Shown: piece after piece, positions 1 through 53,362 of the stretch | Numbering within the stretch: position 1 is the first letter of the stretch | Layout of the letters: each line of letters begins with the position of its first letter | Virus record (IMG/VR): IMGVR_UViG_3300044707_001188 | Coordinates: 1 to 53,362 of that record | Length of the DNA: 53,362 nucleotides | DNA from: a virus | Reading direction: 5' to 3' (one strand) | Program-made: the position numbers and the translations under genes | Notes under the pieces: model-generated | The model's database searches: none | What the model saw: only the letters and a program-made list of their open reading frames with translations | Told to the model about the DNA's origin: nothing

Positions 1-31
1 CTGGCCAGTCTGATTCGACTCTGCACACGGT

Positions 32-3000
32 TCAGTTTGACAGATTCAAAGCTTGCAACCTCCCTGTCACCCCCCGATTCAACCCCTCCATCACCCTCGC
101 GATCTCCGCGTCGATCCCCCTCACCCGTTCCTGATACCCCTCCTCCTGCCGCAGCTGCACCTCCCGCCGCATCCTGCGCAGCCGGCTCACCGCCGCCTCG
201 GCCTTGTTGCCCTCGGCCACCATGTCCGCCAGCGGCTCACCGCGCCGGTAGGCCTCGACGTCCTCTCGGTTCTTCGCCCTGCCCTGCAGTTCGTTTTCGA
301 TCTGGTTCAGGCGCTTGACGTTCTCGTAGAACGCCTCCGACTGGCCTGAGATGCCGCGCGTGTTGCCGTACAGGCGCCCCAGCAGCGGGATCTTGTGCGG
401 CGGCAGTTCGTCGCCCGTGTAGGGTGCTGACACGGTCTGCGCAAGCTTGCCGATCTCCCGGCCGATGCCGCCGGTCAACTGGCCGATGACATAGTCGATC
501 TGGTCGGGCGTGGGGCTCCACATGCCGGGCTGGTACTTCGTGCCGCCGGTGATCCAGTTGGTGAGCTCGCTCGCGGCCTTGGCCCAGGGGGTGGCGGAGT
601 CCTTGGCCATCGCGGTGCCGGGCTGCGGGTCTAGCGGGTTCATGGTCTCGCGGTAGATGGGCCGGCCGGTCCAGTCCCGGTTCTGCCAGAGCGCCACAGC
701 CGGGTCGGCCACGGTGGGCGTGACCATCTGCGAGAAGGTCTGCGAGCCGCCGAGCGGGTTGAAGGCGTCCAGCATCACCTGCAGCAGTCGGCCGATCTGC
801 CGGCCGGCGGTCTTGTCCGGCCCGCCGAGCATGAACTCGACTGCCAGGCGCCCGACGTTGGGCAGGAAGTGGAAGCCCAGCGGCAGCGGGATGGACAGGT
901 AGTCCTCGCGGCCCAGCGGCACGATCAGGCTGCGCTCCTTGACGAACTCGGGAATCTTGTCCCAGTGATCGTCGCCGTCGTCGTCGCCACCCATCACCGC
1001 CATGCCGATGAGTGCGTTGACGGCGCCGAGCAGCACGCCGCCGAGCATGATCTTGCGCCCCATCGGCCCGCGCAGCGTCTCCCACATCCTGACCGTGCCC
1101 TGGATCGCCGCGTTGAAGAAGGCGTAGAAGGCGCCGATCTCGCGGGTCTGGCGGCCCTTGCGGTTGAAGTTGACGGTGAGGTTCTTGGCCAGGCTCGCCG
1201 CGCGCTCGGTGCTCATGCCCTGGTCGAGCGCGACCTTGAAGGCCGACACCCGCACGGCGTTCTCCATCGCCTCGTTGTAGTCGCTCAGCCAGTCGAGGAC
1301 GTAGTGGACGGTCTTGCCCGCTGCGCCCCGGTCCAGGCGGCCGAGTTCCTTCTCCAACTCGCGGGTGCGGTCCTCGATGTTGGCGTACAGGTCACGGTAG
1401 CCGGTGGAGCCTCCGGCTTCCTGCAACTGTTTCCACAGATCGATCCACTGCCGGTTGGCGGGGTTGGCGGCTTGCTTGCCGCGCTCCTGGCGGTAGATGG
1501 CACGCAGCGCCGGAAAGACGCCAGAGGCGACCTCGCGCTCGCGCCCGGCCAGCGCCGTGGTGCTGAGGTTCAGCAGCCCGGACTGGGCGTCCCGGGCAAA
1601 GTTGATGACGCCGAAGACCGGGTTGTACTGGGTGTTGACGCTGGCGAACCAGCGCGTGCCCTTGGCCACCAGCGTGACGGCGGCGTGCAGGTCGCCGATG
1701 TCCAGGTTCTTCAGCGAGTGCGCCAGCCGCAGCGCCTGGGGGTTGCGCTCGTTGAAGGTGATCGCCACGTCCTGCCCGGCGATGCGCAGCATCAGGACGT
1801 AGGGCAGGTTGCGGTAGTTCGGATCGGCCACCTTTCTGACGGTGCGCGTGAAGGGGTCGACCACCTTGATGACGGGCAACTCGTCCACCCGCCACAGGTC
1901 CGGGTCGGGGTTCTGCGCGGCCATGACGTAGAGCTTCTTCAGCACCAGGTCTTTCTCGCCCCTGGTGAGCGCGGCCTCGCGCTGCATGGCGATGTGGCCG
2001 AGGATATGGGTCACGCGCTCGTTGCTGCCCACGCGCTGACGCGCCGCTGGCCCCTTGACGTTGAAGCCCATCCCAGTGGGGTGCGCCACCGAGTCCGGGT
2101 GCGCCTCGTCCCGGTGCAGCGGCACGTAGTAGCGGTAGGCCCGGCGCCAGGCATCCAGCACCGAGCGCTCCATCAGACCGTAGTGCTCCAGCAGCTCGAG
2201 CGTGCGCGCGTTGACCGCATCGACCCTGGCCGCCAGCGCGTCCATGTCGGCCAGCCGCGGCGGCGTGAGCGCGGCGATCACGGCAGCCGCCTCGGCATCG
2301 GACATCCCCGACAGCGACAACCTCTCCTCTTCCGTGCCCCGGAAGGCCTGCGCACGGCGCCAGACCGACTGCGTCTCGCGCGCGGCGTCCAACGCCTCGT
2401 TCAGCGCCCGGGTCGAGGTGCCCCGAGCCACCGCCGACTGCAGCCGCAGCTCCAGCGCCTTGACATCGGCATTGGCCTGGGCGCGCCGAGCGTCGAGCTC
2501 GACCTGGCTGGGGTTGCGCCGGGCCATCTCGGCATTGGCCTCGGCGGCGTGCCGGGCGTGGAGGTAGCGCTCGAAGTCCTCCATCGTCACCCCGCGCTCA
2601 CGCATCTCGGCCAGCAGCGGACGCAACTCGTCGTCCAGGAACACCTGCGTGCGCCGCGCCAGGCGCTTGTGGAACAGCTCCTCGCCGAGGTAGGCGTCGT
2701 TCAGATCCGAGATCGCCCCGCCGAGTGCCTGGATGCGGGCGCGGATGCGCTTGAGGTCGACGAACTTGTCCTGGAACTCGTAGATCAACTTGTCCAGCGC
2801 CTCGGGGCTCGTAAGGGCAATGACACGCTGCTTGAGCGCCTGCCAGCGGCTGCGCTGGGCGGGGCCGGGCTGAGGCGGCGGGTTCGGGCCGGCGGCGTTG
2901 GGCTGCGAAGGCGGCGGCGGGGCGAGGTTCTCCAGCAGCACGGGGCGCCCGTCTGACGCACGGCGCACCGGTGCCACCTTGCTCGCGTTCGCGCGCTCGC

Positions 3001-6000
3001 GCTGGATGCGCGCCAGCTGCCGGGCCCGCAAACCGTAGACGGCCGCGAAGGCGTCCTGCGCGGCGTCCAGCACCACGCTGTCGGGCAAGTTCGGCTCCAT
3101 GCCCCCGTGGCGCCAGGCGTAATCGTCAACCATCCCGCGGATGAAGTCCGCCTGCTCCGGCGGCATCATGCCACCGTAGGGGCTGCGTGCGTCCGTCATC
3201 TCGCGCCAGACGTTGGCCAGGTCGCGCACGATGTCGGCCTCGCTGTCGCCGGCCTCCCCGTCCTGCAGCTTGTGCAGCAGCAGCGGGTTCAGCAGGTCGG
3301 CGCGGGTCATCTGGTCTTCCTCCAGCTCGGCGAAGCTGGACTCCAGCGCGTCCATCAGGGTCTCGAGCCGGGCGTCCAGGCGCTCGGCCATGCTCGCGCT
3401 GCGCGGTCCGGCCTCGTAGGCTTTTTCGACACGGGGAATGAGTTCGCGGATCTCAGCCTCGATCTGGGCCGGGGTCATGCGGTTGACGTCGGGCTCGGCG
3501 TCGGCACCGCGCCGGGCGGGTGCGGGGTTCTCCAGAACCGGGGACGGACCCGCATCAGGCGCAGATGCAGCGCGCTTGACCTCCTCCAGTTCTGCGCCCA
3601 GCCGCAGCTCATTGGTCAGAAATTTCTCGTTGCTCGCGACCAAGCCTGGCGCGCGCCCTTGCTGGACGTCCCGCCGCTCCTGTTCCTGCGACCAGGCCAT
3701 GAGGCCCTCGACCAGCACGGTCTTGCTCAACTCACCAATGACCGACGCATTGACCAACAGCGGCTCGCCGTCGCTGCCAATGCCGACCACGTCACCCGTC
3801 ACCAAGTAAGCACCCTTGGCGTGGCGGAAGCCCAGATAGTCGATGTAGTTGCTGATGCCGCCGCCAAGGTTGGCCGGATGGTCCTGCGGCAGGTCTTCAA
3901 ATGGTTGGTAGTAACCCAAGGCGTCCGGACTCTCCACGAGCTGCACCACCGACAAGCCCATCTCGCGCCGCCCATCGACCCAGTTCTTTGAGCGGCGGCC
4001 GCGCACGTCGCCCTCGATGTCTCGCGCAAAACGCAGGTACACCGGCCGGCCTCCCACACCCTCGCGCAACACGCGCTGCAGCCGCGCCATCGTCGTGATG
4101 TCGCTGGCCTTGCGGTTGTCCAGGATGCCCGACACCCCCTCGAACAACATCTGCCTGGACTGGAAGCTGCCGTCGTTGTCGGCGCCGACGACGTACTCCA
4201 TTGCCCGCAGCACCGCCGCATCGGCACGCGCACCGAGCAGTCCCTTGATGCGCTCGACCATCTCGCGCATCCACACCATGATCCGGCGCCACATCGCATC
4301 CGACGCGGCGTAGCGCCGGTGCAGCAGACGGGTGGCGTTGACCGCCCAGAACTCGCTGGGGTTGACCAGTTGGTAGTGGGGGTCGTACTTCAGCACCCCC
4401 TTGGCGAAGGCGCTCTTCAGGGCGTCGCGGGCACTGCGGTCGCCGGCCATGGCGGGCAGGATGTGGTCGAGCGCCTGGCGCTGCTCGGAGGTCGCGTTCT
4501 TGTACCCCGCCGCCAGTGCCTTGGCCCACTCCGCCCGGATGCGCCCTTGCATCGGCGCGGGCATCATGCGCTCGGCGTGGTGCAGGATTTCGTGCACTGC
4601 CGTGCCGCGCAGGGCATCGCCCTTGAACAGGCGCATGACGCGGGTGGTGGGGTTGTAGTCCCCCGATGGCGTGTCCTCGCCCGGGGATTCGATCGAGATG
4701 CCCAGGTCAGCCGCCAGCGCCGGGTTGCGGTCCAGCGCCCACAGTGCGAACGCCACGTCGTCCGGGTCCAGGTCACCGCGCCGGCGGGCCTGCAGCAGAC
4801 GCTCGCGCACCAGATCGGCGCCGCGCTTCCGGCTGCGCCCGAAGACCCGCTTGTGGCGCTTGGCCTGCGCCGCCGCGTCCAGCTCGGCGGTCAGCATCCG
4901 CACCGCCAGGATGTACTGCTCGTCGTCGATCTCGCCCTTGGCCAGGCGCTCGGCCAGCTTGGACAAGCGGCGCGCGGCCTGGATCCTCGGCACCTCAGCC
5001 TCGCCGTCGTCGGGCGCGAAGTCCTCCTCCAGCGCCTTCCTGGCGCTGCGCCGCGTCACGCCGGCAGCCTCATGGCGCCCGGGGTTCATCGGCGCGAGGT
5101 TGGACAGGGTTCCCCCGACCGACCCGGAGGGCTGCGTTCCACGCTCGGCCATCGAGGACCGCGTGACCGGGTCGATCACGTCAAGCAGCCGCAGGTCAAG
5201 TCTGGCCAGGGCGTTGGCCATGTTCTGCGCCGCGCGTTCGGCACGCGCTACTTCCACCTTGCTGCCGCCCTGCACCGGGATCGACAGCAAATAGGCGGCA
5301 GAGCCCGAGAAGGCTCCGGAGTTCAGCAGGCGATCCAGCCGACCCTCCTTGGTCAGCGACAGCATCTCTTCCTGGATCATCGGCACCCAGGCCGTGACGC
5401 GGTGGCTGTGGCTGACGAACACGATCCCCGGCTGGCCTCCGGCGAGGTTCTGCACCACGTCCTTGGCCCTGCTGGGCGTGTCGATGACCACATTGGCACT
5501 GTCCACACGCCGGATCAGGCGGTCGACCACTGGGATGCGCGCCACCGTCTTCCCCGGGCGGACCTTCCCACTGACGAAGTTGGCGCCGTCGCCCTCCACC
5601 GCGCGCCAGTCGCCACCATTGGCCACCGCAGCCATGCCGGTCCAGCGGATCGACGTGTCGCGGAAGACCGATGCCACCGCCTGGTTCAGATACTCGTCGG
5701 CCCGCGACAACTCGGCACTGCCGCTCGGATGGTTGTGCACGCCCCAGGCCGTGGCCGCGCCCTTGATGCGCAGCGCCTCTGCCAGGATGGTGGTGGGGTA
5801 CACCGCCGTCTGCGCGATGGCGCCCTTGAAGGAGCCCACCACCGCCAGCGGCTTGCCCGCCATGTTGGTGATGAGCACGTCCATGTGCTCGACGGCGTAA
5901 TCGCCGATGGCCTGCAGCGCGTCCACCGCGTCCTGCCAGGTTTTCACGCTTGCGACCGGCAGGTCGCGCACGTTCACTTGGACGAGTTGGTCGTTGACTT

Positions 6001-9000
6001 GGTAGACGCCGGGCAGCGTCGGGTTGGACCGCACCGATAGGGTGGCGGTGGGGAGTACGTCCCCAGCGGAGGTGGCTTGCCCGGCTCGGGAACGTAGATC
6101 ACCTCCTCGGGCACGGGGTAGCGCCCGTCCGGCAACAGGCTGCAGGTCCTGCTGGGTTTCTGGGAAGAGGTCATAGCTGAGATCGTAATTCGAGACCGGA
6201 TCGTTGACGTTGTAGACACCGCTCTCCTCTCGCGCAAGGTTTGCGTCGCCGTCCGCCTTCCCAGTCTTCAATGGCGGCAACCCCAGCACCTCGCGCGCGA
6301 CGTCGGGGTGCGAGACAGGGATCAGCTTGCCGTCGGCCCGAACCTGCAGCAGATGCTCGACCGCGCGCCGTAGCGTGGCCTCGTTCAGGTTGCGCACCGA
6401 CATCACATCGCCGCGCTTGTAGAAGTCCTGCCTGAGCGCGTCGATCAGCCTCTGGTCCAGGTAATAGGTGCCGCCCTCGCGCTTGGCCGCCGCAACAGAG
6501 ATGCTGTAGGTGGGCGCACCCTCCCCGTGCGAACGCAGGATGCGCAGCGTCCCGGCCGCGTTCCTCACCGTCGCCCCACCGCCGGCCCGCTCGAAGAACT
6601 GCATCAGCTTGACCGGCGCCGTGAAGACCACGGCATCCGCAGCCGCCTGCTGCTTGACCTTCTCGAAGTCGTAGCCCCGGCGCATCAGCACGCCCTGCTG
6701 CACGCGCCCGTCGTCGGTGGTGTAGCTGACGATCTGCCCGGGGAACTTCGCGAACCCGGCCAGCAGGTTGCCGGTGACCATCCAGCGCTGCTCGCGCCGC
6801 ACGTTGCCACTGCCGCCGCTGTACAGGTCGAACAGCTCCGGGATGCTGTAGTAGCGGGCGGTGTCCGTCTTGGGGTCCAGGGCCGCCACCGGCTCGACCT
6901 GCTTGCGCAAGGTGACGCTGCGCCCGAGTTGGCTCACGCTCAGCGTGAGCGACCGCGCATCCCCGTTGGCCAGCGCCAGCGTGATCTTCCACGACGAGCC
7001 CGCCGCCGGGTTCTTGGTCGTGCCGGTATTCGCAATCGAGGTGATGATCCCGTAGGTGGGCACCTGCATCGAGTCGAGCACCGTCACCTGGTCGCCGACC
7101 CCGTAGTTGCGCAGCGTCTCCTCGACCAGGTTCTTCTGCATCCCGACCGTGTCGACCTGCCGCTGGATCTTCAGCGGGTCGGTGTCGGCGGCCTCCAGCT
7201 TCGCGCGCAGCGCCTGCACATAGATCGCGGTACGGGCGCTCAGGTCCCGGATCATGTCGACGCGCATCTTCAGCGCAGTCTGTCCGCCCAGGCTCTGCGC
7301 GATGGCCGCCTCGACCTCGGCGCTGGACATGGGCTTGACCGTGCGCGCCACGTCCACCTTCTCCATGTGCGCCGGCTCGGCGAACCGGGAGCCGGCATCG
7401 CCTTCGCGCTGTGCCGTCACCTGCTCGCTCGACAGCGTCTTCGCACCCAGGTTCAGCGCCTTGGCCTCCAGCTTGTTCGTGCCCATCGCGTCCTCGCGCG
7501 CGATCAGATCGTTGTAGCGCTGGGTCAGGTCGGCATAGATCTCCTCCTGCTGCTTGATGGGCAGGATGGGGATGTAGCCGGTGAGCTTGCGGATCAGCTC
7601 GTCGTCGGCTTCCTCGACCTTGTCGGGCACCTCCAGCCGGTCCTGCCCTCCGAGTTCGGCGTGGACATCGGGGTTGTCCATCAGGAACTCGGCTGCGACC
7701 TGGCCGCCGTAGTCGTTCATGAAGTCGACCACGCCCTCGGCCGTCACCGCCGACTTACGGCTGGCGGTGGTGTTGGCGTTCAGCGAGGCCATCTTCTTCA
7801 TCAGCACCGCCGCTGGCCGCATCTCGGCCGGGATGTCGGCCATGGCCTGCGTGTAGTCGGGCGTGATCACCTGCCCGGTGCGGTGCACGCGGCCGAGCAT
7901 CTGCATGTGGGTGTCGATGTTGCGCTCGGCCTGCACGATGATCATGCGGCGCTTGCGCTGGTCCTTGACCTTGGCCGATGCGTGCAGCGACAGGCCCGTC
8001 GAGCCCGACTGGTTCAGGATCAGCGCGTCGACCTCGCCGCCGTTGAAGCCCCGAATGGCCCGCAGGCGCTGGCGGATGTTGGCCGTGCGGTTGGCCAGCA
8101 CCGGCGAGGGGCCGGCGTAGTTCACCGTGATGTTGCGCCCGGTGATCTCGTCGGTCTTGAAGCCCGCCTCGCGCAGGCGGTTGTGCATGAAGTCGATGGG
8201 CGAGATGGGCGCGGCCCCGAAGCCCGCGTTGCCGATGAATTCGGCCGTGCGGTTGAACATCTTGACGAGCGACTCGCCGAGTTGCTCATCGGTCAGTCGG
8301 GACTGCTCCGGCGGCGCGCCCCCAGGGCGCTTGATCGTGATGACGCGCTGCTTTTCCAGGTAGCGCAGGTACAGGTCCCGGAAGCTCAGCGCCACCGGCT
8401 CGCCCGGGCGAAGGTCCATCTCCTTGGCGTAGTCCGCCAGGAACGAGCCCATCGTATTGGCCACGGTGAGCACCACCTTCTCGCCCGCCTTCAGCCGCTC
8501 GATGGCGAAGTCCACCGAGTCCTGCGCCTTCAGCGCAAGAAGCATCTGGTCGATCAGGTTGTGCATGATCGCGCCGAAGTTCGCGCCCTGCACCGTCGCC
8601 TTCTCGGTGCCCTTCTCGGTGATGACGGCGCCTTCCTTGTCCAGTTCTTTCTTGATGGCCTCGACCGCCGCTTCCTTGGCGCGCGAGAAGGCGAGCACCA
8701 TGCGCATGGCGGTGGCCATGTTCTCGGCCGTGGCCTTGTCGACCGTGGTCGCCCGGGTCTCGTATCCCACGCCTGCGAAGGTGCGCTCGCGCCGGATGTA
8801 CTGGCCGTCCTCGGAGAGCATCGTGGCCACGATCTGCTGCAGCGGCACGCCCCCGGTCTGGATAGCCGGCGCGAGCTGGGTGGGCTTCTCCACAGCGAGC
8901 ATCATGTTCGTGCTGCTGTACAAGTCCATCACGTCGGGGCGCTTGGCGTAGGTGGCCGAGCTGAAGAAGCTGCCCGCCGAGTTGCGCACCAGCACGCGGG

Positions 9001-12000
9001 CAAAGCCGGCGCGGCCGAGCTTGTCCTCGCCCTGCTTCAGGGCCTCGCGCTGCTCCTTCGTGCGCGCCTGCGTCGTGGAGGTACCGCCGGCGTTGTGGCT
9101 TTCGTCGAAGATGACGTAGCCGCCGTCAGCGAAAGCCTGCAGGAATCGCATCCGGGCCGTGGTCTTGCCCGCTACCGTCTGGATCTGGCTGTAGGTCGTG
9201 AAGATGACCTTGAAGCGCCCCAGGCTGCCCTCGCCGACCATGCCGTCCATCAGCTTGTTCAGCTCCGGCCCACTGGCTGGCGGGCGCAGCACGAGTTCGA
9301 GTTCGACCCGATCGCCGTTGCGCTCGCGCTGCAGCGTGTAGTCGATCGACTCCTTGCTGTTGGTCATCAGGATGCCCGGGCGCTGCGTGGACAGCCCCAG
9401 TTCCTCGGCCATGCCGATGTCGTCGAGGTCGCGGATCATGTCCGCGTACAGGTTGGGCTTCTCGGTGACGAAGATCGGCACCTTGCCGCTGCGCAGCGCG
9501 TAGCGGATCATCCCGGCCACCACGCGGCCCTTGCCGATGCCGGTCTGGTCCCCGATGATGAAGCCGCGCCCCTGCTCGGCGTTGTAGATCGCCAGCGCCA
9601 GCGCGTCGACCTGCTCGGCCGAGAAGTAGCCGGCGAGTTCAAGCGGGTCGTACTCGAGCTTCTGGGCGACGAAGGCGTCGAGATCGCCCACCGCCGCCTG
9701 CACGCGCTCCAGCGACTTCTGCACCGAATCGCGCATCGCGCGCGGCACCAGCGTGCCCACTGACGGCGCGCTGGAACCCGGCGTGTAGGCCACCTGTCCG
9801 GCGGTCTCCTGCTCCTGGCCGCGGCGGTCGCTCAGTCCAGGCTTGACGAGCTGGTCTCGGCCAGGGCCATCTCCAGCCACGCCTCCAGATCGGTTTCCTC
9901 CAGCGCCTCCCGGACGGCCTCCATCCGCACCGTCGGGCGAGCGGGCACCTTGGCCGGGAACGGATTGATCCGACTGTTCATCTGAAGAGACAGCACCGTC
10001 TGCAGATGCAGGTTGTGGCTGAACAGGCTGCCGCCCGCCTCGTATGCCCTCACGACTCCCATCACGCCCATCGCCGACAGCGCCCGATTGGCCATCCGCA
10101 GGCCTTGCGGATGTTGATCCACCATTCGGTTGATCCGGTCCTCCACGGCGTCCATCCACGCCCACTGCGTCAGTTCGCCCGGGGGCACCATCACCCCGCA
10201 CAGACCCGCCTGGACGTTCGGGGGACACCACGGCACCAGAACCCGACGCTGCTCCTGGGGCGTTGACGGCGGCGTTTGCATCCAGCTTCTCCTTCAGGGC
10301 CGGCCACGAGTCGAAGCGCACCGGCAGTTGGGCGGCGGGCAAGGGTCGAGTGGCCTTGCCACCACGGCCCGCGATCACGATCACGTCCACGGGGTAGCCG
10401 GCGCCCTGGCGCGCGTACAGATCGCCGTCGACCGTGAAGTGGTCGACGACCTGGTAGTCGTTGTACAGGCGGAAGTAGAACTCCCGCTTGGCTTTGGCAC
10501 GGTAGCCGTCACGGATCTCGTCCTCGGCGCGGGCATCCACCCCGCCGACGATCAGCACGGCGCGGCCGTCGTCCTTGAGTGATTCGAGGGCCTTCATCGC
10601 GATGGCGTGGTCGACCTCCCGCGTCGCGAAGAACGGCGCGGCGGCCCACACGGTAGGCTCGCCCTTGTCATCGCGCACCACCCCGAAAGGCGGGTTCATC
10701 ACCGCCACATCCAGGGACTTCGGCGGGGCCAGCGCAGAAGTGGCCGCGTCGTTGCGCTGCACCTCGAAGCCCAGGGCGCGAGCGTTATCGGCGCGCTCGG
10801 CGTTCAGCTCGTTGACGACGGCATCCTTTGGGGCGACCTCGATCAGCAGCATCGTGTTGCCGGCCGTGGGCTCGCCCACCTTGTCGCCGGGCTTGATGCC
10901 CGCCAGGCGCGAGGCCAGGAAGGCCAGCGGCACCGGCGTCGAGTAGGCCTGCTCGCGCACGCTGGTGGACGAGCGCATGCCCAGCACCGGCTGCAGGCCG
11001 TACAGGTTGACCAGGCGGTCGTAGATGACACCATCGGTGCGCCCCTGGCGCCGTGCAGCGGCCACGATCTCGCGCCCGGCCAGCACGACGGCAACTTCCA
11101 CCGTCTCGTCGGCCCGCTTGGCAGCCTGTGTGCCGGGCTCCACGGGCTGACCGGTCAGCTCAGCGATGAACTTGCGGGCCTCGACGATGGTCTTGAAGCC
11201 CTCGCCGCCGAGTAAGCGGTCGGCGAGGGCCTGGGCCGTGGCGCGGCGGCCGGAGGCGGTGGTGAGGGATGGGCGTTCGGCAGCGTTCTGGGTGGTTTGC
11301 AGTTCTGGAGCGGTGTTGTCGGTTTGCGCGTTCCGCTTGTTTTGCGCGTCTTGCGCGATTGCCGCGTCCACGTCGATGTCCTCGACGTCGGCTGCGCGGT
11401 CCATGTCCGCTTTGAACGACGCTGCGCGAGGGTCGTTGCGCACCGCCAAGTACCACGACACCAGGTAGGGTTTGACGGCCTCACCCAGGTCGTCGACCAT
11501 CGCCCGCGCATAGGCAGCAAACCGGCGCGCACCGCGCTCGATGTGATACCCCGCCAGCGTGATGCCATCCAGCAGCGTCTCGGGGTCGATGCCCGACTGC
11601 AGGCGACCGAGCTTCTTGCGTAGGCGCTCGCGCGCCGCCTGGGCCGCATCCTCGGTGAAGATGGTGTTCGGCTTGGCAGCCGCAGTGGCGTCAGACGGTG
11701 CGGCGGGGGTGGAGGAATCGACCGGCGCCCCAGGCGTCTGCCCGGGCGCGCCAGCCGACGGGGTCAGTACCCCGGTTTCGGGGGCTTCTTGCCCTTGCCC
11801 TTCTTCATCATTGGTCGCTCCTTGGCGGGTTGCGGGCGCGCTTGCCGGGGCGCTCGATGCCGGGGTTTGGCGCCTCTGAGCGGCCGGGGGCTTACCGCCA
11901 AGTCGGTAGAAGCCCACCGCCGTGTCGACGATGTCCTGTGCGGTGCGGAAGTCCAGATCGGCTTGGCGCTGCTCGTCGCTCTGCATCAGCAGACGGTGCA

Positions 12001-14851
12001 GGGCCTGGCCTTGGGGCGTGATGCTGCTGTTGTCAGCCAGACCACGGTGCCGCAGGGCGTCCCGCAGGGCTGGGTTCTTGACGCCTTCCAGACCCCGATC
12101 CATCGCATCGGTGAGCCCGCCGACAACTTCATCCGGTCCGAACCGCAGTTGTCCTGGGGTCGGCTCGGGACGGGTCGCAGCGGGTGGAATCGCCGCAGGC
12201 GCTACCCCGCCAGTAGCCGTTTGTGCGCCGGCACCGGCGTTGGCCAGTGGGCCTGCGCCACCTGCAGCAGTTGGTGGCCTGCCCGTGTTGTCGATGGGTC
12301 CTTGTCCTGGCTGCCCTGGCGCACCAGCAGCGCCCCGAGGATCGCCGCTGCCATCGGACTGTCCTGCGCCCTGGGGCTGGGCGGGTGGGGTGTTGGCTTG
12401 TCCATCCGGGGTGATCTCCTTCGTCAACTCCGTGAGCACGTCCGACGGCGCAGGCGTGTCGCCGAACAGGCCTCCGCCCTGACCCGCCTGGCTGACGAGC
12501 CGGGTGTATTCCTCCAGCAGGCTGACCACGCGGTCGCGGCCCAGCGGGCGGGTGAGGAACTCGCCGCCATAGAACAGGCGCAGCGCGCTCAGCATCAGCG
12601 GATCCGGCGTCTGGCCGGTGGTCAGATCCACCTGTCGCGACAGGTCGTGCAGGCTGCGCCGGTCCTGACGAGCGCGGCGGATCATCCGCACGGCGTCCAC
12701 CACCGCGGGGGTGATGTCGGCCGAGGGCTCGACCGTGCCCGCGCGCACCGAGTCCCGCAGGTTGGCCCAAGCCCCTGCCGACAGCTTCAGCGCCTCGCCG
12801 ATGGTCTTGATGTCGGTGTCGGTGGACTCGAACATCTCCGAGATCAAGTCGGGGTCGCCGTAGGCGGCTTGCGCCATTGCGGCCTGGATGCGCGACCGCC
12901 CAGTGGGCGACAGGAAGCCCTCGCCGGTCATCAGGTTGGCAATGTCCTGCCCGGCGCCGTGCAACTTCCCGACGAAGGCGCGTACGAAGTCGCGGTTGTC
13001 CCGGGAGGCGACATCGCCGCCCTGCCACATCGCCAGAACGCTGGAATCGATGAGCCGGGCGTCCTGGCGCGCCAGCTCGGCCGGCGACATCCCCAGCCCC
13101 TGCCCTTGCGACAGCGCCGCCATGTTGGCGACGTTGCTCGCATCGGCATACAGCCGCACGAGCACCGGGTTCGCCGTCGAGCGGATCACGGCAGGGTCCA
13201 CCCCGTGCTGTGGCGCATCACGCTCGAGTTCGGCCTGATAGTTCGCTGCGGTCCCCGCCTCGTAGGCGCGGCGCAGGCCGGCCGTGCGCCCGTTGTTCAA
13301 GGCCTTGAGGGTGCCTGGAGCGGCATTGCCGAAGGCCGGGTTCACCGACCCGTCGGCAAAGTTGCTGGGCTGCAGAGCGTTCGCATCGACCACCGCGTAG
13401 CGGAAGGGCACACGCCGACCGTCGGCCATCACGGCCACGTCCTCGCGGCCCAGGGCCGATGGGGGAACGAGCGAGGTGTCGTCCCCCACCGCGAACACCA
13501 TCGGCGCACCGGCGTCGGGAGAGCGACTGGGACCCAGGCGCAGATAGTCGGGGTTGGCCGCGATCGACTGCATCTGCGCGATGGAGGCTGCGCGCGTGCG
13601 GTCGCGGTTCTGGGCGTCGAGTTCGGTGTCGGCGGGCGCCGAAGTGCCGGGCCCTGTGGGCGTCACACCCAAGGGCAGGATGCTCGCCTCATCCGACGGC
13701 ACCCCGAGCTGCTGCGAGAGACGCGCGCGCAGCGCCTGCTCCTGCGGCGTCAGCGCCCGGGTCTGAGCCAGAACGTCCAGTTCGGCCAAGCGGACCAGCG
13801 GATCGGGTGCCGGGGTCCGTGGCGTTGATGCGGGCGTCGGCGTGGAAGGCGGCGTTGGCGAGGAAGGCTGCACAGGCGCAGGCTGACCCAGGCCGGCATT
13901 CGCATAGTCCAGGGCCCCACCGACAGCCCCGCCCGGTGCAGCCAACGCCCCTTCGAGCACCGCCGAGCCCGCCACACCCCGATAGGCCGGCGTCGGGAAT
14001 CCCGCACGGTCGGTGGCGACGTTGGCGGCGTACTGCTCCTGCCCGCCTTGGGCCGCCTCCAGCGGCACCTCGCGCGCCACGCCTGCGAGCACCGAGCCCG
14101 TAAACGGCACAACACCTCGCTGGGCCGTCGATGCGGCCACGCTCTGCGCAGCCTCACGGCCGAGCACACGCGCAATGGCGCCTTCGACACCGGTGACAGA
14201 GGCTGCGCCGCCAAGCGCAGCGCCGCCGGCGATCAGCCCGGGGTTCTCAGCGTAGCTCTGGGCCTGGGTGGCGATGGAACGCGCATCGGCCTCAGAACGG
14301 CCTTCCTGACGCGCCCGCTCGTAGACCTGGTCGTAGATCGCCGACTTGACGACCCCCGTCCCCTGCACTGCGCCTACGCCGCCGAGCACCCCGAGACGGG
14401 CGCCCCAGGAAGCTTCACGCACGCCTGGGAGGAGTGAGGCCGCGATAACGGGCGCGCCGGTGGCCACCGCGCCGAGTCCCATGCGCACCGGGGCGATGCC
14501 GGCCGCGCGCAGGGCTTGCATGGCCTGCTCGCCAACACCCTTGTCCTCGGCGTCGCGCATGATTCGCGCAACTTCTTCGTCCTCGTACTGGGCGCGAAGG
14601 CTCTGCAGGCCCTTGACGGCCTGGTCGGCCACCCGCAGGCCACCGGAGACCGCGTTGTCCGCGCCGGCCACGTCGGTGATGAAGCGCAGGCCCTTGATCC
14701 CCCCGCTGACCACTTCGAGGCCCAGGTCCCCGGCGCTGCGCAGCACACCCGGGTTGGCGGACTCCGGGATGACCGGCTTGATCCCGAGTTCGTCGAAGAG
14801 GTTTCGCGCCATGAGCAAGCCGCCAGCCGCCGAGTTGAGACCGGCGTCCAA
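32..14851 (-). CDS. Giant polyvalent virion protein (ParB/DdrB-like, N6-MTase, SBNO helicase, JAMM, zincin, LPD38-like)
   Basis: A single uninterrupted frame of 4939 codons. Domains in order, positions approximate: DdrB-like ParB fold with NNGRTAGLRRAYEAG (470-640); N6-adenine methyltransferase with SAM loop GEPTAGN (about 1324) and NPPF (1386); strawberry-notch type SF2 helicase with GIGKGR (about 1771), DESH (about 1916) and QMLGRVHRTGQ (about 2316); RadC-like JAMM motif HNHPSG (about 3039); zincin HEILHH (about 3420); LPD38-like tail with a hydrophobic segment near 4600. Gly/Pro/Ala/Gln-rich linkers separate the blocks. Polyvalent proteins and P1 DarB/DdrB are known to be packaged and injected to protect phage DNA; this role is inferred here from domains and from position at the end of the virion genes. 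The start is uncertain: TTG at 14851, or ATG at 14812 giving MARNLFDELG; neither has a strong ribosome site. LPD38 and ParB assignments are from memory of family sequence. Confidence 0.9.
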   Translation of the reverse strand: MDAGLNSAAGGLLMARNLFDELGIKPVIPESANPGVLRSAGDLGLEVVSGGIKGLRFITDVAGADNAVSGGLRVADQAVKGLQSLRAQYEDEEVARIMRDAEDKGVGEQAMQALRAAGIAPVRMGLGAVATGAPVIAASLLPGVREASWGARLGVLGGVGAVQGTGVVKSAIYDQVYERARQEGRSEADARSIATQAQSYAENPGLIAGGAALGGAASVTGVEGAIARVLGREAAQSVAASTAQRGVVPFTGSVLAGVAREVPLEAAQGGQEQYAANVATDRAGFPTPAYRGVAGSAVLEGALAAPGGAVGGALDYANAGLGQPAPVQPSSPTPPSTPTPASTPRTPAPDPLVRLAELDVLAQTRALTPQEQALRARLSQQLGVPSDEASILPLGVTPTGPGTSAPADTELDAQNRDRTRAASIAQMQSIAANPDYLRLGPSRSPDAGAPMVFAVGDDTSLVPPSALGREDVAVMADGRRVPFRYAVVDANALQPSNFADGSVNPAFGNAAPGTLKALNNGRTAGLRRAYEAGTAANYQAELERDAPQHGVDPAVIRSTANPVLVRLYADASNVANMAALSQGQGLGMSPAELARQDARLIDSSVLAMWQGGDVASRDNRDFVRAFVGKLHGAGQDIANLMTGEGFLSPTGRSRIQAAMAQAAYGDPDLISEMFESTDTDIKTIGEALKLSAGAWANLRDSVRAGTVEPSADITPAVVDAVRMIRRARQDRRSLHDLSRQVDLTTGQTPDPLMLSALRLFYGGEFLTRPLGRDRVVSLLEEYTRLVSQAGQGGGLFGDTPAPSDVLTELTKEITPDGQANTPPAQPQGAGQSDGSGDPRGAAGAPGQPGQGPIDNTGRPPTAAGGAGPLANAGAGAQTATGGVAPAAIPPAATRPEPTPGQLRFGPDEVVGGLTDAMDRGLEGVKNPALRDALRHRGLADNSSITPQGQALHRLLMQSDEQRQADLDFRTAQDIVDTAVGFYRLGGKPPAAQRRQTPASSAPASAPATRQGATNDEEGQGQEAPETGVLTPSAGAPGQTPGAPVDSSTPAAPSDATAAAKPNTIFTEDAAQAARERLRKKLGRLQSGIDPETLLDGITLAGYHIERGARRFAAYARAMVDDLGEAVKPYLVSWYLAVRNDPRAASFKADMDRAADVEDIDVDAAIAQDAQNKRNAQTDNTAPELQTTQNAAERPSLTTASGRRATAQALADRLLGGEGFKTIVEARKFIAELTGQPVEPGTQAAKRADETVEVAVVLAGREIVAAARRQGRTDGVIYDRLVNLYGLQPVLGMRSSTSVREQAYSTPVPLAFLASRLAGIKPGDKVGEPTAGNTMLLIEVAPKDAVVNELNAERADNARALGFEVQRNDAATSALAPPKSLDVAVMNPPFGVVRDDKGEPTVWAAAPFFATREVDHAIAMKALESLKDDGRAVLIVGGVDARAEDEIRDGYRAKAKREFYFRLYNDYQVVDHFTVDGDLYARQGAGYPVDVIVIAGRGGKATRPLPAAQLPVRFDSWPALKEKLDANAAVNAPGAASGSGAVVSPERPGGSVRGDGAPGRTDAVGVDGRRGGPDQPNGGSTSARPADGQSGAVGDGRDGSREGIRGGRQPVQPQPASADGAVSSDEQSDQSVPGQGARSPDGADGGRPGGAGGNRSGGVAGDGPGRDQLVKPGLSDRRGQEQETAGQVAYTPGSSAPSVGTLVPRAMRDSVQKSLERVQAAVGDLDAFVAQKLEYDPLELAGYFSAEQVDALALAIYNAEQGRGFIIGDQTGIGKGRVVAGMIRYALRSGKVPIFVTEKPNLYADMIRDLDDIGMAEELGLSTQRPGILMTNSKESIDYTLQRERNGDRVELELVLRPPASGPELNKLMDGMVGEGSLGRFKVIFTTYSQIQTVAGKTTARMRFLQAFADGGYVIFDESHNAGGTSTTQARTKEQREALKQGEDKLGRAGFARVLVRNSAGSFFSSATYAKRPDVMDLYSSTNMMLAVEKPTQLAPAIQTGGVPLQQIVATMLSEDGQYIRRERTFAGVGYETRATTVDKATAENMATAMRMVLAFSRAKEAAVEAIKKELDKEGAVITEKGTEKATVQGANFGAIMHNLIDQMLLALKAQDSVDFAIERLKAGEKVVLTVANTMGSFLADYAKEMDLRPGEPVALSFRDLYLRYLEKQRVITIKRPGGAPPEQSRLTDEQLGESLVKMFNRTAEFIGNAGFGAAPISPIDFMHNRLREAGFKTDEITGRNITVNYAGPSPVLANRTANIRQRLRAIRGFNGGEVDALILNQSGSTGLSLHASAKVKDQRKRRMIIVQAERNIDTHMQMLGRVHRTGQVITPDYTQAMADIPAEMRPAAVLMKKMASLNANTTASRKSAVTAEGVVDFMNDYGGQVAAEFLMDNPDVHAELGGQDRLEVPDKVEEADDELIRKLTGYIPILPIKQQEEIYADLTQRYNDLIAREDAMGTNKLEAKALNLGAKTLSSEQVTAQREGDAGSRFAEPAHMEKVDVARTVKPMSSAEVEAAIAQSLGGQTALKMRVDMIRDLSARTAIYVQALRAKLEAADTDPLKIQRQVDTVGMQKNLVEETLRNYGVGDQVTVLDSMQVPTYGIITSIANTGTTKNPAAGSSWKITLALANGDARSLTLSVSQLGRSVTLRKQVEPVAALDPKTDTARYYSIPELFDLYSGGSGNVRREQRWMVTGNLLAGFAKFPGQIVSYTTDDGRVQQGVLMRRGYDFEKVKQQAAADAVVFTAPVKLMQFFERAGGGATVRNAAGTLRILRSHGEGAPTYSISVAAAKREGGTYYLDQRLIDALRQDFYKRGDVMSVRNLNEATLRRAVEHLLQVRADGKLIPVSHPDVAREVLGLPPLKTGKADGDANLAREESGVYNVNDPVSNYDLSYDLFPETQQDLQPVAGRALPRARGGDLRSRAGQATSAGDVLPTATLSVRSNPTLPGVYQVNDQLVQVNVRDLPVASVKTWQDAVDALQAIGDYAVEHMDVLITNMAGKPLAVVGSFKGAIAQTAVYPTTILAEALRIKGAATAWGVHNHPSGSAELSRADEYLNQAVASVFRDTSIRWTGMAAVANGGDWRAVEGDGANFVSGKVRPGKTVARIPVVDRLIRRVDSANVVIDTPSRAKDVVQNLAGGQPGIVFVSHSHRVTAWVPMIQEEMLSLTKEGRLDRLLNSGAFSGSAAYLLSIPVQGGSKVEVARAERAAQNMANALARLDLRLLDVIDPVTRSSMAERGTQPSGSVGGTLSNLAPMNPGRHEAAGVTRRSARKALEEDFAPDDGEAEVPRIQAARRLSKLAERLAKGEIDDEQYILAVRMLTAELDAAAQAKRHKRVFGRSRKRGADLVRERLLQARRRGDLDPDDVAFALWALDRNPALAADLGISIESPGEDTPSGDYNPTTRVMRLFKGDALRGTAVHEILHHAERMMPAPMQGRIRAEWAKALAAGYKNATSEQRQALDHILPAMAGDRSARDALKSAFAKGVLKYDPHYQLVNPSEFWAVNATRLLHRRYAASDAMWRRIMVWMREMVERIKGLLGARADAAVLRAMEYVVGADNDGSFQSRQMLFEGVSGILDNRKASDITTMARLQRVLREGVGGRPVYLRFARDIEGDVRGRRSKNWVDGRREMGLSVVQLVESPDALGYYQPFEDLPQDHPANLGGGISNYIDYLGFRHAKGAYLVTGDVVGIGSDGEPLLVNASVIGELSKTVLVEGLMAWSQEQERRDVQQGRAPGLVASNEKFLTNELRLGAELEEVKRAASAPDAGPSPVLENPAPARRGADAEPDVNRMTPAQIEAEIRELIPRVEKAYEAGPRSASMAERLDARLETLMDALESSFAELEEDQMTRADLLNPLLLHKLQDGEAGDSEADIVRDLANVWREMTDARSPYGGMMPPEQADFIRGMVDDYAWRHGGMEPNLPDSVVLDAAQDAFAAVYGLRARQLARIQRERANASKVAPVRRASDGRPVLLENLAPPPPSQPNAAGPNPPPQPGPAQRSRWQALKQRVIALTSPEALDKLIYEFQDKFVDLKRIRARIQALGGAISDLNDAYLGEELFHKRLARRTQVFLDDELRPLLAEMRERGVTMEDFERYLHARHAAEANAEMARRNPSQVELDARRAQANADVKALELRLQSAVARGTSTRALNEALDAARETQSVWRRAQAFRGTEEERLSLSGMSDAEAAAVIAALTPPRLADMDALAARVDAVNARTLELLEHYGLMERSVLDAWRRAYRYYVPLHRDEAHPDSVAHPTGMGFNVKGPAARQRVGSNERVTHILGHIAMQREAALTRGEKDLVLKKLYVMAAQNPDPDLWRVDELPVIKVVDPFTRTVRKVADPNYRNLPYVLMLRIAGQDVAITFNERNPQALRLAHSLKNLDIGDLHAAVTLVAKGTRWFASVNTQYNPVFGVINFARDAQSGLLNLSTTALAGREREVASGVFPALRAIYRQERGKQAANPANRQWIDLWKQLQEAGGSTGYRDLYANIEDRTRELEKELGRLDRGAAGKTVHYVLDWLSDYNEAMENAVRVSAFKVALDQGMSTERAASLAKNLTVNFNRKGRQTREIGAFYAFFNAAIQGTVRMWETLRGPMGRKIMLGGVLLGAVNALIGMAVMGGDDDGDDHWDKIPEFVKERSLIVPLGREDYLSIPLPLGFHFLPNVGRLAVEFMLGGPDKTAGRQIGRLLQVMLDAFNPLGGSQTFSQMVTPTVADPAVALWQNRDWTGRPIYRETMNPLDPQPGTAMAKDSATPWAKAASELTNWITGGTKYQPGMWSPTPDQIDYVIGQLTGGIGREIGKLAQTVSAPYTGDELPPHKIPLLGRLYGNTRGISGQSEAFYENVKRLNQIENELQGRAKNREDVEAYRRGEPLADMVAEGNKAEAAVSRLRRMRREVQLRQEEGYQERVRGIDAEIARVMEGLNRGVTGRLQALNLSN
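9832..10281 (-). CDS. Candidate overprinted gene nested in the MTase-helicase linker of the giant gene
   Basis: 149 codons in a different frame from the giant gene, overlapping its linker at residues about 1524-1673. AAGGAG stands 7 nt upstream of the ATG. In two stretches counted by hand (20 and 42 codons) about 90% of third positions are G or C, against 50-55% when the same DNA is read in the giant frame. The peptide has a normal mixture of residues, including MEAVREALEETDLEAWLEM and MANRALSAMGV, whereas the giant frame reads as Gly/Arg/Asp low-complexity sequence. The C-terminal third looks helical and acidic. I recognise no family. It could be a regulator or partner of the MTase-helicase, or the relic of a separate gene that once stood between two genes later fused. 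There is no experimental sign of expression. Confidence 0.6.
   Translation of the reverse strand: MQTPPSTPQEQRRVLVPWCPPNVQAGLCGVMVPPGELTQWAWMDAVEDRINRMVDQHPQGLRMANRALSAMGVMGVVRAYEAGGSLFSHNLHLQTVLSLQMNSRINPFPAKVPARPTVRMEAVREALEETDLEAWLEMALAETSSSSLD
12202..12405 (-). CDS. Possible second nested small ORF in another linker of the giant gene
   Basis: 67 codons in the same alternative frame as the 149-codon nested ORF, lying in a Pro/Gly/Gln-rich linker (giant residues about 816-884). AAGGAG stands 10 nt upstream of the ATG. By hand count about 84% of third positions are G or C, against about 54% in the giant frame. The peptide is Pro-, Ala- and Gln-rich and resembles no family I know. The bias is weaker evidence here, because Gly/Ala/Pro codons automatically give GC-rich third positions in a shifted frame, and the AAGGAG also encodes Lys-Glu in the giant frame. 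Could be chance. Confidence 0.25.
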   Translation of the reverse strand: MDKPTPHPPSPRAQDSPMAAAILGALLVRQGSQDKDPSTTRAGHQLLQVAQAHWPTPVPAHKRLLAG

Positions 14852-14853
14852 GG

Positions 14854-14864
14854 TGCCATGCTTG
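14854..14864 (-). repeat. CAAGCATGGCA motif, copy 1
   Basis: Exact 11-mer on the coding strand immediately before the giant gene. Here it sits in a perfect hairpin, GGTGCCAAGCATGGCACC (7-bp stem, 4-nt loop). It is one of five exact copies found at gene boundaries of the morphogenesis region. Confidence 0.7.
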
Positions 14865-14881
14865 GCACCCGATGCGGCTGC

Positions 14882-17389
14882 TCAGCGGCGCGGCGGTGGC
14901 GCGTCGGTGACGCGCGGCGGGTTGGCGATACGGATACCCCCGTCGCGCTGATTCAGAACGACCAGACCGGCCCGCCTGACGGCTTCGACGAATCGCCCGA
15001 AGGCCTCCTCGGGCGGCTCTTCGGATTGCGCGGTGACAGTGATCTTGCTGCTGACATCGTCATCCACCTTGATCTGCCGGCCGGTGGCGGCGGCCACCGC
15101 TCGCGCAACGGCAGCAGTGGGCGCGTCCTTGAAGGACATGCGGATGGGCGCGGCAGGTGGTGCGACGGGCTGCGCGGACGAGGTAACAGCGGGGGAATCC
15201 GACGCCGATGGCGCGACAGAGCGCACGCCGGTGCTTGCCAAAGCCGCAGCGGACGGTGCCGTGACTGCGGGCGCCGCGGAGGCCGGCGAAGCGGCTGCCT
15301 GCGGCGATACCGGTACGCCAGGCGCCGGTGCAGAGTTCGACACGATTGGCGCAACTGGAGGTTGTGTGGTGGGCGCCCGAACTGACGCTTCTCGCCGCGA
15401 GTGCGCCTCGATGGAGGCGGGCGCAGGCGGGGCTGCAACCGTAACCGCGCCGCCTGCAGCGGCTGAAGTTGGCGCGGCAGCAGGAACCGGCCGCGCCGGA
15501 ATCCTCGGCGGCCCGAGGTCGATCCCAGGCGCAATGGCGCCGGGTGGCGGCGCCGCAGACGTGGCGGGTGCCACAGGAGCGGGCGCTGCGACTGGCGCAG
15601 CCGCCGGCGCGCCGGCGCCCTGCTTCTCCCGCGCGTCGTTGGCATAGACCACGGCCTGCAACTGGTCCACCGTCATGTTCATGCGCCCGGCGAGCTGCTC
15701 CATGACCTGATCCATCGGCAGCTTGGCACTCCGAGCAGTCTCCTCCAAGGCCCGGGTGGTCACCGTCGGAAGGAACGCGTTCACTTTGCTGGAATCGACG
15801 CCAGAGGTGCCGCCGCGCGCCGCAGTGCCAGCCGCAACCGGCGCAGAGCCCGGCGCCTCGATGGTGGCTGGCGCACCCACCTTGCCGTCCGGGGCCACGG
15901 GCGTGATCAGGACGCGGCCGTCCCGCAGGCGCTGCGTCACGGTGCCACCGCCGCCCAGCGGGTTGGGCGTGAAGGTCGATTCGACTTTGGGCTCCGAGGG
16001 GACCACCTGGATCACGCCCAGCCGCGCGGCGTTGATCTGGGCCGCCGACGCGTTCGGGTTGAGCTGCCTGAAGAGGGCTTCCCGCGCGTCCTGCTCGGCC
16101 TTGGTGGCGACGCCACGGGCGTCGGCCGCTGCCTCTGCTCGCCTGTCGTCGCGCGCGAGGTTGGCGACATAGGCGTCGTCTCGCCGCACGTTGGAGGCGT
16201 TCGCAGCGCCCTGGTTGTTGGCCGTCATCACTGCGCGCGCCTGCTCGTTCTCGGCCTTGATCACCTCAGCCAGCGTCTTGTTGACCCCCGCGATCATCTT
16301 GAAGGCGCGGTCGGGGTTGGTCTGCAGCAGCTGGCCCGCCGCCCAGAGTTCGGCCTGGTCGGCGCGGGACAGGCGCAGGAACAGAGCCCGCTTGTCCGGC
16401 TGCACGATGGAGGCCTGCCGGATGCCGGTCTTCGGGTCCGCATCGCCTATCGTGATGCCCGGCGAGCCGGCGTTGAGCAGCTCGATGGACTTGTCGACCT
16501 GGGCCTGCGCGCCGTCGTAGCCCTTGCGGAAGTCGTTGACGACGTCGTCGATAACCTGCTCCTGGCCTTTCTCGAACAGGTTCTGGAACTGCCCACGGTC
16601 GCCGCGCAGCCTGGCCGACTCCGCCATGCGGAACAGGTTCATCGCCTTGTCGGAGTAGCGCGGGCCGGCGGCAGGCTTCGCCGGCTCAGGGGCAGCAGCA
16701 GGCGCAGGGTTGCCCGGCGAGACAGGGCTTGCCACTTGCGGGGAACCGGGTGCGGCTATCGCCGGCGGCACTGCGGACGGGCTGGAGGTGGAAGGTGTCG
16801 CCTCTGCTGGTCTGGAGCCTTCCGGCCGGAAGAACCCGACATCGCCCTCAGCCACTGCCACCGCACGCCCGACGCCCACGGGATCGACCGCGCGCTGCAG
16901 CCGGCCCATTGCGGTGCCCTGGGTCCACAGGTACTGCAGACCACGCGTGATCGCGCTGGCCCGAGGGTTCTCTCGGTACCACTGGGCCTGCTGCTCGGGG
17001 GTCATCTGCTCCCAGTCGGTGGGCGCCGCGCCGGCTGCGGTCGTAGAACCAGGCACCTCTGCCGCGGTGGCGAGCGGCACCGCAGATACCGCTGGCATCG
17101 CAGGCCCTGTCGATACGACGGCCGGTCGTGGCGCAGCAGCCGCCTGAGGTGCGGACTGCAACGGCCCGGGGTCGATGCCCACCCCGCGCACGATCTCGGC
17201 GTCAATGGCATCCGCACGGCGGTTGTTCTCAGCGCGACGCTCGGCTTCGGCGACGCCCAATTCGAGCTGGCGCAGGCGGAGCTTGCGCTCCTCTTCCTCG
17301 CGCTTGACCCGATCCTCCCGCTCCTTGCGGTCGAGGGCTGCCTGGGCAGCGGACGAGCCGATCTGGAATCCCGTCTGGAACGCGCCCAT
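14882..17389 (-). CDS. Internal virion protein with C-terminal secretin-N/STN-like domain
   Basis: 835 residues. The N-terminus is followed by a charged coiled-coil-like stretch (residues about 20-65, Glu/Arg/Lys-rich). Long Ala/Pro-rich linkers then flank a helical middle region. The last 80 residues (MSFKDAP, VDDDVSSKITVT, then RDGGIRIA) have the pattern of the short N-domain of secretins and TonB receptors (STN: a phase with FKDAP, a TG-x-I-x-V-D core and a closing G-x-x-I). The ATG lies three bases beyond the stop of the S74 protein, so translation is probably coupled. Position between a tail-associated gene and the giant polyvalent gene suggests an ejected inner-virion protein. The middle matches nothing I can name; the STN call is by pattern only. 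Confidence 0.75.
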   Translation of the reverse strand: MGAFQTGFQIGSSAAQAALDRKEREDRVKREEEERKLRLRQLELGVAEAERRAENNRRADAIDAEIVRGVGIDPGPLQSAPQAAAAPRPAVVSTGPAMPAVSAVPLATAAEVPGSTTAAGAAPTDWEQMTPEQQAQWYRENPRASAITRGLQYLWTQGTAMGRLQRAVDPVGVGRAVAVAEGDVGFFRPEGSRPAEATPSTSSPSAVPPAIAAPGSPQVASPVSPGNPAPAAAPEPAKPAAGPRYSDKAMNLFRMAESARLRGDRGQFQNLFEKGQEQVIDDVVNDFRKGYDGAQAQVDKSIELLNAGSPGITIGDADPKTGIRQASIVQPDKRALFLRLSRADQAELWAAGQLLQTNPDRAFKMIAGVNKTLAEVIKAENEQARAVMTANNQGAANASNVRRDDAYVANLARDDRRAEAAADARGVATKAEQDAREALFRQLNPNASAAQINAARLGVIQVVPSEPKVESTFTPNPLGGGGTVTQRLRDGRVLITPVAPDGKVGAPATIEAPGSAPVAAGTAARGGTSGVDSSKVNAFLPTVTTRALEETARSAKLPMDQVMEQLAGRMNMTVDQLQAVVYANDAREKQGAGAPAAAPVAAPAPVAPATSAAPPPGAIAPGIDLGPPRIPARPVPAAAPTSAAAGGAVTVAAPPAPASIEAHSRREASVRAPTTQPPVAPIVSNSAPAPGVPVSPQAAASPASAAPAVTAPSAAALASTGVRSVAPSASDSPAVTSSAQPVAPPAAPIRMSFKDAPTAAVARAVAAATGRQIKVDDDVSSKITVTAQSEEPPEEAFGRFVEAVRRAGLVVLNQRDGGIRIANPPRVTDAPPPRR

Positions 17390-17392
17390 CGC

Positions 17393-18406
17393 TCAGACCT
17401 CCATCCACTGGATACCGAGCCGGGCGTAGTCCACGCTCGCGTAGCCCGAGCCGTCATAGCTGACCGCACCCGGGTCGATGCGCTCCACCTCGTCGGCCAT
17501 CACACCGCGGAACCGCCGCCCCTCAGCGTCGTCGAGATAGCCGAACTCGTACAGCGTCAGTCCCGTACGACCGTCATGCCCGACGGCGACGATGTCGGTC
17601 TTCAGGCGCCGGTCGCTGAACATGAACTTCGTCACCCCGCCGGCTACCGCCCCAAGGATGGTGTTGAACGGGTCGTTGGCGGCCGCGATCTGATCCTGGT
17701 TGTTCTTGTAGTTGGCCTGCGCGTTCCACATCCCTGTGGCGTTGGCCCCCATCGAGGCCGCGCCGGCGTTGGCCATGCCGAAACCCGCGTTCATCCCGGC
17801 TGCCCCGGCGTTGGCCGCACCCTGGGCGCCGAGCGCCATGTTGACCGTCTGGCCGGTGGCGCTTGTGGTCATCGCCGGGTAGCCCGCAAGCGCGTTGGAA
17901 GCCCGGTCGGTCAGCGCATAGCCCTCGGCGCGCGCGGCGCGGCGGGCGTTGTTCATGCCGCCTGCCGTCAGCGCAGCCTCACCCAGCACCAGGCGCGCAT
18001 CACCGGCTCGGCCCGAGCCAGGCATGATCCCGCGACGGGCCAGGTCCCGCCCCGACGAAGCACGCGCGTTGGCAATGGCGATCTGGGCGTCGGCTCCCGC
18101 CTCCTGGGCGAGTTCGTCGCGGCGCGCCCGGGCGTCGAAGGTGTTGGCGTCCGACACCAGGCGGTCCTGCACGCCGCTGAGCATGGCCCGGCGCGTGAGC
18201 ATCCAGCTGCGGTCGGCCTGCGTGTCGGCAGCGCCCTGACGCGCCTGGTCGAGCGCGAACTGCGTGGCCTCGCGCTGCAGCGGCAGCATGGACTCGGAAT
18301 TGCGGACGATGCGCTGGATGACGTCGTCCTGCACCTCCATCGAGCGGATCTGTGCCTCGGTCAGGCGCGGATCAGGCGGCGGCGCATCGGAACCCTTGGT
18401 ACCCAT
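17393..18406 (-). CDS. S74 intramolecular-chaperone domain protein
   Basis: 337 residues from an ATG two bases beyond the stop of the GNAT gene. The N-terminal two thirds is Ala/Gly/Met-rich and helical. The C-terminus starts SDRRLKTDIVAVG and continues with LYEFGYLDD, GVMADEVERI and VDYARLGIQWM, which is the peptidase S74 pattern. In tailspikes and fibres this domain drives trimerisation and often cuts itself off at the Ser of the S-D-R-x-x-K motif, which is present here. It is unusual that the rest of the protein has no beta-rich fibre body and that the gene sits beside inner-virion genes rather than with the fibre genes; related podovirus genomes carry such proteins near the ejection proteins. 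Confidence 0.8.
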   Translation of the reverse strand: MGTKGSDAPPPDPRLTEAQIRSMEVQDDVIQRIVRNSESMLPLQREATQFALDQARQGAADTQADRSWMLTRRAMLSGVQDRLVSDANTFDARARRDELAQEAGADAQIAIANARASSGRDLARRGIMPGSGRAGDARLVLGEAALTAGGMNNARRAARAEGYALTDRASNALAGYPAMTTSATGQTVNMALGAQGAANAGAAGMNAGFGMANAGAASMGANATGMWNAQANYKNNQDQIAAANDPFNTILGAVAGGVTKFMFSDRRLKTDIVAVGHDGRTGLTLYEFGYLDDAEGRRFRGVMADEVERIDPGAVSYDGSGYASVDYARLGIQWMEV

Positions 18407-18408
18407 GG

Positions 18409-18828
18409 TCAGGTCTCCAGGAAACGGCAGTCGGCCCGCCACATCACATAGAGGATCACGTCGCTGCCGTCGTGTGCGGCTGCGGCGAGCCGCGCCTCCG
18501 GCACAAAGCCCAGGTGGCCGCAGAAGCGCCGTGAGGCCACGTTGCTCGAGTCCACGTGCGCGCTGACGCGCTGGACGCCGCACACCTTGAACGGGTAGAC
18601 GAAGCAGGCGCGCAGGTAGTCCCGGGTCAGCCACCGCCCGCCGGGCTCAGCAGCGACGTGCATCCAGACGTTGTGCCGGTTCAGCCCTTCGTAGACGACC
18701 CCGGCAACCAGCCTCGCGTGACGCACGAGCCCGATGGCGACCATCCCCTCGGTCAGCCGCAGCCCGGGCAGGAAGCGCCGCATGAAGGCAGCGACCCTCG
18801 GCAGGTCGTAGTCGAACTCTTGGGGCAT
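18409..18828 (-). CDS. GNAT-family N-acetyltransferase
   Basis: 139 residues. The GNAT features are a central beta strand, VAGVVYEG, and the late block VQRVSAHVDSSNVASRRF followed by LGFVPEARL, where S-N-x-A-S-R-x-x-x-x-L-G-F is the classic motif B region of acetyl-CoA-dependent acetyltransferases. The usual R/Q-x-x-G-x-G/A pyrophosphate loop is poorly conserved (GGRWLTRDYLR occupies the place), so activity is uncertain. It sits between the receptor-binding gene and the S74 gene and shares their direction. The substrate is unknown; phage GNATs may modify host or virion proteins. A copy of the CAAGCATGGCA motif lies 13-24 nt upstream of the start. Confidence 0.75.
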   Translation of the reverse strand: MPQEFDYDLPRVAAFMRRFLPGLRLTEGMVAIGLVRHARLVAGVVYEGLNRHNVWMHVAAEPGGRWLTRDYLRACFVYPFKVCGVQRVSAHVDSSNVASRRFCGHLGFVPEARLAAAAHDGSDVILYVMWRADCRFLET

Positions 18829-18841
18829 GGCGGGGGCAGAC

Positions 18842-18852
18842 TGCCATGCTTG
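18842..18852 (-). repeat. CAAGCATGGCA motif, copy 2
   Basis: Exact 11-mer just upstream of the GNAT start. It is followed by GTCTGCC, exactly as in copy 4, so the shared block is longer than 11 bases. Confidence 0.7.
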
Positions 18853-18857
18853 CCACC

Positions 18858-18897
18858 AAGGGCGAAGCGCTCCGACTTGCAGCGCTTTTCAGCCCTT
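18858..18897. terminator. Nested inverted repeat after the gpJ-like gene (terminator-like or processing hairpin)
   Basis: Outer arms AAGGGC/GCCCTT and inner arms AAGCGCT/AGCGCTT enclose a 9-nt loop. The stem is strong and lies between the gpJ-like stop and the GNAT start. No T-run follows in either direction, so an intrinsic terminator is not proven; an RNA stability or processing element is equally possible. Confidence 0.4.
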
Positions 18898-18903
18898 GAG
18901 ACT

Positions 18904-20823
18904 TCAAACGAACGGGTTGCCCTCGGGCGGCGCGACAGTGGGCAGAACGCCCTGATGCTCCGTGGCCCAGCCGCCGTGGCTGAATCTCATGAAGCCAATC
19001 GTTGGAGACAGCGAATCGCTGGCTGGTTCATAGGCTGCGGCATAGATGCTGAGCCTGAAGCTCCAAGTCCCCGCGGTCAGCGTACCGGAACGGATGAATG
19101 GCAAAGGAAGAATGCCGCTCATGCCTGGAGGTCTAGTTTGTGTGTATACCCAGTAGTCCCCTTGAAACAGCCAATTCAATGAGATAGGTATGCTGGTGAT
19201 GTAATACCCGTTTGCGGGCCAGAGCCAGCCACCGCCGACTGTCCTGATGTCCAAGAACTCTGTCCCAAGGCGACTAGCTCCATCACTGGATCGATAGGCA
19301 CTCAACGTGGCTTGAACCCGCAAGACGCGACTTGCATTTGTGCCCAAGTAAAGCTGTAGATTTCCAGCGACACCACAGGAAACAACAAAGCCCTTGGTCG
19401 TGATCTTTGCAAACTCGACCTCCAGAGTGATTGAGCTTGCCGAAGGTTCATAGCTGCCACCACTGGACCCTACTCCATTGTTGACCGCTGAAGCAGCTTT
19501 TGCGGACCTGACGACCAGATCGTCGAGCACCATCTTGCCGGCTTTGCTGATGGCCCATCCCAGGGTGCCGTTGTCGGTGATGGTTCCGGCCTCGTTGAAT
19601 GTCCCGTCGAAGTTCGCGCTTTGGAGGATGTTGCCGATCTTCGCGTTGGTGATCGCGGCGTCAGCGATGTAGGTCGATGCGTTGTCTTTCGTGATCTGGC
19701 TGAGAGTTGCAAACGCGCCTTGGTTCGCGATGCCCGCTGCGGTGTTGTCAGCCGTCTTGTCGGCATTGGCGGGGGGCTTGGCCCCTGTGATCCCCGAGTA
19801 ATCCACGCTGCTGGCCGTGGCCAGCGCGCCGAGGCCGGAAATGTTGGCTGTGCTCAGGGGCGTGCCGGCCGCCAGGATGATGTTGTTGCTCGCGTCCCTG
19901 ATGCTCAGGCCGCGGCTGTCGATCTGCGAGGCCGTGAGCAGCCCGCGGATGAAGGCCGCCTGCATCTCGGCTGTCCCGTCGGCGTTGATGCGCCAGCCGT
20001 TGCCCGAGGGTCCGCTCGTGTAGTTGGTCGACTGGATGAAGGCGCCGACCTTCATCTCCGCGCCGTTCAGCTTGGCGACGCTCAGGTCCGCGATCTTCGC
20101 GTCATCGACCGCCAGGTTGGCGATCTTGGCGTTGGTGACTTGGCCGTCTTGGATGAACGCCTGCGTCGAGTAGGTCGCGGCTGGGAACGTCACGCCGCCG
20201 ATCACGGTGGATTCCGTCAGCACAGTGAAGGGCTTGCCGGCGCCTGTCATGGCAGCCACCATCGCCGACACATCCTGCCCGGTGACCACCTGCAGCCCGT
20301 TCGTCCCTCCGGCCGGTGTCACGCTCAGCACCCCGTCCGCGCTCTCCCACTTGATCCACAACCGCCAGGTCGTTGACGGGTTGCTAGGGTGCGCATGCAC
20401 CGTGCCGGTGAACTGCGTGATCTCCACCGCGTTGGCGAACGTCGGCAGCGGGTCACCCTTCGCCACGATCTTGCCGTAGACCCGCGTGCGCAGGTGTCCT
20501 TGGCCCTGGGTGTACAGCGGCGCGTCGTGCTCGATGAACACATGACTGATGGCCGCCGACACCGTGAAGCCCGTGGGCGTGGGCGGCGGGGTGAGGTCGG
20601 GGCCCCGGACATCGGGCGCGATGGCCAGCGCGCCGCCGCTGGCCGCGGCTTGGCCAACCGTGTAGCCGTCGCGCAGCCGGGCGAAGCCGCCCTCGATCAG
20701 GTCGCGCAGCGTGATGCCCCGGTCCAGCGGGTCGCCGGTACGGCCCAGGTAGGTCATCACCGCCTCGCGCAGGCGCTGCGGGAAGTTCGGGGCGCTGGGG
20801 CTGGGAAGGTCGTTGCGGGCCAT
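18904..20823 (-). CDS. Receptor-binding tail protein with gpJ-like (lambda J C-terminal) architecture
   Basis: 639 residues. The N-terminal 80 residues attach to the virion (LRDLIEGGFARLRDGYTVG). Then comes a beta-rich block resembling the central region of lambda-type tip protein J (HVFIEHDAPLYTQGQG, WRLWIKWESADGVLSVTP) and the stutter AKIANLAVDDAKIADLSVAKL-like repeats around residues 225-240. Next is the motif INADGTAEMQAAFIRG with DASNNIILAAG, common in J proteins and in some siphovirus side fibres. The last 190 residues are unrelated to anything I know and are encoded by visibly AT-richer DNA, as expected for an exchangeable receptor-binding head. The gene starts directly after a block of 11-bp tandem repeats and has no good Shine-Dalgarno. 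Confidence 0.8.
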   Translation of the reverse strand: MARNDLPSPSAPNFPQRLREAVMTYLGRTGDPLDRGITLRDLIEGGFARLRDGYTVGQAAASGGALAIAPDVRGPDLTPPPTPTGFTVSAAISHVFIEHDAPLYTQGQGHLRTRVYGKIVAKGDPLPTFANAVEITQFTGTVHAHPSNPSTTWRLWIKWESADGVLSVTPAGGTNGLQVVTGQDVSAMVAAMTGAGKPFTVLTESTVIGGVTFPAATYSTQAFIQDGQVTNAKIANLAVDDAKIADLSVAKLNGAEMKVGAFIQSTNYTSGPSGNGWRINADGTAEMQAAFIRGLLTASQIDSRGLSIRDASNNIILAAGTPLSTANISGLGALATASSVDYSGITGAKPPANADKTADNTAAGIANQGAFATLSQITKDNASTYIADAAITNAKIGNILQSANFDGTFNEAGTITDNGTLGWAISKAGKMVLDDLVVRSAKAASAVNNGVGSSGGSYEPSASSITLEVEFAKITTKGFVVSCGVAGNLQLYLGTNASRVLRVQATLSAYRSSDGASRLGTEFLDIRTVGGGWLWPANGYYITSIPISLNWLFQGDYWVYTQTRPPGMSGILPLPFIRSGTLTAGTWSFRLSIYAAAYEPASDSLSPTIGFMRFSHGGWATEHQGVLPTVAPPEGNPFV

Positions 20824-20826
20824 GAG

Positions 20827-20892
20827 CTACGACATATCTACGAGCAAACTACGAGGAAACCACGACAAAAACACGAGGAAAACACGACGGTC
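20827..20892. repeat. Six tandem 11-bp repeats between two tail genes
   Basis: Six consecutive 11-base units on the plus strand: CTACGACATAT, CTACGAGCAAA, CTACGAGGAAA, CCACGACAAAA, ACACGAGGAAA, ACACGACGGTC. The consensus is roughly CTACGAGGAAA. They fill almost all of the 76-bp gap upstream of the gpJ-like start. The 11-bp period is close to one helical turn. Confidence 0.85.
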
Positions 20893-20899
20893 GGCTCTC

Positions 20900-22564
20900 C
20901 TACACCTGCGCCAGCTCGGCGATGCTGGTGGCGATGGCCGCGGTCTGCACCGCGCCCGTGCCCTCGAGCTCGATCTGCCACTCCACCGCCATGAAGCCCG
21001 CCGGCAGGCGGAAGGCCTGGCGGTTGGCTACGGTCTGGGTGTGGCGCAGCACGCCGTCGGCGTAGACCCGCATCGTCACCGGGTAGGCGTCGGCCGAGAC
21101 CTCGCCCGCCGCAAAGCACAGCGGCCTGGGCGCGCGGTGCAGCTTGCTGCGGAAGCGCCAGGTCATGCCCGTGGCGCCTGCATCCCAGCGGCGCACGTTG
21201 GTGCCGTCCAGCACGTACAGCTGGTCCAGCAGCTCGTCGAAATGCAGGCCCTCGTAGCCGGTGTCGAGGAAGTAGATCCCGGCGTTGGGGTCGCCCGGGT
21301 TGAGCATGAAGCCCTTGCGCGAGGCCCCGTTGTCGGTGGAGTAGCTGCCGAAGTACAGGCCCTCGAACAACCGCCCGACGATGCTGGAAGGCACCAGGGC
21401 CTGCCAGTCCTTGCGCGTCATCAGGCCGGCGGTGAGGATGCGCGCGCCGCCGCTGCCGTACCAGCACAGCCCGTCCTCGCTGGCCCAGGCCACGCCCGAG
21501 CCCATGTTGACAATGGAGCGCGCCGACACGCAGCCCTGCGGCAGATCTAGGGGCGTCTGGTCCATGCCTTCGGGCGTGGAGCCCGCCGCCAGCAGCGGCC
21601 GGCCCGTGGTCAGCACCAGCAGCGCCTGCCCGAACACGCCCAGGCCCACGGGCTTGCCGTCGGGCGGCACGATGTCAAACTCGGCCGGCCAGGCGTAGGG
21701 CACGTAGGGCTCGCACAGGCGCACCGCGTTGCCGCTGATGCCGACCAGCATGCCGTTCCACAGCGCGGTCAGGTGCGTGAGGTTGCCCTCGGTGCCGGCG
21801 CCCGCGCCCACGGGAACGCCCGGTGCGGGCAGCCAGGTCGTGGTGGGCAGCACCTCGCCCAGCGTGCGGTTGTCGTCGGTCGTGCTGCTGTCGCCCAGGG
21901 CGATCTCGCGCAGGAAGAAGAACTCGGTCGCCCCGCTGGCGCCGGTGGCAGTGCGGTAGAGGCGCCGGCGGTTGACGCCGTAGTTCCCAGCGGGCACGGC
22001 CGCGAAGCCGCCGATGGTGGCCGTGTCATCGGTCTTGCGGGTGTTGGCCGCACTCGGCGGGCTGGGCGCGCTCTCCCAGCCCCAGTCGTTGACGTAGGTG
22101 TAGACGTAGAACACCGTCTGGTTCTGCGTCGAGGTGCCGCCGGCCACGGTGGTGACGGTGGGCCCGGTGGCCGGCGCCGGCAGGCCCAGCGGGCGCGTGG
22201 CGGTCGGGTTGTCCTGCGGGTCCGTGGTGTCCAGCGCCAGGTTGTCGGTGACCTTGGGCGCGCCGTCGCCGGTGAAGAAGGTGCGCTCGCTGGTGTCTGC
22301 CGGGTCGAACCCGCGAACGGCGTGGACCGGACTTGAGGTCCAGCTCAGCCAGGCGGTGGCGTCGTTGGCCACGTCGCGGCCCATGCGGTAGATGCTCTTG
22401 CGGCCCGACGGGACGGTGGCCACGGTAAGCGGCTGCAGCCAGGCGCGCAGGTCGCCCCGGCCGGGCTTCTGGTTCAGGCTGACCACGCCCTGAACGTCGG
22501 GCAGCAGCGTCGGATGCAGCGCGCGGTTCTCGCCGGCAAAGCCGAGCAGGCGGATGACGGGCAT
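20900..22564 (-). CDS. Large virion structural protein, probable tail/hub component
   Basis: 554 residues, beta-rich, with many Thr, Gly, Asp and Pro and few Lys. It opens MPVIRLLGFAGENRALHP and contains repeated YRTATGASG- and LPAPGVPVGAG-type loops and a propeller-like series (LWNGMLVGISGNAVRLCEP, GVAWASEDGLCWYGSGG, ILTAGLMTRKDWQAL). No enzyme motif is seen. The ATG stands two bases from the Rz stop, so the lysis genes and this gene are one transcript. Similar-sized proteins occur beside connectors in T7- and N4-like prophages; I infer a tail tube or hub role but cannot name the family. Confidence 0.6.
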   Translation of the reverse strand: MPVIRLLGFAGENRALHPTLLPDVQGVVSLNQKPGRGDLRAWLQPLTVATVPSGRKSIYRMGRDVANDATAWLSWTSSPVHAVRGFDPADTSERTFFTGDGAPKVTDNLALDTTDPQDNPTATRPLGLPAPATGPTVTTVAGGTSTQNQTVFYVYTYVNDWGWESAPSPPSAANTRKTDDTATIGGFAAVPAGNYGVNRRRLYRTATGASGATEFFFLREIALGDSSTTDDNRTLGEVLPTTTWLPAPGVPVGAGAGTEGNLTHLTALWNGMLVGISGNAVRLCEPYVPYAWPAEFDIVPPDGKPVGLGVFGQALLVLTTGRPLLAAGSTPEGMDQTPLDLPQGCVSARSIVNMGSGVAWASEDGLCWYGSGGARILTAGLMTRKDWQALVPSSIVGRLFEGLYFGSYSTDNGASRKGFMLNPGDPNAGIYFLDTGYEGLHFDELLDQLYVLDGTNVRRWDAGATGMTWRFRSKLHRAPRPLCFAAGEVSADAYPVTMRVYADGVLRHTQTVANRQAFRLPAGFMAVEWQIELEGTGAVQTAAIATSIAELAQV

Positions 22565-22565
22565 G

Positions 22566-23126
22566 TCAGGGCGTCCTGGGTGATGTCAGCGCGTCGTAGG
22601 AGCGTTCACAGGCTGCGCCGGCTGCGCCGCGGGCGTCGGCTACGGCAGCAAGCTCTCCAGCAGCCTGCGTAAGCCCTCGGAGCAGTTGGGCGAGCACAGC
22701 ACCGGGGTCGCGGGCTGGCGCGCCTCCAAGGGCAAAGCCGGGGCCTGGGGCGGCGGAATCACGGGTGGGGTTGACGCACTCGGCTGCGACGGTTTCAACG
22801 CGACGCTGCAGGCTGTCAGCAGCATTACGTGCGCGAGCGGCAGCAGCCTGGGCAGCGCGGACTTGAGTCTGGGCATGGGTCTGGACCTCCTGGTGCTTGG
22901 CGCGCCACTGCGCCTCGGTCTGGCGGGCTTGCTCGGTGGCCGCGGCCAGGGCCAGGGCAGCAGCGGCGCGCTCGGCCGCGCGGTCGGAGCGCTTCTCGGC
23001 CAGGGTCGCGCGCAGGCGCTCGGCCCGGCGCTCGGCGTCGAGCTTGCCCAGGTGGGCGTAGATGCCCGCCGCCATCAGCAGAACGCACAGGGCGCCCCAC
23101 AGCAGATTCACTGCTAGCCCAAGCAT
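22566..23126 (-). CDS. Rz-like inner-membrane spanin (DUF2514-like)
   Basis: 186 residues. An N-terminal signal anchor, LAVNLLWGALCVLLMAAGIYA (residues 4-24), is followed by a long charged coiled coil (residues 30-110: Arg/Glu/Ala-rich), as in i-spanins that link the inner membrane to the lipoprotein Rz1 and disrupt the outer membrane at lysis. The C-terminus ends CERSYDALTSPRTP, a pattern I associate with DUF2514-type Rz proteins. The start overlaps the endolysin stop by 13 bases. Another gene, Rz1, is nested inside it in a different frame. Confidence 0.8.
   Translation of the reverse strand: MLGLAVNLLWGALCVLLMAAGIYAHLGKLDAERRAERLRATLAEKRSDRAAERAAAALALAAATEQARQTEAQWRAKHQEVQTHAQTQVRAAQAAAARARNAADSLQRRVETVAAECVNPTRDSAAPGPGFALGGAPARDPGAVLAQLLRGLTQAAGELAAVADARGAAGAACERSYDALTSPRTP
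22640..22876 (-). CDS. Rz1-like outer-membrane spanin lipoprotein, nested inside the Rz gene
   Basis: 78 residues in another frame, wholly inside the Rz gene. It has a signal peptide (residues 1-22: basic start, LLPLAHVMLL) ending in the lipobox LLTAC with the acylated Cys at 23, then a Pro-rich mature part (VIPPPQAPALP), the hallmark of o-spanins. AGGAGG stands 9 nt upstream of the ATG. Together with Rz it should span the periplasm. Nested Rz1 genes are well known in lambda-like lysis cassettes, so this overlap is expected. Confidence 0.85.
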   Translation of the reverse strand: MPRLKSALPRLLPLAHVMLLTACSVALKPSQPSASTPPVIPPPQAPALPLEARQPATPVLCSPNCSEGLRRLLESLLP

Positions 23127-23572
23127 TTGCGGTGCTCCTCCTGGCGGCGCTTGGTCAAGCCGGGCAGCGGCTGCCCTCGGAACTTGTCCCAGCGAAGGAT
23201 CTGGTCACAGGCGCCCCGGTAGTCGCCCTGGTTCAGCACGCGCACCAGCGTCGAACTGCAGAAGGCGCCCGAGCCGATGTTGTAAGCCAGGGACAGGAAG
23301 GCGTCGTACTCGTGCTGGTGCAGCGGCACGCGCACGCAGGCCCGCAGCGCCCCCTCGAACTTGCGCACGTCGTCTAGCTTGCGCACCAGGGCCCGCACGG
23401 GGTCGATGGTGTCGCCCATCTTGACGCCCTCGGTCGCGCCGAAGCCGATGGTGGGCACATCCCCCGGCACGGGCCGGTAGGCCGCGGGGCGGAAGCCCTC
23501 GTGCACGGCGATGCCCACCAGCCCGGCAGCAGACAGCGCCAGGGTGGCCACGGCCACACGCAGCGGCTTCAC
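23114..23572 (-). CDS. SAR-type endolysin, T4-lysozyme-like (GH24)
   Basis: 152 residues from a GTG that overlaps the holin stop by four bases (GTGA). The N-terminal segment LRVAVATLALSAAGLVGIAV is a weakly hydrophobic, Ala/Gly-rich signal-arrest-release helix. Next comes the GH24 catalytic triad region HEGF(x9)GD-x-P-T-I-G-F-G-A-T (Glu, Asp and Thr all present), and later YDAFLSLAYNIGSGAF and GLTKRRQEEHRKCLG, typical of phage R21/P21-like lysozymes. It would cleave peptidoglycan once the helix leaves the membrane. Confidence 0.9.
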   Translation of the reverse strand: MKPLRVAVATLALSAAGLVGIAVHEGFRPAAYRPVPGDVPTIGFGATEGVKMGDTIDPVRALVRKLDDVRKFEGALRACVRVPLHQHEYDAFLSLAYNIGSGAFCSSTLVRVLNQGDYRGACDQILRWDKFRGQPLPGLTKRRQEEHRKCLG

Positions 23573-23775
23573 GCGCCGGACTCCTCGTCCACCCTGCGCG
23601 AGAAATGCAGGCGCTGCCAGCGGTACAGCAGAAAGCCGATCTGCAGCACGATGTAGACCAGCGTGGCCCACAAGATCAGGTCGTTGACCTGCACGCCGGC
23701 CACAGTGGCGCCGGCGACGGTGACAGGTGGCGCGGCCTTGGCAACCTCGGCAGCGACATCGGACTTGTAGCTCAT
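23569..23775 (-). CDS. T7-type class II holin
   Basis: 68 residues. The N-terminal half, VAKAAPPVTVAGATVAG, matches the PPVTVAG signature of T7 gp17.5-like holins. One transmembrane helix follows (LILWATLVYIVLQIGFLLY, residues 33-51), then a basic C-terminus. It controls the timing of lysis and release of the SAR endolysin encoded immediately downstream. The T7-like holin is one of the arguments for a short-tailed virion. Confidence 0.9.
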   Translation of the reverse strand: MSYKSDVAAEVAKAAPPVTVAGATVAGVQVNDLILWATLVYIVLQIGFLLYRWQRLHFSRRVDEESGA

Positions 23776-23807
23776 GTCTCACCTCCGCTTCGATAGCGCG
23801 ATCGGTT

Positions 23808-24968
23808 TCAGAAGAAGGTGACGACGCGAACGAAACCTTTGGCGCCATTTCCGCCCGCACCGGAAGGCTGTCCGCCCGTGTTGCCGCCGCCGCCGCCGCC
23901 AGGGCCGCCCGGGAACCCACCGTTGCCTCCAGCAAATCCGGCGGCTCCGCCGCCGCCGCCTGAGCCGCCCGTGAGATTTCCGTCTGCGCTATCCGGTCCA
24001 TTTCCGCCGGCAGAGCCAACGACACCACCCGTACCACCTCCCCCGGTGGTGTCTGAGGAGCTGGAGGTGAAAAAAGCCCCTGAAGACCCACCGGCTGCCC
24101 CAGCGCTTGCAGTCGTTGAGCTCACCGGAAACCCGCCCCCAGCGCCACCGCCACCGCTGCTCAAGCCGCCCTTTGAGGCGGCGTTTGGGGTGCTGCCGCC
24201 CGTCTGAGGACTGGAGGACGTTCCTATCGGAATAGTTGTGCTTGCAGTGGTGCCTACCGGATAGAGCCCTGTCGAGGACTTGGCAGCCAAGGTGCTGGTT
24301 GTCCCGCCAGTGCCGCCATCGCCGCCTCTTGCCAAAAAGGAACCGAAACTTGAAGCACCACCATTGCTGGCTGTGATGCCGTTGAAATCGGTGGACCCCT
24401 GCGCAGGCGCTCCAGCGCCGCCTGCCCCGACCGTAACGGTCACCGTCGAGCCTACGGAGGACGCTGGAAACGCAAGCTCGACCCGTGAGCCCCCGGCGCC
24501 GCCTCCGCCGCCGCCGGCGGCCGTGCTTGAGGAAATGCGACAGCGGCCACTGCCACCACCGCCGCCACCGCCGTACATCAGCAGGTGAATCCACTTCGCG
24601 CCGGCAGGCTTGGTCCAGGTTGAACTGCCGACGGTGGAGAAGTCTTGGATGTCGACCGAGGTATCGGCCTTGATCGCGTCGAGCAGTGCCCTCGTCACCC
24701 GAATCTCGACCACTGCGCCCGCTGAAAAGCTGGCAGCACTCGTCCCGTCCTGCGCGCGCTCGATGGTGAAGGTATCCGTGGATCGGGCCGTGACCTTCAC
24801 GATTTCCACAGACCCCGTGCCGTTGTCGATGGTGGCCAAGAAGTAGTCAGAGCCCGTGATGCTCGGAAAGCGAGCGCCGTGGCCGGCCTGTACCAACAGC
24901 GTCGTGTCCGTGTTCGAGATCCCTGCCGCGAGGGTCGAGGTAGCCTGGTTGGTGTAGAGCGCTGGCAT
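23808..24968 (-). CDS. Glycine-rich tail-fibre tip adhesin
   Basis: 386 residues from an ATG two bases after the stop of the repetitive fibre gene. The N-terminal 115 residues form a compact beta domain (TLLVQAGHGARFP, FLATIDNGTGSVEIV), typical of fibre-attachment domains. A WTKPAG-x-x-x-I-HLLMYGGGGGGG transition leads into a 240-residue glycine-rich region with runs such as GGGGGGAGG and GGSGGGGGAAGFAGG, closing with GAKGFVRVVTFF. This is the layout of bacterial and phage glycine-rich proteins and resembles the polyglycine-II tip adhesins of T-even gp38. The loops between the glycine runs would make receptor contact. Adjacent coupling suggests it caps the 1543-residue fibre. Confidence 0.8.
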   Translation of the reverse strand: MPALYTNQATSTLAAGISNTDTTLLVQAGHGARFPSITGSDYFLATIDNGTGSVEIVKVTARSTDTFTIERAQDGTSAASFSAGAVVEIRVTRALLDAIKADTSVDIQDFSTVGSSTWTKPAGAKWIHLLMYGGGGGGGSGRCRISSSTAAGGGGGGAGGSRVELAFPASSVGSTVTVTVGAGGAGAPAQGSTDFNGITASNGGASSFGSFLARGGDGGTGGTTSTLAAKSSTGLYPVGTTASTTIPIGTSSSPQTGGSTPNAASKGGLSSGGGGAGGGFPVSSTTASAGAAGGSSGAFFTSSSSDTTGGGGTGGVVGSAGGNGPDSADGNLTGGSGGGGGAAGFAGGNGGFPGGPGGGGGGNTGGQPSGAGGNGAKGFVRVVTFF

Positions 24969-24970
24969 GA

Positions 24971-27900
24971 TCAAGCAGCCTTTCTGAGGTTGGCGTAGAA
25001 GACGAAGACCTCGACCGAGATCTCGGTAGGTTCGACAGCAACGGTGACCGACGGGTCAGGCATGGACAGATCGGCCACGATGGCTGGGTCCGCGACCTCG
25101 ACACCCGTCCCGACGAATGACTCCAGGGGGGTCAGGTAGGACGAAACCAATCTGCCGCTGACCGTAGCCAAGGCCAGAGCCGACTCGACCCTGCGGCCGT
25201 TGAGCGCAACGCGGTTCAGCGCCGCGCCGCCCAGCGGGGAGGACGAAGGTGGCTCCACGATGGTCGACAAGCGCTTGTCGACGGCAATCGGTGCCGCATC
25301 CGTATGGGCCTGTAGGTCAGCCTGGGATGAAAGTGGCTTGACCAGCGCAAGGTGTCCGCCAGGCGTGCTGGCCGCCGACGCGGTGGACTGGACGGGCCTT
25401 TGCGCTACAGCGAATGCGTCTGCATTGGCTGCAACGAAGGCGTCGCCCTGAAGCAGCTTGCCGAGCAAAGCCACCGAGGTGGTGATGGCCACGCTCTGTC
25501 CCGTCGCTTGAACACGTTTGTCCACCGAGGCAAGGCCTTGCGTCGATGCCGTGGACTGCCCTTGCGCGTCGATGATCTTGGAGATGGCCGCGCCGGCAAG
25601 TACCGTGGTGGAAGGCGCAACAGCCGCGCCAAGCCCCTTGCCCACCGACACGGTGGCCCCCGCAAGGCTGGACGTAGATTCCGCGCCCGCCAGCGGCTTG
25701 ACGATGGAGGCGCCACCGCTGCTGGCAACCGATGCGCCACTGGACCCGACGAGAGTCCAGGCGACCGAACTACTACCCAACGACGACGCAGCAACACCAG
25801 CCGCCGCGCCTACTGTGTAGTCGACCTTGGCCTGGCTAGATGCGACGCTCTGGCAGACGTCCGAGCCGGCCAGGGGCTTGAAGGCAAGCAGGTCTCCACC
25901 TGCACCGGAGACTGTGGTCGACGAGGCGACCTGTGAAGCAAGGATCTTGACCAGTGCCGCTTGTGCCGTGGTCTGCCCGGAGCCTACTGCGGTGGATGCC
26001 AGCGTCTTGAGCACCCCAGCCTGCGCCGCCGCACTGCTCTGCACCTGCGCCGCACCTGCCACAGAGAAGTCGACGGTCACGCTGCCCTGGGCGCCCAACG
26101 AGCCATTGACTCCTGCGGAAACGGCGTAGTCCACCGTTGCATCGGCGACACCCTCGACGAAGCATGCGGCCGATCCGCCGGCAGCAAATGCAACAACCGG
26201 ACTTGCGGAACCGCTGGCCGAGACCTCGATGACGGAGGCACTGCTCGGGTTCAGCGGTGACGCGTTGAGGGCGCCCGCGCCGATCCAGGCGGGCTGCCGC
26301 TCGACCGCGAACAGCAGAGGTTTGGAGACCGCAGGCTCTGCCGAGGCCGAAGCGGGCGCAGTGACGGCTGCCACCATCGGCTTGACCAGTGCCGCGCCGC
26401 CAGATGACGAGGCTGCCGCCTGCAACCCAGCAGACACCGGCTTGCCGACTGCCACGGTCGCAGACAGGGACACGACAGAGGCCACTGCCGCAGACAAGGG
26501 AAGAGTCAGCGCCGCACCGCCTGACGACCCGACGCCGACACCGACAGCCGCTGCGAGCGGCTTGGTGGTCGCCACAGCCCCGGCCGAAACCGCAGGCGAA
26601 TGAAGGCCCGCCTCGACCACCTTCAGAACAGCACAGACGGCGGCGGCAGTCGATGCAGCCGTACCCGCGCCATCAACGCGGTAGGCCACGGTCGTGGCGC
26701 CGGTGCTCGCGGCCGAGCCGGTCGCTGACCCCATGAGCAGTTTGCCCAGCAACGCCATCGAGCTGGTGCCCGCCACGGCTTGCCCTGCCGCCGAGATGCT
26801 CTTGTCCAGCGATGCAAAGCCCTGCGTCTGGCCGACCGGCGCCGCCACCGCGGCGAGCGTCTTGACAGCGCCCATCTGCCCTGCGACGACGCCCGTTGCG
26901 CTGGCCGAGGCGGCCAGCGGGCGATCCGCCACGGCAAACCCCGACGTTGCTCCCGACGCCACCGGACTCGCGCCGACCGTGAAGTCGACCACTGCAGTTG
27001 CGGAGGCGGTCACAGGGGCGGCGGCGGCAGCTCCGACGACGAAGTTCACAGCCGCGTCGGCGCTGCCTTCAACCTGCGCACCACAGACGCCGCTTGCGAC
27101 GTAGGCCACCGTCGGGCTGCCCGAGGCGACGGCCGAAACGAAGACCACGGGAGCGCTGCCAGCGTTCAGGGCCTGGCTGTTGAGAGCGCCTGAGCCAAGG
27201 TCGGCGGCGGGTCGCTCCAGCACGAACAAGAGCGGTTTGCCCACCCCCAAGACCGCCGAGCCAAAGGCTGCGCCCGCACCTTGCCCGGAGAGCGGCTTCG
27301 AGGCTGCCGCAAGCCCGGTAAGTGACGACGAGGCCGTGATGCCGACGGTCAAGAGCTTCGACGTCGATGCGGCGCCCGCAGCACCAACCGAAGCGGCAGC
27401 GCTGCCCGACACCGCGAACGCCACGTTGACGCCGCCAGCCATCGCCGCACCTGCTGCAATGTCGTCAGCCAGGGTCTTGCCGATGTCGAGATTGGCTACG
27501 CTCGCCGCAGATGCCACTGCGCCAGACGCGAGCGGCGTGGTGAGCGACAGGGTGCCGACAGGAGTGGCCGAGCCGACGGACTGCCCTGCCAAGGTCTTGG
27601 TTGCGGAAAGGCCGGCCGCCAAGGCGCCTTGGGCGGATGCAGATGCGCCTACGGTGTAGGCCATCACGGCTGACGCCGACGACGTGCATGTCGAGCCGAT
27701 GGATCCGGCAAGCAGCTTCCCCAGCAACGCCATCGAACTTGTCTGCCCGACCGCAGCGCCGGCCGCCGCGACGATCTTCACGAGCGACGCCTGCGCCGTG
27801 GTCTCTCCCGAAGATGCGACTGCCGCCTGCAAGGACTTGGTCGCGGCCGCGTTGCCAGAAGTGAGTGCGTCGAGGGCGATTGCCGAAGAAACGGTGTAAG

Positions 27901-29602
27901 CCACCGTCGGCGATCCCGAGGCAGACGCCGAGACAGCCGCCGAGGCGCCAAACGGCTTGCCCAAGCCCATCGTGACATCGGCGTTGGACGCTGCTCCCAG
28001 GCTGCCCGCAAGCGGCTTCGCCGCCGACACGGCTGCTGCGCTGGAGGCCAAGGCCGGTGTGCTCCCCGACAGCGCCTTGTGGATCGACACCGCACCAGTC
28101 GCAGTGGCTGGCGAGGAGATCACGCCAGCGACCGGGTACGACACACTGGTGTCGGCCTCGACACTCGCCGCCGAAGCGCATCCGGCTGCCAAGACGTAGG
28201 CGACGACCGGGCTGCCCGATGACGCTGCCGTGCCCTGGAGCGCAGGCAGGATGCCAACACCGACAAGCCCAGTGCCGATGGCGCCTACGTTCAGCGCTGC
28301 AGGGGGCTGCGGCACCTGGAACAACAGCGGCTTGACGACATCCGCAGACGCGGAGGACGAGGAAGTGGCGCTCGCGCCGGCAGAGACAGGCTTGCCCACT
28401 GCCGTACCGGTCGAGACCACGGCAGATACCGCTGCGGCACCTGCAAACGGCTTGGTCAGTCCGGCAGATCCGACAGCAGAAGCACTTGCTGAGCCCGCGG
28501 CCGACACCAAGTAGGCAACCCTTGATGCCCCGGAAACGGCGGCCGAGCCCACCATGGACCCGGTTAGCAGTTTCCCCAGCAGCGCAGCGGACGACGTGAG
28601 GGCGACTGCTGACCCACCAGCAGAGACTGTCTTATGGAGCGCAGCAAGCCCGGAGGTGGTGCCCGACGAGCTTGCCGATGCGGCAATAGGCTTCGACGCA
28701 GCCAGAGCCGCAGCGCAGACGCCAGTGGCCCCAGCAGAACCCGCCAGCGGCCGCTGAGCAAGAGCCAGCCCGGCTGTCGACGCAGAAGCCGCACCACTCA
28801 CGGCGATGGTGTACGACACCACGCATCCCGCGCCCGCAGTGGCGCTGGCCGCCACATCGCCGGCGAGTGACTTCGAGACCGCCGGCGTGGCCGACGCGCT
28901 CAAAGCGCAGGAAACGCCAGCCGCAAGGCCCTTCGTGGCCTGGATCAGGCCGCCGCTGGATGCGACTGATGAAGCGGTGCCCGAGGCGATCTTGTTGAGG
29001 ACAGCAGACCCTGATGCCTGACCCGTACTCGTGACCGATGCGGCAACTGTGAAGGCCACCTGGGCGCCGGCTGCAACGGCGGCCGAGCCAGCGCTAGAGC
29101 CGCCCAGCGGGCGTTGAGCCATCGCCAGCCCAGCCGTGCCAGAGTTAACAGACGCCGCCCCGCCCAAACTCTTGCTGGCCGCCACCACCGCGGATGTTGC
29201 CGCGGACACCGACGCTGCGGTGGCTGCTGTCTTGGCGACGCCGAGCCCACCGGCAACCGCGCAGGCAGCGGCAACGTCGTCAGCCAGCGGCTTGACAACC
29301 CCGAGCGACGCCTGGGTCGAGGCCGACGCATGTGCAGCCGCAGCCGATACGAAGTTGACCCGGCAGGAGCCGGTGCCGGAGGCTGCCCCGGCGGCAGCTC
29401 CGCCCAGCGGCCTGGACACGAGCAAGTCGCCGCCCGCGCCGGTGACTGTGGTCGATGTCGCGACCTGGGAAGCGAGAGTCTTGGCGAGCCCTAGCGTGGC
29501 TGCCGGGAAAGCAGACGCGCTCAAGCCGGAAGCCACCGTAACGGCGGCTCCAGTAGCCGAGTTCAACGCCGCGCCATTGAGCGGCCGCGCGTTCAGCAGC
29601 AT
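24971..29602 (-). CDS. Very long repetitive fibre protein (about 20-residue repeats)
   Basis: 1543 residues made almost wholly of Ala, Ser, Gly, Val, Thr and Leu with regularly spaced Lys. The repeat is about 20 residues with a core like A-x-L-x-x-x-K-P/S-L-A-G followed by a Ser/Ala-rich turn. Recurrent variants are SMALLGKLL, AQRPLAG and VAYTV. A longer-range marker, GALN-x-x-x-LN, often after KPLLF, occurs near the N-terminus, twice or three times in the middle and near the C-terminus, so there is a super-repeat. The last 60 residues (EPTEISVEVFVFYANLRKAA) leave the pattern. A beta-solenoid or fibrous shaft is the likely fold; this is inference. It is followed by the glycine-rich tip gene and preceded by a small tail gene. 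No homologue recognised. Confidence 0.7.
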   Translation of the reverse strand: MLLNARPLNGAALNSATGAAVTVASGLSASAFPAATLGLAKTLASQVATSTTVTGAGGDLLVSRPLGGAAAGAASGTGSCRVNFVSAAAAHASASTQASLGVVKPLADDVAAACAVAGGLGVAKTAATAASVSAATSAVVAASKSLGGAASVNSGTAGLAMAQRPLGGSSAGSAAVAAGAQVAFTVAASVTSTGQASGSAVLNKIASGTASSVASSGGLIQATKGLAAGVSCALSASATPAVSKSLAGDVAASATAGAGCVVSYTIAVSGAASASTAGLALAQRPLAGSAGATGVCAAALAASKPIAASASSSGTTSGLAALHKTVSAGGSAVALTSSAALLGKLLTGSMVGSAAVSGASRVAYLVSAAGSASASAVGSAGLTKPFAGAAAVSAVVSTGTAVGKPVSAGASATSSSSASADVVKPLLFQVPQPPAALNVGAIGTGLVGVGILPALQGTAASSGSPVVAYVLAAGCASAASVEADTSVSYPVAGVISSPATATGAVSIHKALSGSTPALASSAAAVSAAKPLAGSLGAASNADVTMGLGKPFGASAAVSASASGSPTVAYTVSSAIALDALTSGNAAATKSLQAAVASSGETTAQASLVKIVAAAGAAVGQTSSMALLGKLLAGSIGSTCTSSASAVMAYTVGASASAQGALAAGLSATKTLAGQSVGSATPVGTLSLTTPLASGAVASAASVANLDIGKTLADDIAAGAAMAGGVNVAFAVSGSAAASVGAAGAASTSKLLTVGITASSSLTGLAAASKPLSGQGAGAAFGSAVLGVGKPLLFVLERPAADLGSGALNSQALNAGSAPVVFVSAVASGSPTVAYVASGVCGAQVEGSADAAVNFVVGAAAAAPVTASATAVVDFTVGASPVASGATSGFAVADRPLAASASATGVVAGQMGAVKTLAAVAAPVGQTQGFASLDKSISAAGQAVAGTSSMALLGKLLMGSATGSAASTGATTVAYRVDGAGTAASTAAAVCAVLKVVEAGLHSPAVSAGAVATTKPLAAAVGVGVGSSGGAALTLPLSAAVASVVSLSATVAVGKPVSAGLQAAASSSGGAALVKPMVAAVTAPASASAEPAVSKPLLFAVERQPAWIGAGALNASPLNPSSASVIEVSASGSASPVVAFAAGGSAACFVEGVADATVDYAVSAGVNGSLGAQGSVTVDFSVAGAAQVQSSAAAQAGVLKTLASTAVGSGQTTAQAALVKILASQVASSTTVSGAGGDLLAFKPLAGSDVCQSVASSQAKVDYTVGAAAGVAASSLGSSSVAWTLVGSSGASVASSGGASIVKPLAGAESTSSLAGATVSVGKGLGAAVAPSTTVLAGAAISKIIDAQGQSTASTQGLASVDKRVQATGQSVAITTSVALLGKLLQGDAFVAANADAFAVAQRPVQSTASAASTPGGHLALVKPLSSQADLQAHTDAAPIAVDKRLSTIVEPPSSSPLGGAALNRVALNGRRVESALALATVSGRLVSSYLTPLESFVGTGVEVADPAIVADLSMPDPSVTVAVEPTEISVEVFVFYANLRKAA

Positions 29603-29630
29603 CCCGCCCCCGCAGGCGCCGTAAGGCGCG

Positions 29631-30065
29631 TCAGGCGAAGGTGATCGTCAGCGACGCAGCCGGGAACGACACCGTGTCCGACTGGTTGATCGTCTTGGCA
29701 ATGGTCAGCGCACCCCAGAACAGCAGGTTGCCCGCCGAGGCCGCGTCGTAGATGCCGAAGTGCGACACGGTGCCCCAGTTGCCCGAGGGCGTCGGGAAAG
29801 TGATGGCGCCGTTGTTGCTCGTCTGCCCGCCGGTGCCGCTGGAGGCGGTGGTGGAGGCGGCGGCCTGGGTCCCGGCCCAGTTGGCCAGCGAGGACGTCAC
29901 TGCCACGCGGGCGTAGTTGTTGCCAGAGACCTCGGTGCCGCCACCGGAGTCGCTGGGGGCAGCGGTGAGCAGTCCGATGTGCAGCGAAGCCGGTGCGGCC
30001 AGCGTCTGCGCGCGGAACAGGTGGTCGACGAGCTTGTTCTCCAGGTAGTCGGACATCGCGGACAT
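29631..30065 (-). CDS. Phage tail-fibre-associated structural protein
   Basis: 144 residues. It opens MSDYLENKLVDHLFRAQTL and continues LHIGLLTAAPSD, EVSGNNYARVAV and FGIYDAASAGNLLFWGAL, ending in a beta strand, SLTITFA. This pattern (a short helix, then YLALFTAAP-like and Y-A-R-x-A-V motifs) is widespread in phage genomes as a small tail or fibre component. It stands between the BppU-like gene and the large repetitive fibre, supporting a role at the fibre base. Confidence 0.7.
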   Translation of the reverse strand: MSAMSDYLENKLVDHLFRAQTLAAPASLHIGLLTAAPSDSGGGTEVSGNNYARVAVTSSLANWAGTQAAASTTASSGTGGQTSNNGAITFPTPSGNWGTVSHFGIYDAASAGNLLFWGALTIAKTINQSDTVSFPAASLTITFA

Positions 30066-30092
30066 GGTCGGCTCCTTTGCAGGGTCAGTGGG

Positions 30093-30422
30093 TCAGAGGA
30101 ACTGGGATCGCACGGTGAACTTCAACGGCTCGTAGACCGTCTGCCGCTCCCCGCTCCAATCGATCTCGATCTCGCCTTCGTAGGCGCCGGGCTCGACGTC
30201 CAACGTCTGCCCGGGAAAGTTGAAGGACACCTCACCACCTGCGCCGCCGTCGAGCTTGGTGCAGACGAGCGTGCTCAGCACCGCGGTATCGCCCGCGCGC
30301 CGGAAATGCACGACCACGCTGGTGGCGTTCTGCAGGTCCATGGCCGTGCCGTCGGCCTGGCGCAGGGTCATGCGGATGTAGGGCCGGTTGTCGCCCTGCA
30401 CGAGTCGGATGCGCTCGGCCAC
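30093..30422 (-). CDS. BppU-like N-terminal domain protein, tail or baseplate component
   Basis: 109 residues from a GTG. The pattern LVQGDNRPYIRMTLRQADG, VVVHFRRAGD, GEVSFNFPG, PGAYEGEIEIDW and QTVYEPLKFTVR is the all-beta fold seen in upper-baseplate (BppU) N-termini and in small phage proteins that carry fibres. No catalytic motif. It stands between a connector gene and fibre genes on one transcript. Confidence 0.6.
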   Translation of the reverse strand: MAERIRLVQGDNRPYIRMTLRQADGTAMDLQNATSVVVHFRRAGDTAVLSTLVCTKLDGGAGGEVSFNFPGQTLDVEPGAYEGEIEIDWSGERQTVYEPLKFTVRSQFL

Positions 30423-30436
30423 GATGCGCCCTCACC

Positions 30437-31153
30437 TCAGCCCTGCGCCGGGGCGTTGACAGCCGCAGCCGCCCCCGGCCGGTTCGGGTTGCCGGGTGAC
30501 GTCGGGGCTACCATCACGGTGCCCTTGAGATCCAGCCCCAGCGCGTTGGCGAAGGCGGTGTAGTGCGCCATCGCGCGCTGCCCGTTGCCCGCGTAGTCCG
30601 AGTCCTTCATGTAGGCCCGGTACAGGATGTAGTCCTGCAGCACGTTGCCGTAGATGTCGGGCGAGCTGATGTTGCCGCTCACAGCCGTGTAGTCGGTGCC
30701 GGCTGCGGGCTCGGCCACGTCGGTGGGCAGGGCCGAATACACCAGATCGACCGAGGCGCCCGACGAGGCCGCTGGCGGGTAGACGTAGAAGGTCTTGGGG
30801 TCGCGCGGGTCGAACATGAAGTGCACGACCTCGGTGACGCCGGCCAGGTTGTGCCAACCGGGCGACTGCGCGTCCAGGATCTCCCGCGAGCACAAGCGGA
30901 TCGCCCGCTTGTTGCCGGCGGTGTTGCGCACCACGTCGATCAGCTTGGTGCCGTTGGACGGGATGGCCTGCCGGCTGCCGCCCACCAGCGCCTGCGCGGC
31001 GTTGGTCACCATCGCATCGGGGCGGTGGACGATGATCTCCCGCTGCCCATCGTTCAGGTAGCGCACCAGCTCGGCCACCGGCCAGCGGATGGACGTGGTG
31101 TCCTGCAGCGTCTCGACGCAGCGGCGGATGATGGATTGAGCAGCGATGGGCAT
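30437..31153 (-). CDS. Head-tail adaptor protein (DUF6682-like)
   Basis: 238 residues. It begins with a helical part, SIIRRCVETLQDT, then WPVAELVRYLNDGQREI, ending in a Pro/Ala-rich tail. This helix-rich pattern with strands like KTFYVYPPAASSGASVDLVYSA is found in podovirus adaptor proteins beside N4-gp56-type capsid genes; I associate it with DUF6682. Likely joins portal and tail. The exact family name is from memory. Confidence 0.65.
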   Translation of the reverse strand: MPIAAQSIIRRCVETLQDTTSIRWPVAELVRYLNDGQREIIVHRPDAMVTNAAQALVGGSRQAIPSNGTKLIDVVRNTAGNKRAIRLCSREILDAQSPGWHNLAGVTEVVHFMFDPRDPKTFYVYPPAASSGASVDLVYSALPTDVAEPAAGTDYTAVSGNISSPDIYGNVLQDYILYRAYMKDSDYAGNGQRAMAHYTAFANALGLDLKGTVMVAPTSPGNPNRPGAAAAVNAPAQG

Positions 31154-31171
31154 GGTCGTGTCCCCGGTGCC

Positions 31172-31789
31172 TCAGCACCACTTCGGCCGCGCGCGCGGCG
31201 TGACGTTGGTGTGCCCGCGCCAGCCGTCGACGCTCGCAGCCGCCACGGCACGCTCGAAGAGCAACCGGGCCTCCTCGGCCTCGCGGGGCTTGTGCAGCGG
31301 GCCGGGCATGCGCAGCAGCCGGTGCCGCGCGCCCTCAGCCAGCGCTTGGCGGTGCTGAGCGAAAAGCGTGTCGCCGATGCCGGCGGCAGTGCGCGAGGGC
31401 GCGAGCGAGACCCGAAGCTGGATCCGGTCGGCCGCGCCCACCGGCTGCGACAGCCACACCGTCACCCGGTCGGCCGATGTCAGCGCAAGCGGTCCGTCGA
31501 CCGCGCGCTGCGCCGGATCGGACGCCAAGGACCGGAACCCTTCGATCTCGAAGGGCGCTCCGTTGCGCGTGGCCTGCTCGATGCGCACGACCTCGCTGCC
31601 CGCAGGCAGGTCGAGGTCGTACTCGCGCAGATTGGCCGCCGCGTAGATCGGCTCGAGCCACTCGGTCCAGACGCGGGTGCGGCGGAAGAACTCGATGGCC
31701 GCCTGCCGGATCTCCTGGTCGAGCACCGGATCGGGGCAGCCTGGGACGTAGGGCAGCACGTCCGGGTGAAGATCACTCCAGGTCGCCAC
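31172..31789 (-). CDS. Phage connector/adaptor protein
   Basis: 205 residues from GTG 31789, with AGGAG 8 nt upstream; an earlier GTG would add seven residues. The frame overlaps the previous gene by 17 bases. The sequence WSDLHPDVLPYVPGCPDPVLDQEIRQAAIEF, followed by a Trp-rich WTEWLEPI and a beta-rich centre (YDLDLPAGSEVVRIEQA), is typical of small adaptors next to capsid genes. The C-terminal helix-rich portion (PREAEEARLLFERAVAA) would pack in a ring. Function inferred from position and pattern. Confidence 0.6.
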   Translation of the reverse strand: MATWSDLHPDVLPYVPGCPDPVLDQEIRQAAIEFFRRTRVWTEWLEPIYAAANLREYDLDLPAGSEVVRIEQATRNGAPFEIEGFRSLASDPAQRAVDGPLALTSADRVTVWLSQPVGAADRIQLRVSLAPSRTAAGIGDTLFAQHRQALAEGARHRLLRMPGPLHKPREAEEARLLFERAVAAASVDGWRGHTNVTPRARPKWC

Positions 31790-32051
31790 CGCCCTGCTCC
31801 TGTGCAGCACCAGCAGGCGTCGCGGTCACCCGGGCCGTGCCCTTGCGCCGACCGACAGGCGCCGAAGAGGACGAAGCCTCTCCCGCAACCCGGAAGTTGC
31901 CCGTCGCCACCAGCGTGGAAGCCACCGCAGCATCGACCTCGCAGGCCAGATCGCCTTCGGCCGTCGGCGCGAATACGAGCGCCGGCCCACCGGGCAAGGT
32001 CACCCGGACGGTGCCGTCCCGGCGCGGCGGAACGAGCGCGACGAGCTTCAC
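31773..32051 (-). CDS. Small phage structural or accessory protein, unknown
   Basis: 92 residues from a GTG. A short beta-rich N-terminal half (VALVPPRRDGTVRVTLPGG, VFAPTAEGDLACEVD) is followed by a Ser/Ala/Gly-rich tail. No recognised family. It lies between the head decoration gene and the connector gene on the same operon. Its length and charge resemble small phage head-completion proteins, but that is only contextual. Confidence 0.55.
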   Translation of the reverse strand: MKLVALVPPRRDGTVRVTLPGGPALVFAPTAEGDLACEVDAAVASTLVATGNFRVAGEASSSSAPVGRRKGTARVTATPAGAAQEQGGGDLE

Positions 32052-32059
32052 CGCAGCCC

Positions 32060-32512
32060 TCAGACCGCCCGGTACAGCAGCGTCAGACCCACCTCGCCGG
32101 CCGCCTTGGTGGCCGCGGCGGCGGTGAACTTGATGCCGATCCGGGTGTCGCTGGTGGCGCTGGCCGCCAGGCGCATCGCGGCCTTGGACAGCGTCAGCGT
32201 GGCGGCAGTGCCGTCGCGGCTGGCGGTGATGCCCGAGGCCCAGACGTCCGACAGGTCCGTCTCCGCCGCGTTGACGGGGCCGACGCTGGCCGAGATCGTC
32301 GGGCTGGCGTTGGTGTCGAGGTCGTCCGAGTCATAGACCAGGCCGACGGGCACGCAGCCCGCGGGTAGCACGGCCACGGCACCGGTGTCGTTGGCGTCCA
32401 GGTCGGCCGCGACCAGCGCAATGGGGAAGCGGACGGCGACCACCTCGCCGCCGGCCGGGAGGACCGTCGGCTTGCGGCCGTCCAGATAGTCGTTGCGATT
32501 CGTGAAAGGCAT
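32060..32512 (-). CDS. Putative capsid decoration or stabilisation protein
   Basis: 150 residues, all-beta by eye. It opens MPFTNRNDYLDGRKPTVLPAGG and has periodic strands (VVAVRFPIALVAADL, GIKFTAAAA, VGLTLLYRAV). It contains no Cys-rich or enzymatic motif. A gene of this kind normally follows the major capsid gene in N4-gp56-type prophages, which is its location here. The name is inferred from position. Confidence 0.6.
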   Translation of the reverse strand: MPFTNRNDYLDGRKPTVLPAGGEVVAVRFPIALVAADLDANDTGAVAVLPAGCVPVGLVYDSDDLDTNASPTISASVGPVNAAETDLSDVWASGITASRDGTAATLTLSKAAMRLAASATSDTRIGIKFTAAAATKAAGEVGLTLLYRAV

Positions 32513-32535
32513 GGTGCGCTCCTGAGGTGAGGGGG

Positions 32536-33654
32536 TCAGCGGTTGGCTGCCGCGGTGTCGAGGCTGAACAGCCCGAAGTCCTGCGCGCCCACGCCGTCCA
32601 TCGAGAACGTGACCTTCTTCATCCCGAAGATCGAGCTGGTCGTGATGACCACCTTGTCCCCGTTGTCGCGGGTCTCCTCATGCCAATCGAAGCGCATGTT
32701 GGTGCCCGGGCTGCCGAAGGCGACCACCGCCGCCTGCGAGCCAAGGAACAGCGCGCGAGCGGCCTCGACGTTGGCGCCGGCGCCCGCGTTGGCGAAGCGG
32801 ATCACGTTGCGGTGCGAGTGCAGGATCACGCCCCGGTACATGCCGAGCGAGCCCTTGAACATCGGGTTGTTGCGCCCCTCGGCACCGGCGGCGGCCTTCT
32901 GGATGTCGAGCCACTGCCCGGTCTGGACGTTGGCCCGAAGGTCATCCTCCTGGAAGGTGTGCATCACGCACACGAAGGTCTCGTTGCCGTCGATCTTGCA
33001 GGGCTGAAGCACCGGCACCCCGGTGGCGCCGCCGCCCTGGCTGTCGGCCCGGGTCTTGGCGCGGTCGATCAGCCGCAGGTCGAACTTGTCGTTGGCGTCC
33101 AGGTTGTTGAAGGCCGTCGCGTCACCGCCGTACATGCGGTGGTTGGCGTCCGGCGTGACGAGCGGGTTCTGCGCGCGCCCGGTGTAGTCGGTCGGCAGCA
33201 GGAAGTTCGGGTTCACGCCCCGGGCTCCGGACAGGTAGATGAACAGCAGTTCGTCCATCAGCCGCGCCCACCAGCTCGACTGCTGACGCTTGGCCTTCTC
33301 GCGCAGGTCGTGCAGGGTGCGCTTGCGGGTCATGCGCCCGCCGGTGTTCACGCCGCACCGCGCCTGGTCGATGTAGATCTGGTCGGTGTAGAACTTCTGG
33401 CCTTCTTCCTTGCCTTCGAGGATGTCCTCGCCCTCGACGGGGGCCATGCGCAGCTCGGCCAGCAGGTCGTAGCTGATCTGCTCCCCGGCGTCGGACTCCA
33501 GGTCGGTGAGGATCTGGATCGGCACCTCGGCCTCGGCGCCGCGGGCCATGAAGCGCTGGTTGAAGTAGGACTTGTGCGACTGGTCGTGCGCCAGCAAGCC
33601 ACTCCACTTCTTGACCGCCTTGGGGTCATTGACTCCAACAATCGTGCGTGCCAC
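32536..33654 (-). CDS. Major capsid protein, N4-gp56 family
   Basis: 372 residues from a GTG with GAGGAG 7-8 nt upstream. The body has the N4-gp56 (DUF4043) signature: KKWSGLLAHDQSHKSYF near the start, then FMARGAEAEVPIQILTDLES, a long arm with GRMTRKRTLHDLREKAKRQQSSW, and the strand-rich C-terminal half (GVILHSHRNVIRFA, DWHEETRDNGDKVVI). HK97-fold proteins of this family form the shells of N4-like and several siphovirus prophages. It follows scaffold and CsrA-like genes. A copy of the 11-mer motif lies about 75 bases before the start. Confidence 0.9.
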   Translation of the reverse strand: MARTIVGVNDPKAVKKWSGLLAHDQSHKSYFNQRFMARGAEAEVPIQILTDLESDAGEQISYDLLAELRMAPVEGEDILEGKEEGQKFYTDQIYIDQARCGVNTGGRMTRKRTLHDLREKAKRQQSSWWARLMDELLFIYLSGARGVNPNFLLPTDYTGRAQNPLVTPDANHRMYGGDATAFNNLDANDKFDLRLIDRAKTRADSQGGGATGVPVLQPCKIDGNETFVCVMHTFQEDDLRANVQTGQWLDIQKAAAGAEGRNNPMFKGSLGMYRGVILHSHRNVIRFANAGAGANVEAARALFLGSQAAVVAFGSPGTNMRFDWHEETRDNGDKVVITTSSIFGMKKVTFSMDGVGAQDFGLFSLDTAAANR

Positions 33655-33723
33655 AGGAATACTCCTCTGGGCCCATCGGCCCCAAAGAGCACTCCTGCGC
33701 TCGACATCGACAGCAAACGCGGG

Positions 33724-33975
33724 TCAGGTTGCCATGCTTGCCACGGAAGAAATCGCCGGCTCGTCGAAGGACTGCCAGCCCACACCCAGGCGGGTCGACG
33801 GCACCACACGCGCCGGCCGCCCCCGCTGGATACGCACCTCGGGCGGTGCGACGATGCGCAGCCGCACCAGGGCCCCGGTCTTGTGTTCGGGCTCCACCAC
33901 CACGGTACATAACGCAGACGGATCACCCTGCACCGACAGCGACAGCCGCTCACCGACCCGCAGGTCGATCACCAT
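33724..33975 (-). CDS. CsrA/RsmA-like RNA-binding regulator
   Basis: 83 residues from ATG 33975; a TTG at 33996 with GGAAGG 7 nt upstream is an alternative start adding seven residues. MVIDLRVGERLSL matches the first CsrA strand (M-L-I-L-T-R-R-V-G-E-x-L), and LVRLRIVAPPEVRIQR matches the strand and Arg patch (VRIGVNAPKEVSVHR) that binds GGA-loop RNAs. An insertion of about ten residues (DPSALCTVVVEPEHKTGA) enlarges the centre and a Ser/Pro-rich tail follows. CsrA proteins dimerise and control translation. The gene lies between scaffold and capsid genes, so it may adjust head-gene expression or host metabolism. Its last codons carry copy 3 of the 11-mer. Confidence 0.65.
   Translation of the reverse strand: MVIDLRVGERLSLSVQGDPSALCTVVVEPEHKTGALVRLRIVAPPEVRIQRGRPARVVPSTRLGVGWQSFDEPAISSVASMAT
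33730..33740 (-). repeat. CAAGCATGGCA motif, copy 3
   Basis: Exact 11-mer overlapping the final codons of the CsrA-like gene (reading Ala-Ser-Met-Ala-Thr-stop) and preceding the capsid gene. The only copy that lies inside a coding region. Confidence 0.7.
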
Positions 33976-34014
33976 CCCGGCCTGGTGTCGCGCCAAGGAC
34001 AAGCCTTCCAGAAC

Positions 34015-34917
34015 TCAGATCGCCCGCGCGAAACGCTCGCGCTGCACAGGCGTCATCCGCGCGATGGCGGCCTCGTACTCGAGCCCGTCCAGAGACAGCA
34101 CGTCAGCGAACTCTCCGCCGATGTCACCAGGCCCGTCGGCACCCGGCACCTGCGCCAGCGTGGCAGGGACATCATCCAGACGCGGCTTGCGCGCGGCAGC
34201 GGCCTCGGCCTTGCGGTCGACGGCCGAAGTAGGTGCTGGTGCCGCAGCGGAAGCCGGCGAGCCGCGCAACGCCATAACCCGCTTGTGCGCCTCGGCCAGG
34301 AACCACTCCATTGGCTGACGGGCATTGGACTCGCGACCGGCCAGCACCTTGACGAAGCCGTCCAGGTCGGCCATGGCCTCGCTGTCCTTGCGGTAGTCCA
34401 GCGCCGCGGCACTGGTGTCGAGGAAGCGCTCCACCGTCGTGCGCCACTGCGCTTCGGCCGTCTGCGCCTGCATCTCGCTGGCGATCTCGGCCTTGGCGCG
34501 GGCGATGGTCAGACCTTCGCGCTCGCGCTGCAACTCATCGCGCCGAGTCTCGAACTCGTCGAACTCCAGCTCACCGGCCCGAAAGGCCCGCTTGAGCTCC
34601 GCCTCGCGATCCGCCACCGCCTTGACCTTGTCGTCGTAGTCGGCGGGCAGTGCAGCCTGGTAGCCGGTGGGCGTGGCGTTGGTCGGGGCGGCGGCCGGAG
34701 CCGCAGCAGCAGGGGCAGGGTCTGGGGCACCAGCAGCCTCCGAGCCCTGATCGCCCTCGTCGTCGCCGTCATCGTCACCGTCGTCGCCCTCTGCATCAAC
34801 GCCCGGTGCATCGGCCGCTGCCGCCGGCGCAGCGTCCGCGTCCTCATCGTCGGACTGGATCGCCGCGCGTTCCTCGTCGGTCAGCGTGGCCAGGGCGTCG
34901 GCGTCGAAGGTGCTCAT
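34015..34917 (-). CDS. Capsid scaffolding protein
   Basis: 300 residues. A strongly acidic N-terminus (residues 1-55, with Asp/Glu runs such as EGDDGDDDGDDEGDQ) is followed by an Ala/Pro-rich linker and a helical, charged centre (KVKAVADREAELKRAF, TRRDELQREREGLTIARAKAEIAS) and the tail PVQRERFARAI. This is the usual composition of podovirus scaffolds, which guide capsid and portal co-assembly. It lies between the portal and capsid genes as expected. No protease motif is visible, so it is probably not self-cleaving. Confidence 0.8.
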   Translation of the reverse strand: MSTFDADALATLTDEERAAIQSDDEDADAAPAAAADAPGVDAEGDDGDDDGDDEGDQGSEAAGAPDPAPAAAAPAAAPTNATPTGYQAALPADYDDKVKAVADREAELKRAFRAGELEFDEFETRRDELQREREGLTIARAKAEIASEMQAQTAEAQWRTTVERFLDTSAAALDYRKDSEAMADLDGFVKVLAGRESNARQPMEWFLAEAHKRVMALRGSPASAAAPAPTSAVDRKAEAAAARKPRLDDVPATLAQVPGADGPGDIGGEFADVLSLDGLEYEAAIARMTPVQRERFARAI

Positions 34918-34957
34918 GGAGGCTTCCTCGGGTCAAGCGTGAAAGGCGGCGGCAGAC

Positions 34958-34968
34958 TGCCATGCTTG
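34958..34968 (-). repeat. CAAGCATGGCA motif, copy 4
   Basis: Exact 11-mer in the portal-scaffold gap, followed by GTCTGCC as in copy 2. Here the left flank also allows a 4-bp stem GCCA/TGGC. Confidence 0.7.
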
Positions 34969-34973
34969 GCGCG

Positions 34974-37340
34974 TCAGTCGTCCTTCGCCTTGGTCTTGCT
35001 GGTCTTTGTGGAGTCGCCCGACGATTGCTCCAGCGCCTTGAGCCGCTGGTCGAGGGCCTGCAACCTGCGGTCGCTGGCCGCCTGGATCTGGGCCACCCGC
35101 GCCTTGGCGTCGGCGTCGATACGGGCGACTTCCAGCTTGGTGTCGGCTTCGCGGTTGATCTGGATGGCCCGGTTGGCCAGCTCCGCCTGGGCCTTGCGCA
35201 GCGCCTCGCTCAGGCGGTCGATCTCGGCCGCAGCCTCGGAGCGGACCTTGGCCAAGGCCTCCTGCATCCCGGCCTGGCCCTGGGCTTCACCCTCGACCCC
35301 CACCATGCCCGCCTCGGCCTCCAGCTTGGCGGCCCGGGCGTTGATCTCCCGCACCTTGGCCTGCTGCTCGGACAGCGCGGCTCGGGCAGTCTCGCGCTGC
35401 AACTCCATCGCTTCGGCCTGCATCTGCGCCTGCTGCTCGGCTTGCGCCTGCTCATCGGGCGTCATCGGCTTGGAGGTATCGCGGTCCCCGGTCAGCTTGC
35501 GGATCTGATCGGCGATCTCGTCCTTGTTGGGCAGGTCCGAGAACTCCATCGCGATGGTCAGCACACGCAGCGAGATCTCAGGCGGCAAGCGGTTGGCCAG
35601 CTCGCCCAGGCGCTCGAACATGACCTGGCGCATGGTCCCCGCGTAGTCCTGCTCGGCGACAACAAAGTCGCCCATGCTGGCGGTGATGTCGTTCATCCAC
35701 CGCACGCTGCCGTCGGGCTGCACCTCGGGCTGGTTGATACGCACCCACTCCAGCGCGCCCTTGGCGCCGGTCAGGCGGATCACCTTCTCCTGCGTGTACC
35801 ACTGCTCCACCAGGGACAGCTGCTTCTCGCCCTGCACCTGGGTCGCCAGGCGCAGGTTGTCGAACGGCTCGGTGGTGACAACGGAGCCCTGCAATTGCCG
35901 CGCCTCGATGGCCTTGCCCGACACGGCGTTGGTCTGCCGGCCCATGTTTTCGTCGGCGACGCCGCCCGAGCGCTGGATGCCCCGCATCCCAAGCTCCATC
36001 ATCTGGATCTGGCCGGTGGCAGCGTCGGTGTCGCGGCGGATCTCCAGCTTGCGGCCGGCCTTGTAGACCACGACACCGTCGGGCCGGTCAGCCTCGTCGC
36101 GCAGGGTCTCCCAGTCCTCGGTCGCGCCTTCCTCGGCCAGGATCTGGTTGCTGTTCAGCATGAACAGCGCCTTGGACGCGCGCTTGTTGATGTCCTGCTG
36201 GATGTCGCGCACCCGGCGGATGGCGCCGTAAGGCAGCCGGTCGCGGCTACGGCGGTAGCACCAGATCGGCGTCAGAGAAAACCGGTTGTGCCGGTACTGG
36301 CTCGGGCCGCTGCCCAGCAGATGCGACTCTGTGAACACCGCGATGTGCACACGCATCATCAGCTTGTCCACGATCATGCTGCCCAAGCGCCCCAAGGCGT
36401 CGGCCAGCGCACGGTCGGCGGGGTTGAAGATCGCGCCGCGCAGCGGCCCCTCATCGACGATGCGTACCTGGGCGGGCTTGCGGTATTGGCACTCGATCAG
36501 CTTGACCCGTCGGCGCCGCGCATCGGCCAGCTGGCCGACGCCTGCGGCGTAGAGCGTGCCGGTCTTCACATTGCTGAGGTCGTGCGCGGTGTACCAGGTC
36601 TCCTCTTCCCAGCCGTCGGTGGTCAAGTGCGTGCCTTCCTCGACCGCCTGGCGGATGCAGTCGGCACGGTCAGGGAACATCAGAAGCGCCACATCCTCGT
36701 CCACCCAACGCCAGCGGAACAGGTAGCGCGCGTCCGACAAGTCGTGCTCGTAGGCGTTGCTGTCCCACAGCACGTTGCGCCAGTCCTCGTACTTCGAGTA
36801 CAGGATGTCCTGGGTCGGGTCGTCGCGCACCCCGTCGTCCATCCAGCCCACGCCAGCCTTGATGGCGTCCGCGAAGGCGCGAGATCGCAGGAAGGTGACG
36901 CGGTTGATGTCCGAGACGTACTTCAAGACCCGCGTCTTGACATCGGCCAGGTCGACGTCGTCCTCGGTGCGCGGCAGCACGCGCCAGTCCACCCGGGTCC
37001 GCCGCTCGGTGCCGATCAACCAGTCGACCATCGGCGCGATCTCGTTGTAGACCAGGGGCATTTGCCCGCGCTCGCGCAGGACGGCGGCGTCCTCGGGATC
37101 CCACTGCAACGAGTCATAGAAGTCGCAGTCCATCGCCATGTCCAGGCGGTTCAGCGACTGGCGCTCCTTCTCGTAGAAGTACCACTCGAGCAGCTGGCGC
37201 AGCTCGCGCCGGGCCTGCTCCGAGTCCAGCTTGTGCTGGCCAGCCGAGGCTGTCACCACCGCGCTCTGGGGCCGCAGCACCTCGTCCAGCGAGCCCCCGT
37301 CGCGGCGGCGGCGGGAGAACTCCAGCGGCTCAATGGGCAT
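34974..37340 (-). CDS. Portal protein, P22-type
   Basis: 788 residues. It opens MPIEPLEFSRRRRDGG and has helix-rich, Asp/Trp-rich stretches typical of P22-like portals: WDPEDAAVLRERGQMPLVYNE, MVDWLIGTERRTRVDW, VGWMDDGVRDD, IQQDINKRASKALFMLNSNQ-type region and EWVRINQPEVQPDG. The C-terminal 250 residues form a long Glu/Arg/Ala coiled coil (AQAEQQAQMQAEAMELQRE), the barrel extension. It forms the dodecameric DNA gate and terminase dock. The start overlaps the end of the 139-codon gene by 11 bases. Confidence 0.85.
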   Translation of the reverse strand: MPIEPLEFSRRRRDGGSLDEVLRPQSAVVTASAGQHKLDSEQARRELRQLLEWYFYEKERQSLNRLDMAMDCDFYDSLQWDPEDAAVLRERGQMPLVYNEIAPMVDWLIGTERRTRVDWRVLPRTEDDVDLADVKTRVLKYVSDINRVTFLRSRAFADAIKAGVGWMDDGVRDDPTQDILYSKYEDWRNVLWDSNAYEHDLSDARYLFRWRWVDEDVALLMFPDRADCIRQAVEEGTHLTTDGWEEETWYTAHDLSNVKTGTLYAAGVGQLADARRRRVKLIECQYRKPAQVRIVDEGPLRGAIFNPADRALADALGRLGSMIVDKLMMRVHIAVFTESHLLGSGPSQYRHNRFSLTPIWCYRRSRDRLPYGAIRRVRDIQQDINKRASKALFMLNSNQILAEEGATEDWETLRDEADRPDGVVVYKAGRKLEIRRDTDAATGQIQMMELGMRGIQRSGGVADENMGRQTNAVSGKAIEARQLQGSVVTTEPFDNLRLATQVQGEKQLSLVEQWYTQEKVIRLTGAKGALEWVRINQPEVQPDGSVRWMNDITASMGDFVVAEQDYAGTMRQVMFERLGELANRLPPEISLRVLTIAMEFSDLPNKDEIADQIRKLTGDRDTSKPMTPDEQAQAEQQAQMQAEAMELQRETARAALSEQQAKVREINARAAKLEAEAGMVGVEGEAQGQAGMQEALAKVRSEAAAEIDRLSEALRKAQAELANRAIQINREADTKLEVARIDADAKARVAQIQAASDRRLQALDQRLKALEQSSGDSTKTSKTKAKDD

Positions 37341-37749
37341 AGGTCGCGCCCTCGCGCTCGATGCGGATGTCCTGCTGCGCCAGCACCTGCCCGTCGGCGC
37401 GCAGCGTCATCGCCCCGACGCTGCCCGGGTAGAACTCGGCCGGCGGGGCCGAGGGCATCTTCACCAGGTCGGGCAGCCCGTCATGGATGATCCCGGCAAC
37501 CCGCACCCAGTTGGCCCGGCTGGGCTCGATGCCCAGCACTTCGCAGGCCGTGACGCACTGGCGGGCCAAGTAGGCGGGGTCGTCGTAGCGCCAGGCTGAC
37601 GAGTCGCAGACGATGTACCAGGGTGCGCCGGGCCGATGGGCAGGCAGCAGCACCATCGCGCGCTCGTCATTGACCCAGGTGAAGACAACCACCAAGTCAC
37701 CGTGCTGGCGAGTCGCGTAAGCCTTGCGAGGATTGAGGGTTGCGGGCAT
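37330..37749 (-). CDS. Conserved small phage protein upstream of the portal
   Basis: 139 residues from ATG 37747-37749. Composition is mixed alpha/beta, with MPATLNPRKAYATRQHGDLVVVF and a Trp-containing centre (VCDSSAWRYDDPAYLA), then AGIIHDGLPDLVKMPSAPPAEF. I do not recognise the family. It overlaps the portal start by 11 bases, indicating coupled translation, and copy 5 of the 11-mer lies 31 bases upstream. In the undisturbed order it would directly follow the terminase gene. Confidence 0.6.
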   Translation of the reverse strand: MPATLNPRKAYATRQHGDLVVVFTWVNDERAMVLLPAHRPGAPWYIVCDSSAWRYDDPAYLARQCVTACEVLGIEPSRANWVRVAGIIHDGLPDLVKMPSAPPAEFYPGSVGAMTLRADGQVLAQQDIRIEREGATYAH

Positions 37750-37779
37750 GATTGAGCGTCGTCGGGAATGTGGCGAGGC

Positions 37780-37790
37780 TGCCATGCTTG
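37780..37790 (-). repeat. CAAGCATGGCA motif, copy 5
   Basis: Exact 11-mer in the short divergent gap between the 139-codon gene and the plus-strand subtilase gene, so it marks the border of the AT-rich insert. Flanked by GCCTCGCC on the right in the coding-strand view. Confidence 0.7.
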
Positions 37791-37819
37791 GGGCGATACA
37801 ACGAGATTTCGGAGCACCT

Positions 37820-40800
37820 ATGGATAAGTCGTTGATTATCGTTATTGACCAGTTTTCAGATCGAGTTCTCGATAATAGCAATGTAACACTATTTGATTAT
37901 GGAAAGCTAGAGAAGGTAGCATATATTGATAACTATTACAATGTATACAATGGAAGTTTTTCAGGATACGGGAATTATGACGATCTGCTACTAGTCGAGG
38001 ACTATGGATACGGGTTCTTCCCGGTTTCAAAAGACGGGGTATTGTATTCGTACACGTCAGATCTAGATTTCATTGCTCGACAATCATTCATTGATATATT
38101 TGGGCTAACCGCTTACGCAGACAATTACCTTAGCCTTTCTCGAACAAATCAATCATCAGAACTTTCAGTAAATCATGGGGATTGGGTTGTTGAAGCACTC
38201 TTGCAAACTCTTGATCGACCGCAGTACACCGAAATAATTTGTATCGACGTCGACACCTTGAATGGCGAGTACTCTCATTTTGATGATGTCTTTGATCAAA
38301 CATTAATCTATTTTGATGGATCAACGTTTATCGGATCCAACCTTGAGAAGATATTGACATCTTTTCTTTCCTCGAATGACACTAGATTTAGTATATCTGG
38401 CTCCACACAATACGCTTTAGGAGGCATCAGCCTATCTATCGGAGGCACATTACCAGATATCAATGAGGCAATTTTCTTGGATTTCTTAGAAACTGCAAGA
38501 GTCCCTATATTTCAAGCCGCACCAAATGTCAACCAAGGATTTTATGATTATGCGATGGTGTTTCCAAACGTTATTACGGTTGGCGCATGGAATAAATCAA
38601 ACGCAAACGGTCTCCTCTTGGGATCGGATAGCACAATCGCAACGATAGATATAGTTGCGGATGGTTTGGTTTCCAAGAACGGATGGGGTTGGAACTTTGG
38701 AACATCATTTGCCACCCCAAAAGTAGCAGCCGAGTTTTTGAATATACTTAATGATGCGATTGTTTCATTGAACAATTCGGGGAAAAGCCTCTCGGATATT
38801 GAAACGCCAGATATTGAGGGAATTATTTATTCGAATTTCGTCAATTCCATAATACACGCAATATCGACAGATGTACTAGCAACAATAAATGGAGAACAAA
38901 TTTCGGGCATAAAAGTTCTTACGTCCACAGTCGAACAAAACGGATTTATACCAAAGACGGTAAGCGGCGTAAGTGGGTCAAGTTTTGTGATTTCAAGCGC
39001 ATCGGCGGATGTGCCTCAAGTCAATAGACCGCCGAACGGAAGCGTTACGATTACTGGTAATGCAATCCAAGGTCAGGTCTTGACAGCATCGAATACTCTG
39101 TCGGATGCTGATGGGTTAGGTGTGATCACCTACACGTGGCGAGCGGGCGGCACACCAGTCGGTACCGGGACAACGTACACACTGAGCCACGCTGAGGTCG
39201 GCAAGACAATTACAGTCACAGCCAGCTACATCGACGGCGGCAACACCATGGAGTCGGTCTCAAGTGCTGCCACCGCCACGGTAGCCAATATCGAAGACGC
39301 TCCCGTAATTGTGGCTGGTGATGGCATAGTTACGACAAAAATAGGTTCGGAACAAAATATAGCACAAGGCGTTTTATTACAGCCCGATCAGAAAATCCTA
39401 ATTGTCGGCTACAGCAATAACGGGAAGTACCACGAATTTGCACTTATTCGCTACAACATAGATGGCAGCCTCGATACAAGTTTTGATTTTGATGGAAAGG
39501 TCACGACTGCAATAGGATCAAGTAGGGCAGAGGCTTCAAGCGCTCTACTGCAACCCGATGGAAAGATTTTGTTGGCAGGTGGCAGCGATCAAGAGTTTAC
39601 CCTTGCACGATACAACGACAATGGAGATCTTGACTCGACTTTTGGCAATAGCGGTATAGTCACTATGTCAGTCACGGCGGGGGCCGATATCGGACACAGT
39701 GTTGCACTACAGCCGGATGGAAAAATTCTATTTGCCGGATATAGCCTTAACGGCAACACCAGTGATTACTCCCTTGTACGCCTCAATTCCAACGGCAGCT
39801 TAGACTCTCTTTTTGGCCAAGGCGGCAAGGTTATTACTCCGATTGGGACAGGCGATGATTTCGGATTAAGTACAACGCTTCAGTCTGACGGGAAGATATT
39901 GGTAGCTGGCTATAGTCACAACGGAAGTAACAATGATTTCTCCCTCGCTCGCTACAATACTAATGGGAGCCTCGATACAAGCTTTGATTTTGATGGCAAG
40001 GTCACGATTGCAATTGGGTCAAGTAGAGACGAAGCTCGCGGGATCACGGTGCAGTCGGATGGAAAAATCTTGATGGCTGGATTTTCCTACACTCAGATAA
40101 GTGGGAATTTTGATTTTGCAATCGTCCGCCTTAATCCGAATGGCAGTCTTGATCAGACGTTTGGCGACAAAGGCAAAGTTATTACTTCGATAGGCATCGG
40201 TGATGATATTTCTCGGAGTATCACCCTTCAACCTGATGGCAAAATATTGGTATTGGGCTACTGCTCAAATTCTGAATCCAATGATTTCGCGCTCGCCCGC
40301 TACAACACCGACGGAAGTCTAGATACCACGTTTGATTCAGATGGTATAGTCACGACTTCGATTGGAATTGGTAATGATTTTGGATTGAGCGTTACGGTTC
40401 AATCGAATGGCAAGATATTAGCGGCGGGGTATAGTGAAGATAAATTCGCCCTCGTTCGATATAACTCGGATGGTAGCCTGGATAAGGGATTTGATTCAAT
40501 TGGGGGCACTGGCTTAAATGTGAGCGTCAGGACTTGGAACACTAATTCATCAATGCCAAGTGTTGGCGTTACAATCGGACAAAACACACTTGCGACTGAT
40601 CCATTAGGGCTTGCTAACTTTGTGTCTGCTGTCGACTCTTCTACGTTGGTATCCGCCGCCGTCGCGTCTTCCTCTTCTGTCTACAGTGGCGCATCACAGT
40701 CCGTCACCCTTCAAGATGCTGTCTCCATCCTGAAAATGATCGGTGGTCAATCAGCAGACGCCACACCCGTTTCGCGCTTTCAGTCGCTGGCCGCAGACTT

Positions 40801-41047
40801 CGACGGTTCAGGCACTGTCAGCCTCGCCGACGCCCTTGGGGTGCTGCGGCACGCAGTAGGGCTTCCGGCCCCGACACCGTCCTGGGTCTTCGTCGAAGAA
40901 GGTGACGACGCACTTTCGTCGGTCCTGAGTCCGGGCGTTCCTGTCCCTGTGACCGTCGACGTGACCCCACCCGGTCCCATCGAGGTCAACCTGATCGGAG
41001 TCCTTCGCGGAGACGTGGACGGCAGCTACGGCGTCTACGGCAGTTGA
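37820..41047 (+). CDS. Subtilase (S8) fused to Ig-like, seven delta-60 repeats and dockerin-like segment; probable prophage cargo gene
   Basis: 1075 residues from an ATG with GGAG 6 nt upstream. No signal peptide. Subtilase motifs: IIVID (Asp10), NHG (His119), AAPN (Asn236, oxyanion) and GTSFATP (Ser296). Then a VCBS/Ig-like domain (GQVLTAS, VITYTWRAGGTPVG, GKTITVTASY; about 405-490). Then seven delta-60 repeats with L/V-Q-P/S-D/N-x-K-I-L (about 505-890), the blade number of a seven-bladed propeller. Last comes a dockerin-like pair (LQDAVSILKMIGG; DFDGSGTVSLADALGVLRHA), Ca-binding. It probably acts outside the cell, exported by an unusual route (type I secretion is one option). It is the only plus-strand gene, markedly AT-rich at the 5' end, and ends 12 bases from the terminase stop: a moron, not a virion part by context. 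A fitness role for the lysogen is inference. Confidence 0.8.
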   Translation: MDKSLIIVIDQFSDRVLDNSNVTLFDYGKLEKVAYIDNYYNVYNGSFSGYGNYDDLLLVEDYGYGFFPVSKDGVLYSYTSDLDFIARQSFIDIFGLTAYADNYLSLSRTNQSSELSVNHGDWVVEALLQTLDRPQYTEIICIDVDTLNGEYSHFDDVFDQTLIYFDGSTFIGSNLEKILTSFLSSNDTRFSISGSTQYALGGISLSIGGTLPDINEAIFLDFLETARVPIFQAAPNVNQGFYDYAMVFPNVITVGAWNKSNANGLLLGSDSTIATIDIVADGLVSKNGWGWNFGTSFATPKVAAEFLNILNDAIVSLNNSGKSLSDIETPDIEGIIYSNFVNSIIHAISTDVLATINGEQISGIKVLTSTVEQNGFIPKTVSGVSGSSFVISSASADVPQVNRPPNGSVTITGNAIQGQVLTASNTLSDADGLGVITYTWRAGGTPVGTGTTYTLSHAEVGKTITVTASYIDGGNTMESVSSAATATVANIEDAPVIVAGDGIVTTKIGSEQNIAQGVLLQPDQKILIVGYSNNGKYHEFALIRYNIDGSLDTSFDFDGKVTTAIGSSRAEASSALLQPDGKILLAGGSDQEFTLARYNDNGDLDSTFGNSGIVTMSVTAGADIGHSVALQPDGKILFAGYSLNGNTSDYSLVRLNSNGSLDSLFGQGGKVITPIGTGDDFGLSTTLQSDGKILVAGYSHNGSNNDFSLARYNTNGSLDTSFDFDGKVTIAIGSSRDEARGITVQSDGKILMAGFSYTQISGNFDFAIVRLNPNGSLDQTFGDKGKVITSIGIGDDISRSITLQPDGKILVLGYCSNSESNDFALARYNTDGSLDTTFDSDGIVTTSIGIGNDFGLSVTVQSNGKILAAGYSEDKFALVRYNSDGSLDKGFDSIGGTGLNVSVRTWNTNSSMPSVGVTIGQNTLATDPLGLANFVSAVDSSTLVSAAVASSSSVYSGASQSVTLQDAVSILKMIGGQSADATPVSRFQSLAADFDGSGTVSLADALGVLRHAVGLPAPTPSWVFVEEGDDALSSVLSPGVPVPVTVDVTPPGPIEVNLIGVLRGDVDGSYGVYGS

Positions 41048-41059
41048 TCCGCGCTCTGA

Positions 41060-42358
41060 TCACACAGCCATCGCACTCCCCTTCCTCCGCAGCCCCACCG
41101 CGGTCCCCGACCGAAACCGATCCTCCGCCACCACGCACATCAGCCCGAACGCATCGGCGCCGTGACTCGACCAGTCATGCTCCGGCCCCAGGCCAATGCT
41201 GCGAGCCTCGTCCTTGCGCTCGTGATACCAGCCGAGCGCATCCAGCCCCGCTGAGGTCGTCGCCTCGTTGAACCAGACCGACGTGAACAGCCGCCGCCCG
41301 GCCTCGATGCGCGCTGCAGCTGCGCCGCGGCCTTGGTTGGGCACCACCTCCACTGCATAGCCCGCCTGGCGCAGCGCGGACTCGTAGCTGACGTCGAAAA
41401 CCTTGTCGTGGGTCGACCCGTCGTGCGGCAGCCAGATGTCGGCCTTGCCAGGCGCGTAGCCCTGCGCACGCATCCACGCCAGATGCGCCGCCAGCGGCTG
41501 GCCCACGGCCTCGTAGTAGTTCAGGACGCGGATCTCTCGCCCGACGAACTGCGCCACCCAGATCGTGAAAGCGTCGGCCCTCGCGCCCGTGCCGCCAATG
41601 TCGCAGAACAGGCGCACCGTCATCAGCGGGTCGGCAGCGACCTTGCCGATGCGGCCGGCGGCGCGCGCCTCGGCCAGCACCCGGGCGTAGTACGCACCCT
41701 CGAGCACCGTGGCGTAGCCGCCTTCCCAGATGTGGCTGTACTGCTCAGGCGTGTCGCGCAGGCAGTCCTGGCGCTCCTGCTTCAACACCGCGGGGAAGCG
41801 CGGGTTGTCGGCCCAGTTGGCACGCACCACCACCGCGCCGGTGGGCAGCGTCGCGCCGCGCAGCATCATGTCCACCGCGTCGGTCTTGCGCCGAGGGTTC
41901 CACGAGAACCAAAGCTCGGAGCCCTCCGCCCGCAGCGTCGGCCGCAGCAACTGCAGCGACCTGGCCGACAGCGACTGCGCCTCCTCCACCCAGGCACGCC
42001 GGTAGCCTTCCAGGCTCTTGATGCTCTCGGCGCTGTGGTCCTGCATGCCGATGAAGGTGATCAGGCCATCGCCTGGCGCCTGGATGACCTCGTTGAACAC
42101 CTTGAACCCGTCGGCCTCGCCGATGCCCAGCGCCGAGAGCTTGTCCTCGATCAGCCGCTTGCTCGACTCCTTCAACGTCTTCTGCACCTCGCGGATGCAC
42201 ACCGAGCGCATGCCCTTGTGGCAGATGTGATCCTCGATCAGCAGCTCGGCGAAGAAGTGCGACTTGCCGCTGCCCCGGCCGCCGTAGGCACCCTTGTACC
42301 GGGCTGGGCCCAGCAGTGGACGGAACACCCGCGCAGTGTCAAGCGTCAGGTTTCTCAA
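41060..42358 (-). CDS. Terminase large subunit (PBSX/Terminase_3 type)
   Basis: 432 residues. Walker A GGRGSGKSHF (residues about 26-35), Walker B region RRAWVEEAQSL, and a C-terminal RNase H-like nuclease with FCDIGGTGARADAFTIWV and later SHGADAFGLM. It cuts and pumps DNA into the head with the small subunit. The first codon appears to be TTG overlapping the small-subunit gene by 20 bases, with only a weak ribosome site; no earlier in-frame ATG is near and the first residues (LTLDTARVFRPLLGPARYKG) match family N-termini. The plus-strand cargo gene now ends just beyond its stop. Confidence 0.9.
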   Translation of the reverse strand: MRNLTLDTARVFRPLLGPARYKGAYGGRGSGKSHFFAELLIEDHICHKGMRSVCIREVQKTLKESSKRLIEDKLSALGIGEADGFKVFNEVIQAPGDGLITFIGMQDHSAESIKSLEGYRRAWVEEAQSLSARSLQLLRPTLRAEGSELWFSWNPRRKTDAVDMMLRGATLPTGAVVVRANWADNPRFPAVLKQERQDCLRDTPEQYSHIWEGGYATVLEGAYYARVLAEARAAGRIGKVAADPLMTVRLFCDIGGTGARADAFTIWVAQFVGREIRVLNYYEAVGQPLAAHLAWMRAQGYAPGKADIWLPHDGSTHDKVFDVSYESALRQAGYAVEVVPNQGRGAAAARIEAGRRLFTSVWFNEATTSAGLDALGWYHERKDEARSIGLGPEHDWSSHGADAFGLMCVVAEDRFRSGTAVGLRRKGSAMAV

Positions 42359-42770
42359 GGGTCACCCCCACGTCGATGATGCGACGCGTGACCGAGGTCA
42401 CCGCGCCCGAGTGCTCGACCTTCTGCGGCGCGTTGAAGCCGTGCATGGCGTTCAATTCCTTGACGGCCGAGACGATGTCGCTCGCCCGCTCGGCGTCCCG
42501 TATCACGCCCATCAGAGAACGCACGCTGTCCTCGCGCGACCAAAGCGACCGCTTGGCCAAATCGGCACGGTGCTCGGCAACCCTTGCGATAACCTCAGGC
42601 TTCGCGCTCAACCGGCTGGCCCGCTCCCAAACGGCGGATTCCTTCCAGGTGGTCGATTTCGCATAGGCAGTGCGATAGGCCTCGGCCTGGGATTTACCAC
42701 TCGCCACCAGGAGCGCGAAGGCTTCCTGCTGCGGCGTCAGCGAGCCGGTGTCGTCGTCGGTCTTGTTCAT
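42339..42770 (-). CDS. Terminase small subunit
   Basis: 143 residues from ATG 42768-42770, sharing ATGA with the stop of the upstream HTH gene. An N-terminal helix-turn-helix, LTPQQEAFALLVASGKSQAEAYRTAY, is the usual Terminase_2/P27-type DNA-binding start. This is followed by KPEVIARVAEHRADLAKR and an oligomerising C-terminus. It recognises packaging sites and presents DNA to the large subunit. Confidence 0.85.
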   Translation of the reverse strand: MNKTDDDTGSLTPQQEAFALLVASGKSQAEAYRTAYAKSTTWKESAVWERASRLSAKPEVIARVAEHRADLAKRSLWSREDSVRSLMGVIRDAERASDIVSAVKELNAMHGFNAPQKVEHSGAVTSVTRRIIDVGVTLEKPDA

Positions 42771-43123
42771 CGCGGTTCCTGTCGTCTTGGTTGAGGGTCG
42801 GCACACAGCACGGCGCGATATCGCAGATACCGGCACGGTATGGATGGCCCGCCGCAGGGTGTGGCTTCTATGTGGCCGAGGGTGCGCAGGTAGTGCAGCG
42901 CCCAGCTCACGGTCTTCTGGCTGCGCCCGACCGCACGGACGATCTCCGCGGTGCGGTGCCAGCGCTTCGGGTGCTGGCGCAGATGCTTGAGCACAGCATC
43001 GCTGACGCTGCCAGACTGGATCGCGCCGGGTGGGCGAGGATTCGGGATGGCCTGGCGCAGCGACGGTGCCGACATGGCCACGGGGTAGGAGACCAGTTGC
43101 TGGGTGAGCCAGAGAAGCGTCAT
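42767..43123 (-). CDS. Small winged-helix/HTH DNA-binding protein
   Basis: 118 residues. Residues about 40-95 contain VSDAVLKHLRQHPKRWHRTAEIVRAVGRSQKTVSWALHYLRTLGHIEA, a winged-helix pattern in which TAEIVRAVGRS-x-K-T-V is helix-turn-helix and GHIEATPCGG the wing. The end carries RYLRYRAVLCADP. It overlaps both neighbours by four bases (ATGA), a strongly coupled resolvase-HTH-terminase block. It may regulate packaging or late genes. No ligand-binding domain. Family not named. Confidence 0.7.
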   Translation of the reverse strand: MTLLWLTQQLVSYPVAMSAPSLRQAIPNPRPPGAIQSGSVSDAVLKHLRQHPKRWHRTAEIVRAVGRSQKTVSWALHYLRTLGHIEATPCGGPSIPCRYLRYRAVLCADPQPRRQEPR

Positions 43124-43647
43124 GCTGTCAGCGCTCCGACATCGCCACGGCAGGCAAAGTGCAACAACGCCAGTGCGTCGGCCTCGTTGTCGTCGCCAGG
43201 GTCGAAGCCGAGGCTGTGCATGGCGCTGATGACCTCATCCTTGCCGGCATTGCCGCGCCCGGTAGCCGAGCGCTTGATGGTCGCCACCGGCACGCCCTGA
43301 TAAGGCACACCGACAGATTCGCACCAGGCCGCCAGATGGCCCAGAAAAGCCCCGTAGGCGTGCGCGGCCGCCGTACCCTTATGCGCCCTCACCTCTTCGA
43401 AGAAAACGCCTCCTAGAGGCCCTACGCCCCGCTGAAGCTCGTTCAGCCAGGCCACGAACCTGAGCAGCGGCATACCGCCGCCCTCAAACCGCCCGGGTTT
43501 GAAGCGCTGCGTGCCGGAAATGATCTGCCCAGTGCCGTCGCGAATCGCCCAGCCGGTGTTCTGGCCGAGATCGAGCGCGAGTACGGGGTCGCTGCCGGTA
43601 ATCGTCGATCCGGGCTGCGGCGATGAGGGCTGGTGTTTTCTGGACAT
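43120..43647 (-). CDS. RuvC-like Holliday junction resolvase
   Basis: 175 residues with GGAGG 5-6 nt before the ATG. RNase H-fold catalytic acids: Asp26 in LALDLGQNTGW, Glu84/85 in GVFFEEVRAHKG, and the late acids Asp153-Glu155-Asp157 in DDNEADALALLH; basic IKRSATGRGNAGKDEV between them. Related to RuvC and phage resolvases that trim branched DNA before packaging. It opens the packaging operon that runs to the terminase genes, under the promoter proposed in the AT-rich block upstream. Confidence 0.85.
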   Translation of the reverse strand: MSRKHQPSSPQPGSTITGSDPVLALDLGQNTGWAIRDGTGQIISGTQRFKPGRFEGGGMPLLRFVAWLNELQRGVGPLGGVFFEEVRAHKGTAAAHAYGAFLGHLAAWCESVGVPYQGVPVATIKRSATGRGNAGKDEVISAMHSLGFDPGDDNEADALALLHFACRGDVGALTA

Positions 43648-43773
43648 GCGTCCTCCATGGTTGTCGGGTCAACCTGGAGGAGCGCTGGCACTGCCGGGTC
43701 AGGGCGGTGCGGCTCCCTCACGTCGGGATTCGGCGCCGGTGGCCTCAAGCCGGACCGGCTGCCGAGGAAAACT

Positions 43774-43794
43774 TTCAAAATTTCAGTCATTCAA
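43774..43794 (+). repeat. TTCA triad, direct copy A (iteron-like)
   Basis: Three TTCA cores at 8-bp spacing: TTCAAAAT, TTCAGTCA, TTCAA. 19 of 21 positions match copy B 54 bp away. Confidence 0.65.
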
Positions 43795-43819
43795 CCCCGT
43801 CTACTATTGAGAGGGGGTC

Positions 43820-43848
43820 TCTATAACTTCAATATTTCATTCATTCAA
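43820..43848 (-). promoter_or_regulatory. Sigma70-like promoter for the resolvase-terminase operon
   Basis: On the minus strand TTGAAT, then a 17-base spacer, then TATAGA. The expected start of transcription lies near 43812, about 165 nt before the resolvase ATG. The -35 is part of iteron copy B, so a replication protein bound there could repress it. Confidence 0.5.
43828..43848 (+). repeat. TTCA triad, direct copy B (iteron-like)
   Basis: TTCAATAT, TTCATTCA, TTCAA: three TTCA cores at 8-bp spacing, two mismatches to copy A. Overlaps the proposed promoter. Confidence 0.65.
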
Positions 43849-43923
43849 TATATATCGAAGATCAAGGGCAGAGAGGCCCACCCGTCGCGCGCGAGAGGAT
43901 GTGTGTATATCTATAGACCCCCC

Positions 43924-43944
43924 TTGAAGGTTTGAAGTTTTGAA
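43924..43944 (-). repeat. TTCA triad, inverted copy C (iteron-like)
   Basis: On the plus strand TTGAAGGT, TTGAAGTT, TTGAA; read on the minus strand, TTCAAAAC, TTCAAACC, TTCAA. It matches copy A at 17 of 21 positions and keeps the 8-bp spacing. Confidence 0.65.
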
Positions 43945-44041
43945 GCGAACGTCGGAATCGAAGCAAATCCTTTACCGATCAAAGACTTGCGTGATCGATA
44001 CCGTCGCTTGCGCCTTGAAGCTCGCATTGTGAAGGCATCCA

Positions 44042-46369
44042 TCACCTGCCAACTGCCCTCAGCAACTGGCCTGGTCGCCTGATGGAGGCCACCATTTCTG
44101 CCTCAACCAGGCCCGCCTCGATCAGGGTTTGAAGCACACCATCCCGCTGGCGGCTGTCCATGAACTGCGTGCGACGCGTGAATTCGCTGCGCAACATGCC
44201 GGCATCGCCTGCATCGCGAAGCAACTTGAGCGCCCGCTTGTGATGCTGCTCGATGGGGTTCTCCGACACCCTGGCGTCGGCCTCTCGCATGGCGTACTCG
44301 GCGCAGTGCTTTGCGATCAGCAGCCCCCACTCGGCGTCGTGGTCTTCGATCTGCGGGTTCACGGCGTCGCGTGAGACCGAGCGGATCAGCGCCAGCTTGG
44401 TCGCGTGCTCCTCGATCCGCGCCAGGATGGACGCGTTCGCCGTGCCCCGCGCTCCGCGCAACCGCACCATGATCGAGCGGTCCAGCGCCTGGAACACGGC
44501 GCGCGCCTGTGGCGTCATGCGCACCACGCGCGGATCGACCGTCACCTGGTTGATGGCTCCGCAGTCGGCGAGGTTGCCATTGAGCTTGCCCCCGCCCTCA
44601 TGGATCGCGATCAGTCGGCCGATCACATCCTGCGGCGGGTCGACCACGCCGAACTGCTCATTGCTGTCAGGGAAGTCGTCCTCGCTCTCCACGATCAGAA
44701 ACCGCGCCAGCGAACCGTCGGCCACGTTGGCCGCCTGCAGCGCCTGCCAGAAGTGCAGCGGCGTGGTCGTGCCGTAGACGCACAAGCACGGCTGGTGGAT
44801 CAGCCGGTGCGCGTCGTTGTGCTTTGCACTCGCGTACTCGATGCCGAAGTAGGTCGTGCCGGCCGTCGTGAACAGCTCCGTCATCAAGTCCAGGATCTCG
44901 GTGACGAATCGGGGCGAGCCCTTGCGGTCGGCCGCTGCGGCCAGGAACATCCCGAACTCGTCCAGTTGGAACAGGATCGAGGGCTGGCGCACCATGGCCG
45001 TGAGCAGCCCGGAGCCCGAGGCGATCTTGTTCCCGCCGATGTACTGCGTGAGCCCGGCGCGGCCAAACAGCTCGTTGATCACTACCCGGGCGTGGTTCTT
45101 GCCCGCTCCGCTTTCGGCGATACCGACCATGTAGAGGTTGGACCGCACGTTGGTCTCGGTGCGGTACTTGCGCCCCATCAGCGCGCCGACAGCGCACAGG
45201 CTGGCCGCGAGAGCCAGCACCGGCTGCGGACGCTTGGCCGTGATGACCATCAGATTGATCATGTCGGCGATCACGCCGCCAACGTTGTCCCAGCCTGGGG
45301 GCATGGGTATCCGCGGCGGCGGACCAGGCGGTGGTGTTGACGGCGGTGCCGGTGAAGCAGCCACAGGCGCGACGCCGACGGACCTAGTGGGCAACGAGTC
45401 CAGCAGCGCCCTGGCCGGGTGCTCTTCTGCCACCGGGATCTCGCCGTTGAGCTGAAGGTGAGGGGCGGGTTGCCAGCCTGCGTCGAGCGCAAGCCCGTAG
45501 ATCGTGCCTGCGCCAATGCGCTCAGGCTCGAACCCTGCCCAAGCCTTCGCCGTGACCGCAGGTCGGTTCTTGGCCGACGTGGCGGACCACGCTTCGAACA
45601 GACACGCCCCCTCATCGCCGAGCGCACCCTTGATCGCCATGCCGATACGCACCCAGCTGTCGTAGTCCAGGTCGGCGTTGGCGATGTGGGGCAGCGCCGA
45701 CTCGACCGCTTCGAAGGTGCCCCGCAGTTCGGCCTTCGCGAGGGTCACCCCTGCGTCTCGAGGCCGTGTCGGCAGGCCAACCGGTCGATGCTCCGGCGGC
45801 ACCAGCTCGATGGCCTGCGCAACGAAGGCGCGCACCTGCTCTTGCGTGACCGTTGGCAGATCCGACAGATCCACATCCGCGAGACTGGCCACGGGCCAGT
45901 CATAGGGCTTGCCGGTGTCGGGGTGCAGCGCATAGGCGACGAACTGCTGCCCGACGCCGAGAACCTCGATGGGGTGCTGCTTGAAGCCCCGGAAGGGTTC
46001 TGCAGCCCGGTAGACCAGCAGCCGCTTCGGCGCACGCCCGATGCGCACGGCCGGCGTCTGGCCGAGCTCGCGCATGGCCAGTGCCTGGATCGCGTCGGCG
46101 ACTTCCGGCGAGTGCACCACATCGATGTCGATGCCGATCACATTGCCTGCCGCAATACCGACGCCGGCCTCCGGCCAGCTCGCCCAGACGGAGACCTCGG
46201 ACTCGGTGGTATCGCGCTCGCAGTGCCGCGACCACTGGGCGTAGCCGTGCCAGGCGTTGCGCGAGTAGGCGCCGGGGCTCTTGGCTCCAGGCCGGATGGG
46301 GAGGATACGGTAGCCGCGGTCGACCAGCGTCGGCCCGTACCGGGCCATGAAGTCGGCCTGAACCGTCAC
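44042..46369 (-). CDS. Bifunctional prim-pol / AAA helicase replication protein
   Basis: 775 residues from GTG 46367-46369, preceded by GGAGGAG and sharing GTGA with the stop of the gene upstream. The N-terminal prim-pol domain begins VTVQADFMARYGPTLVDRGY and carries GIDIDVV (Asp81, Asp83), the catalytic D-x-D of archaeo-eukaryotic primase-polymerases. A PriCT-2-like block (YDSWVRIGMAIKGALGDEGA) follows, then a Pro-rich linker and an AAA ATPase: Walker A GIAESGAGKN (about 416-424), Walker B LFQLDEFGM (about 460). This is the YfjI/DUF3987-like arrangement of phage primase-helicases. It would start replication at the neighbouring AT-rich block. A long in-frame upstream extension has no ribosome site and was left out. 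Confidence 0.85.
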   Translation of the reverse strand: MTVQADFMARYGPTLVDRGYRILPIRPGAKSPGAYSRNAWHGYAQWSRHCERDTTESEVSVWASWPEAGVGIAAGNVIGIDIDVVHSPEVADAIQALAMRELGQTPAVRIGRAPKRLLVYRAAEPFRGFKQHPIEVLGVGQQFVAYALHPDTGKPYDWPVASLADVDLSDLPTVTQEQVRAFVAQAIELVPPEHRPVGLPTRPRDAGVTLAKAELRGTFEAVESALPHIANADLDYDSWVRIGMAIKGALGDEGACLFEAWSATSAKNRPAVTAKAWAGFEPERIGAGTIYGLALDAGWQPAPHLQLNGEIPVAEEHPARALLDSLPTRSVGVAPVAASPAPPSTPPPGPPPRIPMPPGWDNVGGVIADMINLMVITAKRPQPVLALAASLCAVGALMGRKYRTETNVRSNLYMVGIAESGAGKNHARVVINELFGRAGLTQYIGGNKIASGSGLLTAMVRQPSILFQLDEFGMFLAAAADRKGSPRFVTEILDLMTELFTTAGTTYFGIEYASAKHNDAHRLIHQPCLCVYGTTTPLHFWQALQAANVADGSLARFLIVESEDDFPDSNEQFGVVDPPQDVIGRLIAIHEGGGKLNGNLADCGAINQVTVDPRVVRMTPQARAVFQALDRSIMVRLRGARGTANASILARIEEHATKLALIRSVSRDAVNPQIEDHDAEWGLLIAKHCAEYAMREADARVSENPIEQHHKRALKLLRDAGDAGMLRSEFTRRTQFMDSRQRDGVLQTLIEAGLVEAEMVASIRRPGQLLRAVGR

Positions 46370-46641
46370 TGGCGCTCCTCCTTGTCGGTCTTCTCGCGGG
46401 TCGGCAACCGGCATCCTGGTCGGACACCGTCGACGAACCCGTCGATGCCCCGGTGGAAGGTGGTCCCTGGGTGCAGGCAGCGGAAATGCGCGATGCGCGA
46501 GCGCTGGAACTCGGGCGTGCAGTCCTCGCAGAACTCGCTCGGGCCTGGTCGCACGCGCACTGTCATCGACTTCCACGCTCGGTACTGGCGGGCGGAGGAA
46601 AAGCACGGCGGCACGCCGTGCGAGCTGGGGATTGCGCTCAT
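46366..46641 (-). CDS. Small Cys-containing phage protein
   Basis: 91 residues from ATG 46639-46641, with GAAAGG about 7 nt upstream. EFCEDCTPEFQRSRIAHFRCLHPG has a C-x-x-C pair and later Cys and His residues, a probable zinc-binding knuckle. The rest is basic. Its stop overlaps the primase GTG, so it is translationally coupled to it. It may be a DNA-binding helper of the primase. Family not recognised. Confidence 0.6.
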   Translation of the reverse strand: MSAIPSSHGVPPCFSSARQYRAWKSMTVRVRPGPSEFCEDCTPEFQRSRIAHFRCLHPGTTFHRGIDGFVDGVRPGCRLPTREKTDKEERQ

Positions 46642-46654
46642 GGCGGGCCTTTCT

Positions 46655-46978
46655 TCAGATCGGGGGGTCATCGGCGTACGCCCTGCGCAGGGTGTCCTGG
46701 TACTCGGTGACGATGACATCAACGAGCCGACCCCACTCCTGCTCCGACCAAGTCGTCAGGTCGGTTCTTGACAGCAACTCGACATAGGCGCCGCCCGCCT
46801 GGGATGCCGCGTCCAAGGCGGCCGCCTCGTGCTTGTTCGGGTTGATCATTCCTTTGAGCCTCGCAGCAATGTCCATGCAGCGCATGGAGCACAACTTCAC
46901 GGTGGGCGCGGCCACCCGGATGAGGTGCGGCGCGAAGCCGAACCCCCGGGCGTCGCGCCGGCAGATAGCGCACAGCAT
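46655..46978 (-). CDS. DUF6511-like small protein
   Basis: 107 residues. It begins MLCAICRRDARGFGFAP with C-x-x-C, then the pair KLCSMRCMDIAARLKG (C-x-x-x-C), giving four cysteines for one zinc site, and ends DTLRRAYADDPPI. I associate this pattern with DUF6511, a small phage protein next to helicases. ATG overlaps the helicase stop by one base (TGATG). Function unknown. Confidence 0.65.
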   Translation of the reverse strand: MLCAICRRDARGFGFAPHLIRVAAPTVKLCSMRCMDIAARLKGMINPNKHEAAALDAASQAGGAYVELLSRTDLTTWSEQEWGRLVDVIVTEYQDTLRRAYADDPPI

Positions 46979-48552
46979 CAGAAACGCGCGCCGACGACCT
47001 TCGTGTACTGGCCGTCTGGGCGCACCTTGATGTGGGTGGGCACGCGCAGTCGGTCGCGCATCGCCAGCGCGTCGACTACGCGGGCAGGTACAGGCATGCC
47101 GGGCGCCCTTGTCGCCCACCAGCCGCGCGCCACCTTGCCGGGGAACCCATCGTGCTCCAGGCAGACGAACTCGCTATGCCGGGCCAACCCGCTGTGGTAG
47201 TCCACGCGCATGCTGGGGGGCTTGCCCGGCTTGCGGTGCAGCGAATAGCTCACACCCGTCACACGTACCGCCTGCGGTTCCGGCGAGCTGACGACCTCTA
47301 GTTCACTGGCCTCGGGATCGATCTTGGGCGGCGCCCTCATGAACACATGGCCGCAGTCCGGGCATTCGCACAACGCCGCGTGAATGATCGAATCGCACTC
47401 GGGGCACACCTTCGTCGGTGCAGCACCACCGCCGTCGCCGGGTTTACCGCGAGGCCTGACGACGTCGATGGGGCCGTGCCTGGCGATGTTGCCCGCGAAG
47501 TCCAGCACCAGGCAGTTCTTCTTGCCCGGTGAGAGGCGACTGCCTCGGCCGACCATCTGCACGTACAAACCTGTGGACTGCGTAGGACGAAGCATCGCGA
47601 TCAAGTCCACCGCCGGGGCGTTGAAGCCGGTGGTCAACACGTTCGCGTTGGTCAGGCACTGGATCTCGCCGGCCTTGAAAGCAGCGATCAGGGCTTCGCG
47701 CTCCGGGCCCGGTGTGTCCCCGACGATGGTCGCGCAGCTCACGCCGCGCGCGAGGATGGCATCGCGGACGTGGTGAGCGTGTCCGACGCCTGCGCAGAAG
47801 ACCAGCCAGCTGCGCCGGCCGTGGCTGTACCGGAAGATCTCGTCGACGGCCGCCTGCGTGATCACGTTGGTGTCGACCGCACGCTCCAACTGCTTGCCGA
47901 TGAAGTCGCCACCGCGCGAGCCGACACCGCGAACATCAAGCTGCGTCTTCGTGCGCTTGGACACCAGCGGGCTGAGGTAGCCACCGTCGATCAGTCTGCG
48001 CACCGAGACGTCGTAGGCCACATCCGTGAACAGCGCGCCCTTCCCCTCGTGGAGCTTGCCCGAGTCAAGCCTGTACGGCGTCGCAGTCAGGCCGATGATC
48101 TTCAGCGAGGAATTGATGCCCTGCAACTGGCCGAGGAAGCGTCGGTACATCGCGCTGTCACTGCGCGGGATGAGGTGAGCCTCATCCACCAGGACCAGAT
48201 CGACGTGACCGATCTCGTCTGCCCGCCGCTGCACAGACTGGATGCCGCAGAACAGGATGCGTGCACGAGACTCGCGCCGGCGCAGCCCGGCCGAGTAGAT
48301 GCCGGCCGGGGCCTCGGGCCACAGTCGCATCAGCTCCGCATGGTTCTGCTGAATCAGCTCGCGCACATGGGTGACGACGAGGATGCGCTGGTCGGGGTGT
48401 TCACGCAGAACGCCCTCGATGAACGAGGCCATCACCAGCGACTTGCCGCCGGCCGTCGGGATGACGATCAGCGGGTTGCCGCTGTGGTGTTCGAAGTAGC
48501 CGTAGAGGCTGTCGATCGCCTCGGCCTGATAGGTTCGCAGCGGGAGCTTCAT
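46978..48552 (-). CDS. DEAD/DEAH-box SF2 helicase with C-terminal zinc finger
   Basis: 524 residues from ATG 48550-48552, sharing ATGA with the nuclease stop. Helicase motifs: RTYQAEAIDSLYGYF (Q-like), IPTAGGKSLVMA (motif I), LVDEAHLI (DEAH, motif II), IGLTATPYR (III), LTNANVLTTGFNAPAVD, and QMVGRGSRL (VI). A C-terminal CPECDSIIHAALCECPDCGHVF is a four-Cys zinc ribbon. Similar helicases of phages assist replication or recombination by unwinding or branch migration. The earlier TTG/ATG positions were rejected for lack of a ribosome site. Confidence 0.85.
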   Translation of the reverse strand: MKLPLRTYQAEAIDSLYGYFEHHSGNPLIVIPTAGGKSLVMASFIEGVLREHPDQRILVVTHVRELIQQNHAELMRLWPEAPAGIYSAGLRRRESRARILFCGIQSVQRRADEIGHVDLVLVDEAHLIPRSDSAMYRRFLGQLQGINSSLKIIGLTATPYRLDSGKLHEGKGALFTDVAYDVSVRRLIDGGYLSPLVSKRTKTQLDVRGVGSRGGDFIGKQLERAVDTNVITQAAVDEIFRYSHGRRSWLVFCAGVGHAHHVRDAILARGVSCATIVGDTPGPEREALIAAFKAGEIQCLTNANVLTTGFNAPAVDLIAMLRPTQSTGLYVQMVGRGSRLSPGKKNCLVLDFAGNIARHGPIDVVRPRGKPGDGGGAAPTKVCPECDSIIHAALCECPDCGHVFMRAPPKIDPEASELEVVSSPEPQAVRVTGVSYSLHRKPGKPPSMRVDYHSGLARHSEFVCLEHDGFPGKVARGWWATRAPGMPVPARVVDALAMRDRLRVPTHIKVRPDGQYTKVVGARF

Positions 48553-49493
48553 GCGCAGACCTCCATTTGCTTGTCGGACCCCTGGTCGCGCCAGCACTGA
48601 CCGTCAGGGAATTCGTACTCCACCCAGTCGTCGCCAGCGTCGATCTGCTTGCCGGGCACCAAAGCCGGCAGGTACAGGTGGCGCTCGCAGCCCTGGCGCT
48701 GCTCTGCCATCGGCAGGGGCCTGTCGTGGCGGTCGCAGTGCCACCCCCCATCGACCGGCGTGGCACTCAGGCAGGTGCGGCAGTTGACCGACGCTGGCTG
48801 CTGCCCGTGGCAGATGTCCCGGTAGTCGCAGAACCGACACTGGAACCAGGTCGGGTCGTCGCTAAGCCTGGGCGCGGGCGCACTGGCCGAGATGACCCGA
48901 GCCGCCTTGTCGAGCAGGCCTTGTGCGAGGGCCGGGTCCGCGGGTACGCGCTCGACGTGGATGTCGTCGGAATCCTTGCACACGGCGACGTACATCGCCC
49001 ACTGCAGGCCCGACAGGTGAAGGTAGGTCTGCATCTGCGCGTGGTGCTGCGGCTTGCTCACCTTGACGCCACGCACCTGCAGGTCGCCGAAGCTCTTGAC
49101 GCCATGCGTCTTGAACTCCACGACGTGCCAGGTGCCAGGGTCCTCGAGCAGGCCGTGCGCGATGGCATCCATCGAGCCGCCGAAATGCCCGCCGTGCGTC
49201 TCGACCCGGAACTGCCGTCCGGTGTCGGGATCGACTTCGAGCACGGTGGCGCCGGTGCGCCGAAGGTTGCGCACCAGGCGCGCCTCCTCCAGTTGTCCGG
49301 TCTCGAACAGACGCAGGATGCGCCCCGGGAACTGCGTGGCCTTGGCCCAGCGAAATGCGTACCAGAGCGCACGCTCGCACTCCGTGCCGATCAAGGACGC
49401 CCCCAAGTGCGGACGCCTGCCGTCGCCGGCGTCGACCTCGTAGTTGCGGAAGATCGCCTCACGGGTCGTGATGGGGTCGATAGCCTCAGTCAT
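48549..49493 (-). CDS. PD-(D/E)XK nuclease, Cas4-like with Fe-S cysteines
   Basis: 314 residues from ATG 49491-49493, overlapping the preceding stop (ATGACTGA). PD-(D/E)XK core: GGSMDAIA, then WHVVEFKTHG (the E-x-K), then QHHAQMQTYLHLSGL. A Cys in GTECERALWY and the later C-x-x-C-x-x-x-x-x-C (QCRFCDYRDICHG) make the four-Cys 4Fe-4S arrangement seen in Cas4 and RecB-like phage exonucleases. A further Cys/His cluster (NCRTC, HCDRH) may be a zinc finger. It should process DNA ends for recombination with the Sak4-like ATPase. Confidence 0.8.
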   Translation of the reverse strand: MTEAIDPITTREAIFRNYEVDAGDGRRPHLGASLIGTECERALWYAFRWAKATQFPGRILRLFETGQLEEARLVRNLRRTGATVLEVDPDTGRQFRVETHGGHFGGSMDAIAHGLLEDPGTWHVVEFKTHGVKSFGDLQVRGVKVSKPQHHAQMQTYLHLSGLQWAMYVAVCKDSDDIHVERVPADPALAQGLLDKAARVISASAPAPRLSDDPTWFQCRFCDYRDICHGQQPASVNCRTCLSATPVDGGWHCDRHDRPLPMAEQRQGCERHLYLPALVPGKQIDAGDDWVEYEFPDGQCWRDQGSDKQMEVCA

Positions 49494-49869
49494 GGGGTAC
49501 CTCCAGTGCTTGCTCATGGAGCTTGCGCGCCCTGGCCAGCGCCCGGGACCACGACGCTTCGTCATAGTCCTCGCGCAGCACGCTGATCAGCACATCTTTC
49601 AAGCCGTCGCGGCGCGCGGGTCCAAGCAGCCGCTCGAGTTGAAGTTGCACCATCGCGATCTCTCTTCGCTTGTGGCGCAGCGCCGTGCTGGCGCGGTGAA
49701 ACCAGTCCGGGTCGGCGTTTATCTTCTCGGCCTGCCGTCGCAGGTCGCGCGTGGAAATCTCGATGCGGATGGACCGCAGCTCGTCGTGGAGCTCGACCAG
49801 TCGAGCCCGACACCCTTGCGGCGTGTCGGGCAGACCAGCCACCGATTCAGAGGTGGCGAAGTCATGCAT
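49486..49869 (-). CDS. Helical phage protein, unknown, in the recombination operon
   Basis: 127 residues, highly charged and helical: RLVELHDELRSIRIEISTRDLRRQAEKI, then TALRHKRREIAMVQLQLERLLGPARRD and WSRALARARKLHEQALE. Coiled-coil-like. No known motif. It lies between the DUF669 and nuclease genes and overlaps the nuclease start, so a structural or adaptor role in the recombination complex is possible. Family not recognised. Confidence 0.55.
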   Translation of the reverse strand: MHDFATSESVAGLPDTPQGCRARLVELHDELRSIRIEISTRDLRRQAEKINADPDWFHRASTALRHKRREIAMVQLQLERLLGPARRDGLKDVLISVLREDYDEASWSRALARARKLHEQALEVPHD

Positions 49870-49881
49870 GTGCCACCCCCG

Positions 49882-50403
49882 TCAACCCTGGCGCTTCCAG
49901 GGCAGGCTGCGAGGCGCCTGGGTCGGCTGAGCAGCAGATGCCGGTCCGGGAGGCGTCGACGGTGCCGGCCGTGGTGCAACCGGAGTCGGCGCCGGTCCAC
50001 CCAGTTGGGCACGCGGCAGGAAACGCTTGACCGAGTTGCGTTCGTCGTAGCCGTTCTTGGCGGGTTCGACGCGCACGTCGGCGATCAGCGGGATGTGGTG
50101 CAGCTGCTCCGAGGAGGTCACCTGGGCCTTGCCCACAGCACGACAGATGCTGGAAAGCGTCTGCTCGGCGTACTGAACCGTCCTCGGGTTGTCGTTGGTC
50201 AGATTCAGCCGCTCGAACACCTTGCGACCGGTGTGCTGCCCCTCGATGATCTCAAGTTCAATTTCCAGGTACTCCCCGCGTCCGTCCCTCGTCGGGCGGA
50301 ACTCGCTGCGGACGATGTGCGCTGGGTACTGGCCGGCAGGCAGTGGCGTGTACTGCGGCGCCGGGATGGAGGAAGCGTCGAACGGGAAAGCGAAGTTAGG
50401 CAT
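49882..50403 (-). CDS. DUF669-like phage protein, probable ssDNA-binding partner
   Basis: 173 residues. The N-terminal 120 residues fit DUF669: MPNFAFPFDASSIPAP, then LPAGQYPAHIVRSEFRPTR and EYLEIELEIIEGQHTGRKVFERLNL, then VKRFLPRAQL. The tail is Pro/Ala-rich and ends PWKRQG, a basic-aromatic tip like those of single-strand binding proteins. DUF669 genes routinely neighbour AAA_24/Sak4 ATPases in phages, as here. It probably coats ssDNA in recombination or replication; this is family knowledge plus context. Confidence 0.75.
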   Translation of the reverse strand: MPNFAFPFDASSIPAPQYTPLPAGQYPAHIVRSEFRPTRDGRGEYLEIELEIIEGQHTGRKVFERLNLTNDNPRTVQYAEQTLSSICRAVGKAQVTSSEQLHHIPLIADVRVEPAKNGYDERNSVKRFLPRAQLGGPAPTPVAPRPAPSTPPGPASAAQPTQAPRSLPWKRQG

Positions 50404-50429
50404 GTGAAGATCCTTGTAGATGGTGTCGA

Positions 50430-51221
50430 TCAGACGGCTGCACTGGGCGCCGTGTCGAGGTCGATGAGCAGCGGCTGCAGGGCAGCGGGCATCGCCTGGG
50501 CAAAGGCGTGCCAGTCCAGGGGCAGCGTGTCGGGCAGGCCGTAGCGGTTCTTGGCGATGAACGCCGGGCGCTCGGTGGTGTGGATCAGGCGTTCGCCCGA
50601 GCCCACCGCGCGGTTGACCCGCTTGCTGAAGCCGACGTCCGACCGGACCGTGGAGACCCTGTAGTTGGCGAACAGGATCACGTCAGCGTGTTCCTGCACC
50701 AGGGCGGCCGCTCGCGTGTGCAGCTTGATGCCGTACCGGTCGAAGGGCTCGTGCTCCGGGCTGTCGAACCGCCGGATCTCGGAGTGCGCGGTCTGCACCA
50801 CCGTCATCCCGCGTTCGTCGCGCAGGGCGTTCAAGCCGTCGAGGTACTGGCGCCAAAGCGCCAGCGCAGCGATGTAGCCCTTGCCGTAGCCGGGTTCCTC
50901 GATCGAGGCCCAGCCATTGTCCCGACAGGCCTTGGCCTGGATCAGCGGCTCCAGCCAGTCCAGGCTGTCCACGACGACGGTGCGGAAGTCGTGGTCATCG
51001 CTGTACAGCGACGCCAGGTGGCCCATGACGTCGTCATAGCTGCGCGCCAGCGGGAAGTGATCCACCTGGCACATGCCCAGACCGTCCTCGGTCGGGATGA
51101 CCACGGGCCGGAGCGCCGACGCGCCGAACGTCGTCTTGCCGACGCCGGACACGCCGAAGATGATCATCCTCGGCGGCTGTGGCCCGCAGGCCTGCGCTAT
51201 TCGGGTGAGCGGCACCTTCAT
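50430..51221 (-). CDS. AAA_24 / Sak4-like RecA-fold ATPase
   Basis: 263 residues from ATG 51219-51221 with a G-rich ribosome site (AAGGGGG). Walker A GVSGVGKTTF (about residues 23-32), Walker B FRTVVVDSLDWLE, then LWRQYLDGLNALRDERGMTVVQTAHSE (motif C-like Gln/Ser region). No N-terminal or C-terminal extra domains, as for Sak4 single-strand annealing ATPases. Works with DUF669/SSB partners in phage recombination. The first 14 codons of the longer frame were discarded. Confidence 0.8.
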   Translation of the reverse strand: MKVPLTRIAQACGPQPPRMIIFGVSGVGKTTFGASALRPVVIPTEDGLGMCQVDHFPLARSYDDVMGHLASLYSDDHDFRTVVVDSLDWLEPLIQAKACRDNGWASIEEPGYGKGYIAALALWRQYLDGLNALRDERGMTVVQTAHSEIRRFDSPEHEPFDRYGIKLHTRAAALVQEHADVILFANYRVSTVRSDVGFSKRVNRAVGSGERLIHTTERPAFIAKNRYGLPDTLPLDWHAFAQAMPAALQPLLIDLDTAPSAAV

Positions 51222-51319
51222 GGCTGCACCCCCTTCCCGTCGTCCGGCCCGGCCCGACCACACTTGTGCGAAGGCATAGCTCCGCCTGCCCCCTGCGGGG
51301 CATCTCGATGAGTACGCAT
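51218..51319 (-). CDS. 33-residue ORF coupling HTH and Sak4-like genes
   Basis: ATG two bases beyond the HTH stop, preceded by GGAGG at 6 nt; its TGA overlaps the ATG of the ATPase gene (ATGA). The 33 residues include MRTHRDAPQGAGGAMPSHKCGRAGPDDGKG. Third-position GC is only about 56%, below neighbours, so it may serve as a coupling leader rather than as a conserved protein. No family. Confidence 0.4.
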   Translation of the reverse strand: MRTHRDAPQGAGGAMPSHKCGRAGPDDGKGVQP

Positions 51320-51321
51320 GG

Positions 51322-51696
51322 TCAGCCTCCTAAACGGAGGCTGGGGTCAGCCGTCTTCTTGGACTCCAGGCCGTTGCGCTGGACGGCGCGGATCAGGCCC
51401 AGCATGAAGGTCGGCACACCACCGATGGAGATCGGCTTGGGGAGCCTGCCCTCCCGAACCCACCGCCAGACGGTAGTGCGATGCACGCCGCCGAGCAGCT
51501 CGGCTGCGACGGGAAGCCTGACGGGATGGGAGTCTGGAAGGGTGTCGAGGTGCGGCGCCAAACCGCGCACGGCGGCTGACGGCCCGCGTGACGGGCGAGC
51601 AGAGGCTGCGAGCGCGTGCTCACACTTGTTCTGACGAACAAGATCGCTTTCAGCACCGACTTTTTGCGGTGCAGGATCAACAAAATCAAGTGTCAA
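51322..51696 (-). CDS. HTH DNA-binding protein, AlpA/MerR-like (excisionase or regulator)
   Basis: 124 residues from TTG 51696, with GGAGG 6 nt upstream; an upstream GTG at 51735 has no ribosome site. The C-terminal half, LPVAAELLGGVHRTTVWRWVREGRLPKPISIGGVP, is a winged helix-turn-helix of the AlpA/MerR/DUF-type used by excisionases and phage regulators: helix-turn-helix followed by the wing. The N-terminal 60 residues are Ala/Ser/Arg-rich and unstructured. It is close to the integrase, which fits an excisionase, but transcription control of the recombination operon is equally likely. Confidence 0.65.
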   Translation of the reverse strand: MTLDFVDPAPQKVGAESDLVRQNKCEHALAASARPSRGPSAAVRGLAPHLDTLPDSHPVRLPVAAELLGGVHRTTVWRWVREGRLPKPISIGGVPTFMLGLIRAVQRNGLESKKTADPSLRLGG

Positions 51697-51704
51697 AAGA
51701 CACC
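51677..51704 (-). promoter_or_regulatory. Hairpin at the start of the HTH gene
   Basis: GTGTC TTTT GACAC is a 5-bp perfect stem beside the GGAGG ribosome site, with the TTG start in its loop-proximal half. It could be a translational switch or an operator half-site for the encoded protein. Confidence 0.35.
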
Positions 51705-51715
51705 TCCGAATCACA

Positions 51716-51925
51716 TTACGCAAACGGAGGCACAAAAAGCACTGGGTCTTCGTCGTGAATTCGTTGCTCTAAGCGCGAATTAAACGTAAAGTCTGCACTG
51801 TCTTCCGGACAGTGGTGCTTTAGTGCCACTTCGCCCAGCCCTTTCGTGTCACCGATCGGGCCGGGCACCTCACACCTCTGGACGCCCTGCAAAGGGTCGT
51901 CCTGCGAAGTGCTGGGCAGCATCAT
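51716..51925 (-). CDS. Small hypothetical protein upstream of the HTH gene
   Basis: 69 residues from ATG 51925 (the frame is open up to GTG 51973). MMLPSTSQDDPLQGVQRCEVPG and SADFTFNSRLEQRIHDEDPVLF have a normal mixed composition, unlike the Arg/Ala-rich shadow frames. No known motif. Less GC-rich than the core genes. It precedes the HTH gene on the same strand. Whether it is expressed is unknown. Confidence 0.4.
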   Translation of the reverse strand: MMLPSTSQDDPLQGVQRCEVPGPIGDTKGLGEVALKHHCPEDSADFTFNSRLEQRIHDEDPVLFVPPFA

Positions 51926-51973
51926 ACCGACGACTTCCCCTTGCTTCAAGACACTAGGGGTGGGTTTCCACAC

Positions 51974-52126
51974 CCTAGCCCCGGCCGGGTGAGCGCGCCG
52001 CGATTACTGGGTGTTCATCCAGTAGCACAGCGCAGCAGCGGGATTCATCTCGGCGAACGGATCAGCGCTCTCTTGGCGGATAGCAGACCTAAAGTTGACT
52101 TTAATTGTCGGATTTTGGGTGACCAT
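51974..52126. other. Gap between integrase and small ORF
   Basis: About 150 bp with one palindrome and an AT-rich patch. No gene, tRNA or clear promoter seen; a putative plus-strand reading frame there looks like a shadow. Confidence 0.5.
52090..52103. promoter_or_regulatory. Palindrome TAAAGTTGACTTTA downstream of the integrase
   Basis: Six-base arms TAAAGT/ACTTTA separated by two bases in the AT-richer 52.05-52.13 kb stretch near the integrase stop. Could be an operator or an arm site for the integrase; it may equally be chance. Confidence 0.3.
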
Positions 52127-53362
52127 TCAGGGCTTGGACTGGTCTGGCGGCCGGCTTTCCGGCGTAACTGTGCCTGACTCACAGTACCGGCCCCAGTCTT
52201 CCATCAGCTCCCGCCGCTTGTCCAGCATGTCCCCCCGACGGTAGGCTGCTTCAACCGCATTGCCGACCGCGTGCGCCAGCGCCAGCTCGGCTGCGGCGTG
52301 AGGATGGTTCGTCGCCTCGGCGGCCCAGTCCCTGAACGAGGAGCGGAAGCCATGCGGCACGGCTGTGAGCTTCATGCGCCGCATCACAGCCGCCAGGGTC
52401 ATGTCCGAGAGCTTGACCCCCTTGAACGGCGAAGGGAAGACGTACCTCTCCTCGCCCCTGGGGAGAGCCTGGAGCAACTCGAGGGCAGCGCTCGACAGCG
52501 GCACCCGGTGTTCGCGCCTCATCTTCATGCGCTCACCCGGAACGGTCCACAGTCGCTGGTCCAAGTCAACCTCGTCCCAGATCATGCCGCGAACCTCCCC
52601 GCTGCGCGCTGCCGTCAGGATCGCGAACTCCAGTGCCCAGGCTGCGATACCCGGACGCAGTCGCAGGTCGACCATGAACTTCGGCACCTGGCGCCAGGGG
52701 ACGGCCTCATGGTGCTTGACCGGCGCGACCTTCGACGGCTTGGGGAAGATCTTGTCCAAGGCCCCGACCCAGCGCGCAGGGTTCAAGCGGTCGCGCTCCG
52801 CGAGCGCATCGGCGGCACTGATCACACGTTCGATCCGCTCGCGAACGCGCGTGGCCGTCTCGGTCTTCGTCGTCCAGATCGGCTTCAGCACCTCGACGAT
52901 GTGCGCCGTGCGGATGTCACCGACCGCCAGCTTGCCGATGATTGGGCTGGCATAGGTGGCCAGCGAGTTGGTCCAGATCTGAACCTGCCTCGGATGCGAC
53001 CACTCCGAAGCCTGCGATTCGATGTAGGTCTTGGATGCTTCGTCGAAGGTCACCGCCGCAGCGGCTTCGGTCGCGCGAGCGGCCGCTTCAGCACGCCTTG
53101 CAGCTATCGGATCTTCTCCTGCTGATGCCTTACGGCGCAGTTCCCTGGCGCTCTCGCGAGCCTCGGCAAGCCCTACCGCGGGGAATGATCCCAAGCCCAC
53201 ATCGCGGCGCTTGCTGTTGACCGAGATCCGCGCAATCCACGAGCGCGACCCGGTCGCACCGACGACAAGATGAAGCCCGGGGGCTCCTCCGACAGCGTGC
53301 ATCCCAGGCTCACGCAGCCTGCTCACGGCCATCGCGCTGAGCTCACGTGCGATCTTCGGCAT
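52127..53362 (-). CDS. Tyrosine integrase, P4-type
   Basis: 411 residues, complete; the ATG is the last codon of the window. N-terminal DUF4102-like arm-binding domain (VGLGSFPAVGLAEARESARELRRK), SAM-like core-binding domain, then the catalytic domain: Arg253 (TAARSGEVRG), His337-x-x-Arg340 (PHGFRSSFRDW), His364 (LAHAVGN) and Tyr374 (AAYRRGD). All five catalytic residues are present, so it is predicted active. P4-type integrases usually insert at tRNA genes, with the attachment site beside the 5' end; that would lie just outside the window. Confidence 0.9.
   Translation of the reverse strand: MPKIARELSAMAVSRLREPGMHAVGGAPGLHLVVGATGSRSWIARISVNSKRRDVGLGSFPAVGLAEARESARELRRKASAGEDPIAARRAEAAARATEAAAAVTFDEASKTYIESQASEWSHPRQVQIWTNSLATYASPIIGKLAVGDIRTAHIVEVLKPIWTTKTETATRVRERIERVISAADALAERDRLNPARWVGALDKIFPKPSKVAPVKHHEAVPWRQVPKFMVDLRLRPGIAAWALEFAILTAARSGEVRGMIWDEVDLDQRLWTVPGERMKMRREHRVPLSSAALELLQALPRGEERYVFPSPFKGVKLSDMTLAAVMRRMKLTAVPHGFRSSFRDWAAEATNHPHAAAELALAHAVGNAVEAAYRRGDMLDKRRELMEDWGRYCESGTVTPESRPPDQSKP

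Follow-up and report, generated by a model that had tools for sequence, protein, structure and literature searches.

A giant polyvalent protein of a temperate podovirus with a putative metallopeptidase ahead of a conserved C-terminal LPD38 module: a candidate virion-packaged architecture

Background

Polyvalent proteins were surveyed in 2017 by Iyer et al., who already proposed that metallopeptidases (MPTases) process them, and modification of the entering DNA by a methyltransferase coupled to a translocase was proposed for DarB (PMC5512222). In the census of that study RadC domains were found only in the polyvalent proteins of conjugative elements, and LPD38 and DdrB-type ParB domains only in those of phages, although its section on RadC nonetheless mentions prophages too; RadC-type JAB domains were argued to target nucleic acids and not proteins (PMC5512222). 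Large relatives of 4500-5400 aa are carried by Bcep22-like, Agrobacterium and Bacteroides phages. For one of these giants, gp69 of phage JC1, 51 unique peptides were detected in CsCl-purified virions (PMC9144972); it is 79% identical to the protein of Bcep22, and gp70 of BcepIL02 belongs to the same family.

The present analysis concerns an IMG/VR virus record 53,362 bases long, taken over its full length and referred to hereafter as the window. Sequence comparison places its giant protein in a class that is already known, as a relative of the 'DarB-like' giants of Bcep22-like podoviruses. What appears to be new is the place of a predicted peptidase relative to a fixed C-terminal module, together with the exchange of that peptidase between phages. 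The protein is proposed, with somewhat better than even confidence, to be a virion-packaged polyvalent protein built in the order payload, protease, delivery module.

The giant reading frame

An open frame of 4939 codons, counted from a TTG at 14851, runs on the minus strand from 14851 to 32; the initial annotation had described a single giant frame of this length with the right coordinates and had omitted the strand. The plus strand carries 18 stops over the same stretch. Translation probably begins at the ATG at 14812 (gene 32..14812, minus strand; about 4926 aa), which fits the conservation better than the TTG because homology with L101, a locus in a Rubrivivax bin that holds the closest relative, begins at MARNLFDELG. 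All tested segments of the giant gave dN/dS values of 0.24-0.52, indicative of purifying selection, and the length, the conservation and these ratios exclude a frame open by chance.

A polyvalent protein in the sense of Iyer 2017 combines at least two unrelated catalytic domains, and ParB, methyltransferase, helicase, RadC and metallopeptidase domains are predicted here on one chain, along with the polyvalent-type domains LPD38 (3e-45) and ddrB-ParB (3e-19), both of which exceed the Pfam cut-offs; the giant is classed as polyvalent on these features. The ParB/DdrB-like fold, the N6-adenine methyltransferase with its NPPF motif, the SBNO-type helicase, the RadC-like JAMM motif and the LPD38-like tail, all initially read from the letters, are upheld by the matches given with each domain. 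The features of the giant described below lie on the minus strand.

The C-terminal module and its payloads

The last ~930 aa of the protein (aa 4003-4939; 35..2845; alignment A1) form a conserved module, proposed to serve in delivery, that is common to over 130 proteins of phages and prophages whose payloads differ. It includes an LPD38 domain (aa 4627-4824; 380..973; Pfam PF18857, 2.6e-45) and a hydrophobic segment (aa 4600-4623; 983..1054; hydropathy 2.15), and recurs in 237 viral stretches and at 35 loci of bacterial genomes, the latter chiefly Betaproteobacteria. Among the predicted structures of BFVD the module region was matched full length in many phage proteins, and the payload annotations on these module proteins include RelA/SpoT and lytic transglycosylase. 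Searched against the PDB, the module gave no match by sequence profile or by Foldseek and has no solved homologue there, and its AlphaFold model, built with 14 sequences, is too poor for a claim of fold (pLDDT 66, pTM 0.48); the delivery role is therefore assigned by association.

The payloads ahead of the module include ParB, RadC, ART-PolyVal, InPase, PBECR, MuF-C, glucosaminidase and cytosine methylase, and Pfam recognised 18 families in 19 payloads, the most frequent being ART-PolyVal (9), ddrB-ParB (6), RadC (4) and LPD1 (4). L101, whose module is 84% identical to that of the window, has the order ParB-RadC-peptidase-module with the same peptidase, and is devoid of both the ~2,000-aa methyltransferase-helicase block and an insert, X, that follows the peptidase in the window. 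ParB, the methyltransferase-helicase block (76% DNA identity) and the module are present in L032, which lacks RadC and carries a peptidase differing from that of the window (HEVLGHYG). The joints between the parts fall in Pro/Ala/Gly-rich linkers. In three loci a gene of its own, with an independent start, encodes the module, and a distinct ORF upstream encodes the payload, namely ART in L085, an Eco57I-type methyltransferase with SNF2 in L126 and InPase in L115. These comparisons show that payload and peptidase classes have been exchanged between phages around a constant module.

Split or short versions of the module gene were observed in L069, L085, L100, L113, L115 and L126, and these genes open with a conserved M..C[TR]Y.F.G..G...ITG...FKAFL segment. 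Stop-codon recoding was set aside as an account of the apparent split in L099, whose stops are ordinary TAA and TAG codons.

The peptidase ahead of the module

A putative metallopeptidase occupies aa 3340-3565 (4157..4834), with HEILHHAE at 3420 and PSEFWAVN near 3500. The pattern HExxHxxE, followed about 80 residues on by PSE[FY]WAVN, is invariant in 10 relatives of 20-62% identity; in alignment numbering the conserved residues of HExxH and the third ligand are H, E, H and E148 together with PSE. This conservation of HEILH is good evidence for a metallopeptidase. The region has no match in Pfam and, as a sequence profile, none in the PDB; the AlphaFold model of the peptidase with X is too poor for a claim of fold (pLDDT 57), and Foldseek with this model found no match in the PDB. 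The assignment to a zincin fold thus rests on residue conservation. Of the HExxH zincin in the initial annotation, the motif and its ligands are borne out; of the folds that it had named for profile searches, ParB and JAMM were recovered by Pfam and the zincin was not.

Between the peptidase and the module lies the orphan insert X of ~210 aa (aa 3575-3785; 3497..4129), which has a weak match to DUF6098 over 46 residues; searches of phages, plasmids, the genomes of three related hosts and the fetched loci found no kin of it. Single-sequence scans with the RadC-peptidase part and with X returned no relatives, a limit of the pattern method; kin of the RadC-peptidase part were found by local search of the fetched loci.

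The position of the peptidase was analysed in 91 distinct giants, taking HExxH or HExxxH as the motif and the 600 aa ahead of the module as the zone. The motif occurs 104 times in these giants against 1.85 in shuffled payloads; 84 of the 91 carry it somewhere, 7 lack it, and 69 have it within the zone. Of the 104 motif positions, 75 fall in the zone against 30.6 expected, the corresponding values for control motifs being 6 of 21 for NPPF (4.4 expected), 20 of 111 for Walker-A-like (28.3) and 6 of 56 for NGR (15.4). When the modules were collapsed at 60% identity the count was 21 of 28 against 7.8 expected, a value reached in none of 5000 permutations. The motif is short and one large clade supplies 58 of the 104 occurrences; by peptidase family (17 BLAST clusters) the rule holds for 6 of 17 and is not significant (P = 0.28), because most cases come from that clade. 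On the module tree the class of peptidase at the junction changes at least 24 times, and the class found in the window requires five changes. The two main classes seldom occur together (1/9; Fisher P = 0.002, uncorrected for kinship).

Under the proposed reading, the LPD38 module, that is the last ~930 residues, would bring about packaging of the protein in the capsid and its exit by way of the tail at infection, and the metallopeptidase would free the payload from the module either in the virion or after injection. A less probable reading, which we regard as rather unlikely, takes the module mainly as a part of the ejectosome, spanning the envelope like T7 gp16 or the virion RNA polymerase (vRNAP) of N4, with the enzymes remaining attached and the peptidase directed at envelope-associated or host proteins. 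The podovirus context, with a portal of the P22 type and further internal virion proteins, and the hydrophobic segments close to both ends of the protein agree with such a role, as does N4 vRNAP, which is ejected as a giant and thought to remain in the ejectosome (PMC12633501) and is packaged uncut despite its MPTase (PMC5512222). However, the peptidase lies ahead of the module far above chance and varies in class, a combination better explained by local cutting than by a free effector, and the phages with split genes show that the payload need not be covalently attached. Extended beyond the window, the order payload, protease and module can be put forward tentatively as a widespread phage architecture, in which a delivery module of ~930 aa with LPD38 is directly preceded by a swappable metallopeptidase that would cut off the cargo, with a swappable enzyme cargo at the N-terminus.

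The N-terminal region and the DNA-directed domains

A short motif, MARNLFDELGIKP, stands in single copy at the N-terminus (14762..14812) and is a tandem repeat in many relatives; 33 of 75 giants carry an 8-mer repeat within their first 110 aa, as compared with 4 of 75 internal control slices. Where repeated, the motif is acidic/aromatic, occurs in two or three copies per protein and varies in sequence by phage (examples are DLFEEAGI, NPFDQFD, WWENDPL, KPWERTW, FDPDAYL and LNLSAFE). Bearers of the repeat include L006, L007, L034, L042, L047, L053, L070, L071, L074, L103, L106, L110, L120 and L122. As a packaging tag common to other virion proteins the motif was rejected by recurrence counts: it recurred elsewhere in its own locus, within a different ORF, in only 2 of 36 cases (each of them marginal), against 6 of 169 mismatched controls.

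The motif is followed by a region rich in Gly and Ala (13862..14764), which contains a hydrophobic stretch at aa 124-144 and is homologous in L101, L055/L102, L015 and L081, and by a ddrB-like ParB domain (aa 412-567; 13151..13618; Pfam PF18763, 3e-19) that also matches P1 DdrB and whose residues N520 and R522 are invariant across 37 sequences. A conserved segment of ~100 aa (aa 1060-1160; 11372..11674), present in the giants of BcepIL02 and Agrobacterium phages, precedes the predicted N6-adenine methyltransferase (aa 1270-1500; 10352..11044; NPPF at 1386-1389). PHROG profiles of DNA methyltransferases match the latter at 6e-5 (PHROG 6263), Pfam N6_Mtase is marginal (0.088), and the motifs TP, EPxxG and NPPFG are invariant in the relatives. 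The Strawberry-notch (SBNO)-type SF2 helicase/translocase (aa 1744-2458; 7478..9622) is recognised by Pfam AAA_34 and Helicase_C_4 at about 2e-20, and its motifs I, II and VI (GDxTGxGKGR, DExH, QxxGRxxRxxQ) are likewise invariant.

The RadC-like JAB/JAMM domain (aa 2963-3069; 5645..5965) is supported by Pfam RadC (5e-12, aa 2970-3069), NCBIfam (2.5e-10) and PDB entry 2qlc (0.0035), and all five JAMM residues, E2988, H3039, H3041, S3049 and D3052 (E..HNHPSG..S..D), are invariant in 8 sequences. By analogy with its family it more probably acts on nucleic acids than on proteins; of the two potential proteases initially suggested, the metallopeptidase is retained on its conserved motif, and RadC as a protease is doubtful (PMC5512222). 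RadC, LPD38 and ddrB-ParB on one phage chain depart from the 2017 census. The combination of RadC with LPD38 is not unique, since ten other giants of the set carry a JAMM motif and the LPD38 module in one chain.

The N-terminal payload formed by these domains would act on the incoming DNA. Judging from their families, the ParB-like part may be a nuclease or NTPase and the RadC-like part may process nucleic acids, and the adenine methyltransferase and SBNO-type translocase may track along the DNA as it enters, protecting it from restriction by methylation.

The ParB domain is homologous to P1 DdrB, the methyltransferase-helicase pair is arranged as in DarB, and kin are labelled 'DarB-like antirestriction' in public records. 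It is nevertheless improbable that the protein is a fused P1 Dar antirestriction system with protection against type I restriction as its sole role. The methyltransferase and helicase are not detectably related to P1 DarB, nothing corresponding to RadC or to the C-terminal module was found in the six P1 Dar proteins compared, L101 combines ParB, RadC, peptidase and module but has no methyltransferase-helicase block, and many kin have ART, InPase or PBECR instead. The merger of P1 Dar proteins claimed in the initial annotation is not sustained, the ParB part alone showing detectable homology to any P1 protein, namely DdrB.

Genome and gene neighbourhood

The gene content points to a temperate podovirus, and the host is probably a betaproteobacterium. 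The window encodes a P22-like portal, a Phage_capsid_3 major capsid protein and the terminase large subunit; an internal virion protein (PHROG 511), a lysozyme and a spanin; and a Cas4-like exonuclease, a Sak4-like annealing protein, a primase and an integrase (52127-53362), the last being the basis for the temperate lifestyle. The giant gene is the final gene of the late block on the minus strand, 32 bases short of the end of the record, and shares its strand with the capsid, portal and internal virion protein genes, as is typical of the late-gene context of polyvalent proteins. Immediately upstream lies a gene for an 835-aa protein (14882..17389, minus strand), rich in Pro and Ala, with a C-terminal GspD-N0-like domain (2e-8) that is also found in the corresponding ORF of L101; the two genes share 74% DNA identity, and the protein has no real similarity to BcepIL02 gp69.

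Elsewhere in the window, a 1543-aa protein (24971-29602) consists mostly of Ala, Ser, Gly and Val; it contains repeated segments and matches no family. A 1107-aa open frame on the plus strand (37724-41047) has a very weak PHROG match, and in its region, from about 37881 to 41060, no ORF of at least 80 aa is listed for the late block, which otherwise lies on the minus strand.

By analogy with its relatives, the giant is most likely packaged and co-injected, because the module and a junction peptidase are found in BcepIL02, JC1 gp69 is present in virions and the gene belongs to the late block. That the protein is instead made in the lysogen against superinfecting phages is highly improbable, for although the phage is temperate, kin occur in bacterial genomes and Iyer 2017 considered such a use possible (PMC5512222), the gene stands at the end of the late structural block on the same strand and the JC1 homologue was detected in virions (PMC9144972).

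Giant proteins of the polyvalent kind were discovered years ago, and with one reusable module and one peptidase position the questions of their virion carrier and of the role of the peptidase become testable by means of fusions and point mutants. If the payload-protease-module proposal is true, it would describe an equivalent in phages of the delivery of polymorphic toxins, new cargo being joined on by flexible linkers and entering the cell with the DNA; a portable module would offer a route for sending enzymes into bacteria along with phage DNA.

Comparison with known systems

The window protein shares with the polyvalent proteins of Iyer 2017 (PMC5512222) the combination of unrelated catalytic domains, an MPTase, LPD38, ddrB-ParB and the late-gene context. 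It resembles P1 DdrB in the ddrB-ParB domain (26.5% identity; BLAST 1e-19, profile 1e-52), next to which DdrB has a HExxH motif of its own (HELGHH at 872); however, DdrB is a protein of 995 aa without methyltransferase, helicase, RadC or LPD38 module. P1 DarB likewise joins an adenine methyltransferase and an SF2 helicase in one virion protein, but its helicase is of the SNF2 type, whereas that of the window is of the Strawberry-notch type, and profiles of the methyltransferase and helicase of the window do not match DarB.

The N4 virion RNA polymerase and T7 gp16 are large or giant internal podovirus proteins, ejected with the DNA as is proposed for the giant of the window; the module of the window differs in having no sequence match to any solved structure. 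Gp3 of Bacteroides phage BS-TP4 (5391 aa), whose gene adjoins the portal gene, has a methyltransferase-helicase part 29-31% identical and the same C-terminal module, but no match for ParB, RadC or the HEILH-class peptidase.

The Bcep22-like podoviruses (Lessievirus; BcepIL02 gp70, JC1 gp69) encode giants of 4515-4680 aa with a methyltransferase motif. An N-terminal lytic transglycosylase is found in the giants of CSP3 and Bcep22 and, by Pfam, not in the window protein, which in turn has ddrB-ParB, the SBNO helicase, RadC and a different class of peptidase; identity in the module is only ~27%. The giant gene is placed after the virion genes in these phages as in the window, and BcepIL02 gp70 has the module at 3783-4648 (profile 2e-97) with a junction peptidase motif, HEAFH, ahead of it at 3631.

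Follow-up and report, generated by a model that had tools for sequence, protein, structure and literature searches.

We have identified a small gene that lies wholly inside a giant viral gene, on the same strand and in another reading frame. In our judgement it is about 85% probable that positions 10281 to 9832 (minus strand) are a functional protein-coding gene, overprinted on the linker between the methyltransferase (MTase) and helicase domains of a DarB-like polyvalent protein, and that genes of the same family occur in many phages and plasmids. This reading rests on sequence comparison, without expression data. A second, different nested gene was observed in cultured phages, where it overlaps DarB-like giant genes at a linker other than this one.

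Results

The giant host gene

The window analysed here is a complete IMG/VR virus record of 53,362 bases. It encodes podovirus-type structural proteins (portal, internal virion protein, endolysin and Rz-like spanin), as well as a primase and a helicase. The giant host gene occupies positions 32 to 14851 on the minus strand and encodes a DarB-like polyvalent protein of 4939 amino acids, assigned from its open reading frame (ORF) and from Pfam and PHROG matches, the PHROG match to DarB-like proteins falling on a neighbouring segment of the giant protein. The gene meets the criteria for a DarB-like MTase-helicase in that an NPPF MTase is fused to a Strawberry-notch SF2 helicase. The C-terminal part of the adenine-N6 MTase domain, with its NPPF motif, was located at 10280 to 10900 by translation and alignment, and the Strawberry-notch SF2 translocase (AAA_34 and Helicase_C_4) at 7478 to 9622 by Pfam and tblastn, with the helicase region alignable by tblastn from about 9805. 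Extra polyvalent domains of the same polypeptide are ddrB-ParB (13151 to 13618; PF18763), RadC (5645 to 5944; PF04002) and LPD38, a large polyvalent protein associated domain (380 to 973; PF18857), all encoded on the minus strand like the MTase and translocase. The linker between the MTase and the translocase is rich in Gly, Ala, Asp, Pro, Ser and Arg.

Frame and composition of the nested ORF

The nested ORF (149 codons and a stop) starts with an ATG at 10281, ends at 9832 and is read on the minus strand in the +1 frame relative to the giant gene, inside this linker. An earlier note on this DNA had pointed to a 149-codon ORF in another frame with AAGGAG 7 nt from its ATG, and both are present: the Shine-Dalgarno (SD) motif lies at 10289 to 10294 (minus strand), with a 7-nt spacer. 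In the giant frame its bases fall within the codons for Leu-Lys-Glu-Lys-Leu, and SD and ATG together sit within the last codons of the MTase domain. The nested ATG begins inside an Asp codon of the giant frame (GAT|G), in the window as in Picosynechococcus PCC 7002, so a change of ATG to ACG would be silent in that frame (GAT to GAC, both Asp). A TGA in the nested frame at 10294 to 10296 (minus strand), 15 nt 5' of the ATG, argues against entry by frameshifting from upstream.

GC content at codon positions 1, 2 and 3 is 0.69, 0.47 and 0.83 in the nested frame and 0.71, 0.48 and 0.87 in the giant gene as a whole; when the bases of the nested ORF are read in the giant frame, the values are 0.84, 0.69 and 0.47. 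This signature changes frame at both ends of the nested ORF. The earlier estimates of third-position GC were right in direction but not in size, as the nested frame has 83% rather than about 90% and the giant frame 47% rather than 50 to 55%. In a log-likelihood test with a position-specific base model, the +1 frame was preferred by 126 bits across the nested ORF, and all other long sense-frame ORFs of the giant gene scored negative. When the giant protein was held fixed and synonymous codons were redrawn or permuted, the +1 frame remained open in 9 to 19% of trials. Openness of the nested frame alone, in a single GC-rich genome, is weak evidence and is not significant.

A second, weaker dip in giant-frame composition was observed at 12032 to 12511 of the window (residues 781 to 940 of the giant protein), where the +1 frame is favoured by at most 40 bits and no long frame is open. 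It may mark a low-complexity linker or a nested gene that has decayed.

Relatives and extent of the family

Relatives were gathered via the MTase-helicase region and not via the nested protein. A search with the MTase region gave one relative, at 52% identity, and a search with an MTase-helicase alignment gave 41 viral and 26 cellular contigs. Most relatives have a +1-frame ORF of about 80 to 160 codons in the same linker, which it occupies almost entirely in the core family. The roughly 50 relatives with such an ORF are phages, prophages and plasmids of several bacterial phyla, including Bacteroides phage BS-TP4 and plasmids of Picosynechococcus, Chroococcidiopsis, Leptolyngbya and Thalassospira. 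On plasmid pAQ6 of Picosynechococcus PCC 7002 (NC_010480) the nested ORF lies at L073:3605-4108. The nested gene was unannotated in every annotated record inspected.

The tBLASTn search with the 149-residue peptide suggested by the earlier note came back empty: used alone, in tblastn or as a pattern, the window's nested protein had no matches in phages or viral contigs, because its sequence diverges too fast. A hidden Markov model (HMM) built from 26 nested proteins recovered relatives that had been held out (L039 at 1.5e-20, L072 at 6e-14, L057 at 3e-9 and L015 at 2e-8), and cyanobacterial and proteobacterial profiles built independently matched each other with an E value of 1e-10. The window protein is homologous to the nested proteins of many relatives; profile links to the Bacteroidales group (7e-4) and to a short group (2e-4) are weaker. 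Two further sets (L035, L065, L042 and L055; L023 and L024) are positional equivalents without homology to the core family detectable by profile comparison.

When a cyanobacterial nested protein was searched by tblastn in 72,556 plasmids, all matches lay within strawberry-notch genes. No stand-alone homologue was found by tblastn or profile in plasmids, in the fetched loci, or in records and genomes that carry the MTase-helicase dyad without the nested gene. Among 274 sampled genomes of a single class, only the known locus and two weak matches in ORFs of about 420 amino acids came up. Most nested products have a pI of 4.1 to 5.0; that of the window is 5.4, and L025 and L056 have values of 6.8 and 10.0.

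Start signals

An SD-like match of at least 4 nt precedes 43 of 51 nested starts, compared with 23% of background +1 ATGs; for matches of at least 5 nt the figures are 24 of 51 and 6%. These counts are inflated, as some nested starts were chosen partly by SD strength. Bacteroidales hosts make little use of SD, and the weak or absent match at the nested starts of that group is therefore expected. A stop in the nested frame lies within 30 nt upstream of the ATG in 37 of 51 loci, in several of them immediately before it. Start, ribosome-binding site and frame are thus conserved among relatives, with the SD usual rather than universal. The combination of SD and upstream stops points to internal initiation and not to frameshifting, although no expression data bear on this. 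Relatives with stops in the nested frame, or without AAGGAG and ATG, in a linker that stays conserved would have refuted the nested gene according to the earlier note. The opposite was seen: the nested frame is open with an ATG and usually an SD, and it is the giant frame of the linker that drifts neutrally.

Selection in the two frames

Each nucleotide change was classed by what it does in the one frame and in the other, following the approach of OLGenie (PMC7531306) but using a simple script of our own with a Jukes-Cantor correction per class, no transition/transversion correction and a bootstrap over codons. Pooled over seven related pairs, the linker gave a dNN/dNS of 0.33 for the nested frame (95% interval 0.27-0.41) and a dNN/dSN of 1.00 for the giant frame (0.82-1.21). 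For the MTase and helicase regions on either side, again in these seven pairs, the values were 0.11 in the giant frame and 0.91 and 0.80 in the +1 frame. An earlier version of the estimate, made without flanks, had given 0.36 for the nested and 1.03 for the giant frame. Comparison of the window with L004 and L006, pairs near saturation, gave 0.54 for the nested frame with intervals below 1. As estimated from these alignments, the nested frame is under purifying selection and the giant frame of the linker is neutral, while the flanks are reversed. A comparison of dN/dS in both frames was one of the checks proposed in the earlier note, and its inference that the nested frame is the constrained one holds.

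Predicted fold and database searches

AlphaFold2 modelled the window's nested protein with a pLDDT of 91.5 and a pTM of 0.82, and a Bacteroidales nested protein, from its own six-sequence alignment, with values of 90.9 and 0.83. Both models have the same order of elements, namely short strands, a long helix, helices, a strand and two helices. Fold searches gave no match in PDB for either model (best E 0.45 and 1.8), in BFVD for the window model (best E 0.71) or in VIA for either model (best Z 2.0 and 2.6). These null searches establish neither a new fold nor absence elsewhere. No match in Pfam, PHROG, NCBIfam or PADLOC names the family; a PHROG match to phrog_13572 was weak (E 0.009).

Distribution and origin

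On a tree of the MTase and helicase, which has no inferred root and a long outgroup branch, the nested gene is scattered across the main clade. It is missing from a group of gamma- and betaproteobacterial plasmids and an Acinetobacter phage (L071, L075-L078, L089-L091), from a Flectobacillus set with separate genes, from L032, L037 and L062, and from the outgroup (L069, L093, L094). Linkers without the nested gene are short or have the ordinary giant-frame signature, and are not G/R-rich. The simplest story suggested by this distribution is one early gain followed by several losses.

The MTase and the Strawberry-notch helicase are separate, overlapping genes in L060, L061 and L067 (Flectobacillus and a Cellulophaga-labelled assembly), with no small gene between them. 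Hydrococcus rivularis (L054) was rejected as a further split arrangement, as it holds a decayed dyad with frameshifts and a deletion; the C-terminal half of its nested protein persists in its own frame. Whether the nested gene arose by de novo overprinting or was trapped in a fusion is unsettled. The sequences would favour overprinting, because the outgroup genes are already fused and yet lack the nested ORF.

A second nested family

A different +1-frame nested gene was observed in the Bcep22-like DarB giants of cultured phages, where it lies at another linker, between a conserved LPD36-like segment and the MTase. Members were located in Atu_ph08 (L098:9236-9631), Burkholderia phage BcepIL02 (L099:9269-9679), Skulduggery (L100:9266-9715), Itty13 (L101:9818-10198) and PEp14 (L102:9974-10294). 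Klebsiella phage LASTA is another carrier of this second family. Versions with an HWKE motif form one homologous family, found by tblastn in 21 phage records and nearly always inside an annotated giant gene. Pairs from this family gave 0.28 (0.19-0.41) for the nested and 0.92 for the giant frame, which indicates purifying selection in the nested frame.

Two records deserve mention. Three large antisense ORFs are annotated in Pseudomonas phage Itty13 (NC_070969.1), where a DarB-like giant gene is open for 4112 codons on the opposite strand and appears to have been missed by annotation. The giant gene of Sinorhizobium phage PBC5 (L103, AF448724) is split in the record; its orf33 crosses over from the giant frame to that of the second nested family, whose sequence thus stands in the C-terminus of phrog_938.

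Overprinting appears to recur at the linkers of DarB-like giant genes. That these linkers were colonised independently at least twice by small, folded, conserved proteins acting with the host enzyme module is an idea we hold only tentatively.

Discussion

The earlier note had left two possibilities, a real nested gene and the remnant of a once separate gene, caught up when its MTase and helicase neighbours fused. The former stands. A functionless relic could draw on the few relatives in which the two enzymes are still encoded separately, but these have no small gene in between, fused outgroup genes lack the ORF, and the predicted folds are confident. A dead relic is excluded by the purifying selection on the nested frame in the pooled pairs (dNN/dNS 0.33), and we give this explanation almost no weight. 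Even less can be said for an artefact of composition, in which the +1 frame would merely happen to be open because GC-rich DNA encodes a linker rich in Gly and Arg. The window alone would allow it, given the openness seen in randomised trials, but chance does not supply homologous nested proteins with conserved starts, frame-specific selection and folding, and the linkers of relatives without the ORF keep the giant-frame signature and are not G/R-rich. Programmed frameshifting, by which the nested frame would be appended to the C-terminus of a truncated MTase, is very improbable. The annotated ORF of PBC5 that crosses between frames, albeit in the second family, speaks for it, though an error in the record explains that ORF equally well; the stops close upstream of most nested starts leave almost no room for entry, and SD and ATG are conserved.

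We therefore return to an internally initiated nested gene, whose function has not been shown. Ribosomes are inferred to initiate at the nested ATG, mostly via its own SD, on the mRNA of the giant protein; the two proteins would then be made together, the small one probably in excess. In the giant frame the linker is probably a mere flexible tether with little sequence constraint, which would leave its bases free to encode a second protein. The folded, mostly acidic product may bind the MTase-translocase module beside it and regulate or chaperone it, for example by keeping the module off DNA until packaging or transfer. In related phages, DarB-like proteins form part of the virion (JC1, PMC9144972), so a factor that restrains the enzyme before packaging would be reasonable. 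This partnership is conceivable but falls short of an even bet; it is prompted by strict co-location with the dyad, co-synthesis, small size and usual acidity, and only the co-location actually supports it. In several lineages the dyad does without the nested gene, so the gene is not essential to it. The same lineages would suit a real nested protein that merely shares the locus and works independently of the dyad, such as an anti-defence or host-takeover factor acting after entry. Faster evolution than in the flanking enzymes (0.33 against 0.11) and mostly acidic products also fit a host-facing factor. Such an effector would be expected to move alone, however, and the lack of any stand-alone copy in plasmids, fetched loci and dyad-bearing records without the nested gene leads us to consider it unlikely, though far from dismissed.

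No earlier description of either nested gene was found in the open-access literature searched, subscription papers being outside its scope. The host gene recalls the DarB-like methylase-SWI2/SNF2 dyads of polyvalent proteins described by Iyer et al. in 2017 (PMC5512222). That paper does not mention overlap, and the records inspected carry no annotated nested gene. Both cases combine an adenine MTase with an SF2 translocase, which in the window belongs to the Strawberry-notch type, in a multi-domain giant protein that also contains ddrB-ParB, RadC and LPD38.

Ocr and ArdA are small acidic antirestriction proteins of mobile elements. The nested product is likewise small, mostly acidic and carried on mobile elements with antirestriction functions, but searches by sequence and by fold gave no match, and acidity is not shared by all members. 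In phages, Rz1 is embedded within Rz. Among viruses, tombusvirus p19 within p22 is an overprinted gene with its own fold (PMC11044054). Like these, the gene described here is a same-strand second gene entirely within another and has a protein fold of its own. It differs from them in two respects: in the host frame it overlaps only a neutral linker, and its family extends over phages and plasmids from several phyla, within an enzyme gene of nearly 5000 codons.

A broad gene family has been missed by gene finders since it lies inside another gene, which exposes an annotation blind spot, for phages and plasmids alike, in giant polyvalent genes. One stretch of DNA here serves as a neutral tether when read in one frame and encodes a folded protein when read in the other, a clean natural example that makes the birth and upkeep of overprinted genes testable, and the second family makes overprinting testable in cultured phages. 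If the product does regulate the methylase-translocase, it would be a missing component of antirestriction on many mobile elements.

What the first reader, a model, noticed from the sequence alone, without database searches (positions are those of the whole stretch)
37820..41047. AT-rich subtilase-propeller cargo gene on the opposite strand
The only plus-strand gene splits terminase from the portal block. It keeps a complete Asp-His-Asn-Ser set, lacks a signal peptide and carries seven delta-60 repeats plus a Ca-binding dockerin-like end. Its base composition is foreign. A secreted protease or surface protein could benefit the lysogen.
Basis: partly seen in the sequence, partly recalled or inferred. 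Interest (0 to 1): 0.7.

Follow-up and report, generated by a model that had tools for sequence, protein, structure and literature searches.

The report
Swappable secreted-protein gene in temperate phage
A bacterial virus that can sleep in its host's chromosome carries an extra gene for a large protease-like protein ending in the same tail module that likely hosts put on proteins encoded beside a type I secretion pump, so the virus probably makes its host export a new extracellular protein whose front part is swapped between related viruses.

Summary
An intact plus-strand gene (37820-41047, 1075 aa) lies between terL and the portal block of a temperate podovirus: subtilase-like domain, Ig-like region, seven delta-60 repeats, dockerin-like end. 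Only its front is AT-rich. Relatives show a cargo site: five have a short empty gap there, three (window, L002, provirus in G845) carry a cargo gene, one (L039) keeps a C-terminal scar. Window and L002 flanks are ~90% identical in DNA, but homology stops at 37794 and resumes at 40681, inside the C-terminal domain. That domain is under purifying selection (dN/dS 0.08) and recurs about 10-20 times in some host-type genomes; in two genomes of the provirus host genus such a gene sits directly beside a type I secretion operon. None of 17 such proteins has a Sec-like start, and no cohesin was found. Best reading: a lysogenic-conversion gene whose product leaves through the host's type I exporter by this domain, with exchangeable front part. 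Secretion, proteolysis and benefit are inferred, not shown; structure prediction failed.

The parts
37820..41047 (+). cargo gene, 1075 aa: subtilase-like domain, Ig-like region, seven delta-60 repeats, C-terminal domain
37820..38986 (+). subtilase-like N-terminal domain (aa 1-389), motifs Asp10, His119, Asn236, Ser296; 39.5% GC
   Evidence: Pfam S8 E=3.3e-4 sub-threshold; PDB 1q5p E=0.28; motif positions; GC
38987..39319 (+). Ig-like region (aa 390-500), overlapping a weak ZirU-family match at aa 408-487
   Evidence: NCBIfam NF040485 E=3e-4, far below its cut-off
39320..40504 (+). seven delta-60 / DUF5122 repeats, predicted seven-bladed propeller (aa 501-895)
40505..41044 (+). C-terminal export-type domain: short beta-rich lead-in (aa 896-956) and dockerin-like core (aa 957-1075)
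   Evidence: shared with L002, L201 and many proteins of G001, G002, G845; dN/dS 0.08 over the last 121 codons
37780..37794 (+). upstream edge of the cargo: conserved TGCCATGCTTG(GGGC), last bases shared with sister phage L002
40681..41047 (+). DNA homology with L002 resumes here, inside the C-terminal domain, and runs on through terL
41060..42358 (-). terminase large subunit, one edge of the cargo site
   Evidence: Pfam Terminase_3 E=7.6e-23
37330..37749 (-). 139-aa conserved gene between cargo and portal, other edge of the site
   Evidence: 94% in L002; 57-72% in L106-L109 and G861
34974..37340 (-). P22-type portal protein
   Evidence: PF16510 E=2.6e-152
52127..53362 (-). integrase (phrog_1), reaches the window end
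   Evidence: homologue sits beside tRNA-Ser in G845

Best explanation
The gene is a lysogenic-conversion (moron-type) cargo in a short gap between terL and the next head gene of a temperate podovirus whose lineage infects a high-GC betaproteobacterial genus. Its product is a modular extracellular protein: a subtilase-like head, an Ig-like spacer, a seven-repeat delta-60 propeller and a C-terminal Ca-binding, dockerin-like domain. That C-terminal domain is of the kind that host-type genomes carry on about ten of their own proteins, some encoded directly beside a type I secretion operon (outer-membrane channel, ABC exporter, HlyD). Proposed steps: (1) integration into the host (shown for a relative in G845); (2) expression from the cargo's own strand, independent of the late operon (inferred from orientation); (3) recognition of the C-terminal domain by the host exporter and one-step export without a signal peptide (inferred); (4) Ca-driven folding outside, then protease or binding activity at the surface or in the medium (inferred). 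The conserved C-terminal end plus the phage flanks let the front part be replaced by recombination while the export end is kept (replacement shown by homology breaks and synonymous divergence; that these stretches serve as crossover points is inferred).
For: Exchange: window and L002 are 90-91% identical over both flanks, with homology breaking at 37794 and resuming at 40681; L201 flanks are 82-85% identical with a third, diverged cargo; L002 and L201 cargo fronts are only 36% identical in protein. Synonymous divergence of the C-terminal 121 codons (dS 0.69) and of the 60 before them (2.4) exceeds that of flanking terL (0.29) and the 139-aa gene (0.24), with dN/dS 0.08 in the core. Empty sites: L106-L109 and the G861 provirus. 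Exporter link: in G001:C9 the order is OEP, ABC exporter, HlyD, C-domain cyclophilin, then a convergent C-domain RTX/metallopeptidase; G845:C176 keeps OEP-ABC-HlyD-C-domain with 77-91% identity of the secretion proteins. C-domain: 11 hits in G001, 9 in G845, 21 in G002. No Sec-like start in 17 C-domain proteins, while the OEP control shows one. Host: the provirus in G845, which has both C-domain genes and exporter, carries cargo; the provirus in G861, with no C-domain hit and no close exporter hit, has none.
Against: No secretion or protease data. The S8 score is just under Pfam's cut-off and the D10-H119 spacing is long for a subtilisin. The same exporter exists in G828 without any C-domain gene found, so it is not exclusive to these substrates. 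Chlorobiaceae rich in the domain lack a close copy of this exporter and must use another one. RTX repeats are absent from the window protein. No clear promoter just upstream of the ATG. The host comparison rests on one provirus each way. Both AlphaFold models are unusable.
Confidence: 0.62

Rival explanations
1. The C-terminal module is a true dockerin that docks the protein onto a cohesin scaffold at the cell surface, after export by some other route.
For: Profile similarity to solved dockerins (best E=1.1e-4) and weak Pfam Dockerin_1 hits in 15 of 21 members.
Against: No cohesin (PF00963) in any of 10 genomes with the domain; only one contiguous Ca loop, not two; almost always at the extreme C-terminus; Sec-like starts absent.
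Confidence: 0.08
2. The gene encodes a virion protein (decoration or tail-associated enzyme).
For: It lies in the structural block, and the one phage hit is a tail-fibre protein with delta-60-like similarity (22% identity).
Against: Opposite strand to the head genes, absent from the same site in five relatives, no homologue of the C-domain in 50,697 phage records, and the C-domain belongs to host-type proteins.
Confidence: 0.08
3. A recent, functionless capture of a host gene.
For: AT-rich front part, patchy presence, and only a remnant of the C-domain in L039.
Against: Intact long frames in three relatives, seven delta-60 repeats in each, and strong purifying selection at the C-terminus.
Confidence: 0.07
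4. The product is exported by a type I system, but the C-terminal domain is an anchor or folding module, and the exporter reads another signal.
For: Linkage to type I exporters does not by itself show what the exporter reads; several relatives carry RTX repeats as well.
Against: In the window protein nothing follows the domain and no RTX repeats are found, so the domain is the only candidate C-terminal signal.
Confidence: 0.15

Closest known systems
RTX / type I secretion substrates (serralysin-like proteases, large adhesins)
   Same: no N-terminal signal, uncleaved C-terminal end as the candidate signal, Ca-binding, proteolytic head; relatives with the same end include an RTX protein with a metallopeptidase match encoded beside the exporter
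   Different: the window protein has no RTX nonapeptides; its end is a dockerin-like domain not modelled in Pfam or NCBIfam
Peptidase S8 (subtilase)
   Same: Asp-His-Asn-Ser motif order, GTS-ATP serine motif
   Different: sub-threshold Pfam score; long Asp-His spacing; no confirmed fold
delta-60 repeat / DUF5122 proteins (TIGR02608, PF17164)
   Same: seven repeats scoring far above cut-off
   Different: in a phage genome, joined to a subtilase-like head and to the C-terminal domain
Type I dockerin (PF00404)
   Same: one loop of the dockerin pattern and its flanking helices by sequence
   Different: second loop appears split between the two ends of the domain; no cohesin in these genomes
Phage morons / lysogenic conversion genes
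   Same: extra gene in opposite orientation, foreign composition in part, absent from close relatives
   Different: keeps a host-type C-terminal end while the front part is replaced between relatives

Membership tests
Peptidase S8 subtilase | catalytic Asp, His, Ser and oxyanion Asn motifs in order | tested here: met
   D10, H119, N236, S296; the Asp assignment is by motif only
Peptidase S8 subtilase | score above Pfam gathering cut-off | tested here: not met
   20.5 against 21.8 bits; hence called subtilase-like
Peptidase S8 subtilase | subtilisin fold | tested here: inconclusive
   AlphaFold mean pLDDT 31
delta-60 / DUF5122 | repeats above curated cut-offs | tested here: met
   417 bits against 76.5; 271 against 27; seven stretches
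Type I dockerin | two tandem Ca-binding F-hand repeats | tested here: not met
   one contiguous loop; other half-loops lie at the two ends; not filed as a dockerin
Type I dockerin | cohesin partner in the host | tested here: not met
   no PF00963 in 10 genomes; control genome positive
Type I secretion substrate | no N-terminal Sec signal | tested here: met
   crude hydrophobicity test with an OEP control
Type I secretion substrate | genetic linkage of the C-terminal module to an ABC-HlyD-OMP operon | tested here: met
   G001:C9 and G845:C176; the linkage is for relatives of the module, not for the phage gene itself
Type I secretion substrate | RTX nonapeptide repeats (common, not universal) | tested here: not met
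   no HemolysinCabind hit in the window protein
Type I secretion substrate | exported through the exporter | not testable with these tools
   needs an experiment
Moron / lysogenic conversion gene | extra gene absent from the site in close relatives | tested here: met
   L106-L109 and the G861 provirus
Moron / lysogenic conversion gene | temperate phage | tested here: met
   integrase; relative integrated beside tRNA-Ser with host genes on the same contig
Moron / lysogenic conversion gene | own promoter and terminator | tested here: inconclusive
   simple sigma-70/terminator scan found nothing convincing at the gene's ends
Moron / lysogenic conversion gene | changes the lysogen's phenotype | not testable with these tools
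   needs a lysogen

The most novel reading that the evidence does not exclude
The C-terminal domain is an undescribed, circularly permuted dockerin-like module (its first Ca loop split between GDVDGS at the C-terminus and VTLQDA at the N-terminal side) that serves as a portable type I export tag, and this phage lineage uses it as a fixed plug behind which new payloads are exchanged, matching the exporter of its hosts.
Probability: 0.35. Interest if true: 0.75.

Novelty: new variant of a known kind. Interest (0 to 1): 0.6.

Why it matters
Phages are known to give hosts secreted proteins, but here the sequence shows a site where the front of the protein is replaced while a host-type C-terminal end is kept. 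If that end is an export tag, it gives a handle on a whole unannotated set of secreted proteins in betaproteobacteria and green sulfur bacteria, a testable exporter for them, and a case in which a phage's cargo depends on its host having the right secretion pump.

Tried and rejected
Structure: AlphaFold2 of the C-terminal domain (3 sequences, pLDDT 44) and of the N-terminal domain alone (pLDDT 31) were too poor to use, so no fold search was run. A viral scan and an 11-genome search for relatives of the N-terminal domain alone found none, so its donor is unknown. Phage and plasmid collections hold no relative of the C-terminal domain. Cohesin partner: none. Anti-phage defence families: none. 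Literature: no held paper mentions delta-60 repeats; searches for phage-encoded type I substrates and for permuted dockerins gave no direct precedent. The Chlorobiaceae locus L010 was first taken for a close full-length relative, but the C-domain piece there is a broken fragment outside the delta-60 frame. A strict one-to-one link between this exporter and C-domain genes was considered and rejected because of G828.

Full report
Observation. The gene at 37820-41047 (+) is intact, 1075 codons, with a GGAG just before the ATG. On its two sides lie minus-strand phage genes: terL, and a 139-aa gene followed by a P22-type portal. Seven delta-60 repeats score 417 bits. The N-terminal 389 residues carry Asp10, His119, Asn236 and Ser296 in subtilase order and give a Peptidase_S8 hit just under the Pfam cut-off, so I call it subtilase-like. 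GC runs 39.5% in the subtilase part, 45.5% in the delta-60 part and 63.3% in the last 119 codons, against 68.0% in the rest of the window. The foreign composition is therefore confined to the front part.

The phage. The window is an IMG/VR virus record. It encodes an integrase, recombination and primase-polymerase genes, terminase, P22-type portal, head genes, endolysin and spanin. A relative is integrated in genome G845: contig C173 matches window 42218-53362 at 80-86% and continues past the integrase into a tRNA-Ser gene and host genes (one of them a seryl-tRNA synthetase by eye). Contig C17 of the same genome carries the portal-cargo-terL part at 82-85%. G845 is in the same genus as G001, an uncultured betaproteobacterium MAG. 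So the phage lineage is temperate and its host range includes that genus; that the window phage itself uses this genus is an inference.

A cargo site. In L106, L107, L108, L109 and a provirus in G861 the gap between terL and the 139-aa gene is short (about 70 to 250 bases) and holds no gene. In the aligned empty sites the terL stop is followed within about 15-30 bases by a conserved CAAGCATGGCA (one base differs in L107); in the occupied phages the same motif marks the cargo's upstream edge. Window, L002 and the G845 provirus carry a cargo gene there. L039, whose terL is 66% identical, keeps only about 45 codons of the C-terminal domain beside terL. In G845 a transposase-like frame lies between cargo and the 139-aa gene.

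Exchange of the front part. Window and L002 are 90-91% identical in DNA on both sides; homology stops at 37794, just upstream of the ATG, and resumes at 40681, inside the C-terminal domain. Against the window, the other two cargo proteins share 72-75% identity over the last 177-179 residues but only 38-40% over the delta-60 parts, and the subtilase head is found in the window alone. Synonymous divergence between window and L002 is 0.29 in terL, 0.24 in the 139-aa gene, 0.69 in the last 121 codons of the cargo and 2.4 in the 60 codons before them, while dN/dS in the last 121 codons is 0.08. The cargo copies therefore parted earlier than their flanks, which means replacement by recombination, and the C-terminal end is under purifying selection. 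That recombination uses the C-terminal coding stretch as one crossover region is my inference.

The C-terminal domain. An alignment of 21 examples has conserved positions forming one full 12-residue Ca loop (DFDGSGTVSLAD) and two half loops: VTLQDA at the N-terminal side and GDVDGS at the very end. These halves read as one dockerin loop cut in two, as if the domain were circularly permuted; this is a sequence inference, and the structure prediction failed. No Pfam or NCBIfam model covers it; the nearest are weak Dockerin_1 hits and solved dockerins (E=1.1e-4). It gives 11 hits in G001, 9 in G845, 21 in the Chlorobiaceae MAG G002 and hits in several other genomes of that phylum, but only 2 of 300 sampled genomes of the order (one of them weak) and 2 of 81 of the genus have it. 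Viral contigs gave only L002 and the L039 scar.

Exporter. In G001:C9 an outer-membrane channel, an ABC exporter and HlyD are followed by a C-domain cyclophilin and a convergent C-domain RTX protein with a metallopeptidase match. G845:C176 has the same order, with secretion proteins 77-91% identical. G845 and G828 hold the only copies near 90% identity among the genus genomes compared; G828 has no C-domain gene found, so the exporter is not restricted to these substrates. G352 and G668, both with C-domain genes and outside the genus, hold the next group of hits at about 45% identity, after one 54% copy in G813 without C-domain. None of 17 C-domain proteins shows a Sec-like start by a crude hydrophobicity measure, while the OEP control does. 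A published review states that RTX proteins carry an uncleaved C-terminal signal read by the type I exporter (PMC3034196). Cohesin is absent from all ten C-domain genomes tested.

Host comparison. G845 (C-domain genes, exporter) has a provirus with cargo; G861 (no C-domain hit, no close exporter hit) has a provirus with an empty site. This is one case each way and only suggestive.

Conclusion. The best-supported reading is a lysogenic-conversion gene encoding a modular extracellular protein that leaves through a host type I exporter by its C-terminal domain, with an exchangeable front. Shown: the site, the exchange, the shared domain, its selection, its linkage to exporters in host-type genomes, and temperateness of the lineage. 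Inferred: export, its signal, proteolysis, and benefit.

Noticed in passing
32-14851 (-): A 4939-aa ORF with LPD38, Strawberry-notch-type helicase, ddrB-ParB and RadC-like domains: a giant polyvalent protein.
   Followed up: partly
24971-29602 (-): A 1543-aa ORF with no PHROG or Pfam match at the thresholds used.
   Followed up: partly
14882-17389 (-): An 835-aa ORF whose only match is a GspD-like N0 domain near its C-terminus.
   Followed up: no
18500-20000: A second dip in GC (about 59-60%) over a tail-fibre-like gene at 18904-20823.
   Followed up: no
L201:4016-5002 (-): Transposase-like frame between the cargo gene and the 139-aa gene in the G845 provirus; family judged by eye only.
   Followed up: no
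L010:3744-6086: Chlorobiaceae protein joining a serralysin-like metallopeptidase motif, RTX-like repeats and delta-60 repeats in one frame.
   Followed up: no
L128:8759-10915 (-): Cyclophilin-type peptidyl-prolyl isomerase carrying the C-terminal domain, encoded directly beside the type I exporter; a possible folding helper for exported proteins.
   Followed up: no
G657, G751, G630: Weaker matches to the C-terminal domain in other genomes of the Chlorobiaceae MAG's phylum, mostly covering the second half, often several per genome.
   Followed up: no
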